The notes: generated from the sequence alone by a model not told the origin. Positions 1 to 39,627 are shown, counted from the first letter of the stretch. The stretch is 39,627 bases of DNA from Candidatus Komeilibacteria bacterium CG_4_10_14_0_2_um_filter_37_10 (GCA_002793075.1 PFPO01000085.1:1-39627); one strand, 5' to 3'. Program-made: numbers and translations.

Positions 1-1
1 A

Positions 2-154
2 TCTAATGACGACATTCATAGTTTATTAGCAATACAGTTGCAACAAGAATTAGCTGGGTTGCCCACCACTACCTTGGTGGATATTTTCACAGCAGAGAGG
101 GCAATAAACGTGCGACAGATATTAGCCCGAGAATTGTTAACAAGAATTGAATAA
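2..154 (+). CDS. 3' end of an unidentified gene (partial)
   Basis: An open frame enters from the left edge and ends at TAA 152-154, giving the last 50 residues of a protein. The tail is hydrophilic and helical in character (many Leu, Gln, Glu, Arg) and ends in LARELLTRIE. No motif identifies the family, so no function is proposed. The next gene starts 15 bases later with its own ribosome-binding site and may be co-transcribed. Support is only the uninterrupted frame and the close spacing. A chance open frame of 50 codons is possible but less likely given the sensible amino-acid composition. Confidence 0.5.
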   Translation, partial: SNDDIHSLLAIQLQQELAGLPTTTLVDIFTAERAINVRQILARELLTRIE

Positions 155-169
155 TATTAGGAGTAGTAA

Positions 170-445
170 ATGTATTGTAGTAATTGCGGTGGGTATAGGT
201 ATGATGCTATTGATGGTTGTTCTGATTGTGGTAAAGCTGGCGAGGAAGTAAGGCTTATTATTACTGCCAATTATTCTTTATCAGAATTTAGAAAACAGAA
301 AATAATAATTACGGATCAGGAATTATTTTCCGAGCCAGCAAGCAATCAAGAAGGCCCGTGGCCGTGTCATATCTGTGGTCAAGATCATAACGATCCAACT
401 GATCATCCAGATCCCGATGTTCATATTTGTACCCGGTGTCGTTAA
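170..445 (+). CDS. small double zinc-ribbon protein
   Basis: This 91-residue protein has four CxxC knuckles. One pair is at the N-terminus (Cys3/Cys6 and Cys17/Cys20) and one is near the C-terminus (CHIC and the terminal CTRC), with a His/Asp-rich stretch between the last two knuckles. This pattern fits two zinc ribbons joined by a linker of about 45 residues. The start is supported by TTAGGAG six bases upstream of the ATG. A terminator hairpin follows directly. Its first 20 residues align without gaps to the next gene at 632, which has cysteines at the same positions, so the two are tandem paralogues. The family was not recognised. Nucleic-acid or protein binding is possible, but only metal binding is supported by the sequence. 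Confidence 0.75.
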   Translation: MYCSNCGGYRYDAIDGCSDCGKAGEEVRLIITANYSLSEFRKQKIIITDQELFSEPASNQEGPWPCHICGQDHNDPTDHPDPDVHICTRCR

Positions 446-451
446 AATTTA

Positions 452-484
452 AAAGAGTTGCTTATAATGAGTAGCTCTTTTTTT
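452..484 (+). terminator. Rho-independent terminator after the first zinc-ribbon gene
   Basis: An 11-bp stem (452-462 with 470-480, two G-U pairs) closes a 7-base loop and runs into a T tract of seven (478-484). It lies just after the stop codon at 445. The following stretch to 631 holds a short GTAGTT/AACTAC palindrome near 556-570 and no promoter I can call with confidence. Confidence 0.8.
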
Positions 485-631
485 ATTCTCCTGTGATTAT
501 CAGTTAATCTGGTTATCGGAGTATCAGAAAATTGGGTTTTAGATTATTAAAGTGTAGTTGTTAACTACGCCAACCTTTTTACGTTTTTAAGCAAATATGG
601 TATTTTAGAGAAAACAATTAATGCTAAAAAT

Positions 632-958
632 ATGCTTTGTCCATGTTGTCATGGTTATAAATTTGATGAGAATAGCGGTTGTCCAGATTGCGAGGCCACT
701 CTAAAAAATGGGCAAACTTATCTGGAGTTTTGTGATGAAGTAACAAGACACTATCCTCAGCAGACAGAAAAAAAAGAGCTAGAGTTAAATTTTACCGAAC
801 AACAACCAACGGAAAGAGTTGTCGAGCAGATTATGAGAACGTGCTCTCAATGCGGTAAGGAATTATCCGGTACTGATGGTTTGTTTTTTTGTACTCATTG
901 TCGGGCAGAGAAAGGCCAGGATCCAAACAGTAATTATTATAAGTTAAAGTTAAAATAG
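632..958 (+). CDS. small double zinc-ribbon protein, paralogue of the 170-445 gene
   Basis: This 108-residue protein has N-terminal cysteines at 3, 6, 17 and 20, the same spacing as the upstream paralogue, plus an extra Cys5. A second ribbon near the C-terminus is CSQC followed by CTHC. The linker is longer, acidic and Gln/Glu-rich, and the tail after the last knuckle is Lys-rich. The ribosome-binding site is weak. Its last nine bases overlap the end of mfd on the other strand, so the two genes are convergent with no room for a terminator between them. Function is unknown. The conserved metal knuckles and the shared layout argue for a real gene. Confidence 0.7.
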   Translation: MLCPCCHGYKFDENSGCPDCEATLKNGQTYLEFCDEVTRHYPQQTEKKELELNFTEQQPTERVVEQIMRTCSQCGKELSGTDGLFFCTHCRAEKGQDPNSNYYKLKLK

Positions 959-3900
959 TTTATTCTCCGAAAACAGCTGAATAGTTTTTTTTAAATTGGT
1001 AATCCAGTCGGGCTTTAGTTTAGTTAACTCAACTTTTAATTGATGATTTTTAAATTCCCAGAAGGGTTGGATATTTAATAATTTACTGACCTGAGCATAA
1101 TCAAGCTCGTCTTTAAATTCTAAGATGAGCTTTTGTTTACCAGGAGCATCCTTTTGAACTACTACTGAAAGGATATTGGCTTGTTGAGCTAAAATTTTGA
1201 TAGTTAGTTGATGATGAAGATTGACTACTGGCTCAGGCCAGGGTTTTTTTATTTGGCCAAAAGTTTTTTCTAAAGTTGGTAAATCCGCTGCGCTGGCTAG
1301 GTGTTGGTAGAGTTTTAAACGACTAACTGGATGAGGAATTAAAATTTGTGGTAAACCGATAGTTAGGGGTAAATCTATTTTGCTGTCCAGTAGAGGAGTT
1401 GGTAAAAAACCGTTTTTTATTTCACTAATGGTTTGTTGTAGTAATTCACTGTAAAGAGAAAAACCAATCAAGGAAGCGTGGCCATGCTGGTCTTTGCCTA
1501 AAATATTACCCAGTCCACGCATTTCCATATCTTTCATCGCTATTTGAAAACCGGATCCTAATTCTTCAGCCATTTGTAAAGCTCGCAAGCGTTCACCAGC
1601 CCTTCCTTTTAGTTTTAGCGCGTGATAGAGAAAATAAGCATAGGCATTTCTCTCGGAACGACCGATACGGCCACGAATTTGATAGAGTTGTGCTAAACCA
1701 AAATTTTGTGCCCCATCGACGATCAGGGTATTGGCATTAGCAATGTCTAAACCATTAGCAATTATCGTGGAGCAAATAAGAACTTGAATTTTATTAGCAT
1801 CAAAATTGTGCATGGTGGTGGCCAGCTCTTTAGCAGGTAATCGCCCATGAACCACGCCAAATCGTACATCGGGTAATAATTTTTTTAATTCTTGCTCCTT
1901 GGCTTGAATAGTTTCTACTTTATTATAAAGATAATATACTTGGCCACCACGCTCTATTTCTTGATTAATGGCCTGAGTAATTAGTGTCTGACCGTACGGT
2001 TGAATCATGGTTTTAATAGGTTGTCTGCCGGGTGGTGGTGTGGCAATAATACTAATGTCGCGTAAGCCAGTAAGTCCCATATTTAGTGTGCGAGGTAGGG
2101 GCGTTGCGGACATTGTTAAAATGTGAGCGCTGGTACGGAGTTGTTTCAGTTTCTCCTTGTCTTGTACGCCAAATTGTTGCTCCTCGTCAATAATGATTAA
2201 ACCAATTTTATAATAATGAATATCTTTGGATAACAGACGATGAGTGCCAATAATAATATCTATTTTGCCGGACGCTATATTTTCAATAATTTCTTGTTGT
2301 TGCGAGGTTTCCATAAAGCGTGAGAGTAGCGTAATATGAACGTTGTATTTTTCCAAGCGAGCGACGAAAGTGTCAAAATGCTGCTGTGCTAGAATAGTTG
2401 TCGGGCAAAGTAGTATTACTTGCTTTTTATTGAGCACTGTTCGCCAAGAGGCCCGCAAAGCGATTTCTGTTTTACCAAAACCAACATCACCGCAAATCAA
2501 ACGATCGGCTGGTTTATTTTTTTCTAAATCATGAAGCGTGTCATGGAGGGCTTTTTCTTGATCAGTAGTTATGGAGTAGGGGAAGTCAGCGGCTAATTTT
2601 CTTTCTGCTGCTAAAAAAGGTACCAATGGCCCAGCTTTGATCATCTGACGGCGGGCGTATAGATTTAGTAACTCTTGAGCTAATTTAATAACTTCTTGTT
2701 TTATTTTGCGAATCGTTTGTGGCCAAGTTGAGCTTTGTCCGAGGCGATGCAGTTTTGGTTCAGTCACACCAAGATATTTACTAATTTTGTCGGCCTGATC
2801 AATTGGTAGATACAGTTTATCATTTTCGGCATAAGATAAAATCAAATACTCCCGGCTGATGTTATCAATAGCTTGTTCGGTTAATTCTGTGAGACGTGCC
2901 ACCCCATGATCACGATGAACGACATAGTCACCAATATTGATATCTGGCATAAAGGGTGTTTGTTTGGTTCTGGTTTCGGAAGTTACACCAAAAATATCTT
3001 GCTCAGTAATAAATATCTTTTTTTGTTGGTCATCACAAAAACCAGGAAACGAAAAAACACTAAATGTTAAAATAGCATCAGTCGGTAAGTGGAGTTGATT
3101 TAATAAAGCCTGGAGTTTTTCCTTTTCTTGAACGACAAAATTGATTTGATAACCAAGTTTTTGTTGTTTTAAATAATAATTTTTTAAGTTTGCATAATTT
3201 TTTGTTAAAATTGGCAGATCGGCAATAGTTAATTGGCTGTGCTGCTCGCGCCAAGGAGTTGTGAGAAAGAGTTTAGCTACAGGTAATGTTTGCCAATCAG
3301 GATTTTCTTCCAGATTTTTCTGTTCTAATAACGCACAATGATTTTCATTTAAATAGTTTGTGGCCTTGGCTAAATGGATGGCACTGTAAGTTAGGGGGAG
3401 GATAATCGCCTGGTTAATTTTTTTGTTACTTTGATTATTTTTAACTAAGGTGATATTAATCAGCTTGTCCAGTTCAAATTCCAGACGATAGGCTTGATCA
3501 TTTTGGGGACTGTAGACATCAAGAATTGATCCGCGCGGCGCGAGCAAGCCAGGTTGATCAGCAACGTTGTTAATCTGATAGCCACTATTCACTAATTTTT
3601 TCCGAAGGTCATAGGGATCGCGCCGCGCACCAACCGTTAGTTCAATAATCTGCTGTTGCCAATAATTTTGTTCAATAATTTTTTGTTGCCAATTAGTCAG
3701 AGCACTAATTATGATTAATGACTTGGCTTGGAGTAAATCAAAAAGCAGTGCGGGTGACGGTGGTAGATCTTTAAACCAGGTTTGTAGTTTAGTTTGTTGT
3801 TTATTTTGCGCCAGCCACCAAGTTAAAAGCTCGTGAGCTTTTTTAATTTGAAAGTCATTGTCTACCAAATACCAAAACACCCTTTTTTGGTGGAGGGTGG

Positions 3901-3988
3901 GTATGAGATAAGCGCTACTGAAGACATTGGGTGGCGCTAATATTGTCTGAGCGGCTGTTTTAGCCGGTGAATCAAGCGTTGTTGACAT
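950..3988 (-). CDS. mfd: transcription-repair coupling factor Mfd
   Basis: Mfd is a cytosolic DNA translocase that removes RNA polymerase stalled at lesions and recruits UvrA. The 1012-residue protein shows the family order. An N-terminal UvrB-like region includes a RGSILDVYSP segment. The CarD-like RNA-polymerase-interacting domain begins near residue 351 (GDYVVHRDHGVARL). Walker A GDVGFGKTE lies near residue 499. The DEEQ box (usually DEEH in E. coli) is near 599. The QIRGRIGR arginine-finger motif is near 767, and the TRCF C-terminal domain follows. It is somewhat shorter than the roughly 1150-residue E. coli protein. The gene follows the pth terminator after a structured leader, so it is probably transcribed separately. 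Its end overlaps the convergent zinc-ribbon gene. Confidence 0.97.
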   Translation of the reverse strand: MSTTLDSPAKTAAQTILAPPNVFSSAYLIPTLHQKRVFWYLVDNDFQIKKAHELLTWWLAQNKQQTKLQTWFKDLPPSPALLFDLLQAKSLIIISALTNWQQKIIEQNYWQQQIIELTVGARRDPYDLRKKLVNSGYQINNVADQPGLLAPRGSILDVYSPQNDQAYRLEFELDKLINITLVKNNQSNKKINQAIILPLTYSAIHLAKATNYLNENHCALLEQKNLEENPDWQTLPVAKLFLTTPWREQHSQLTIADLPILTKNYANLKNYYLKQQKLGYQINFVVQEKEKLQALLNQLHLPTDAILTFSVFSFPGFCDDQQKKIFITEQDIFGVTSETRTKQTPFMPDINIGDYVVHRDHGVARLTELTEQAIDNISREYLILSYAENDKLYLPIDQADKISKYLGVTEPKLHRLGQSSTWPQTIRKIKQEVIKLAQELLNLYARRQMIKAGPLVPFLAAERKLAADFPYSITTDQEKALHDTLHDLEKNKPADRLICGDVGFGKTEIALRASWRTVLNKKQVILLCPTTILAQQHFDTFVARLEKYNVHITLLSRFMETSQQQEIIENIASGKIDIIIGTHRLLSKDIHYYKIGLIIIDEEQQFGVQDKEKLKQLRTSAHILTMSATPLPRTLNMGLTGLRDISIIATPPPGRQPIKTMIQPYGQTLITQAINQEIERGGQVYYLYNKVETIQAKEQELKKLLPDVRFGVVHGRLPAKELATTMHNFDANKIQVLICSTIIANGLDIANANTLIVDGAQNFGLAQLYQIRGRIGRSERNAYAYFLYHALKLKGRAGERLRALQMAEELGSGFQIAMKDMEMRGLGNILGKDQHGHASLIGFSLYSELLQQTISEIKNGFLPTPLLDSKIDLPLTIGLPQILIPHPVSRLKLYQHLASAADLPTLEKTFGQIKKPWPEPVVNLHHQLTIKILAQQANILSVVVQKDAPGKQKLILEFKDELDYAQVSKLLNIQPFWEFKNHQLKVELTKLKPDWITNLKKTIQLFSENKLF

Positions 3989-4039
3989 TTATTTTGGACT
4001 GTTCTAATATCTTATATCAACTGCCAAAATAGGGCAAGA

Positions 4040-4081
4040 TTAATGATTGGTGGTTAGCAACCTATAAACCAGTAGTATCAT
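4040..4081 (-). other. possible 13-codon leader ORF upstream of mfd
   Basis: On the minus strand an ATG at 4081 opens a 13-residue frame (MILLVYRLLTTNH) ending at TAA 4042-4040, about 50 bases before the mfd start. An AGGAGGG sequence, a near-perfect Shine-Dalgarno, lies 10 bases upstream of the ATG and could sit in the loop of a small TGACT/AGTCA hairpin. The frame runs across the distal arm of the 15-bp inverted repeat, so its translation would disturb that structure. A frame this short could be chance. The strong ribosome-binding site is the only positive evidence. Confidence 0.22.
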
Positions 4082-4170
4082 AATTTGACTACCCTCCTAA
4101 GTCATAATTAGCGGTATTTTAGCGAAGATCCATGATTCATGTATCAGCAACTAGCACTGGTTTATAGGTT
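4059..4170. repeat. perfect 15-bp inverted repeat with 82-base spacer, mfd leader
   Basis: Arms 4059-4073 (AACCTATAAACCAGT) and 4156-4170 are exact reverse complements. The spacer contains a GATcCATGA/TCATGtATC imperfect palindrome and the AGGAGGG element. In RNA read toward mfd this would form a long hairpin with a multi-branched loop. Nothing coding fills this 293-base gap except the possible leader ORF. Confidence 0.75.
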
Positions 4171-4220
4171 AATAATCATCACGTTGCCAGGTAAAACAAT
4201 TTTACGGTTGTCATTTACTC

Positions 4221-4251
4221 AAAAAACCCAGCGATTATATCACTGGGTTTT
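4221..4251 (-). terminator. Rho-independent terminator after pth
   Basis: AAAACCCAG (4223-4231) pairs with CTGGGTTTT (4243-4251) around an 11-base loop. Read on the minus strand the stem is followed by a run of T. It ends the LCP-der-pth transcript about 30 bases after the pth stop. Confidence 0.85.
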
Positions 4252-4281
4252 GTTATTGATAGTAAATATTATTAGCCAGCT

Positions 4282-4854
4282 CTAGGCTAAGAAATTTTTA
4301 TTGTACTGATTGGTCGCTGATTGTAAGTCGTGTGATAAGTAGTGGGTAATTGATTCCGCTGCTATCTTGATCAGTTGCTCAAGATGTTTTTTTTCTAAAC
4401 TGGAAAATTTATTTAAAACAAACCGGGCAGTATCAGCGCGGTCCGAGTAATCATTACCGATACCTAAGCGACAACGAACAAAATCGGTACTTTTTAGATG
4501 TTGGACAATGGATTTTAAACCGTTATGGCCGGCGGTGGATTTAAAAATACCCAAACGAATGGTGCCAAAAGGTAGCGCCAGATCATCATGAACAATGATA
4601 ATGTCGTGGGGCGGTATTTGATGTTTACTAGCAGCAACGGCTACAGCAATTCCTGATTCATTAATGAAAGTTAGTGGTTTTAGCAGCTCCACCTCCTGGT
4701 CATTAATTAGTAGGCGTAAATATTGAGCTTTGGTAGGTTTGCTCTGTTGCCACTTTTCGGAGCCCGCTAAATAGTTTAAGACTAGCCAGCCAAAGTTATG
4801 TCTGGTAAATTGATAGTTATCTCCGGGATTACCCAAGCCAACAATTAATTTCAT
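4282..4854 (-). CDS. pth: peptidyl-tRNA hydrolase
   Basis: Pth hydrolyses the ester bond of peptidyl-tRNAs dropped from ribosomes. The 190-residue protein begins MKLIVGLGNPG, the family's opening strand. It has the conserved Asn9 and catalytic His19 (TRHNFG), the VHDDL segment with the catalytic-site Asp, and the STAGHNGLKS loop. The frame stays open 30 codons upstream to 4944, but those residues lie inside der and do not resemble the family, so the start is placed at 4854. The gene begins seven bases after der, consistent with one transcript. Length matches the usual 185-195 residues. Confidence 0.97.
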   Translation of the reverse strand: MKLIVGLGNPGDNYQFTRHNFGWLVLNYLAGSEKWQQSKPTKAQYLRLLINDQEVELLKPLTFINESGIAVAVAASKHQIPPHDIIIVHDDLALPFGTIRLGIFKSTAGHNGLKSIVQHLKSTDFVRCRLGIGNDYSDRADTARFVLNKFSSLEKKHLEQLIKIAAESITHYLSHDLQSATNQYNKNFLA

Positions 4855-4861
4855 AGTTGTA

Positions 4862-6229
4862 TTATAAAGCCTTTTTCTTTTTACTGGAATGTTTAGTATC
4901 AATAGCTTCCAGACGAATATTAATTGGTGTGCCCTGAAAGCCAAATTTTTGATGCAATGTTTTGACGAGGAATCGCAGATAAGAGTTGGCCAGGCTGGTC
5001 AAACTATCAATTTTTAGGATAAATGTCGGCGGATTGGTACGGACTTGAGAAAAAGATAGCAATCTTGGCGGTCTTGTTCCCTTGGCTTTGGGTGGTAAGT
5101 TTTTTTTAATCGCCCATTTGAGGAATTTATCCATGGCATTGTCCGTAATTTGCCGAAATCTTTCCTGGTAAACAGTACCGGCTAGATCCAAAATTTTATG
5201 AACTCTTTGTTTTTCCAGAGCGGAAACAAAAATAATGGGAGCGTAGGATAGTAAGGGTAAATTACGATAAACGTAAGTTCGATATTTATTGATAGTTTTG
5301 TCGTCCTTATTGGGAACCAGATCCCATTTATTAGCCACAATGACACAGCTTAATTTATGCTCAGCAATTAAATCAGCAATTTTTTTATCCTGAACAGTTA
5401 GCTCTTTTTTAATATCGATGATGAGAAGTGCTAGATTAATTTCTTTCAAGACACCCTTCAGTTGATCAACACTAAATTTTTCAATCAATTCCTTTTTTTG
5501 ATTGCGTCGGCGCAAGCCAGCCGTATCCAGTAGTAACCAATGAATCTTTTCATAGCTAAAGGGAATAACCTGAACACCACGAGTGGTATGGGGTTCGGGC
5601 GAAACAATAACACGTTGCTCGTTTAGTAAGGAATTGATTAATGACGATTTACCAACATTAGGTTGACCTAAAAAAGCTATTTTTATTTGCTCGTGCGGAC
5701 TAATAACTTTAGTAGTTTTATTTTTTGATTTAAGCTTTTTTAGATTGTTAACTATTTCATCAAGCAGATCACCGACGCCAGATCCATTGGTAGCGGATAC
5801 TGGTATTGGCGTCCCAAATCCCAAACGATAAAACTCTACAATTTGCGCCCGTTGTTCTAAACGATCAGCTTTGTTCATTACCACCATGATCGGTTGACGC
5901 AAAGTACGTAAGTATTTAGCAAATTCAATATCACCAGGTAGTATGCCTGCACGAGCGTCTACCAAAAAAAGTATTAACGACGATTTTTCTAAGGCCATCT
6001 TGGTTTGGAGGAGAATCTGTTGATCAATAAAGTTATTTTTATCAACATCAAACCCGCCGGTATCAACCAGAGAAAAATTGGTGTCCTGCCATTGGCATTG
6101 GACTTCCAGACGATCACGAGTAGTGCCAGGCAAAGAGCTCACTAGGGCCGTTTTGGCGCCAGCAACCTTATTAAAAAGAGTTGATTTACCGACATTTGCT
6201 CGGCCAACCAAAGCAATTTGATATTTCAT
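4862..6229 (-). CDS. der: ribosome-assembly GTPase Der (EngA)
   Basis: Der has two tandem GTPase domains and a KH-like C-terminal domain and acts in 50S subunit maturation. The 455-residue protein has a first G1 motif GRANVGKST near residue 9, then DTGG and NKAD. The second domain has GQPNVGKSS near residue 189, then DTAGL and NKWD. A basic KH-like tail ends in KHSSKKKKAL. The gene starts four bases after the LCP gene stop and is followed by pth seven bases on, so the three genes are almost certainly co-transcribed. Confidence 0.97.
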   Translation of the reverse strand: MKYQIALVGRANVGKSTLFNKVAGAKTALVSSLPGTTRDRLEVQCQWQDTNFSLVDTGGFDVDKNNFIDQQILLQTKMALEKSSLILFLVDARAGILPGDIEFAKYLRTLRQPIMVVMNKADRLEQRAQIVEFYRLGFGTPIPVSATNGSGVGDLLDEIVNNLKKLKSKNKTTKVISPHEQIKIAFLGQPNVGKSSLINSLLNEQRVIVSPEPHTTRGVQVIPFSYEKIHWLLLDTAGLRRRNQKKELIEKFSVDQLKGVLKEINLALLIIDIKKELTVQDKKIADLIAEHKLSCVIVANKWDLVPNKDDKTINKYRTYVYRNLPLLSYAPIIFVSALEKQRVHKILDLAGTVYQERFRQITDNAMDKFLKWAIKKNLPPKAKGTRPPRLLSFSQVRTNPPTFILKIDSLTSLANSYLRFLVKTLHQKFGFQGTPINIRLEAIDTKHSSKKKKAL

Positions 6230-6233
6230 AAAT

Positions 6234-7784
6234 TTAGTTTAACAGTAGATTAGACACGTCCTGTCCTAAGATTACAACAAAGTCTACATTATTAGGTAAT
6301 TGCGAGTTATTATTGATCGGGGCGTTGTTTGTTGTGATAGTGGCCGATGGTAGTATGGTTTGGAGGATCGTTTTGGTCTTTTCTTTTTGTCCCTTACTTA
6401 AATCGTAAATAATCGTTTGTTGATAGTCACGGACAGCAGCATTATGATAGGAAACATTGTTAATACCATGCTCTTTAAATTTTTGGGCTACTGTATAGGC
6501 GAGGCCAGAAACAGTGGTGCCGTTTTGTAAATCAATGATGGCGTTTTCGCTGGTGGCAATATTATCTTGAAAGATCGTTTGGGCAAAAGATTGGAGGTCA
6601 GTATAACTATTTTTTGGTTGCAGGACATAAGCACCTTGCTCGGTAATCACCGGTACTAGAAGACCATCTGGTCCATCATCAATATTTTTTTGAATAATTC
6701 CGGACCAGTCAATATCCCTGGATAATTCATAGAAAGAAAAAGTTGTATCAATATCAATGTTAGTTTTGATATATTGACGCATCATTTGATAGACACGATT
6801 TAATTTATAAGGATTGAGTAATAAGTTAAAATTTAATATTTTGTCCTTAACTGCCATGATTACTTTTTGCTGTCGGCGACTGCGCGCGAAATCCGAACCC
6901 TCGCCATTATTACCGTGACGACTACGAGCATATTCTAGCGCTGTTTGACCATCTATAGTTTGCCGCCCGGCGGTAAAGGAAATAGTTTGATATTTATGAT
7001 TATCGGTGGGGTATTGGTAATCGGTAAAATCATTTTCTACATTGATTTCCACGCCGTCCAAATAATCAATAATATTCTTAAAGCCATTAAAATCAATAAC
7101 CGCATAGTAATCAATCGGTTGATTGAAGGCCTGGCCAATCAATTCAGCGGTATAGTTAGCTGGGTCAATAGCTTGGTTTTTGATCGCCAAAGAATATATT
7201 TCATTGATTCTCGGATAGTAGCCTTCATTATATTTAATCACCAAATCACGGGGGATAGAAATCATCGCCGTTTGGCTAGTTGAAGGTTTGACGCTAGCGA
7301 GAATAATCGTGTCGGTCAGATATGGTCCATCATGACCCTCACCACCAATACCCAAGAGTAAGATATTAACACGATCTCTTTCATTGATGAGTTTATTGGT
7401 ATCTAAGCCGATTAGTTTGTTTAATTGCTGCCAAAGATTTAATTTTTGTAATGCTAAACCAAGTCCACCCGTTGACTTATTGAGACTGAGATAGTTGGAA
7501 AATAAAAAACTACCAAAAAGTGTGATAATTAATAAGAAAATTAAAAAGAACAAGCGCCATTTTTTTTGTTTGTTCTTTGGATAAGAAATAAATTCTGTTG
7601 GATAGTGACGAAGAAAGCTATCGGTCGCTGTGGTTTTTTCTTGTTGCGATTTATCTTTTGGTGTTGGCAAATTTGTTTCTACTGACACTTCATCAACGGT
7701 TGGTTTTTTTGTATATTGATGAACAGAAATCTTCGTCTCCGAATCCTTTTTTTCTTCTTTTAAAATGCCGTCAATATTTTTCAT
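6234..7784 (-). CDS. LytR-CpsA-Psr (LCP) family protein with LytR C-terminal domain
   Basis: LCP proteins transfer undecaprenyl-linked glycopolymers onto peptidoglycan or other acceptors outside the membrane. The 516-residue protein has a charged cytoplasmic N-terminus of about 75 residues and one membrane segment (about 77-97). The LCP domain follows, starting at DRVNILLLGIGGEG and including TDTIILASV, SIPRDL and LEYARSRHG with the Arg-rich SDFARSRRQQ helix. A LytR_C-type domain (about 410-515, ENAIIDLQNGT) is separated by a linker. A 17-bp-spaced promoter lies just upstream. In such a reduced genome it may act on wall or surface polymers. The exact acceptor cannot be told from sequence. Confidence 0.92.
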   Translation of the reverse strand: MKNIDGILKEEKKDSETKISVHQYTKKPTVDEVSVETNLPTPKDKSQQEKTTATDSFLRHYPTEFISYPKNKQKKWRLFFLIFLLIITLFGSFLFSNYLSLNKSTGGLGLALQKLNLWQQLNKLIGLDTNKLINERDRVNILLLGIGGEGHDGPYLTDTIILASVKPSTSQTAMISIPRDLVIKYNEGYYPRINEIYSLAIKNQAIDPANYTAELIGQAFNQPIDYYAVIDFNGFKNIIDYLDGVEINVENDFTDYQYPTDNHKYQTISFTAGRQTIDGQTALEYARSRHGNNGEGSDFARSRRQQKVIMAVKDKILNFNLLLNPYKLNRVYQMMRQYIKTNIDIDTTFSFYELSRDIDWSGIIQKNIDDGPDGLLVPVITEQGAYVLQPKNSYTDLQSFAQTIFQDNIATSENAIIDLQNGTTVSGLAYTVAQKFKEHGINNVSYHNAAVRDYQQTIIYDLSKGQKEKTKTILQTILPSATITTNNAPINNNSQLPNNVDFVVILGQDVSNLLLN

Positions 7785-7816
7785 GCCTGATATTTTAACT
7801 TTAATAATTCGTTCTT

Positions 7817-7845
7817 ATTTTAGAACAAAATTTGATATTGGTCAA
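7817..7845 (-). promoter_or_regulatory. promoter for the LCP-der-pth operon
   Basis: On the minus strand, TTGACC (7845-7840) and TAAAAT (7822-7817) are separated by 17 bases, with the LCP start about 30 bases downstream. A GTTCT/AGAAC palindrome (7811-7826) overlaps the -10 box and could be an operator. Confidence 0.7.
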
Positions 7846-7846
7846 C

Positions 7847-7875
7847 TTGATTTTTAGTAGAATATCTGTTACAAT
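7847..7875 (+). promoter_or_regulatory. divergent promoter toward the tRNA and lepB
   Basis: TTGATT (7847-7852) and TACAAT (7870-7875) are separated by 17 bases. Its -35 box lies one base from the -35 box of the opposing LCP promoter, so polymerases or a regulator at one would affect the other. Transcription would start near 7882 and run through the structured element into tRNA-Val. Confidence 0.65.
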
Positions 7876-7904
7876 CAACATGATTTATTTGAATTATACC
7901 TATT

Positions 7905-8125
7905 ATTGGGTGTTCGTAGCCCAGTTTCAGCCACCCGCTGCGCCAAAGCGCTAGCGCGGCGAGAAGCTGAATGTCCCTGGGACGAGGTTAGAAATATTTA
8001 CTTTAAAAACATGAGCTTCGCTATCAGCGGAGCGAGTGAAGAGGAATTTCGCGACTTGAGTAGTGGAGATCATTGATGAAAAATAATAATTCAGTGAGCG
8101 GAACGGAGCAAGTCGAAAAATGACG
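7905..8125 (+). other. GC-rich structured intergenic element of unknown type
   Basis: This part of the 341-base gap between the LCP gene and the tRNA is richer in G+C than its surroundings and highly foldable. CCCAG 7920-7924 pairs with CTGGG 7977-7981, TTCAGC 7926-7931 with GCTGAA 7966-7971, and CGCTGCGC 7936-7943 with GCGCGGCG 7954-7961. Together they make one long interrupted hairpin. A second 8-bp stem (8015-8022 with 8026-8033) and a long-range CGACTTG/CAAGTCG pair (8052-8058 with 8109-8115) follow. The hallmark sequences of SRP RNA, RNase P RNA and tmRNA were not found. It may be a non-coding RNA, a processed tRNA leader or a REP-like palindromic repeat. Confidence 0.45.
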
Positions 8126-8126
8126 A

Positions 8127-8203
8127 GGGTTCGTAGCTCAGTTGGTTAGAGCGCATGATTCACATTCATGAGGTCAGAGGTTCAACTCCTCTCGGACCCA
8201 CCA
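8127..8203 (+). tRNA. tRNA-Val (anticodon CAC)
   Basis: A complete cloverleaf is visible. The acceptor stem is GGGTTCG 8127-8133 with CGGACCC 8193-8199 (one G-U pair). The D arm is GCTC/GAGC. The anticodon stem is CATGA/TCATG with loop TTCACAT, placing anticodon CAC at 8161-8163. The T arm is AGAGG/CCTCT with loop TTCAACT. Discriminator A8200 and an encoded CCA (8201-8203) complete it. A35 and A73 agree with valine identity. It reads GUG codons and is probably made from the same transcript as lepB. Confidence 0.95.
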
Positions 8204-8222
8204 GATACCAGATGGTATCTGG
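8201..8222 (+). other. 9-bp hairpin abutting the tRNA 3' end
   Basis: CCAGATACC (8201-8209) pairs perfectly with GGTATCTGG (8214-8222) around an AGAT loop, and the first three bases are the CCA of the tRNA itself. No T run follows, so it is a poor intrinsic terminator and a better candidate for an RNA processing signal. CCCACCA from the tRNA end recurs at 8223-8229, just beyond the hairpin. Confidence 0.5.
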
Positions 8223-8283
8223 CCCACCAAACGAAGCCGCAAACAATATAATTAAATCAAAATTAAGATAAGATAAAATCAAA

Positions 8284-8880
8284 ATGGATAATTTAGAAAA
8301 CCAAACAAATAGGGAAACGGAAAAAGAGGCAACTTTTAAGTCCTTTATTTTTGAAACAATCAAGGTAATTATTGTTTCGCTGATTATCGTCGTACCAATT
8401 AGAGCTTATGTCGGCCAACCATTCTATGTTGATGGCGCTTCTATGGAACCTAATTTTCATAATGGTGAATATTTAATTGTCGATCAGATAAGTTATCGCT
8501 TTGCCGAGCCCGTCCGTGGTGATATTGTGGTTTTTCGGCCACCAACCAATGATAAAGTTTTTTATATTAAAAGATTGATTGGTTTACCCGGTGAAACAGT
8601 ACTGATTAATAATGGCAAGATATCCGTGATTGGTCGTGATGGTAAAGAATTAGCCATCAACGAAGATAACTATTTAGACGTTGGTCATCAGATGTCAGAA
8701 ACAGAAAATTATCAGACGACGTTAAAAGAGAATGAATTCTTTGTCCTGGGCGATAATCGACGCAATAGTTTAGATTCCCGCAGAATCGGTCCGATTAATA
8801 AAGACGAAATTAGAGGCAAGGTATTATTGCGCGTTTTGCCTATTAATCGTTTTGGTTTAATGCAAAATCCTATTTATTAA
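8284..8880 (+). CDS. lepB: signal peptidase I
   Basis: This membrane-anchored serine protease removes signal peptides from exported proteins. The 198-residue protein has one N-terminal membrane segment (about 24-40). The catalytic Ser53 lies in DGASMEPNF and the general-base Lys96 in FYIKRLIGLPGE. Later boxes include GDNRRNSLDSR, the SPase I signature. A TATAAT box sits at 8247-8252 without a recognisable -35, so transcription may also come from the promoter before the tRNA. hisS follows 11 bases later. It presumably processes the signal peptides of the large surface proteins encoded downstream. Confidence 0.96.
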   Translation: MDNLENQTNRETEKEATFKSFIFETIKVIIVSLIIVVPIRAYVGQPFYVDGASMEPNFHNGEYLIVDQISYRFAEPVRGDIVVFRPPTNDKVFYIKRLIGLPGETVLINNGKISVIGRDGKELAINEDNYLDVGHQMSETENYQTTLKENEFFVLGDNRRNSLDSRRIGPINKDEIRGKVLLRVLPINRFGLMQNPIY

Positions 8881-8891
8881 CTATATTTTTT

Positions 8892-10217
8892 ATGAATAAC
8901 CCCATTGTTAGTCCCAATCCAAAAGAAAAAAAAGCAGTTCAGTTAGTCAAAGGCATGAAGGATATTATGCCCGACGATCAAAAATATTGGACCAGGTTAA
9001 AACAGTTAATGGGTCAATTAGCGCGGCAGTATAACTATCAAAGAATAGATACGCCGATCGTTGAGTACACTAAATTATTTAATCGATCCATTGGCAATTA
9101 CACCGATATTGTGGAAAAAGAGATGTATTCGTTCAAGGATATGGGTAATGAGGATTTGAGTTTGCGGCCGGAGTTTACCGCCGGTGTCATGAGATCATAC
9201 ATTGAACACGGCATGATTAATATGCCACAACCAGTTAAATTATTTTACTTTGGCCCTTGTTTTCGTTATGATCGTCCACAAGCCGGTCGTCAACGTCAGT
9301 TTAATCAAATAGGTTTTGAAGCAATTGGCGAACAAGCCTCAGTAATTGACGCACAAATTATTAATATTGGTTACAAGTTTTTAAAATTTTTGAATTTGCC
9401 GGTAATCGTGGATATTAATAGTCTTGGTTGTCCTACTTGTCGTGCCGCTTTTGTGACTGCCTTATTAGAAACTTTGAAGGGTAAGAAAAATCAACTCTGT
9501 GAAGATTGTAAAAGAAGAATTGTCAAAAATCCTTTACGAGTTTTAGATTGCAAGGAAGAGGGTTGTCAAAAGGTTTGTCAGGATACACCGCAACAGGTTG
9601 ATTATCTTTGTGACCCTTGTCGTCTGCATTTTATTTCCACCTTGGAGTATTTAGATGATTTGGAAGTTAGATACAATCTTAATCCCAAAATAGTTCGTGG
9701 TTTAGATTATTATACGAGAACTAGTTTTGAGTACAATATTGAATCAACTGAAGAAGCTGGTCGCCAGGTTGCTTTGGGCGGCGGCGGTCGCTATGACGGC
9801 TTAGCAGAGGAGTTGGGTGGAAGACCAACGCCAGCAATTGGTTTTGCTTTGGGAGCTGAAAGAATTGTACGCGAATTAAAAGAGCGCGATATTAAAGTAG
9901 CTGAAAAAAAGACTTATGATATTTTTATTGCTCAGCTGGGCCAAGAAGCTCGAAAAAAATCTTTAGGACTATTGGAAAAAATGTTGGAAGCCGACATTGC
10001 AGTTGCTGAAAGCATGGCTAAGGATAGTCTTAAGGGTCAATTAGAGTTAGCTAATAAATTAAATGTTAAATATACTTTGATTTTAGGACAAAAAGAGATG
10101 GTTGACGGCACTGTTTTGATTAGAGATATGGAGGGAGGGATTCAGGAAGTTGTTGATTTTAACAAAACTATTATCGAGGTCAAGAAAAGACTCCGCGGGC
10201 GATTGGAAGGCAGTTAA
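8892..10217 (+). CDS. hisS: histidyl-tRNA synthetase
   Basis: This class II synthetase charges tRNA-His. The 441-residue protein has motif 2 (FRYDRPQAGRQRQF), the histidine-binding RGLDYYTRTSFEY, and motif 3 within ALGGGGRYDGL and GFALGAER, followed by an anticodon-binding domain. A Cys-rich segment (about residues 178-245) has CPTC, CEDC, a CKEEGCQKVC stretch and CDPC. A similar insertion occurs in HisRS of several other bacterial lineages and probably binds zinc or is structural. It sits directly after lepB. No intrinsic terminator is visible before the rpsU promoter. Confidence 0.97.
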   Translation: MNNPIVSPNPKEKKAVQLVKGMKDIMPDDQKYWTRLKQLMGQLARQYNYQRIDTPIVEYTKLFNRSIGNYTDIVEKEMYSFKDMGNEDLSLRPEFTAGVMRSYIEHGMINMPQPVKLFYFGPCFRYDRPQAGRQRQFNQIGFEAIGEQASVIDAQIINIGYKFLKFLNLPVIVDINSLGCPTCRAAFVTALLETLKGKKNQLCEDCKRRIVKNPLRVLDCKEEGCQKVCQDTPQQVDYLCDPCRLHFISTLEYLDDLEVRYNLNPKIVRGLDYYTRTSFEYNIESTEEAGRQVALGGGGRYDGLAEELGGRPTPAIGFALGAERIVRELKERDIKVAEKKTYDIFIAQLGQEARKKSLGLLEKMLEADIAVAESMAKDSLKGQLELANKLNVKYTLILGQKEMVDGTVLIRDMEGGIQEVVDFNKTIIEVKKRLRGRLEGS

Positions 10218-10223
10218 TTTATT

Positions 10224-10252
10224 TTGACAAAATAATTTTTTTATGATATTAA
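10224..10252 (+). promoter_or_regulatory. promoter of the rpsU operon
   Basis: TTGACA (10224-10229, full consensus) is followed after 17 bases by TATTAA (10247-10252). The roughly 135-base leader to rpsU is very AT-rich and contains a TTAATAG/CTATTAA stem (about 10297-10326). Confidence 0.7.
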
Positions 10253-10392
10253 TATAGTATAGTTTAGATTAATTATTATTGATATTAACCAGATGTTTAA
10301 TAGTGTAAATATTGACCATCTATTAACAATAACTAATTAAAAAACAAGAAAAATTAATTATTTAACTTAGATATTAAGAAGGGGGTGGAACA

Positions 10393-10632
10393 ATGGCTTT
10401 AGAAGTAAAGAGAAAGCAAGGGGAAACTTTTGAAAGTCTACTAAGAAGGTTTACAAAAAGAACCATTCAAAGCGGCAAACTATTACAAGCAAAAAAAATT
10501 AAATATTATCAAAAGCCTAAGACTAAACGCGAGCGTAAAGAATCAGCTCTAAAAAGAGAAGATTTTCGTAAATTTAGAGAGCACTTGCGGCGTATTGGTA
10601 AACTTGATGAATATTTAGAAAAAAAGAAATAA
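10393..10632 (+). CDS. rpsU: 30S ribosomal protein bS21
   Basis: bS21 binds near the anti-Shine-Dalgarno region of 16S rRNA and supports initiation. The 79-residue basic protein shows the family layout: an ETFESLLRRF helix, KRTIQSGKL, then YYQKPKTKRERKE and a long basic helix. A strong ribosome-binding site (GGGGGTGG) precedes the ATG. The stop shares one base with the start of the next gene (TAATG), so the two are translationally coupled. The tail is slightly longer than that of E. coli S21. Confidence 0.95.
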   Translation: MALEVKRKQGETFESLLRRFTKRTIQSGKLLQAKKIKYYQKPKTKRERKESALKREDFRKFREHLRRIGKLDEYLEKKK

Positions 10633-11081
10633 TGATTTTAGAAAATAAGATTAAAGAAGATTTGAAGATAGCTTTAAAGAATAAGGAAGTCTTGAAGCTG
10701 TCTGTTTTGCGTATGTTGTCCGCGTCATTAAATAATGCTTCCATTGCGAAAAATAGAGCTGTTTTGACGGATGAGGAAACTATTAAGATTATCAAAACCG
10801 AAGCTAAAAGACGAAAAGAAGCTGCTGAAGCATTTAGTAAAGCCAATTATTTGGAGCAAGCAGCCAAAGAGCAGCAGGAATTGTTGATTATTGAGCAATA
10901 TTTGCCGCAACAATTATCCAGCGAAGAGGTTCGTCAGATGATCATGGATGTTTTAAAGACCAATAATTTGCACGGTGCAGATCAGTTTGGTCGAGCAATG
11001 GGATTGGTTATGAAAGTTATTGGTCAGCAAGCCGACGGCGGACTAGTACAAACAATATTGAAGGAGTTGTTGGCTGAGTAA
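10632..11081 (+). CDS. yqeY: GatB/YqeY domain protein
   Basis: This 149-residue protein belongs to the YqeY family, related to the tRNA-binding tail domain of GatB. It is often encoded beside rpsU, as here. It has the typical helical N-terminal half (LKIALKNKEVLKLSVLRML), a Glu/Lys-rich EAFSKANYLEQAAKEQQELL segment and the conserved IIEQYLPQQLS box, followed by the small C-terminal helical bundle. Start and rpsU stop overlap by one base. The precise biochemical role of stand-alone YqeY is not settled. A link to tRNA-dependent amidation or translation is inference from homology. Confidence 0.93.
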   Translation: MILENKIKEDLKIALKNKEVLKLSVLRMLSASLNNASIAKNRAVLTDEETIKIIKTEAKRRKEAAEAFSKANYLEQAAKEQQELLIIEQYLPQQLSSEEVRQMIMDVLKTNNLHGADQFGRAMGLVMKVIGQQADGGLVQTILKELLAE

Positions 11082-11119
11082 AAAAGTTATTTTTTAATCA
11101 TAAAAATATTGCACCTACC

Positions 11120-14083
11120 ATGCAGGGCAAATGGTTAAAACAAAAGAATATATTAGTGGCAGTTGTTTTTGGTTTGGCACTGATCACTTTTTTTGTTTTG
11201 TTTAATCCTAGCGCCTTTGCTGGTAATGTTGATTTGGGTTTGGATACCGCTGCCACGATCGGATTAGGAAATGTTGAATTGCAAACATTAATTGTGCGGA
11301 TTGTCCGAATCTTTTTAGGCTTCTTGGGGTTATTGGCAGTTATTATGATTCTCTATGGTGGTTATATTTGGATGACCGCTGGTGGTAGTCCCGACAAAAT
11401 AGAGAAAGCTAAGAAGATCTTACGGAATGCGGGTATTGGTTTATTGATAATCATTATGTCGTTTAGTATTGCGGAGTTTATTTTCCGGCAGCTTGGTTGG
11501 GCAACTGGCTTGGATCAAAATGGACGTTTTGATCAGTCTTATCAATATTCTGGCGGCATCGGCGGCGGGGCAATTAAATCTCATTATCCACCGCGTGGCG
11601 CTATTGGTGTAGCTCGCAATGTTAGTATTGTGGTCACCTTTAAAGAAAAAATTGATCGCTCCACTATTTATAATCAATCCACCGGTTATTTAATCAGCAA
11701 CGTCGTTATTGAGGACGCTGATGGTAACCAAAATTCGTCAGTCAAAGCAATCACCGAAGATGATAACACTTTTGTTTTGACGTCAGATAATTATCTGGGT
11801 CGTGATGATACAAATGTGGTCTACACCGTTACTTTAACTTCCGATATTCTCAAGCAAAATGGCGATCCAGTCTTTGGCGCCACCGGTAGCTACGAATGGC
11901 AATTTACCGTCTCCACGATTATTGATCTAACGCCACCTAAGGTGGTGGGAGTTTTTCCTATTCCCGATAAAACATACGCTCGTAATGCTGTGGTACAAAT
12001 TAATTTCAATGAACCGATTAATCCGTTAAGTGCCAGTGGTGAAGTAGCTAATGGTTTTAATAAGATAGTGGCTCAGGCCTTGGGTGTTAGTACGCCGATT
12101 AATGGTACCTTTAATATTGTTAATCAGTATCGGACAATAGAATTTATTACCAGCGATTTATGCGGTCGTAACTCCTGCGGTTATGATGTTTTTTGTTTAC
12201 CGGGCGATAAAGATATTACAGTTTTAATCAAGGCAGCAACGCTGGCTACTCCTGGTAAACCAACGGCTGTTATTCCCTTTAACGGTGTTGTTGATATGGC
12301 CAATAATTCTCTTGACGGCAATAGTAATGGACAAGCAGAAGGCGAGACAATAGATAATTATCAATGGCAGTTCAAGACCAGTGGTTTGATTGATTTAAAT
12401 CCACCCTCAGTAACTGGCGTGACGCCCGGTGTTTCCACAGTTAATGTTGGTACCAGATCTTTGGTTAAATCAAATTTCAATAAATTAATGATGTATTCCA
12501 CGCTGAATGCGGAAAATATCATGATTGATCAAAATACTTATTATTGGATTACTAGTTTTAATGATCCCGCAGCTTTTACCGTGAGTGTAATAAACCACGA
12601 CGAGTTTACTGAGTTCACTCCCTACCATCCATTGATTACTAATAAATGTATGGACGTTTTTCAGAACTGTTTTAATCCCGCAGCTGGCCCTTCTGATTTC
12701 AAAGTCGGTGGCACTGACGCTAATGTCGGGTGGTTAGCGGGTACGATTTCTGGTAATGCCAATTTAACTCAAGTACCTGGTCAGTTACGAATCAACATGT
12801 CAGAAATAGAAACACCTTATGTTTGGATCGCCAGGTCAAACCTCAATGAAGTAGTTAGAGTAAGTACTCAAACCGGAGCTGTTAGTGCGCCGGTAGCAGT
12901 TGGCACTAATCCGTCACGCACCTCTGTTGATGGTAGCAGTAGGGTTTGGATAGCGAATCGTGACTCTTGTAATGTTACAGTTTTATATACTGATAGTAGT
13001 GGTAATATCAAATATGTTAAGGGTACACAAGTAAATAGTACCTTTTTGACAACACCAGCCTGTGGGCCACGTGGCGTAGCAGTTGATGCTGATGGCAACA
13101 TTTGGATTGCAGGTGGTAGCCAAATAGTTAAGTTAAGTGGTCAAGACGCTGATTTGGGAACAAAATTAGCGACCGTCGCACCAAACGCTGGTAGTTTTGC
13201 TTATGGCGCGGCCATAGATAAGTTCAATAGACTTTGGGTAGTCTTTAGAGATAGTGGTAAGGCAGCAGTTATTGACGTTGGTACTGGTACGGTTTTAGGA
13301 ACGCCACAAGTGGGTGATGTTGGACAGTTATACGGATTAGCGACTGACCCTGAGGGAAATATTTGGGTGGATAATTCTTGGGGATCTGCCACTGTTTCTA
13401 AAGTTGACGGCAATAGCGCTAATTTTACTTTTGTTAAATATAATACTGGCGGCGCTACGCCAAGGGGCGTAGCTATGGATAAAGAAGGAAATATTTGGGT
13501 AACAAATTGGAATTCAAATAATGTTACTAAGTTAAAACAGGACGGCACTATATTAAATATTTTTACTAGCGGCAGTGGTCCACTGGGCATTTCCGGTGAC
13601 GCTGGCGGACACATGTGGGTGGTTAATTATAATGGCGGTGGACCAGCTCAAAAATACACTACCTGCAGTGGTGGGACAGTCACAAAATTTAATATTGCTG
13701 ACGGATCAGTAGATGGCACTTATTGCGTTGGTGGTCAGCCCTATACCTATAGTGATATGACGGGCTTTGGCTTTAAGAGCGTAGTTCACTCTTTAGTTAC
13801 TGGACAATGGTTATCACCGGTACTGGATATGCATCAACCAGTAGTTGTGACTGGATTATTTGCCCACGGTGATTTTCCCGTAGGTACTGCCGTAGAGCTA
13901 GAAGGACGATCAGCAACTACTCAGGCCGGTCTGGCAACAGCCACTTGGCAAAAGGCGCAAGCCGATGGTTTAGTGCAATTAACGCAGGGCAGTTGGTTAC
14001 AAATCAGAGCAACGCTCAAAACTAGCCGCGTTGATCAAACGCCATCTTTAAATAATATAAGTATTAGTATTAGTGGCCAATAA
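11120..14083 (+). CDS. T4SS-pilin-like N-terminus fused to Ig-like domains and a seven-blade propeller
   Basis: This is a predicted surface protein of 987 residues. A signal peptide (about 8-34, ending near SAFAG) is followed by a VirB2/TrbC-like two-helix segment (about 52-85 and 97-120) with the LYGGYIWMTAGG turn. Three Big_5-like Ig domains follow, each opening with a P-x-x-G or DLTPPKV-type strand (about 150-270, 272-415 and 425-545). A propeller of seven W-rich blades of the NHL/streptogramin-lyase type then spans about 560-850, and a beta-rich tail ends the protein. The first about 120 residues match those of the giant next gene. No ribosome-binding site is obvious. It begins 38 bases after yqeY and probably shares its transcript. 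Two membrane helices would leave the long tail outside. Adhesion or display is inference. Confidence 0.85.
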   Translation: MQGKWLKQKNILVAVVFGLALITFFVLFNPSAFAGNVDLGLDTAATIGLGNVELQTLIVRIVRIFLGFLGLLAVIMILYGGYIWMTAGGSPDKIEKAKKILRNAGIGLLIIIMSFSIAEFIFRQLGWATGLDQNGRFDQSYQYSGGIGGGAIKSHYPPRGAIGVARNVSIVVTFKEKIDRSTIYNQSTGYLISNVVIEDADGNQNSSVKAITEDDNTFVLTSDNYLGRDDTNVVYTVTLTSDILKQNGDPVFGATGSYEWQFTVSTIIDLTPPKVVGVFPIPDKTYARNAVVQINFNEPINPLSASGEVANGFNKIVAQALGVSTPINGTFNIVNQYRTIEFITSDLCGRNSCGYDVFCLPGDKDITVLIKAATLATPGKPTAVIPFNGVVDMANNSLDGNSNGQAEGETIDNYQWQFKTSGLIDLNPPSVTGVTPGVSTVNVGTRSLVKSNFNKLMMYSTLNAENIMIDQNTYYWITSFNDPAAFTVSVINHDEFTEFTPYHPLITNKCMDVFQNCFNPAAGPSDFKVGGTDANVGWLAGTISGNANLTQVPGQLRINMSEIETPYVWIARSNLNEVVRVSTQTGAVSAPVAVGTNPSRTSVDGSSRVWIANRDSCNVTVLYTDSSGNIKYVKGTQVNSTFLTTPACGPRGVAVDADGNIWIAGGSQIVKLSGQDADLGTKLATVAPNAGSFAYGAAIDKFNRLWVVFRDSGKAAVIDVGTGTVLGTPQVGDVGQLYGLATDPEGNIWVDNSWGSATVSKVDGNSANFTFVKYNTGGATPRGVAMDKEGNIWVTNWNSNNVTKLKQDGTILNIFTSGSGPLGISGDAGGHMWVVNYNGGGPAQKYTTCSGGTVTKFNIADGSVDGTYCVGGQPYTYSDMTGFGFKSVVHSLVTGQWLSPVLDMHQPVVVTGLFAHGDFPVGTAVELEGRSATTQAGLATATWQKAQADGLVQLTQGSWLQIRATLKTSRVDQTPSLNNISISISGQ
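12810..13660 (+). repeat. seven propeller-blade repeats inside the 987-residue protein
   Basis: Blades carry the cores VWIARSN, VWIANRD, IWIAGGS, LWVVFRD, IWVDNSW, IWVTNWN and MWVVNYN, each preceded by a G-x-A/V-x-D segment. Seven copies fit one closed beta-propeller. Confidence 0.8.
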
Positions 14084-14084
14084 C

Positions 14085-17000
14085 ATGAAAAGGATCAATT
14101 TACTAATATTAATAATCATTATCACAGCAATTCTTTGCCCGAGTTTTGTTTTGGCCGCCGTTGATTTGGGAGTCAATACAGCAGCTGACATTGGTTTGGG
14201 ACAGACAGATTTAAAAACGATTATTGTTAATATCATTAAGGTCCTTTTAGGTTTGTTAGGACTGGTTGCTATTATTTTTATTCTTTATGGTGGCTATACT
14301 TATTTAACTGCAGGTGGCAATGAAGAAAAAGTTACCAGAGCCCGGAAGATATTAATTAACGCCACCATCGGTTTAGTAGTTATTTTATCAGCCTTTGCCA
14401 TTACTAGTTTTATTTTTAGTACCTTAAGTGACGCCACGGGTTTAAATAATGGTATCAATAATAATGGTAATGTAAATTTACCACCAGGTGGTTCAACTAA
14501 TCTATATATTAATCAGTGGCAACCCAGTAATAATTCAGTGAATGCGCCACGCAACGTAGTTGTTTATGCTTTTTTTAATAAAACTCTTGATGCCACCTCA
14601 GTCACCGCTGATGATATTGTATTTAATAAGGAAGTAGGAACCGGTGGTGTTGCTTTTGACTTTCAAGTGATTGATCGTGCTATTAAGATTATCCAAAAAA
14701 ATCCATGTGATGTTGAAGGCGTGGAGTACTGTTTAGGTGAAACTACCGGTTATTATATACAAATAGTTAATAATATTAAATCAACAGACGGCAAGGATTT
14801 GATTTGTGATAATAATTTATATCCTTGCGAGTCACACTTCACAACGGGAACAATCATTGATTTAACTGGCCCGGTTTTAACTATTGTTCAGCCGGTTTCT
14901 TATAGTCAAATAGGTGATGGAGTTTTAACCAACGTCTTGGCTCAAGCCCAAGATGAAACAGGAATTTCTTACGTTAGTTTTCAAGCCAACGAGGTAAATA
15001 CCCAACCCGAAAGCATGGTAACTAGTGAGCCATATCAAGTGAATTGGCAAGTTAGCGGTTACCCAGAGGGCTCCACGGTTAATTTGCGAGCCCGGGCGGA
15101 AGATTTATGCGGCAATGTTAGTGAATCATCCGTTGTCCCAGTTATTATTAGACCAGCGCATTGTTTTAATCGCGTGCAAGACGAGAGCGAAACAGGAATT
15201 GATTGCGGTGACGGTTGTGGCGCTTGTTTGGGGGAGAGTTGTGATAGTAATCCCAGTCCATCGTGCGAACCAAATTTTAGTGCTTGTGCCGTCGGAAGTT
15301 GCGATCAGGTACAGTGTACTTGTCAACTTAACCCAGTGATTCTCAATATTTTGCCAGATAATGGTGCCGTTGGTAACTATATAACAATTTTTGGTCAAGG
15401 CTTTGGTTCTACTCCTGGTACGATAACTTTTTTGGGTACACCAGTGAGTGGTGATGAAAAAGTTGCCCCCTTAGCCGCTTGCATCAACGCTTGGTCAGAG
15501 ACACAAATTATTATTGAGCTACCGGTGGGAGCTGTGACTGGTGGTATTAAATTAGCCACCAGCGGTAATAGAATTGATACCACGCTTGATGAGTTGGGAT
15601 GGCAAGGAAATTTTACCGTCAACACGACAGTGCGTCCCGGCGTTTGTAATATTAATCCGGCTGCTGGCGTGGCTTTATCCGCTTCCGATTTATATGGTAA
15701 ACAATTCACTACGCAATCAACCGGCAATGCCGTGGTTACTGGCGGTGTTACCGCAGCTGTTAATGATTGGCATGATCAAAATATTGAATCAGTGATTCCT
15801 AATTTAAATCCTGGTTCAGTTTCCGTTCACGTCAAGGTTGCTGGGGAAAACAGTAATCCCGTTTTTTATCAAGTAGTGCCGGATATTCTCAGACCTAGCA
15901 TTGCTTATTTAGAGCCAGCTAATGGTCCCTTAAGTACCTACGTCACTATTCATGGCGATAATTTTGGTTATAATCCGGCTGATATTTTGGTCCGCTTTGT
16001 TAATTCCGGTAAGGGTTTAACTTATCCAGCGGATTTAGATTTCCCTACTGTTTGTGGTACAGGATTGATGAATAACAATGAAATATTAGTTAAAGTACCG
16101 CGGGTTATCGCTGGTGAGTTAGGAGCGTGGGAGGTTATTGTTGATCGCAGTAATAAGTTGAGCAATGCAGAGATATTTACCGTGGATACCACGCCATTAT
16201 TGTCAGGCATGTGTTTATTATCACCAGACAACGGACCAATTACCACACCAGTAGATATTTACGGTGAAGGATTTGGTTTAGTTAGTGGTTTGATAACTTT
16301 TGCTGCTGATAAAATAGCGGCGATCACCGAGTGGACTAATGCTCATACTAAAACAGCCGTACCAATAGGTAGCGTGACCGGTCCCGTAGCAGTAAAGTCT
16401 AGCAGTGGCGCTCAGGGTAATAGTATTAATTTCTCTGTGGGTGCTTGCGTGGCCAATAGTTGCGTACCAGGCAAAGAGTGCTGTGGTGATGGTATTTGTC
16501 GCACCACTGGCAATTGTGCTGCTAATACTGGCGCTGACGAATATAGTTGGAATTTTACTACTGGTCAGCACTTATCACCATTTATCGTCGAGCAAGTTTG
16601 GCCAGAATGTGAAGACGCCTGCATTAACGCAGTTCTGGGTATCAAGTTTTCTAACCCCTTGGATATGGATAGTATATCTGATATGAGTATCGGTGTTTAT
16701 CCTTGTACTGATGAGCAGTGTGATAATTTAGGACCGGAAATTCAATATCGTTACATTGAAAATGAGGTGGGTTATTATGATAGCGCTAATTATATTTTAA
16801 CCATCGTTCCCAAAAATAATTTACAAATTAATAAAAAATATCGTGCCGTAATTAAAACCGGTGAATTGTATTTAGTAAATACCGAGGGTGGTCTTATCGA
16901 GAATATTAATTATTCAACTAATGGTATTTTTGACGATGCTTATTCTTGGATTTTTAAGACGGCCGATCGTTTGTGTACCCTTAGTCGCGCTGGCGTGCAG

Positions 17001-20000
17001 CCCAATAACACTGTTTTATATCGAGCCGAAGAAACCGCGGATTTGACCGCTTATGCGTATAGTGATCCTGATAGTTGCTCACCAAGAGGTCAGCAACTAG
17101 ACGCCTATCAATTTGATTGGGATTGGAACTCAGTTCCAGCAAGTATTGTTACAGCGATGGAGAAAGATGTAGATAATAATGGTAAGCAAGATCCGATCGC
17201 TACGATGAAGTCAACCGGACCACCATTCCAAGATGGCGTTGCTAATGTTTCGGCAAGTACTCTAGGGCACAGTTCTACAGTACCAGTTAACGTTGATCTG
17301 GATATACCAGTAATAAGTGGTATTACTCCGGACAATGGCATGATCAGAAAGGATATTAAAACACTAGTCACTATCCTAGGAAATAATTTTGGCAATCTAC
17401 CCAACGACAGCTATGTTTTATTGGGCAATGATCGGACGGGGTACAATCGTGTTAAAATAGCTGATTGTACTAACAGTTGGTCCAATACTCAGATTATCAT
17501 TGAAATGCCCTTGAATACTTGGTCTGGCGATCGAGTGAAAGTTGTTAAAAATACTGGCAGCGCTATCTCGACACAAACGTTTACTGTGAATAATACTTTA
17601 CGACCAGCACTATGTTCTATTACGCCAACTTTTGGCACGGATGATAGCTTGGTAACGATCACTGGATACAATTTTGGCGATACTAAAGAGAATAGCACAG
17701 TCTATTTTGGTCAAAGAACAGTGGATAAAATAGATAGTTGGTCCAATACTTCTATCTCGGCCCGTGTTCCCGTGGGAGCCGACGGTGGCCCGGCTTATGT
17801 TAAAGTCTTAGGCACTGATTCCAATACTCTAAATTTTGATATGAGTCCTTATATTGATTATCTCAGTCCCGGCGCCGGACCAGTTCGGCAGTACGTGAGT
17901 ATTTACGGTGGTAACTTTGGCAATGGTTATGTGCAATTTGGTGACACCATTGCCAATATTGCTGATTGTGAAGGTAGCTGGACCAATAAACTAATTATTG
18001 CCGAGGTACCAGAATCCATGAAGACTGGTACTTACGATGTTAAAGTCGTGAAGAATGGTAAACTATATTTCCGCGATGATTTTAACATGACCGATATTGA
18101 TGTAAATAAATGGTCATTTAATAAAGTGGCTAATTGGCGAATTATTAATAACTCTATTTCCGTACAAAGTGCTACCGTTAAACAGATCATGTTTAGTAAA
18201 CAGGTAGTTACCAGTACCGACTATGTTTATAATGCTAAGATAAAACCAAACTATCCTTGGCCAGTTGGTTTAGTATTTAATTATGCCAATAATAATTATT
18301 ACTTATTGGAAATGGCCGAGTATCCCTATACCTCTATCTATACTAACCCGGTCACTGGTCAAACATCCACTTATGTTTATTCTGATTTTAAGGGTTTGCG
18401 TATTAAGAGAAATGGTGTGGTGATGGCAGCAACCGAGAGTTGGATCTTTTCCCGTAACCGCTGGTATGATTTACGCATTGAAAAAAGAGGTGGTTTGATT
18501 ACGGTGTTTATTGATGGCACCCAACGATTGTCTTTTCAAGACCCCACCCCGTTACCCAATGGTAGTGTTGGTTTGTATTCTGATTATGGTTATTATGTTG
18601 CCTTTGATAATGTGATAGTTGGCGCACTGGATACGAACAATATTGAAAGTAATAAAAAACCATTTTCGATTAATACCAATCCATTGGGCGTCAATCTCTG
18701 CGCCTTGGAACCTGATTATGGTAAAGCGGGAAACCAAACCTATTTACGAGGGGATAATTTTATTTCTTATAGTAATATAGTAGGTACCAAAAAAGGCGCA
18801 CAATTTAGCGCAGTTAGTGGTAGCTGTCTAGTGAACGACGGTCAGTATATAGGAAGTTGTTCTAATTTTACCGCTGACTATGCTTTTAATTTTCCCACTA
18901 CCGGTTATTATCGTTTATCAGCTAAAACTGATAACTACTCAGAAGATTTGACAGCCATAGACATTCAGCACCAGGTAAAAGTATATATTAATGGCGTCTA
19001 TCGAGCAGAGTTTTATAATTTAGCCAGCACACCAGATATCCAAACCGGCATTGTTGACTTAGGTCAGGTACCATCTGGTAATCATACTGTCAGATTGTCC
19101 TGGGTCAATGATTGGTGGGGTTATGGTCAAGGAATGCTGGGTGACTCTAATATGCGTATTCATCAAGTTGATATTTTGGGAGAGAGGAATGATAGTAAAC
19201 CAATTTTTACTAATAATGTACAGACGAGCGTTAATAGCTCGGGTATGAATTTTTTGAACACGACAATAACAGCAGCAGTTAAATCAGGACCAGTTAAAGT
19301 TTTAAAAAATGTGGTTTCCGGCAGAACGTGTATTGGTTTCCATATCGGCTCATGGTGTCCAGGTAATGTTTATCAAGATAGTATCATCACGGTGGAAAGT
19401 AATACGGTACCTTTCTACTATAACGCTGACGGCTGTATGTTTGCTACTGACTCATCAATGGATCCTAGCTTTCCACCGGTCGCAGTAGAAAATAGCCAAG
19501 CCGTAGGCACGCTAGCTACCGACGGTAAGTATGTTTATGGTAAAAGTTGGAGTAGCTATGATGAATATGATCGGGTGATTAATAAAATTGGCACCGGCTA
19601 TCAGGGCACAGTGGCAGGTAAAGATTATGGAGCGCTAGCAACCGTTACTGGATCTATTTCTTTAACTTATGCCCCAGATGGCTTTCTCTATAATGATGCT
19701 TGTTCCGGTAATAATTTAGAAAAAATTGATATAAATACAGGTCAGAAAACTACATTTACTGTGAGCGCTGGTTTGCTTAGTCGCGACTCGGGCGTAACTG
19801 GCTCAGGCTGTAAAATGATTACTTCTGATGGGCAGTACATGTATAGTTTGTCCTATGGCCACGACGGTTTTGTTTATAATGGTTTTAAAGTACGCGTCTA
19901 TGATCCAGCAAATGGTTGGTCGTTGGTGCGGGAGTGGGTATCTGGTCAAGATTCATTTTATACTGATGGTATTATTGCTGATGGTAAGTATGTTTATGCA

Positions 20001-23000
20001 CTAGCTTGGACTGGTACGGTTCGTAAAATGGATGTCACGACCGGTCAAATCATCGATCAGTGGTCAACTCACCAGGGACATCCGATCGGTCACGGTAGTA
20101 ACGTTATCTCTGGTCAGTATGATTGGATTAATAAAAAAGTTTATTTGGGCGATTTAGTAGAAACAGGTAGAGAAATTGGGCAGGGTATTTATCCAGCAAC
20201 CGGCCCAGCTTATTTGTATCGCTATAGTTGTAATACGGAAGATATTCCCACGAGCGATTTCTTTATCACCGAAGTAAAGCCAGTAACACCGCCGCCGGCA
20301 CCTCGTAACTCTTTGATTAGATTATTTTTTAATAATAATATCGAGCCAACATCGTTTGCTAACGAAGACGTATTAGTACAAAATATTACTCCTACGGAGC
20401 CAGAAGATTTAGCTTATACGGCTAATATCACGGGTAATTTATTGGAATTAACAGCCAATGCCACCTGTCCAGCACCGAATACTAATTTATTCTGTTGGCC
20501 CGCTTTGAGTACTATTAAAGTTACGACAAATGAAGGATCGATCATGGCAACCGATGCCAAGGCCTTGGGATGCTTCAACGGCAAGTGCACTCACCAGTTT
20601 GCAAGTTCCAATGCGATAGATTTAACTCCACCGAGTATCAGTATTATTGAACCAGTAAATAATGCTCGCATTACTCAGAACTCTGTAGTGCCAATTATTG
20701 CCGAGGCCACTGATGACTCAGGCGTTTCTTATGTCGAATTTTTTGTGGATGATCAGCAAAAAGCAAGAGTTGCTACAGCAATGGCTTTTGAAACAAATCG
20801 ATCGTACGAAACGGTTTATTATGGTACCAGAGCACTAAGCGCTGATTTTAATAAAGACGGTTATGAAGATTTAGCAATCTTTACTTACTGGGGGACTAGT
20901 TATGACATTCTGTTGAATAATGGTCAGGGTAAGTTTTTACCCAGAAAAAATTATAGTTTAGGCGAAAATTATATTTATTCTTCCCCAGTGATCGGTGATA
21001 TTAATAATGATGGCTATTCAGATATTATAATATTGTCCATGTGGAGTAATGGTAAATATGCTGTTATTTTGAATAAAGGAAATGGTCAATTCAAAGATCC
21101 TGTTTGGCATGAGACTGGTTTTAACTATACTTACAGAGCAGTTCTGGGTGATTTTGATAAAGATGGTGACTTAGATATGGCTATTTCTAATTATGCTTCA
21201 TATTACAGCTCTATTTCTGTGGCTCTTTATAAAAATACCAACGGTACTTTTAGTCAGTATCAGACAATTAACTATGGTAACACCTATAGTAACTACCCCC
21301 GGGGTATTGTGGCCACTGATTTTAATAACGATGGTTATGCTGATTTGGCAGTTTATAAAAATAGTTGGGACAGCAACGACAGTAAAAGATTATATATTTA
21401 TTTAAGTGCTGGCGCCTCTGGCCAAATGTTAGAGAAGTCAACATCTAAAAGAGCTGATTGGATTACTGATATGGTAGCTGGTGATTTTAATAATGACGGC
21501 AATCAAGATTTAGCTTATGTTTCTTATTATTATTATAATTATGGCCCAGGGGAAGTCCTGTATGGCAATGGCGATGGAACATTTGGCAATATTCAGGCAA
21601 TCAAGCAATATACAAGTAGCAGTTATAGCAACTATAATTATTTGCAGGCAATCAACGTTGATCATGACGGCGGTGACGATTTGGTTATTAATAATAGCTG
21701 GCCCTATCAAATAACTTACCTAATCAGTAATGGGTACACCTTTGCCAAAGAAAAAATAATTAGTACTGCTAGCGGATGGCACGAAAACTTTGCCTTTGTT
21801 GATGTTAATAATGATGAGTATTTAGATTTGGCTATACCAGATTATAGTGGATCAACACAAATTTTTGAGAATAATCAAGACACGACATTTGGTATTAATC
21901 GGATAATGAGCACACAGCCCGGAACCACTAGTTTTCAGGCGCAAGATTTAGATGGTGACAATATACCAGAATTAGTAGTTGCTGCCTCTAATCAATATTC
22001 CTATTATACCAACAGTGCCAATTCTTATATTTCTGTTTATCGGTCTAATTCAGTTAACAATGTGTCTTATCAAAATGTTTGGCAAAAAGCAGTGTCTATG
22101 AAATATGTTTCTGGCACGGGCACTTACACAACTACTGGTGCGCCGCAAGCTGTTGGTCTGTCTGATTTTAATAAGGATCAATATCAGGATATTGCAATTA
22201 GTAACTATCGTTGGGATGTTAGCGATCGCCAAGTTTATTTATCTACTGGTAAATTGAATTGGGCAACAGCAACTTATTTGCCAAGTCAGAGTAGTATTGG
22301 TATTTATGGACATATGGAAATTGGTGATTTAGATGGTGGCGGTGATCCTGATTTATTGTCTGTTAGTATGAAGAATAAATTTGAAGCCAAAATTAATAAT
22401 GGTCAAGGGGTGTTTACTGAGCAAATTATTGATCCCGGCACCATTGAGCAATGGTCAATAAATGCTATAGCTTGGGCTGATTTAAATGGTGATGGTAAGA
22501 GCGATTTGATTTATAGCAGTAATGATAGTTTGAATATAGTTTATAATAATAAGGGCCAATACGATTTTACGCAAAAAATTAGTTATATCGATGATTGGAT
22601 CCAGGATATTTTAACGGCTGATATAGATAATGACGGCGATCAGGATATTTTGGTATCAGCTAATGCTAATAGAGGTTGGCTTAGCGTTTATAAAAATATT
22701 GGCGGCGAATTCCAGTCCAGGAGAATACCATTAGCAAGCAATACCTATGCTTGGTCTGGTGCTACTGGTGATTTAAATAATGACGGATTAGTAGATTTTG
22801 TTAACCTGGATTCTAATGGCAAGGTATCAGTTTTATACAATCAGGGTAATGGTAATTTTGGTCAGGAGACAGTTTTGAAATTAATGAGTTATAGTTATGG
22901 CTATAGTGACGATAAAATTAAGATCGTTGATGTAAATCGTGATAACGTACCGGATGTTTTAGTTGTTGACTCGTCTGGTAGTGGTATTATCTTTGTTTAT

Positions 23001-26000
23001 AATAAGCAGGACACTAATTTGTACAGTTGGAATTGGGATACTGTTGGTTTAGCCAAGAATACGACCCATAAATTGCAAGCCAAGGCATATGACTTAGACA
23101 GCAATGCTAAATTAAGTTCGCCAATTAATGTTACTATCGTTGCTGAGCATTGTACTAATTTAGTGCAAGATGAGGATGAAACTGGCATTGATTGTGGTGG
23201 GGTAGATTGTCTAGTTTGTCCGCAAAGTGGAGATTTCCATATTGTATCTAAACGCCCGGAAGGTAGCGGGGTGTGTACGAATGAAGCAGTACGAGTTACT
23301 TTTAACAAACCTATGGATCGCGTTAGTATTAGTAATAGCTCTGTTCAGGTTCGCTGCCGCGGTCGTGATTGTCCTGTTGGTGGCGTAGTATCTGGTACTT
23401 TTAGCTTTACTGATTTGCAAGACAGCGCCCCAAAAACTTTTATTTTTTATCCTAACCTACCAAATCAACAATGGTTACCATTTTTAGAATACCAAGTTTA
23501 TTTACTGGCTGGGCAAATTCGTAGTCTTGATGGTGATTTATTAGCACCGCAAAGTTGGCAATTTGATAGTTCTGACGCTCAGTGCGCTGTTGATAAAATT
23601 GAGCTGACGCCACCATCGGCAACCGTTGGTATCAATAAAGAAACAATATTTACTGCTTTGGTTAAAGATAAGTATGATAATAACTTAACGAACGCTTTAG
23701 AAAATTGGAGTAGTGCTGACGCAACTATCGCCAATATTAATCCAGCTATAATTAACGGTGATTTCTCAGACGATCTGACTGGTTGGAGTAGCTTTGTGAC
23801 CGGTACGAGTGAAGAGATTGTGGCCATTGAAGACCTTAATAATAATAAGTATTTAACAATTACTGGCAGTGGTAGAGCGGAAGAAGCGGAAGCATATATT
23901 ATTGCACAACAGTTTATAGATATTGAGCGGGATAGTAATTACGCCTTGTCTTTTAATGTCCGAGTGTCTGATGGTGTCAGGAAAGCCGGTGTAGAAATTT
24001 GGTATGTTAACGATGAGAACAATCGTAAAGAAAGATTATTTGAATCGGATTTTATTGGTCAGACTGATTGGTCGTATCATAGTTTTAATTTTGATATCAG
24101 CTCGGGGAAAATAGAGTTAAATTGTTATTTGCAAGATCAAGATGATCATAACCCAACATATATCTCTTGTGATAACCTCCAATTAATTAGGGGCGATAGT
24201 AATATTAATGAAATTCAATACTTCCAAGGATTGTCTGAGGGTCAAACTAAGGCGCAGGCCAGAATTGGCAATATAGTTGGTGATGCTGATCTTAATGTTG
24301 AGTTAGCACCTGACGCGCCGCGGATTTTGGAAGAACCCAGCTGTAGTAATGGCAAAATTCAAAGTCCGTCACCGCAACGTAACGCTACGAATGTTTGTCG
24401 GCAAGCAGCAGTTTCCGCTTTGTTTACTCAAGACCTGGATCCGACAACGGTTAATAATGCCAATATTTATTTAGCTAGAGAGCAAGAATCTGCATGTCAG
24501 TCTGGTTTTTTACCCTGGCAAAAAATTAAGAATTTATGGCGCATGTTATTAAAAAATACTACGTTAAATTCCTTAGCAGCAGTTGATAAGTGGTGGTGTC
24601 CAGTAAGTGGTAGGGTTACTCCATTCTATCAAAATGATAAGGTCAGGGGATTTATTTTTAGTCCGGATACAAATTTGGGAAATAGTGTTCATTATCGGAT
24701 GACTGTCACCACCGGCGTGAAGAGTATCACTGGGGTACCAGTGGCGGTTAATGATAGTTGGAGTTTTGCTACGGCTACTGATGCTGACTGTGCCGTTGCT
24801 ACTGTTTCTGTGGAACCGGCAACTAAAGATGATTTGGCTATTGGCGTCAAACAAAATTACACATCAATGGCCTATACCAATCAATGTTTTTTGATTAATA
24901 GCAGTGGTCTTAATTGGAGCTGGAGTAGCGCTAATAGAACCATTGCTCAAGTTTTGCCGGCAGTAAACAATCAGGATTTTGAAGATGATGATGCGGGATT
25001 GAGTCCAACTATTTGGCAAGCAGCGGATAATTTAGAGAGTTGGCAAGTTGTCAGCGTTGGCGCTCCTCACGGTAATGCTGTGACGCAGACAGCACCCAAT
25101 GCCAAAAATTATTTATATCAAAATATTAGTGGTTTAATTCCCAATAAATCTTATCACATCACTGTTTGGTTTAAACGAACCGGACCAACTGATGCTGGTA
25201 CTGGTCAGATATGGTTTAATGATATAGCCATTCCTTTGACGGGCAACTATAATACTTGGAATCAAATTGATATCACTCGGCCAATTATGCAAGATGAACT
25301 GCAAATCAGATTGATAATAAATAGCGGTACAGTATATTTTGATGATATTAATATTGAGATGGTTGGTGATACGCAAGATGTTTTAAGTTTGACAGTTGGT
25401 CAAACAACGGTCAACGCTACAACGAGTGGAAAAAACGGTAGTGGTAGTTTAAAAGTTATTCCTGGTAATTGTGGCAATAATCGATTAGATCCCGAAGAAA
25501 TTTGCGATTTTGTGTTGGCGGAAGTTGGTGAAGTAGCTGTGTTTAATCCATCTGATTTAACCTGTGAAAAGAAAGGCTATAGTCGTGGCGGAACACTGCA
25601 ATGCACCTCAGCGTGTCAGTTAGATACTAATCTATGCTTGCCGGGTTTACCACCGATCAACGAATGTATTAATAAGGAAGTGTCAGTATTTTTCCGCGAT
25701 CGCGTTGATCCTAATAGTTTAAATAGCAACGGCACTGGTTTGACTTGTTTAAGTGGACCAGAAGAGGGAAATAGTTGTAGTGATCACGTTGATTGTCCAG
25801 ATAGTTATTGCGGGGTAGTAAATCCTGGTCGAGTAGAACTTAGAGAAATGGATATTAGTTGTCGCCCAGTGGTAAAATCGGATAGCGGTAATAGATTATT
25901 AACACTGTATGATCAGTTGCGTAATTTTATCAAAGTTAAAGTTTTACGAGCGGCAAATTGTAATGGCACGTCATTATCTATTCAAGTCTATGTAAATAGA

Positions 26001-27932
26001 ATTGGACCGTATAGTAAAATATATGTTTTGCCAGTCACTGGCCTGCAAGCTAATAAATATTACACCTTGACGGTGGCGGGTGGATCTGACGGTATTAGTT
26101 TTTTACCAACGGGATATATGGCAACAGATTATACTAGTTCCTTTAGTACTGGCTTGCAAACTTGCTTGTTGGACCGAGTAGAGATAACACCCAGTGCCTA
26201 TAGTTTTAATGAGGCTAATAAATCGGCGACTTTTTCCGCTACCGCCTATGATCAAAATAACAATGCTATCACCAACGCTTCTTATACTTGGAGCGTAGTT
26301 GGTAATGGTAGCTTGGTTAGTTTAGTTAACCCCAATAATAGATTTACAACACTCAGTGCTAGTGGCGCCGGTAATGGCGATATTACATTACATGTTAATG
26401 TTAATGCTGGCGCTTATGGTCAGGGACAAGCCGAGCTGCCAATAAATATTTTCTTATGTTCCTTGCCTTGGACTTATCAAGAAAGTAATTTTAATTTTAG
26501 TACTCGTTATTGTCGCACTCAAGATAAGAATATTGTTTATAATAGTAATATGGAAACAGATATTGATAGTAACAATATTGCTGATGGTTATGATCAATGG
26601 CACGGAGAATTACATAAGCCTCACGAGATCAAAATAGTAAGCGAGGCTAATAATAAATATTGGCAACTATATAGTCGGGGTGAAGACCAGGGAGGGGAAA
26701 TTGAAGAATATATGATCGTATCGCAAGCAATTATGAGTATAGTTCCAGGAAAAAAGTATACCTTTTCTAGCAAAATAAAAACAACAATGCCGGGTGCTAG
26801 TGGTAATTGTAATGACGGCTTTGCTTTGATGGAGCTGTGGGAACTGAATGCAAATGGTGTCAGAATACCCGGACAGAGTAGCAATACTACTATTTGTTCA
26901 ACAGCTGATTGGCAAACAAAAGCAATAACAAGACAGGTTAGTGCGAACGCTAAGGGTGTAGAAATAAATTGTGGTCTGCGTGTTTCAAGTAATGAAAATG
27001 CCATAACTGTAAGTTGTGATGATTGGCAACTAGAAGCTAATGATCAAGCGACTGTTTATCAGGCTGGCAATGTACTACCAGCATTAGAAATGAAGCCAGG
27101 GACAGTAATTGTGGGCGAGCTAACTAATAATTTATTTACTTTAAGTAAATATGGCATCTATGATGCTATTGGCGTTCGTACTTACGCCAACTATAATCAC
27201 TTCTCGCCCCAAGCCTGGTATCAGAACAATGCCAAGTATCAAGGGTCGCCAACTTCGCTGGCGGTTAATAAATACTCGGCTATTAACGAGGGTCGATCAA
27301 CCTATATTAATTTTGCCAATGTTGTTAATACCGATCAAGTTTACACTAATATTTTACTAATATCCTATACTGATCAAGCAAATACTATCACGCAAACAAT
27401 TTACAATGATTTTTATAAAAATCTCACATTTAATAGCAATTTGACAGATGTAAATAGTAGAGAAAAGTTGGCGCGGGATACTAAAAGATGGGAAGATATT
27501 TATCAATTAAGAACTTTATTGCAAAGTTATAAAAGTTTAAATAATAATTATCCAATTTTATTATCCGGTACTTATTTACCAAATACTTCCGTATCAGCTT
27601 GGGATTCGTGGCAATCTACTTTCGGTACTATCTTGGGCGGCACCGTACCGCAAGACCCAGTTAATACCCATCAGAATTGTCCAGCTGGTTATGATCCTAT
27701 CACTTGTTGGCGGCCAGCCACAGCAACTTATTATTGTAGTAATTCTCATGTTTATAAGTATAAATATGAAACAAACTCTTATAATATTTTTATGAATTTT
27801 GAATTTGATGGTCGTTATTGGATGCACGGTTTCAATAGCATTTATCCGCCAGATAGGACTTCTATAGGTAATAGTACTAGCTGTGAATCAGTCAAAATTA
27901 CTCCCACAACAATTAGCAATAATATTTATTAA
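14085..27932 (+). CDS. giant modular surface protein (about 4615 residues) with pilin-like N-terminus
   Basis: An ATG at 14085 lies one base after the previous stop and begins a signal peptide ending near VLAAVDLG. An in-frame GTG four codons earlier is less likely. Modules by DNA position are: pilin-like two-helix segment (14205-14430); Big_5-like (about 14505-14855); Ig plus Cys motif (14857-15230); four TIG (15331-16435); Big_5-like (16570-16970); three TIG (17296-18060); LamG-like jelly roll (18062-18640); an eighth TIG interrupted by a CBM-like domain (18687-19420); propeller (19440-20250); Big_5-like (20260-20620); Ig interrupted by 14 FG-GAP blades (20620-23140); three Big_5/Big_2/jelly-roll units (23225-27080); and a pseudopilin-like C-terminus (27440-27930). 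Many paired cysteines suggest disulfides outside the cell. No sortase motif is visible. A role in host attachment or display is inference. Confidence 0.88.
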   Translation: MKRINLLILIIIITAILCPSFVLAAVDLGVNTAADIGLGQTDLKTIIVNIIKVLLGLLGLVAIIFILYGGYTYLTAGGNEEKVTRARKILINATIGLVVILSAFAITSFIFSTLSDATGLNNGINNNGNVNLPPGGSTNLYINQWQPSNNSVNAPRNVVVYAFFNKTLDATSVTADDIVFNKEVGTGGVAFDFQVIDRAIKIIQKNPCDVEGVEYCLGETTGYYIQIVNNIKSTDGKDLICDNNLYPCESHFTTGTIIDLTGPVLTIVQPVSYSQIGDGVLTNVLAQAQDETGISYVSFQANEVNTQPESMVTSEPYQVNWQVSGYPEGSTVNLRARAEDLCGNVSESSVVPVIIRPAHCFNRVQDESETGIDCGDGCGACLGESCDSNPSPSCEPNFSACAVGSCDQVQCTCQLNPVILNILPDNGAVGNYITIFGQGFGSTPGTITFLGTPVSGDEKVAPLAACINAWSETQIIIELPVGAVTGGIKLATSGNRIDTTLDELGWQGNFTVNTTVRPGVCNINPAAGVALSASDLYGKQFTTQSTGNAVVTGGVTAAVNDWHDQNIESVIPNLNPGSVSVHVKVAGENSNPVFYQVVPDILRPSIAYLEPANGPLSTYVTIHGDNFGYNPADILVRFVNSGKGLTYPADLDFPTVCGTGLMNNNEILVKVPRVIAGELGAWEVIVDRSNKLSNAEIFTVDTTPLLSGMCLLSPDNGPITTPVDIYGEGFGLVSGLITFAADKIAAITEWTNAHTKTAVPIGSVTGPVAVKSSSGAQGNSINFSVGACVANSCVPGKECCGDGICRTTGNCAANTGADEYSWNFTTGQHLSPFIVEQVWPECEDACINAVLGIKFSNPLDMDSISDMSIGVYPCTDEQCDNLGPEIQYRYIENEVGYYDSANYILTIVPKNNLQINKKYRAVIKTGELYLVNTEGGLIENINYSTNGIFDDAYSWIFKTADRLCTLSRAGVQPNNTVLYRAEETADLTAYAYSDPDSCSPRGQQLDAYQFDWDWNSVPASIVTAMEKDVDNNGKQDPIATMKSTGPPFQDGVANVSASTLGHSSTVPVNVDLDIPVISGITPDNGMIRKDIKTLVTILGNNFGNLPNDSYVLLGNDRTGYNRVKIADCTNSWSNTQIIIEMPLNTWSGDRVKVVKNTGSAISTQTFTVNNTLRPALCSITPTFGTDDSLVTITGYNFGDTKENSTVYFGQRTVDKIDSWSNTSISARVPVGADGGPAYVKVLGTDSNTLNFDMSPYIDYLSPGAGPVRQYVSIYGGNFGNGYVQFGDTIANIADCEGSWTNKLIIAEVPESMKTGTYDVKVVKNGKLYFRDDFNMTDIDVNKWSFNKVANWRIINNSISVQSATVKQIMFSKQVVTSTDYVYNAKIKPNYPWPVGLVFNYANNNYYLLEMAEYPYTSIYTNPVTGQTSTYVYSDFKGLRIKRNGVVMAATESWIFSRNRWYDLRIEKRGGLITVFIDGTQRLSFQDPTPLPNGSVGLYSDYGYYVAFDNVIVGALDTNNIESNKKPFSINTNPLGVNLCALEPDYGKAGNQTYLRGDNFISYSNIVGTKKGAQFSAVSGSCLVNDGQYIGSCSNFTADYAFNFPTTGYYRLSAKTDNYSEDLTAIDIQHQVKVYINGVYRAEFYNLASTPDIQTGIVDLGQVPSGNHTVRLSWVNDWWGYGQGMLGDSNMRIHQVDILGERNDSKPIFTNNVQTSVNSSGMNFLNTTITAAVKSGPVKVLKNVVSGRTCIGFHIGSWCPGNVYQDSIITVESNTVPFYYNADGCMFATDSSMDPSFPPVAVENSQAVGTLATDGKYVYGKSWSSYDEYDRVINKIGTGYQGTVAGKDYGALATVTGSISLTYAPDGFLYNDACSGNNLEKIDINTGQKTTFTVSAGLLSRDSGVTGSGCKMITSDGQYMYSLSYGHDGFVYNGFKVRVYDPANGWSLVREWVSGQDSFYTDGIIADGKYVYALAWTGTVRKMDVTTGQIIDQWSTHQGHPIGHGSNVISGQYDWINKKVYLGDLVETGREIGQGIYPATGPAYLYRYSCNTEDIPTSDFFITEVKPVTPPPAPRNSLIRLFFNNNIEPTSFANEDVLVQNITPTEPEDLAYTANITGNLLELTANATCPAPNTNLFCWPALSTIKVTTNEGSIMATDAKALGCFNGKCTHQFASSNAIDLTPPSISIIEPVNNARITQNSVVPIIAEATDDSGVSYVEFFVDDQQKARVATAMAFETNRSYETVYYGTRALSADFNKDGYEDLAIFTYWGTSYDILLNNGQGKFLPRKNYSLGENYIYSSPVIGDINNDGYSDIIILSMWSNGKYAVILNKGNGQFKDPVWHETGFNYTYRAVLGDFDKDGDLDMAISNYASYYSSISVALYKNTNGTFSQYQTINYGNTYSNYPRGIVATDFNNDGYADLAVYKNSWDSNDSKRLYIYLSAGASGQMLEKSTSKRADWITDMVAGDFNNDGNQDLAYVSYYYYNYGPGEVLYGNGDGTFGNIQAIKQYTSSSYSNYNYLQAINVDHDGGDDLVINNSWPYQITYLISNGYTFAKEKIISTASGWHENFAFVDVNNDEYLDLAIPDYSGSTQIFENNQDTTFGINRIMSTQPGTTSFQAQDLDGDNIPELVVAASNQYSYYTNSANSYISVYRSNSVNNVSYQNVWQKAVSMKYVSGTGTYTTTGAPQAVGLSDFNKDQYQDIAISNYRWDVSDRQVYLSTGKLNWATATYLPSQSSIGIYGHMEIGDLDGGGDPDLLSVSMKNKFEAKINNGQGVFTEQIIDPGTIEQWSINAIAWADLNGDGKSDLIYSSNDSLNIVYNNKGQYDFTQKISYIDDWIQDILTADIDNDGDQDILVSANANRGWLSVYKNIGGEFQSRRIPLASNTYAWSGATGDLNNDGLVDFVNLDSNGKVSVLYNQGNGNFGQETVLKLMSYSYGYSDDKIKIVDVNRDNVPDVLVVDSSGSGIIFVYNKQDTNLYSWNWDTVGLAKNTTHKLQAKAYDLDSNAKLSSPINVTIVAEHCTNLVQDEDETGIDCGGVDCLVCPQSGDFHIVSKRPEGSGVCTNEAVRVTFNKPMDRVSISNSSVQVRCRGRDCPVGGVVSGTFSFTDLQDSAPKTFIFYPNLPNQQWLPFLEYQVYLLAGQIRSLDGDLLAPQSWQFDSSDAQCAVDKIELTPPSATVGINKETIFTALVKDKYDNNLTNALENWSSADATIANINPAIINGDFSDDLTGWSSFVTGTSEEIVAIEDLNNNKYLTITGSGRAEEAEAYIIAQQFIDIERDSNYALSFNVRVSDGVRKAGVEIWYVNDENNRKERLFESDFIGQTDWSYHSFNFDISSGKIELNCYLQDQDDHNPTYISCDNLQLIRGDSNINEIQYFQGLSEGQTKAQARIGNIVGDADLNVELAPDAPRILEEPSCSNGKIQSPSPQRNATNVCRQAAVSALFTQDLDPTTVNNANIYLAREQESACQSGFLPWQKIKNLWRMLLKNTTLNSLAAVDKWWCPVSGRVTPFYQNDKVRGFIFSPDTNLGNSVHYRMTVTTGVKSITGVPVAVNDSWSFATATDADCAVATVSVEPATKDDLAIGVKQNYTSMAYTNQCFLINSSGLNWSWSSANRTIAQVLPAVNNQDFEDDDAGLSPTIWQAADNLESWQVVSVGAPHGNAVTQTAPNAKNYLYQNISGLIPNKSYHITVWFKRTGPTDAGTGQIWFNDIAIPLTGNYNTWNQIDITRPIMQDELQIRLIINSGTVYFDDINIEMVGDTQDVLSLTVGQTTVNATTSGKNGSGSLKVIPGNCGNNRLDPEEICDFVLAEVGEVAVFNPSDLTCEKKGYSRGGTLQCTSACQLDTNLCLPGLPPINECINKEVSVFFRDRVDPNSLNSNGTGLTCLSGPEEGNSCSDHVDCPDSYCGVVNPGRVELREMDISCRPVVKSDSGNRLLTLYDQLRNFIKVKVLRAANCNGTSLSIQVYVNRIGPYSKIYVLPVTGLQANKYYTLTVAGGSDGISFLPTGYMATDYTSSFSTGLQTCLLDRVEITPSAYSFNEANKSATFSATAYDQNNNAITNASYTWSVVGNGSLVSLVNPNNRFTTLSASGAGNGDITLHVNVNAGAYGQGQAELPINIFLCSLPWTYQESNFNFSTRYCRTQDKNIVYNSNMETDIDSNNIADGYDQWHGELHKPHEIKIVSEANNKYWQLYSRGEDQGGEIEEYMIVSQAIMSIVPGKKYTFSSKIKTTMPGASGNCNDGFALMELWELNANGVRIPGQSSNTTICSTADWQTKAITRQVSANAKGVEINCGLRVSSNENAITVSCDDWQLEANDQATVYQAGNVLPALEMKPGTVIVGELTNNLFTLSKYGIYDAIGVRTYANYNHFSPQAWYQNNAKYQGSPTSLAVNKYSAINEGRSTYINFANVVNTDQVYTNILLISYTDQANTITQTIYNDFYKNLTFNSNLTDVNSREKLARDTKRWEDIYQLRTLLQSYKSLNNNYPILLSGTYLPNTSVSAWDSWQSTFGTILGGTVPQDPVNTHQNCPAGYDPITCWRPATATYYCSNSHVYKYKYETNSYNIFMNFEFDGRYWMHGFNSIYPPDRTSIGNSTSCESVKITPTTISNNIY
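15331..18060 (+). repeat. IPT/TIG domain array
   Basis: Seven copies share the pattern I-x-P-x-x-G-x-x-x-x-x-I-x-G-x-x-F-G. Examples are ILPDNGAVGNYITIFGQGFG, LEPANGPLSTYVTIHGDNFG and ITPTFGTDDSLVTITGYNFG. Each ends in a strand with a V-P or L-P-V-G turn. They occur in a group of four and a group of three, split by a Cys-rich piece, a Big_5-like domain and an Ig-like stretch. An eighth copy follows at 18687. Confidence 0.85.
20825..23000 (+). repeat. 14 FG-GAP/VCBS blade repeats (two predicted 7-blade propellers)
   Basis: Fourteen calcium-loop cores of the D-x-N-x-D-G-x-x-D type can be counted, including DFNKDGYEDLAI, DINNDGYSDIII, DFDKDGDLDMAI, DLNGDGKSDLIY and DLNNDGLVDFVN. This is the family seen in integrin alpha heads and bacterial surface propellers. 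Some loops have lost acidic residues (DHDGGDD, DGGGDPD) and may not bind calcium. Confidence 0.88.
23225..27080 (+). repeat. three long Big_5 / Big_2 / jelly-roll super-repeats
   Basis: Units begin near 23225, 24330 and 25650, each with a C-x-N-E or C-x-x-A start to a Big_5-like domain. Each continues into a Big_2-like domain (cores VDKIELTPPSATV, VATVSVEPATK and LDRVEITPSAYSF) and a CBM4/9-like jelly roll (NGDFSDDLTGW, NQDFEDDDAG and NSNMETDIDSN). In units one and two the jelly roll lies inside the Big_2 domain, at the same place. In unit three it follows an intact Big_2. Domain names rest on pattern recognition, not on a profile search. Confidence 0.65.
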
Positions 27933-27951
27933 TAAATTTGTTAAATAATTT

Positions 27952-28674
27952 ATGTTTGAAGATTTACAACCAACATCAAAACAAGAACCCGAGCAAAAGT
28001 CGATAAGTCCATTATCACCGACGGCACCAGCTAAGGCACTATTGGATCATGAGCCAGAGGATATTTTTGCCACCTTAGAAAAGGATGATCATGATTGGCG
28101 TACAGAGCCCAGTGCCGTGTCAACACCGGTCAGTAAAAAAGAACCAGTAGTAGGGCCCATTGAGCCGTTAACTAAATTGCCGGCGAGCATTAAGTTTAAT
28201 AGTGGTATACTGGGCAATAAGAAGATATTGATTGCTGCTGGAGTTTTATTACTGGCTATTATTGCTGCTGCTGCGTTTTTGTTATTACGACCAAATTCGG
28301 AACCAGTGGTGCAGGAAAATACTAATGTTGTATCCAATAGTCCAGAGAATACCGCCAGTAACGACCAGCCCAATAACAATGAAAATCAGTCCAATAGCAA
28401 TGAGCAAGACAATATCAATCAACCAGCAGAGCAAGTTGATGCCAATACTGATAGTGATGCTGACGGTTTAACAGATAAACAAGAAGCAGCGCTCGGCACT
28501 GATCCCTTTAAGGTGGATAGTGATCAAGATGGTTTACTAGACAAGGAAGAGGTAATGATTTATAAAACCGATCCCTTAAATACTGATACTGACGCCGATG
28601 GTTATGTTGATGGTATTGAAGTTAAAAGTGGTTATAATCCTAATGGTCCGGGCAAATTAAACATTTTGCCATAA
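27952..28674 (+). CDS. single-pass membrane protein with TSP3-type calcium repeats
   Basis: This 240-residue protein has a long Pro/Glu-rich cytoplasmic N-terminus (about 1-85), one membrane helix (about 88-112, ILIAAGVLLLAIIAAAAF) and an Asn/Gln-rich low-complexity linker. Three TSP3-like repeats follow (about 164-232): DSDADGLTDKQEAALGTDP, DSDQDGLLDKEEV and DTDADGYVDGIEV. The repeats predict calcium binding outside the cell. The gene starts 19 bases after the giant surface gene and ends 10 bases before the next membrane protein, so all are likely in one operon. Function is unknown. A structural or anchoring role beside the large surface proteins is inferred from position and shared motif types. 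Confidence 0.85.
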   Translation: MFEDLQPTSKQEPEQKSISPLSPTAPAKALLDHEPEDIFATLEKDDHDWRTEPSAVSTPVSKKEPVVGPIEPLTKLPASIKFNSGILGNKKILIAAGVLLLAIIAAAAFLLLRPNSEPVVQENTNVVSNSPENTASNDQPNNNENQSNSNEQDNINQPAEQVDANTDSDADGLTDKQEAALGTDPFKVDSDQDGLLDKEEVMIYKTDPLNTDTDADGYVDGIEVKSGYNPNGPGKLNILP

Positions 28675-28684
28675 ATTATTGAGC

Positions 28685-30256
28685 ATGGAGGAAAATAAAA
28701 ACACAACATCAGAACAACCGAACAACCAACAATTTAGCGGTTATGCTCTTAATTTTCAAGATGAACAAAAAACGCAAGGCAATGACAAGATTAAGAGTTG
28801 GTTGATTATTGGTAGTATTATTTTGTTAGCTATTTTGGTAATAGCCGGTATTATTTTTTTTGTTTATAATTTACGGCGCCAAGCGCCGGCAAGCAGTGAT
28901 TCGACTAATCAGCAAGCCGAACAATCAGCAGATCAAAAAAAAGGCGAGCCAGTACCAAAGCAGGATTTAAGTACCCCGGAATTGCGTGATGAGCAACGAT
29001 TGAAAGATGTTACTAATATCCGCAATGCTTTGGGGTCTTATTATCAAGACCATCAAGCTTACCCCGATGTGTTAGAAGATTTGGTCAGTAAGTATTTAGA
29101 AATACTTCCCAATAATCCTAAACCAGGTGGTGAAAATTATGTCTATCGTCCTCAGCAAAACAATCAAGACTATAAACTATCATTTACTCTGGAGCGCGGA
29201 GCGCAGATGGATAGTATTAATTTGGCCAGCGGCAGATATCAGGCCACGACCAGTGGTTTTGAACCAATTACTAGCGAACAAAAAGCGACTGGTACGGAGG
29301 ATAGTAAGACCAATGAGAGAGTTGAAATTATTAATGGTTTAGACAGTGATAAAGATGGCGTCAGTGATATTGAGGAGAATATTTATCATAGTAAATCAGC
29401 CACTATGGACACTGATCAAGATGGCTATACCGATGGTACAGAAATTACCAGTTTTTATGATCCCGCTAAGGGCCAAGGTGCGCTACTTATTGATTCTAAT
29501 ACCGTTAATAAATATGATAATAAACGATGGGGCTATACCGTAGTCTATCCTGCGGAATGGACGGTTAAAGCCCTAACTGAAGATAATCAGGAAGTAATAT
29601 TTAATTCTGCTACTAGTGAATATTTTCAGATTATTATTCAACCCAATCCCGTATCGCTATCCGCGCGCGCCTGGTATCAGAAATTTAATCCCACCATTGA
29701 CAATAGTCAGCTGATTGATTTATCAATCAATGGTTTAATTGGCGTGCAAACCAAAGATGGCTTAAATACTTATTTAACTGTTGGCAGTAATATTTATTTA
29801 TTGATTTATAACTTAGGTACGACCAATCAATTGAATTATAAAATAACTTATCAGTTATTTTTGAAAAGTTTTGCCATCCGTCAAGATTTTTTGGCTGAAC
29901 AAGTTCGTTATGATGAAAAAAGAGAGCAAGATGTGACTGCTATTCATCAAGGATTATTAAAATATATGAATAGTCAATTATCCTTACCATCAACGATAGA
30001 TAATAAAACAGAAACCAGTCAACAAATAGGAACGCTGGTTGATGGTTGCCAAAGCAGTTGTCATGAGTTGACTTTGGAAAATCAGTGCGTTGATTTGAGT
30101 AGCTTCCTGGCACCGATGGGTCTAACGCAGTTACCCAAGGACCCTAGTGGCGGTTCGGATGCGAAAACTGGTTATTATCTGAATTTACAAGCGGATGGTT
30201 CTCTGTTAGTTGGTTCCTGTCAAAGTACTACCAAGTTAATAGAAGTAAAAAATTAA
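28685..30256 (+). CDS. membrane protein with two pseudopilin-like modules, TSP3 repeats and a PsbP-like domain
   Basis: The start is placed at ATG 28685 (523 residues). An in-frame TTG two codons earlier is less likely. A short cytoplasmic part is followed by one membrane helix (about 39-62). A pseudopilin-like module (about 100-175) has DEQRLKDVTNIRNALGSYYQ and LPNNPK. Next come TSP3 repeats (about 219-260, DSDKDGVSD and DTDQDGYTD). A PsbP-like domain (about 278-400) opens RWGYTVVYPAEW. A second pseudopilin-like module (about 408-520) has KREQDVTAIHQGLLKYMNS, paired cysteines and LPKDPSGG. The stop overlaps the ybeY start by one base. Parts resemble proteins common in candidate-phylum bacteria. 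No enzyme motif is seen. Confidence 0.82.
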   Translation: MEENKNTTSEQPNNQQFSGYALNFQDEQKTQGNDKIKSWLIIGSIILLAILVIAGIIFFVYNLRRQAPASSDSTNQQAEQSADQKKGEPVPKQDLSTPELRDEQRLKDVTNIRNALGSYYQDHQAYPDVLEDLVSKYLEILPNNPKPGGENYVYRPQQNNQDYKLSFTLERGAQMDSINLASGRYQATTSGFEPITSEQKATGTEDSKTNERVEIINGLDSDKDGVSDIEENIYHSKSATMDTDQDGYTDGTEITSFYDPAKGQGALLIDSNTVNKYDNKRWGYTVVYPAEWTVKALTEDNQEVIFNSATSEYFQIIIQPNPVSLSARAWYQKFNPTIDNSQLIDLSINGLIGVQTKDGLNTYLTVGSNIYLLIYNLGTTNQLNYKITYQLFLKSFAIRQDFLAEQVRYDEKREQDVTAIHQGLLKYMNSQLSLPSTIDNKTETSQQIGTLVDGCQSSCHELTLENQCVDLSSFLAPMGLTQLPKDPSGGSDAKTGYYLNLQADGSLLVGSCQSTTKLIEVKN

Positions 30257-30681
30257 TGTTAACAATAAATTATTATCATTGGGAATTATTCCCCAAGGCG
30301 ATTATTGGGTTGGTGCAGAGGATTGTCCGCCAAACTTATCGGCAACTTAAATTATCTTTCCCGGTCTCGATTATTATCGCTGATCAAAAGACAATTAAGT
30401 TATTGAATTATCAATATCGTCAGAAAAATAAAGTTACTGATGTTTTATCTTTTTATTATCCAGAAAAAAAAGGATACGAGGAGGGTGAAATATATATTTG
30501 CCGGCAACAACTAATAAGACAGGCCCAAGAGCGGGGAGTAACAGTAAGCTATGAAGCTAGTAAATTAGTAGTGCATGGTTTGGTACATTTGGCTGGCTAT
30601 GATCATGAGAAAAAAAAGGATTATATAATTATGGAAAAGCTAGAAGAAAAATTATTAAAGTATTTTGTTCATGAATTTTAA
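30256..30681 (+). CDS. ybeY: endoribonuclease YbeY (rRNA maturation factor)
   Basis: YbeY is a zinc metalloenzyme needed for 16S rRNA 3'-end maturation and ribosome quality control. The 141-residue protein has the family zinc motif HGLVHLAGYDH (about residues 107-117), with three His ligands. The preceding KVTDVLSFYYP strand matches the family's T-D-V-L-S-F-x-x box. The start overlaps the preceding stop (TAATG), which implies translational coupling to the surface-protein operon. The end overlaps the start of dgkA. Confidence 0.95.
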   Translation: MLTINYYHWELFPKAIIGLVQRIVRQTYRQLKLSFPVSIIIADQKTIKLLNYQYRQKNKVTDVLSFYYPEKKGYEEGEIYICRQQLIRQAQERGVTVSYEASKLVVHGLVHLAGYDHEKKKDYIIMEKLEEKLLKYFVHEF

Positions 30682-31015
30682 CAAAAGTCTAAAAAGAGCT
30701 ATTCTGGGTATCAAAATAGTTTGGCAAAGTGAATCAAATTTTCGTATTGAAGTTTGTTTAGCACTACTGGTTGTCATTATGATGATCGTATTGCCAACCA
30801 CCTATTTAGAGAATGCTGTTTTGTTACTACTAATTGGTATTGTTCTTGTTTTGGAAATTTTAAACTCCACTTGGGAAAGAATTATTGATTTATTAAAACC
30901 CCGCCTTAATCATTATGTGGGCGCGATCAAGGACATGCTAGCTGCCAGTGTATTGCTTGCGGCAATTTTGTCTATTATCATTGGTATTATTATTTTCAGT
31001 CGATATTTTTTCTAA
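30671..31015 (+). CDS. dgkA: DgkA-type diacylglycerol or undecaprenol kinase
   Basis: This 114-residue integral membrane protein has three hydrophobic segments. Catalytic residues keep the E. coli DgkA spacing: E-I-L-N-S-T-W-E-R-I-I-D supplies Glu, Asn, Glu and Asp at intervals of 3, 4 and 4, and Lys-Asp follows 14 residues after the last Asp (AIKDMLAASV). The N-terminal SESNFRIE helix also fits. Substrate cannot be separated by sequence. In bacteria lacking a full phospholipid cycle, undecaprenol is plausible. ATG 30671 is preferred over a TTG two codons upstream. It overlaps ybeY by 11 bases, a common pairing, and is followed by a terminator. Confidence 0.92.
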   Translation: MNFNKSLKRAILGIKIVWQSESNFRIEVCLALLVVIMMIVLPTTYLENAVLLLLIGIVLVLEILNSTWERIIDLLKPRLNHYVGAIKDMLAASVLLAAILSIIIGIIIFSRYFF

Positions 31016-31035
31016 ATATCCGCTAAATTTTAAGA

Positions 31036-31059
31036 GAACAATTTAATTGTTCACTTTTT
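31036..31059 (+). terminator. Rho-independent terminator after dgkA
   Basis: GAACAAT (31036-31042) pairs with ATTGTTC (31046-31052) around a 3-base loop, followed by AC and five T. It ends the long rpsU-to-dgkA block just before the ftsA promoter. Confidence 0.65.
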
Positions 31060-31072
31060 ATAGTCAACTCAT

Positions 31073-31101
31073 TTGGCAGTACCTGACTATTCTGTTATAA
31101 T
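31073..31101 (+). promoter_or_regulatory. near-consensus promoter of the ftsA-ftsZ operon
   Basis: TTGGCA (31073-31078) and a perfect TATAAT (31096-31101) are separated by 17 bases. The ftsA ATG is 25 bases further on, leaving a very short leader. Confidence 0.85.
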
Positions 31102-31126
31102 TTAACTAAGTTATATAATATTAATT

Positions 31127-32371
31127 ATGGCGCATACAGAAATTATTTCCGGTATTGACATTGGCTCTAGTAAAGTCCGTGTTGTTAGCTTGCAAAGACT
31201 AAAAAATGGGTTAATTCAAGTGGTAGGTGCAGCGGAAGCTGATATGGAAGGAGTAAGTAAAGGCACTATTAAAAGCATTGATGAAGCAGTATCCAGTATT
31301 TCTAATTGTTTGGAGAAATCAGAGCGGATGATTGGCTTACCAATTGAAAGCGCTGTGATTGGTATCTCTGGTAGCCATATTATTAGCCAGCCCAGTAAAG
31401 GTGTAGTAGCCGTTGCTAAAGCTAATGGTGAAATACAAGAAGATGACGTGAGTCGCGTGATCGAAGCAGCGCAGGCAGTGGCGACGCCACCTAATTATGA
31501 AATATTACACATTATTCCTTTTGACTTCAATGTTGATAGTCAGGACAAGATCAAAGATCCTATTGGCATGACCGGAGTTCGCTTGGAAGTTAATGCTAAA
31601 ATAATTCTGGGTTTGACTTCCCAAATTAGAAATTTGACCACTTGTATTTATCGTACCGGTGTTGATATTGCTGATTTAGTTTTTTCTATTTTAGCCAATG
31701 CGGAAAGTACGCTGACCAAGAAGCAAAAAGAGCTCGGTGTGGCTTTGGTTAATATTGGCGCTGCCACTACTTCGTTAATTGTTTATGAGGAGGGTAATAT
31801 TTTACAAGCCAAGATTTTACCAATTGGTGCCAATCATATTACTAACGACTTAGCTATTGGTTTACGGACGCATACTGCTGTGGCAGAAATGGTTAAGTTG
31901 GAGTATGGTCAAGCCTTAGCACGAGATATTAGCAAGAGAGACGAAATTGACTTAGCTGATTTGGCGGAGACAGAACAAAAGGGCACCATGATCTCATTAA
32001 AGTACGTAGCGGAAATTATTCAAGCACGCTGTGAGGAAATTTTGGACTTGGTCAATGCCGAGTTACGCTCGATTAATCGTGATGGTTTACTACCGGCTGG
32101 TATTGTCATTACTGGCGGTGGTGCTAAATTGCCACAGTTAATTGAGTTAGCCAAAAAGAAATTAGGCTTACCAGCATTTCTTGGCTACCCATTAGAAATT
32201 AATTCCGCTATTGATAAGGTTAACGATCCCGAATACACGCAGGCTTTAGGTTTAGCGATTTGGGGTATGAAGCAGAGTGGTAGCAAGAAGTCCTTGCGTG
32301 ATAATCCCTTCTCATCTACCAATCAAACTGTTCGTCGGGTACGTGATTGGTTTTCCTCTTTATTACCATAG
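31127..32371 (+). CDS. ftsA: cell division protein FtsA
   Basis: FtsA is an actin-like ATPase that ties FtsZ filaments to the membrane. The 414-residue protein has the phosphate-binding GIDIGSSKVRVV near residue 8 and a 1C/SHS2 domain with GISGSHI. The second phosphate loop is LVNIGAATTSLIVYE, and the adenosine motif IVITGGGAKLPQL is near 325. The end is a short amphipathic helix (RVRDWFSSLLP) that matches the usual membrane-targeting tail. It lies 24 bases before ftsZ, under the strong promoter upstream. Confidence 0.97.
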   Translation: MAHTEIISGIDIGSSKVRVVSLQRLKNGLIQVVGAAEADMEGVSKGTIKSIDEAVSSISNCLEKSERMIGLPIESAVIGISGSHIISQPSKGVVAVAKANGEIQEDDVSRVIEAAQAVATPPNYEILHIIPFDFNVDSQDKIKDPIGMTGVRLEVNAKIILGLTSQIRNLTTCIYRTGVDIADLVFSILANAESTLTKKQKELGVALVNIGAATTSLIVYEEGNILQAKILPIGANHITNDLAIGLRTHTAVAEMVKLEYGQALARDISKRDEIDLADLAETEQKGTMISLKYVAEIIQARCEEILDLVNAELRSINRDGLLPAGIVITGGGAKLPQLIELAKKKLGLPAFLGYPLEINSAIDKVNDPEYTQALGLAIWGMKQSGSKKSLRDNPFSSTNQTVRRVRDWFSSLLP

Positions 32372-32395
32372 AATAAATAATAATCATAAGAGCAT

Positions 32396-33574
32396 ATGTC
32401 AAAATTTATTGCTAAAAGCAAATCAATGGAAATAAAACCAGAAATAGAAACTTTTGCTAAAATAAAAGTTGTCGGTATTGGTGGTTCTGGCAGTTCGGCT
32501 GTTAATCGTATGATGAAAGTCGGGATTCGTGGTGTGGAATTTATTTCCGTCAACACTGATGCTCAGGATTTGTCCAGCAAAGATGCTCATAAAAAAATTC
32601 ATATCGGTCGGAACACGACAAGAGGATTAGGCGCTGGTATGGATCCGGAGATTGGTATGAAATCAGCTGAGGAAAATAAAGAAGATATTCAAGCAGCCCT
32701 GCAAGACGCTGACATGGTCTTTATAACCGGCGGTATGGGTGGCGGTACTGGTTCTGGTGCTTCACCGATCGTGGCGCAAATCGCTAAAGAACTTGGTGCC
32801 TTAACAGTAGCTGTGGTAACCAGACCTTTTGCTTTCGAAGGCGCGCAAAGACGTAATATTTCCGAACGAGCTTTGGATAATTTAATTGATAAGGTTGATA
32901 CTATTATTACCATCCCCAATGATCGCCTATTGCAAGTTATTGATAAAAAAACCTCATTATTAGAAGCTTTTCATGTTGTTGATGAAGTATTACGTCAGGG
33001 CGTACAAGGGATCTCCGAGCTGATCACGATCCCGGGCTTGATTAATGTGGACTTTGCTGACGTGCGGTCAATCATGAAGGATGCCGGCAGCGCTTTGATG
33101 GGTATTGGTCGTGCCAGTGGTGAGAATAGAGCCGTTGAGGCGGCAAAGCTAGCCATTGATAGTCCTTTGTTAGAGATGTCGATTAAAGGTGCCAAAGGAG
33201 TATTATTTACTATTACTGGCGATCCCAAATTATCAATGTTTGAAGTCAATACTGCCGCTGAAGTAATTACCTCATCGCTCGATCCCAATGCCCGAGTAAT
33301 CTTTGGTGCGGTCATTGACGATCGGATGGACAACGAAGTTAAGATCACGGTGATTGCTACTGGTTTCAATACGATCAAGCAGATTGAAAGCATGAGTAAT
33401 GTTAAGAGCTATACACCCAATCCGGTTGTAGAAAAATTTGAAGATATAGATAGTGATAAGAAGACCGATCGCAAACCAGATTTTTTCAAAAAAAAGGAAG
33501 AACCCAAGAAAAAAGTAGAGGAAAGTACTGATGAATTAGACATCCCTACTTTTATTAGAAAGAAAATGGGATAA
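32396..33574 (+). CDS. ftsZ: cell division protein FtsZ
   Basis: FtsZ is the tubulin-like GTPase that forms the division ring. The 392-residue protein has the N-terminal [16 protein letters not shown], the GTP-binding GGGTGSG signature near residues 115-121 and the T7-loop region [13 protein letters not shown] Lys/Glu-rich linker leads to the conserved C-terminal peptide [14 protein letters not shown], which binds FtsA. An internal ATG at 32426 would shorten it by ten residues and cannot be excluded, but 32396 has an AAGAG ribosome-binding site. The stop overlaps the nrdR start by one base. Confidence 0.98.
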
Positions 33575-34047
33575 TGCACTGTCCAATTTGTCTATCAAAG
33601 AATACTAAAGTATTAGACTCGCGTTTAGTCGCCGATGGTTTAGCTATTCGTCGCCGTCGAGAATGTGAACGTTGTAATTATCGTTTCTCCACTTATGAAG
33701 AAATGGAAATTTTGAATTTAACAGTGATCAAAAGAGATGGTCGCCGTGAATCATATAGTCAAGAAAAATTGATTAAAGGCATTAAAAGAGCATTGGAAAA
33801 AAGACCGTATACCCAAGATGCTTTTAAAAAATTAATCAGTCAGATGGAGCGGGATATTCAAAAAAAACGTAAGGATGAGATTACTAGTAGTGATCTGGGT
33901 GAAATTGTGGTTCGTCATTTAAAGAAATTTGATCAGATCGCCTACGTTCGTTTTGCTTCAGTATATTATTCATTTAGTGATTTGACCTCATTTCAAAAAG
34001 CGGTGAGTAATTTAATTATTAAAAAGCAGAAAAGTAAAAAGAAATGA
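33574..34047 (+). CDS. nrdR: transcriptional repressor NrdR
   Basis: NrdR represses ribonucleotide reductase genes in response to (d)ATP. The 157-residue protein has the N-terminal zinc ribbon with Cys3, Cys6, Cys31 and Cys34 and the RRRRECERC segment. An ATP-cone domain (about 46-136) starts at LTVIKRDGRRESYS and includes RALEKRPY. The length is typical. It shares one base with ftsZ and four with the next gene (ATGA), so it is translated from the division operon. No ribonucleotide reductase gene is in the window. Confidence 0.96.
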   Translation: MHCPICLSKNTKVLDSRLVADGLAIRRRRECERCNYRFSTYEEMEILNLTVIKRDGRRESYSQEKLIKGIKRALEKRPYTQDAFKKLISQMERDIQKKRKDEITSSDLGEIVVRHLKKFDQIAYVRFASVYYSFSDLTSFQKAVSNLIIKKQKSKKK

Positions 34048-34322
34048 AAGACGAAAAAAATATTAATACCGAATTCTCCTTAGCCACAGTGGAAAGCAGA
34101 TTGGATAGGATGGAGCGGGAGATCGAGAAAATCCGAAAGTATATTCTTTGGGGTCGAATAGTTGGCACCATTCAAGTACTATTAATTTTAGTGCCGATTA
34201 TTATCGGATTATTAATTCTACCATCTTTATTAGGAAGCTTGAACAAAGTTGGTAGCGGAGCGTCAATATTGGATTTACAAAAATTGTTGCAGCAATATCA
34301 ACAAATACCACTGAAAAAATAA
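34044..34322 (+). CDS. small coiled-coil membrane protein of unknown function
   Basis: This 92-residue protein has a charged heptad-like N-terminus (about 12-38, VESRLDRMEREIEKIRKYI), one or two membrane segments (about 43-70, rich in Ile, Leu and Val) and a Gln-rich tail. It overlaps nrdR by four bases and is likely the last gene of the ftsA operon. The family was not recognised. The layout would allow a small membrane-tethered coiled-coil protein, possibly linked to division by position only. Confidence 0.7.
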   Translation: MKDEKNINTEFSLATVESRLDRMEREIEKIRKYILWGRIVGTIQVLLILVPIIIGLLILPSLLGSLNKVGSGASILDLQKLLQQYQQIPLKK

Positions 34323-34345
34323 CTAAGCTATTCACGTATAATTAG

Positions 34346-34372
34346 TTGGGAGTATATTTTAAGTAAGATAAT
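34346..34372 (+). promoter_or_regulatory. weak candidate promoter before htrA
   Basis: TTGGGA (34346-34351) is followed by GATAAT after 15 bases, or TAATTA after 17. The 62-base gap has no visible terminator, so htrA may also be read from the ftsA promoter. Confidence 0.3.
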
Positions 34373-34384
34373 TATTTAAAATTT

Positions 34385-35689
34385 ATGAATTTTTGGAAGA
34401 CTGATCAGCAAAAAATAATTATTATCATATTAATCAGTTTAATCGCTGGTGGTATTGCCGGCGGGGCTACGGGTTTTGTGGCAGCAACTTATCTGCCAGC
34501 AGGATTTAATCAAATGTTTTCCCAAATTGGTTTGTCAACGCCCTGGCCACTGGCATCAATAAGTAGTAGTCAATCAGCAACTAAGAGTGAAAATCAAGAA
34601 GCTGTAGCACGAGTTACTGAGGAAAAACTATCAGTGGAGCGAGTGGTAGAGACAGCCGGACCAGCTGTGGTTTCCGTTATTGCGACGAAAGAAATATCAC
34701 AACTTTATAATCAAATCGGGTCACTTTTTCCCTGGGAAGAATTTTTTTCTTCCCCCTTTGGATTTAATTGGAATGGCTGGCCCAATCAGCAACCACAGCA
34801 ACCATCCAGCCCGCAACCAACCGAAAAAAAACAGGTTGGCGCTGGTACGGGTTTTATTATTTCCCATGACGGTATTATTCTCACCAACAAGCACGTTGTC
34901 GAGGATGAGCAAGCAACATACTCTGTTATTTTGGCTAATGGAAAAAAATATGAGGCTACTGTCCTAGGTCGTGATGCTTTTAATGATTTGGCTGTTATTA
35001 AGATTGCCGAAAAGAATTTACCAACTTTGCAGCTGGGTGACTCGGGAAAAATTAAAATTGGGGAAACGGTAGTGGCTATTGGTAATGCTTTGGGTGAATA
35101 TAGTAATACCGTAACCACTGGTATTGTTTCTGGCTTGGGACGTGAAATTGAAGCTGGCAATGGCTTGTCTTCAGAAAAATTGGAAGGCGTGATCCAAACT
35201 GACGCGGCAATTAATCCCGGAAATTCTGGCGGCCCATTACTCAATCTTTATGGTCAAGTTATCGGTATCAATACGGCCGTTAATCAAGCGGGCCAACTAA
35301 TCGGTTTTGCGATACCGATTAATACTGCTAAGCAAGTAGTGGATAGTGTTAATAAATATGGCAAAATTGTGCGACCATTTTTGGGAGTGCGGTATGTGAT
35401 CCTCAACGATGCTATCGCTCAGCAGAATAAAATAGATTTTAATTATGGCGCTTTAATTATCCGTGGTCAAAATAGAGAGGAATTAGCCGTGATGCCGGGT
35501 AGTCCAGCCGATTTAGCTGGTTTGGTAGAAAATGATATTATTTTGGAAATTAACAATGTGAAGTTGGATCGGGAGTTATCTTTAGCCAAAGAAGTGGCTA
35601 AACATCAACCGGGCGATAAAATTACTTTGAAAGTATATCATCGTGGTCAAACCCAGGATGTGGTGGTACAATTAGCAGAATATAAATAA
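34385..35689 (+). CDS. HtrA/DegP-like membrane-anchored serine protease with PDZ domain
   Basis: This is an extracytoplasmic quality-control protease. The 434-residue protein has an N-terminal membrane anchor (about 12-36, with GGIAGGATGFVAA), then a Pro/Gln-rich linker. The trypsin-like domain has catalytic His near 168 (LTNKHVVED), Asp near 200 (NDLAVIKI) and Ser near 279 (PGNSGGPLL). One PDZ domain follows (about 325-430). Its layout matches the HtrA/DegS type with a single PDZ. It may help fold or clear the disulfide-rich surface proteins encoded upstream, which is inference. prfB starts one base after its stop. Confidence 0.95.
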   Translation: MNFWKTDQQKIIIIILISLIAGGIAGGATGFVAATYLPAGFNQMFSQIGLSTPWPLASISSSQSATKSENQEAVARVTEEKLSVERVVETAGPAVVSVIATKEISQLYNQIGSLFPWEEFFSSPFGFNWNGWPNQQPQQPSSPQPTEKKQVGAGTGFIISHDGIILTNKHVVEDEQATYSVILANGKKYEATVLGRDAFNDLAVIKIAEKNLPTLQLGDSGKIKIGETVVAIGNALGEYSNTVTTGIVSGLGREIEAGNGLSSEKLEGVIQTDAAINPGNSGGPLLNLYGQVIGINTAVNQAGQLIGFAIPINTAKQVVDSVNKYGKIVRPFLGVRYVILNDAIAQQNKIDFNYGALIIRGQNREELAVMPGSPADLAGLVENDIILEINNVKLDRELSLAKEVAKHQPGDKITLKVYHRGQTQDVVVQLAEYK

Positions 35690-35690
35690 T

Positions 35691-36795
35691 ATGAAAATAC
35701 TAATTGATCAAGCGCAACAACTACAGCAGCGAGTTCTTGAGCTCGGGAGGTTACTTTGACTTTGCTCGTAAAGAACAAGAGATTTTTCAACTAAAAAATA
35801 TTTCTCAAGAACCTGCTTTCTGGCAAAACCAGAAAGAGGCATCTTTAACATTGCAACGATTGAGTAATTTGGAAAAAGAGTTAGCTAGTTGGCAAGAATT
35901 ACAAAAGCAAATTACTGATTTACCACAGTTGATTACCGTTACTGAATCTGACGACAATCAAACTGAATTATTAACCATGATGGAGCAGTTAGAAAAAAGA
36001 ATTAGTCAATGGGAGTTGCTTAGTCTGCTTAGTGGTAAATATGATCAAAGTAGCGTTATTATGAATATTTATGCTGGCGCCGGTGGCACCGAAGCGCAGG
36101 ATTGGGCGGGAATGCTACTGCGAATGTATTTGCGTTTTGCAGAAATAAAAAATTGGTCGGTTAATATCATTGATAGTAGTCTGGGAGCGGAAATTGGTTA
36201 CAAAAGTGTTACTTTGGAGATCGTTGGTGATTATGCTTATGGCTATTTGCAAGGCGAGGGTGGTGTTCATCGTTTAGTGCGCTTGTCACCATTTGACGCT
36301 GATCATGCTCGTCATACTTCTTTCGCTATGGTTCAGATCATGCCGGAATTAGCTAATGCCGATGCTCAAGTAGTGATCAATGATGAGGAGATTAGGATTG
36401 ATACTTATCGAGCCTCAGGTAAGGGCGGTCAGAAAGTTAATAAAACCGAGTCTGCTGTTCGGGTTGTTCATTTACCGACCAGTATTACAGTCACTTGTCA
36501 GAACGAACGGTCGCAACAACAAAATAAAGAAACAGCCTTACGAATACTGAGAAGCAAGCTACAAGTATTAGCGGAATCGCAAAAGGAAGAAGAAAAAAAA
36601 CTTATACGTGGCGAGTTAACAACAGCCGCTTGGGGTAATCAAATCCGATCTTATGTTTTGCACCCTTATAAAATGGTCAAAGACCACCGAACGAATTTAG
36701 AAAGCACTGAGCCACAAAAACTCTTGGACGGGGAACTTAATGATTATATTAGCTCTTATTTAAGATATAAAAGGATCAAGGAAAATGAAAAATAA
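35691..36795 (+). CDS. prfB: peptide chain release factor 2, with programmed +1 frameshift
   Basis: RF2 ends translation at UGA and UAA. Reading from ATG 35691, frame 0 gives 22 codons and then TGA at 35757-35759. Skipping T35757 joins the +1 frame, which runs to 36795 for a total of 367 residues, the normal RF2 length. The RF2 stop-recognition tripeptide SPF is near residue 199 and the catalytic GGQ near 245 (ASGKGGQKVNKT). The frame-0 start and frameshift explain the otherwise missing N-terminus. Starting at a TTG in the +1 frame would give a non-homologous leader. It sits one base after htrA and overlaps the VanZ-like gene by 11 bases. Confidence 0.96.
35745..35760 (+). promoter_or_regulatory. 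prfB autoregulatory +1 frameshift signal
   Basis: The site reads GGGAGG TTA CTT TGA C. An internal Shine-Dalgarno-like GGGAGG lies three bases before the slippery CTT, followed by in-frame TGA and C. This is the arrangement known for E. coli prfB, where scarce RF2 allows the ribosome to slip +1 at CUU and read through. The conserved C after UGA weakens termination. Confidence 0.95.
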
Positions 36796-37216
36796 TTTAT
36801 GGTACATTATTAAATACGGTTTTTTTGTTTTAATGTGGTTAACCATTATTTGGTTTTTGTCTGATCAGTCCAATCTCGCATTACCATTATCATCATTTTG
36901 GGATTTAATCATTCGCAAGATGGCACATTGGTTTTTTTATACAGTTCTCGGATTACTATTAGTTAAGTTGATTACGGGATATGTTTCTTGGTCTGTGGAT
37001 AATTATCATCGTTATTTATTATTGGTGATGATTTTTTTTCTGGGTGTTTCTTTAGCGGCTTTTGATGAGATCCATCAATCATTTGTGGTTGGTCGGGTGG
37101 CCAGTATTTGGGATGTATTGATTGATAGTTGTGGTCTTTTTTTTGGGATTTGTTGGGGTGCGCGTTTACAAACTAATCGTTTAAGGCATAGTATTAGGGT
37201 TTTCTTGACGAAATAA
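36785..37216 (+). CDS. VanZ-like membrane protein
   Basis: This 143-residue protein has about four membrane helices and the VanZ-family signature. IIRKMAHWFFYTVLG matches the R-K-x-A-H-x-x-x-Y box. AAFDEIHQSFVVGR and DVLIDSCGLFFG match the D-E-x-x-Q and D-x-x-x-D-x-x-G boxes. VanZ itself gives low-level teicoplanin resistance, but most relatives have no known role, and resistance should not be assumed here. It overlaps the end of prfB by 11 bases, so translation is probably coupled. Confidence 0.88.
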   Translation: MKNNLWYIIKYGFFVLMWLTIIWFLSDQSNLALPLSSFWDLIIRKMAHWFFYTVLGLLLVKLITGYVSWSVDNYHRYLLLVMIFFLGVSLAAFDEIHQSFVVGRVASIWDVLIDSCGLFFGICWGARLQTNRLRHSIRVFLTK

Positions 37217-37233
37217 TTTTGTTATGCTAATTT
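37205..37233 (+). promoter_or_regulatory. candidate promoter for the 4-TM gene
   Basis: TTGACG (37205-37210), inside the end of the VanZ-like gene, and TAATTT (37228-37233) are separated by 17 bases. The -35 is strong and the -10 is poor. Confidence 0.4.
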
Positions 37234-37276
37234 AGGATATCAAGCAAAAAAATAGTTCATTAAATACGAGGTTATC

Positions 37277-37639
37277 ATGCGTCAATGGCCGGTGAGAAAA
37301 TGGTTAGGCGTACTATTATTATTAATGGTAGTAGCCATTGGTTTATGTCGTTTATTTATAGTTTTGGATCAAGGTCTGGAAAGTATTAAAGATTGTGTCA
37401 ATCTGCTTTTATTATATGGCGTATTGGTACTATCATTCATTAATGCCAGTCAAATGATTAATAATAGGAATTGGCTGAACTTAAACGCTTGTTTAACGAT
37501 ATTGATCGTTATACTTTGGGTCTTTATGCGTTCGCTGGTTGATTTGAATTATGATTGGCACCATTGGTTAATATGGTTGTGGTTGCCACTTATTTTAATT
37601 GATATTGGCGAAAGCATTCGTACCGTAAAGTTATTTTAG
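37277..37639 (+). CDS. small four-helix membrane protein, unknown function
   Basis: This 120-residue protein is very hydrophobic, with four predicted membrane helices (about 12-32, 41-58, 69-87 and 97-113) and short charged loops. GAGG five bases before the ATG is a good ribosome-binding site. A terminator-like hairpin follows 11 bases after its stop. No family was recognised. Its neighbours (VanZ-like and ComEC) are also membrane proteins but do not define its job. Confidence 0.72.
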   Translation: MRQWPVRKWLGVLLLLMVVAIGLCRLFIVLDQGLESIKDCVNLLLLYGVLVLSFINASQMINNRNWLNLNACLTILIVILWVFMRSLVDLNYDWHHWLIWLWLPLILIDIGESIRTVKLF

Positions 37640-37650
37640 TTATTTAAATT

Positions 37651-37679
37651 AAACAGGGTCTACTAAGGATCCTGTTTTT
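37651..37679 (+). terminator. terminator-like hairpin touching the comEC start
   Basis: AAACAGGGTC (37651-37660) pairs with GATCCTGTTT (37668-37677), one G-U pair, around a 7-base loop. Five T (37675-37679) lead straight into ATG 37680. The only Shine-Dalgarno-like sequence for comEC (AAGGA, 37665-37669) lies in the loop and 3' arm, so the hairpin could act as terminator, ribosome-site mask, or both. Confidence 0.7.
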
Positions 37680-39098
37680 ATGTTTAGAAAATACTCTTGT
37701 TTAATTGGCTTTATAGTTGGTTTAATTATTTGGCAACAACCCGGGTTAGGTGTGGCTATTTGTTTAAGTTTATTAGTTTTTTTATTAATTGAAGTTCGGA
37801 AGCTAATAGTAATTTTTTTTCTTATTGGCTTAAATATTGGTTTTTTACGGATGACGGCAGCCAATTATTATTGGCAGTCAGATACCAGTTTGTTAAATTC
37901 CCAAGTAAATGATTATCAAGGTTTGATTAGTCAAGTGCCAAGACAAACCACGGACGCCCAATGGTTGACTGTGAAATATACTATTAACAATCAATCAATT
38001 AAATTATTAATCAAGACCTCGCTCTATCCGGTTTATCAACGTGGGCAATTTATTAGTTGGCATGGCCAATATCAGCTTAATAGTGATAGTCAGCAGCAAG
38101 ATTATGGTAACTATTTGCAAAGCCAAGGAGTCGTTGCCGTATTTTTTCAACCACCGATTAAACTACTAATATCGACGCCAACCAATAGTTGGCTCGATCA
38201 ATTGAAAGAAAAAAGTATTAGTATTATTCAGCGTCAGATGATCGAACCAGAAAGCAGTATTATGGTCGCTTATTTTTTCGGTGCCGATGATTTAATACCA
38301 CGGGCCTGGCAAGATCTTTATCGTCGCGTCGGTATTAGTCATGTCATCGCTATTTCCGGTATGCATATTATGATCATGGCTATGCTACTACAAAAGTTTT
38401 TGTTTTACTTTTTTTTATCCAAAAAAAGCAGTCAAATAATAACGATGATATTTTTAGTCTCCTATGTTTTGATGATTGGTAATCAAGCTTCGGCCCTACG
38501 CGCACTACTGATGTATGTAATTTTAACTATCGGACAAATGCTTTATCGTTCATCTCATAATTTTTACACCCTATTAATCGTTGCTGTTCTGACATTATTC
38601 TGGCAACCACTTTTACTATTTTATGATTTAGGTTGGCAACTTTCTTTTTTAGCCGTTGCTGGTTTGATGTTTTTAACCAAATATACTCAGCAAATATTTT
38701 TCAGTACTAGTACCGTTGCGCAAACACTGGCTGCGACCCTGGCGGCAATGATTATGACTGGTCCTTGGCTAGCTTATAAATTTGCCGGTTTTTCTTTTCT
38801 GGCACCCCTAGCTAATGTTTTAGTAATCCCAGCTTTTGATTTTCTCTTAAGTTTGGGTTTAATAAGTTTATTACTGAGTTTTTTGTGGCCGGCGTTAGGA
38901 ACTGTATTACTCCAGATTTGTTGGCAAGTTATTCACCGAGTAAATGAAATTGTATTTTGGCTAGACAAACATCTTCAATTTTTTTGGTCGTTTAATCAGC
39001 CCAGCTTATTAATGGTAACGATTACTTATCTATTAATTTTATTATTTATAAACCGACTGTATATATTTTCTTTAATAAAAAAAAGCCAGTTGCGATGA
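37680..39098 (+). CDS. comEC: ComEC/Rec2-type DNA uptake channel lacking the hydrolase domain
   Basis: ComEC forms the inner-membrane channel for single-stranded DNA in natural transformation. The 472-residue protein has N-terminal membrane helices and a soluble OB-like segment (about 65-165). The competence domain follows, with the hallmark RRVGISHVIAISGMHIMI (about 215-235) and NQASALRALLMY, and then about eight membrane helices. It stops where the metallo-beta-lactamase-like domain of longer ComEC proteins (about 750 residues) would begin. Short forms like this are known in other bacteria, so this is probably not a truncation. No other competence gene is in the window. Confidence 0.93.
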   Translation: MFRKYSCLIGFIVGLIIWQQPGLGVAICLSLLVFLLIEVRKLIVIFFLIGLNIGFLRMTAANYYWQSDTSLLNSQVNDYQGLISQVPRQTTDAQWLTVKYTINNQSIKLLIKTSLYPVYQRGQFISWHGQYQLNSDSQQQDYGNYLQSQGVVAVFFQPPIKLLISTPTNSWLDQLKEKSISIIQRQMIEPESSIMVAYFFGADDLIPRAWQDLYRRVGISHVIAISGMHIMIMAMLLQKFLFYFFLSKKSSQIITMIFLVSYVLMIGNQASALRALLMYVILTIGQMLYRSSHNFYTLLIVAVLTLFWQPLLLFYDLGWQLSFLAVAGLMFLTKYTQQIFFSTSTVAQTLAATLAAMIMTGPWLAYKFAGFSFLAPLANVLVIPAFDFLLSLGLISLLLSFLWPALGTVLLQICWQVIHRVNEIVFWLDKHLQFFWSFNQPSLLMVTITYLLILLFINRLYIFSLIKKSQLR

Positions 39099-39107
39099 AC
39101 CGGCTTT
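39077..39107 (-). terminator. terminator of the minus-strand orphan gene, inside the comEC 3' end
   Basis: On the minus strand AAAGCC-GGTT pairs with AACT-GGCTTT (39107-39082, one mismatch) and is followed by a run of eight T (39084-39077). It overlaps the last codons of comEC. Confidence 0.7.
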
Positions 39108-39114
39108 AATAACT

Positions 39115-39438
39115 TTATTCAATTTGAATAACATGACGAAGTTTTTTATGGATAAATTCCATAACGTCCTTGTCGTCTTTGGCTGCAATAGTGGCTTTAA
39201 TCGGAATGGTATTGAAGACGTGTACCTTGATGGGACTTTGTGGCACATTAATTTTCAGAGCAAGATTTTTTAGATCTCTTAAACTATAGCCTCGTGTTGT
39301 ATCATCAGTGTTCAAAAGATGAATTTCGTTGACACCAACAACCTTTTTTACGGTTCCTGTAATCGGACTTGGGACGTTGTCGTGAACAAGGCGGAATGTG
39401 CACTCTTTTTCTGGTAAAGCAGTAATTGCTTCTTTCAT
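39115..39438 (-). CDS. hypothetical protein, 107 residues
   Basis: This is a soluble protein with alternating beta-like and basic segments. It has no cysteines beyond one near the N-terminus, no membrane helix and no motif I can assign. The start is supported by AGAGG seven bases upstream. It has its own terminator and a possible promoter upstream, and it is transcribed toward comEC. It is probably single-gene. No function is proposed. Confidence 0.65.
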   Translation of the reverse strand: MKEAITALPEKECTFRLVHDNVPSPITGTVKKVVGVNEIHLLNTDDTTRGYSLRDLKNLALKINVPQSPIKVHVFNTIPIKATIAAKDDKDVMEFIHKKLRHVIQIE

Positions 39439-39504
39439 TAAATAACCTCTAATTTTAGTGAAGAATAAAGTATTTATTTAGTAAGAACTGGTGATTAGTA
39501 CAGT

Positions 39505-39528
39505 AGTATATAATTAATTATTTGTCAA
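39505..39528 (-). promoter_or_regulatory. candidate promoter of the 107-residue gene
   Basis: A perfect TTGACA (39528-39523 on the minus strand) is present, but the best -10 match, TATACT, is only 12 bases away. At 17 bases there is the weaker TACTGT. The assignment is therefore uncertain. Confidence 0.3.
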
Positions 39529-39582
39529 GATGAAAAGGTAATGTGCACACACATATTGCACTTTCTAGTAAACTAGGGCTAT

Positions 39583-39627
39583 ATGTCAAAAACTATGCCA
39601 AAATCAACACAAGAAGAAAAATATAGG
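39583..39627 (+). CDS. 5' end of a gene running off the window (partial)
   Basis: ATG 39583 opens 15 codons (MSKTMPKSTQEEKYR) to the window edge. A second ATG at 39595 could be the start. Upstream there is a CTAGT/ACTAG palindrome (39566-39577) and a GTGCA/TGCAC pair (39543-39561). There is no clear ribosome-binding site. The basic start could belong to a DNA-binding protein, but this cannot be decided from so few residues. Confidence 0.4.
   Translation, partial: MSKTMPKSTQEEKYR

Follow-up and report, generated by a model that had tools for sequence, protein, structure and literature searches.

In the integrin beta subunit, the betaI domain sits inside an Ig-like hybrid domain. The giant bacterial protein described here is like integrin beta in that a ligand-binding domain (binding being predicted in our case) occupies a loop of an Ig-like host, with its ends at neighbouring strands, in a putative cell-surface adhesion protein. 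It is unlike integrin beta, which carries one Rossmann-type insert and is one of two subunits, whereas here two propellers lie in a bacterial Big_7 domain, with no sequence relation between the two systems. A Pfam search of the giant protein found no integrin-specific domains (thigh/calf, beta I/hybrid), and by its domain content it is not an integrin.

FG-GAP repeats in two sets of seven that lie close together have been reported from bacteria (PMC3192720), and the protein described here resembles such tandem, integrin-type propellers in having FG-GAP cores with calcium loops. A term search of that paper found no propeller pair inside another domain. Psathyrella velutina lectin (PVL) and integrin alpha-V have propellers of the same sequence superfamily as ours, but theirs are single seven-blade propellers and un-nested, where ours form a nested pair. 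The host belongs to the same Ig-like family as the Big_7/X1 modules 3pdd, 9x9r and 9kvu, which are uninterrupted and have a short C'-E loop, whereas the loop is filled here.

Domain insertion as such is known. In the ECOD catalogue, A1-B-A2 insertions occur in ~20% of multidomain proteins and the inserted domains have close termini; hosts outsize their inserts in 77% of events, at medians of 199 and 115 residues, respectively (PMC13114784). Compared with that catalogue, the present case places 745 residues, comprising two domains, in a host of ~95 residues. Unusual here are the proportions and the recurrence within a single gene: this insert is eightfold its host, all six inserts that we describe are larger than their hosts, and the states before and after insertion are both visible. 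No description of such nested growth was found in the part of the open literature covered, mostly by term search. For sheer size, a comparison is offered by Vampirococcus lugosii, of another lineage, whose giant membrane proteins of up to 4163 aa are thought to act in host recognition and attachment (PMC8080830); ours is likewise a very large predicted surface protein. A term search of that paper found no nested insertions in the V. lugosii giants.

The giant protein and its locus

The window, that is, the whole stretch of DNA analysed (39,627 nucleotides), comes from a genome of 0.98 Mb in 97 contigs, probably that of a Patescibacterium to judge by its size and domain content. Its giant open reading frame (Table 1) probably starts at an ATG at 14085. 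Residues 44–114 match T4SS_pilin (PF18895, 4e-11 in Pfam), marking an N-terminal pilin-type hydrophobic region that we read as a putative membrane anchor and not as a pilin. The gene order is widely kept and runs signal peptidase (a name that is our own reading of the sequence), hisS, a smaller T4SS_pilin protein, the giant, a TSP3 protein and ftsA; the giants of the class are therefore taken to be positional orthologues.

Table 1. Coordinates of the giant reading frame, the two Big_7 copies and the insertions, counted from the first nucleotide of the window. G001 and G002 are genomes of the same family.
Feature	Coordinates	Host coordinates	Strand	Basis or remark
Predicted giant surface-protein ORF	14073..27932		+	4619 aa from GTG; N-terminal T4SS_pilin-type membrane region
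Insertion H: Vgb-like propeller (~325 aa) in C-terminal beta domain of upstream paralogue	12818..13792	ORF 11120-14083	+	Vgb_lyase
Intact Big_7 Ig domain, copy 1 (residues 262-358)	14856..15146		+	Big_7 36.1 bits, profile 1-65/70
Cys motif CFNRVQDESETGIDCG after copy 1 (residue 364)	15162..15236		+	Conserved across class
Insertion A: ConA-like domain (193 aa) in TIG domain	18063..18641	17853-18062 + 18642-18695	+	TIG profile, G001
Insertion B: 137-aa module, no family assigned, in next TIG-like domain	18783..19193	18696-18782 + 19194-19424	+	G001
Big_7 copy 2, N-terminal half (predicted strands A, B, C, C'; residues 2182-2234)	20616..20774		+	Big_7 1-49, 49.4 bits
Insertion C, putative propeller 1, first seven FG-GAP cores	20775..21899		+	Pfam, core count, AlphaFold
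Insertion C, putative propeller 2, second seven FG-GAP cores	21900..23009		+	Pfam, core count, AlphaFold
Big_7 copy 2, C-terminal half (predicted strands E, F, G; residues 2980-3020)	23010..23132		+	Big_7 48-70
Cys motif CTNLVQDEDETGIDCG after copy 2 (residue 3027)	23151..23219		+	Same Cys motif as after copy 1
Insertion D: CBM_4_9 domain in Big_2-like domain	23751..24197	23589-23750 + 24198-24305	+	Pfam, G002
Insertion E: weakly CBM-like module in Big_2-like domain	24966..25367	24795-24965 + 25368-25463	+	G002
Insertion F: CBM_4_9-like module in class-wide conserved C-terminal domain	26532..27071	26457-26531 + 27072-27224	+	G001

A Big_7 domain interrupted by FG-GAP repeats

The initial annotation had proposed that a pair of FG-GAP propellers lies within one Ig domain of which the same protein keeps an intact copy, and profile searches bear this out. 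Taken alone, the N-terminal half of copy 2 matches Big_7 positions 1–49 (E 7e-13) and the C-terminal half positions 48–70 (E 0.11). Rejoined without the insert, the two halves cover the whole of Big_7 (PF17957, 1–70/70) at 68 bits (1.2e-18; curated cut-off 24.1), which exceeds the score of intact copy 1 (36 bits), and align with that copy at 41% identity over 118 columns (E 3e-28). A class Ig profile of 14 rows, with copy 1 among them and copy 2 left out, matches copy 2 in two pieces, at positions 1–66 (1.1e-14) and 58–126 (1.2e-22).

No second complete Ig domain was found flanking the propellers; the profile coverage of the two halves is complementary, and it can only be read as a single Ig domain interrupted between predicted strands C/C' and E. 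The reading frame, also described earlier as continuous, is open across copy 2 and its insert, as it is from 14073 to 27932. That the insertion is nested at the level of the sequence is, in our judgement, highly probable.

The cut falls in a stretch of variable length flanked by the VEFYVDG and xxxWDT strands, as judged from the solved Big_7/X1 relatives (3pdd, 9x9r and 9kvu; profile E down to 6e-13) and from 14 class sequences. With strand letters assigned from the family pattern, this is the C'-E loop, in agreement with the earlier placement of the split between neighbouring strands. Both copies are present where they had been located, but they begin at 14856 and 20616 rather than at 14857 and 20620. 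The spacer, put at about 720 residues, is slightly longer: VEFFVDD and YSWNWDT are separated by 756 residues, with the insert itself (insertion C, 20775–23009) accounting for ~745.

The FG-GAP insert and its predicted structure

All 14 FG-GAP cores counted in the initial annotation were found, the first seven at residues 2258, 2309, 2360, 2416, 2471, 2530 and 2577, and the second seven at residues 2625, 2698, 2752, 2803, 2850, 2900 and 2953. The FG-GAP_3 match in the giant protein reaches 6e-62 (Pfam). Core counts, together with the arrangement in G002, suggest that the cores divide seven and seven between two propellers. DxDxDG-type calcium loops are present in most cores, and a canonical loop position is lost in several (e.g. 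2530, 2625, 2698 and 2953). Each set of seven cores can be read as having seven F-type outer strands, one of which precedes the first core. This pattern resembles that of a ring in which the N-terminal strand completes the circle, and such closure would bring both ends of each propeller together, as insertion into a loop requires.

A PDB profile search with the propellers returned a secreted esterase, cartilage acidic protein 1, the PVL lectin and integrin alpha-V. In the contig search, the best matches (Acidobacteria, Bacteroidota and others) were generic FG-GAP repeats without this Ig domain. None of the related loci carried a relative of this Ig, and viral contigs provided no useful one.

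AlphaFold was run twice on 869 residues, using an alignment with few homologous Ig rows; for the second run, the halves of copy 1 were entered as separate rows. In both runs much of each set shows propeller strands with pLDDT values of 80–94, and values drop below 50 in parts of propeller 2, around residues 2640–2765. The best Foldseek matches of the model were double- and single-propeller proteins, and the prediction supports a propeller fold for the FG-GAP insert. For the Ig halves, with so few homologous rows, pLDDT was ~33 without Ig rows and ~42–75 with the copy-1 rows, and the second run placed three strands before the insert and four after it, at low to middling confidence. That the two halves of copy 2 pack into one seven-strand domain is a prediction from their sequence.

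Further insertions in the giant protein, its paralogue and the class

The initial annotation missed that the propellers are one of at least six nested insertions in the giant protein. Judged by alignment, these (A–F, Table 1) are whole-domain insertions into loops of backbone domains, and together they make up 33% of the protein. The host of insertion A matches TIG at 6–72 when cut and at 5–83/84 when rejoined (Pfam), and is uninterrupted in G001 (1278–1368, 2.2e-15), as is the rejoined host of B (1370–1472, 1.7e-15); both A and B are also present in G002. Insertion D matches CBM_4_9 at 39.5 bits, and its rejoined host, which matches Big_2 at 2–66/79 below the cut-off (Pfam), is uninterrupted in G002 (3342–3428, 8.6e-12). 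The rejoined host of E is likewise uninterrupted in G002 (2170–2256, 5.7e-8), with no Pfam family above cut-off for either host or insert. Since the G002 alignment skips from the first half of the D host directly to the second half of the E host, the D/E unit was probably duplicated in the source protein. Insertion F is weakly CBM-like and resembles D (9e-6), and its rejoined host is uninterrupted in G001 (1885–1960, 2.2e-9) and in more distant class members. For these hosts, Pfam evidence is weak for D and absent for B, E and F, which are identified by alignment to relatives.

Sites filled in one protein and empty in another occur beyond these six. Insertion G, private to G002, is a LamG domain within 228 aa, and its site is empty in the source protein (9e-27) and in G001. 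In the upstream paralogue, insertion H (Vgb_lyase, 5e-14 in Pfam) occupies a site that is empty in the G002 orthologue, which aligns on both sides and joins at 574/577. At the insertion edges we found no target-site-like repeats clearly above chance; none was longer than an AT-rich match of 9 nt at D, which equals the shuffle maximum. The GC content of the inserts is 35–40%, compared with 40% elsewhere.

Elsewhere in the class, G016 has a LamG domain lodged in Big_5 at position 72/105 and a CBM_4_9 domain that breaks the C-terminal pilin-like region; both hosts are uninterrupted in G013. In G063 a CBM_4_9 domain follows a truncated Big_5, and in G044 a stretch corresponding to a weak Big_5 of G051 is broken up by Cys-rich DUF4215-like repeats. 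These cases were found by inspection and are a by-eye selection rather than a complete census; an all-against-all gap screen also picks up between-domain changes and tandem duplications, and our claims are confined to the by-eye cases. A Toxin_R_bind_N match (Pfam) in L167 was rejected as a toxin, being a ConA-fold cross-match that scores below Laminin_G_3.

Distribution and history of the divided copy

G002, which belongs to another genus of the same family, has the same nested arrangement of 14 cores (12 by pattern and two by eye) at 36% identity. Between the two genera, propeller 1 finds its best match in propeller 1 and propeller 2 in propeller 2, so the pair appears to have been inherited as a unit and to be older than the split of the genera. 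Counted on the alignment, identity between the genera is ~40% and 59% for the Ig halves and 29–33% for the propellers, which argues that selection continues to act on the split host.

A two-row segment profile found the split copy in two of the 36 genomes of the order that were searched, namely the source genome and G002, whereas the third family member, G001, has a single intact Ig and no split copy. Across the class, the Ig profile has matches in 262 of 381 genomes, and each of the syntenic giants fetched has one uninterrupted or divergent Ig, mostly within residues 220–510, and no second copy. Orthologues without the propellers, for which the initial annotation had suggested a search, thus exist as positional orthologues whose single Ig is uninterrupted; among relatives that have a copy 2, the nearest shows the same insertion. 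G040 encodes a protein of 3562 aa with 19 FG-GAP cores that was rejected as an orthologue, as it has neither T4SS_pilin nor Big_7, and partial Ig matches in G103, G224, G193, G176 and others are divergent or short, with no propeller split.

A tree of the Ig copies places the family's copy-1 and copy-2 sequences in one cluster (90/88); internal support is modest. The Big_7 module was probably duplicated in this lineage before the propellers entered; the most likely history would be duplication of a Big_5-Big_7-Cys module within the family, followed by insertion of the propellers into copy 2.

Proposed role and alternative explanations

We propose that the N-terminal T4SS_pilin region anchors the giant protein in the cell membrane, and that the TIG, Big_5, Big_7 and Big_2 domains form a stalk pointing outward. 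The inserted modules would fold independently and, having adjacent ends, each would stand out from its loop as a side arm, leaving the Ig backbone unbroken. The propellers have calcium loops in most blades and count the PVL lectin and integrin alpha among their relatives; their most likely ligands would be glycans or proteins of other cells or surfaces, and they may need calcium for rigidity. Gain, loss or swap of modules at tolerant loops could alter adhesion without breaking the stalk. The suggestion of a stalk, and of a binding or adhesion function for the inserts, draws on the domain families and on the attachment role proposed for giant proteins in another candidate-phyla lineage (PMC8080830). 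We put the probability of this whole explanation, binding function included, at roughly 0.6. Going further, the giant beside ftsA in this class may be an evolvable recognition scaffold, in which lectin-like and propeller cassettes are inserted or exchanged at a few tolerant loops of a conserved Ig stalk, such that each species would carry different binding heads at the same addresses; we offer this tentatively, at somewhat less than even odds.

An alternative that accepts the nested, folded insert but assigns it mainly a spacer or structural role (length, stiffness or protease resistance) is unlikely, though it deserves weighing. It is favoured by the loss of a canonical calcium-loop position in several cores, such as those named above, and by the fact that ligand binding by the inserts is predicted from domain families. 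However, the repeated use of ConA/LamG, CBM_4_9, FG-GAP and Vgb-like inserts at many sites exceeds what length would need, and growth for length would be expected as tandem Ig copies. These inserted families are best known for carbohydrate or ligand binding.

It is improbable that the propellers are nested in sequence while the Ig halves have become relic half-domain linkers that form no single fold. The low confidence of the AlphaFold Ig would suit such linkers, but each half retains the consensus of the class (the NWDTxGL and AYDxDxN segments among it), the halves have diverged less than the inserts from one genus to the other, and the rejoined domain outscores the intact copy on Big_7.

We give still less credence to the reverse order of events, with the propeller-bearing Ig ancestral and the insert lost elsewhere. 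The three copy-1 sequences of the family group beside copy 2, and G001 may accordingly have lost its copy 2; yet none of the other genomes of the order searched has a split copy, the fetched class members are uninterrupted, and the insert-bearing copy is confined to two genera of one family. An assembly chimera or misread frame, conceivable in a draft genome split over so many contigs, is already refuted by the open frame across the whole segment and by the same arrangement in the independently assembled G002.

Implications

Domain insertion is usually visible only as a finished product. Here, internal intact copies, empty-site orthologues and filled sites occur together in one gene family, and the stepwise growth of a giant surface protein becomes readable. 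The 8:1 ratio of insert to host also probes the largest insert that an Ig loop tolerates. The small-genome bacteria studied here are probably host-attached, and should the inserts prove to be binding heads, their varying sets would provide testable candidates for what these bacteria recognise.

Domain organisation of the giant protein and its upstream paralogue

Upstream of the giant surface protein lies its paralogue, a T4SS_pilin protein whose C-terminal beta domain is split by a Vgb/NHL-like propeller; in the orthologue from another genus of the same family (G002), the site is empty and this propeller is absent. Within the giant itself, a stretch of ∼275 residues (KYVYGKSWSSYDEYDRVINKIG...), for which Pfam reported nothing, has the look of an additional propeller of a different type.

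Coordinates of the features in the window
Feature	Position
Vgb/NHL-like propeller, upstream T4SS_pilin protein	12818-13792
Cys motif after Ig domain	15162-15236 and 23151-23219
Possible additional propeller, giant	19425-20250
C-terminus of giant	27459-27932
Downstream gene	28679-30256

Class-wide, the Ig domain is followed by the Cys motif C-x-N-x3-D/E-x2-E-T-G-x-D-C-G, a motif to which Pfam assigned no family. The class Ig search placed the giant's Ig-type domain at G096:C1:502078-502452 and G288:C8:141114-141458 in two other genomes, within open frames of 14,266 and 26,099 residues respectively. A 3562-residue protein from a further genome, G040 (L044:4141-14826), carrying 19 FG-GAP cores in two clusters, was rejected as an orthologue of the giant.

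The giant's C-terminus (REKLARDTKRWEDIYQLRTLLQSYKSLNNNYPIL...) resembles a type IV/II pilin globular domain and is kept across the class, and a similar stretch is present in the downstream gene.
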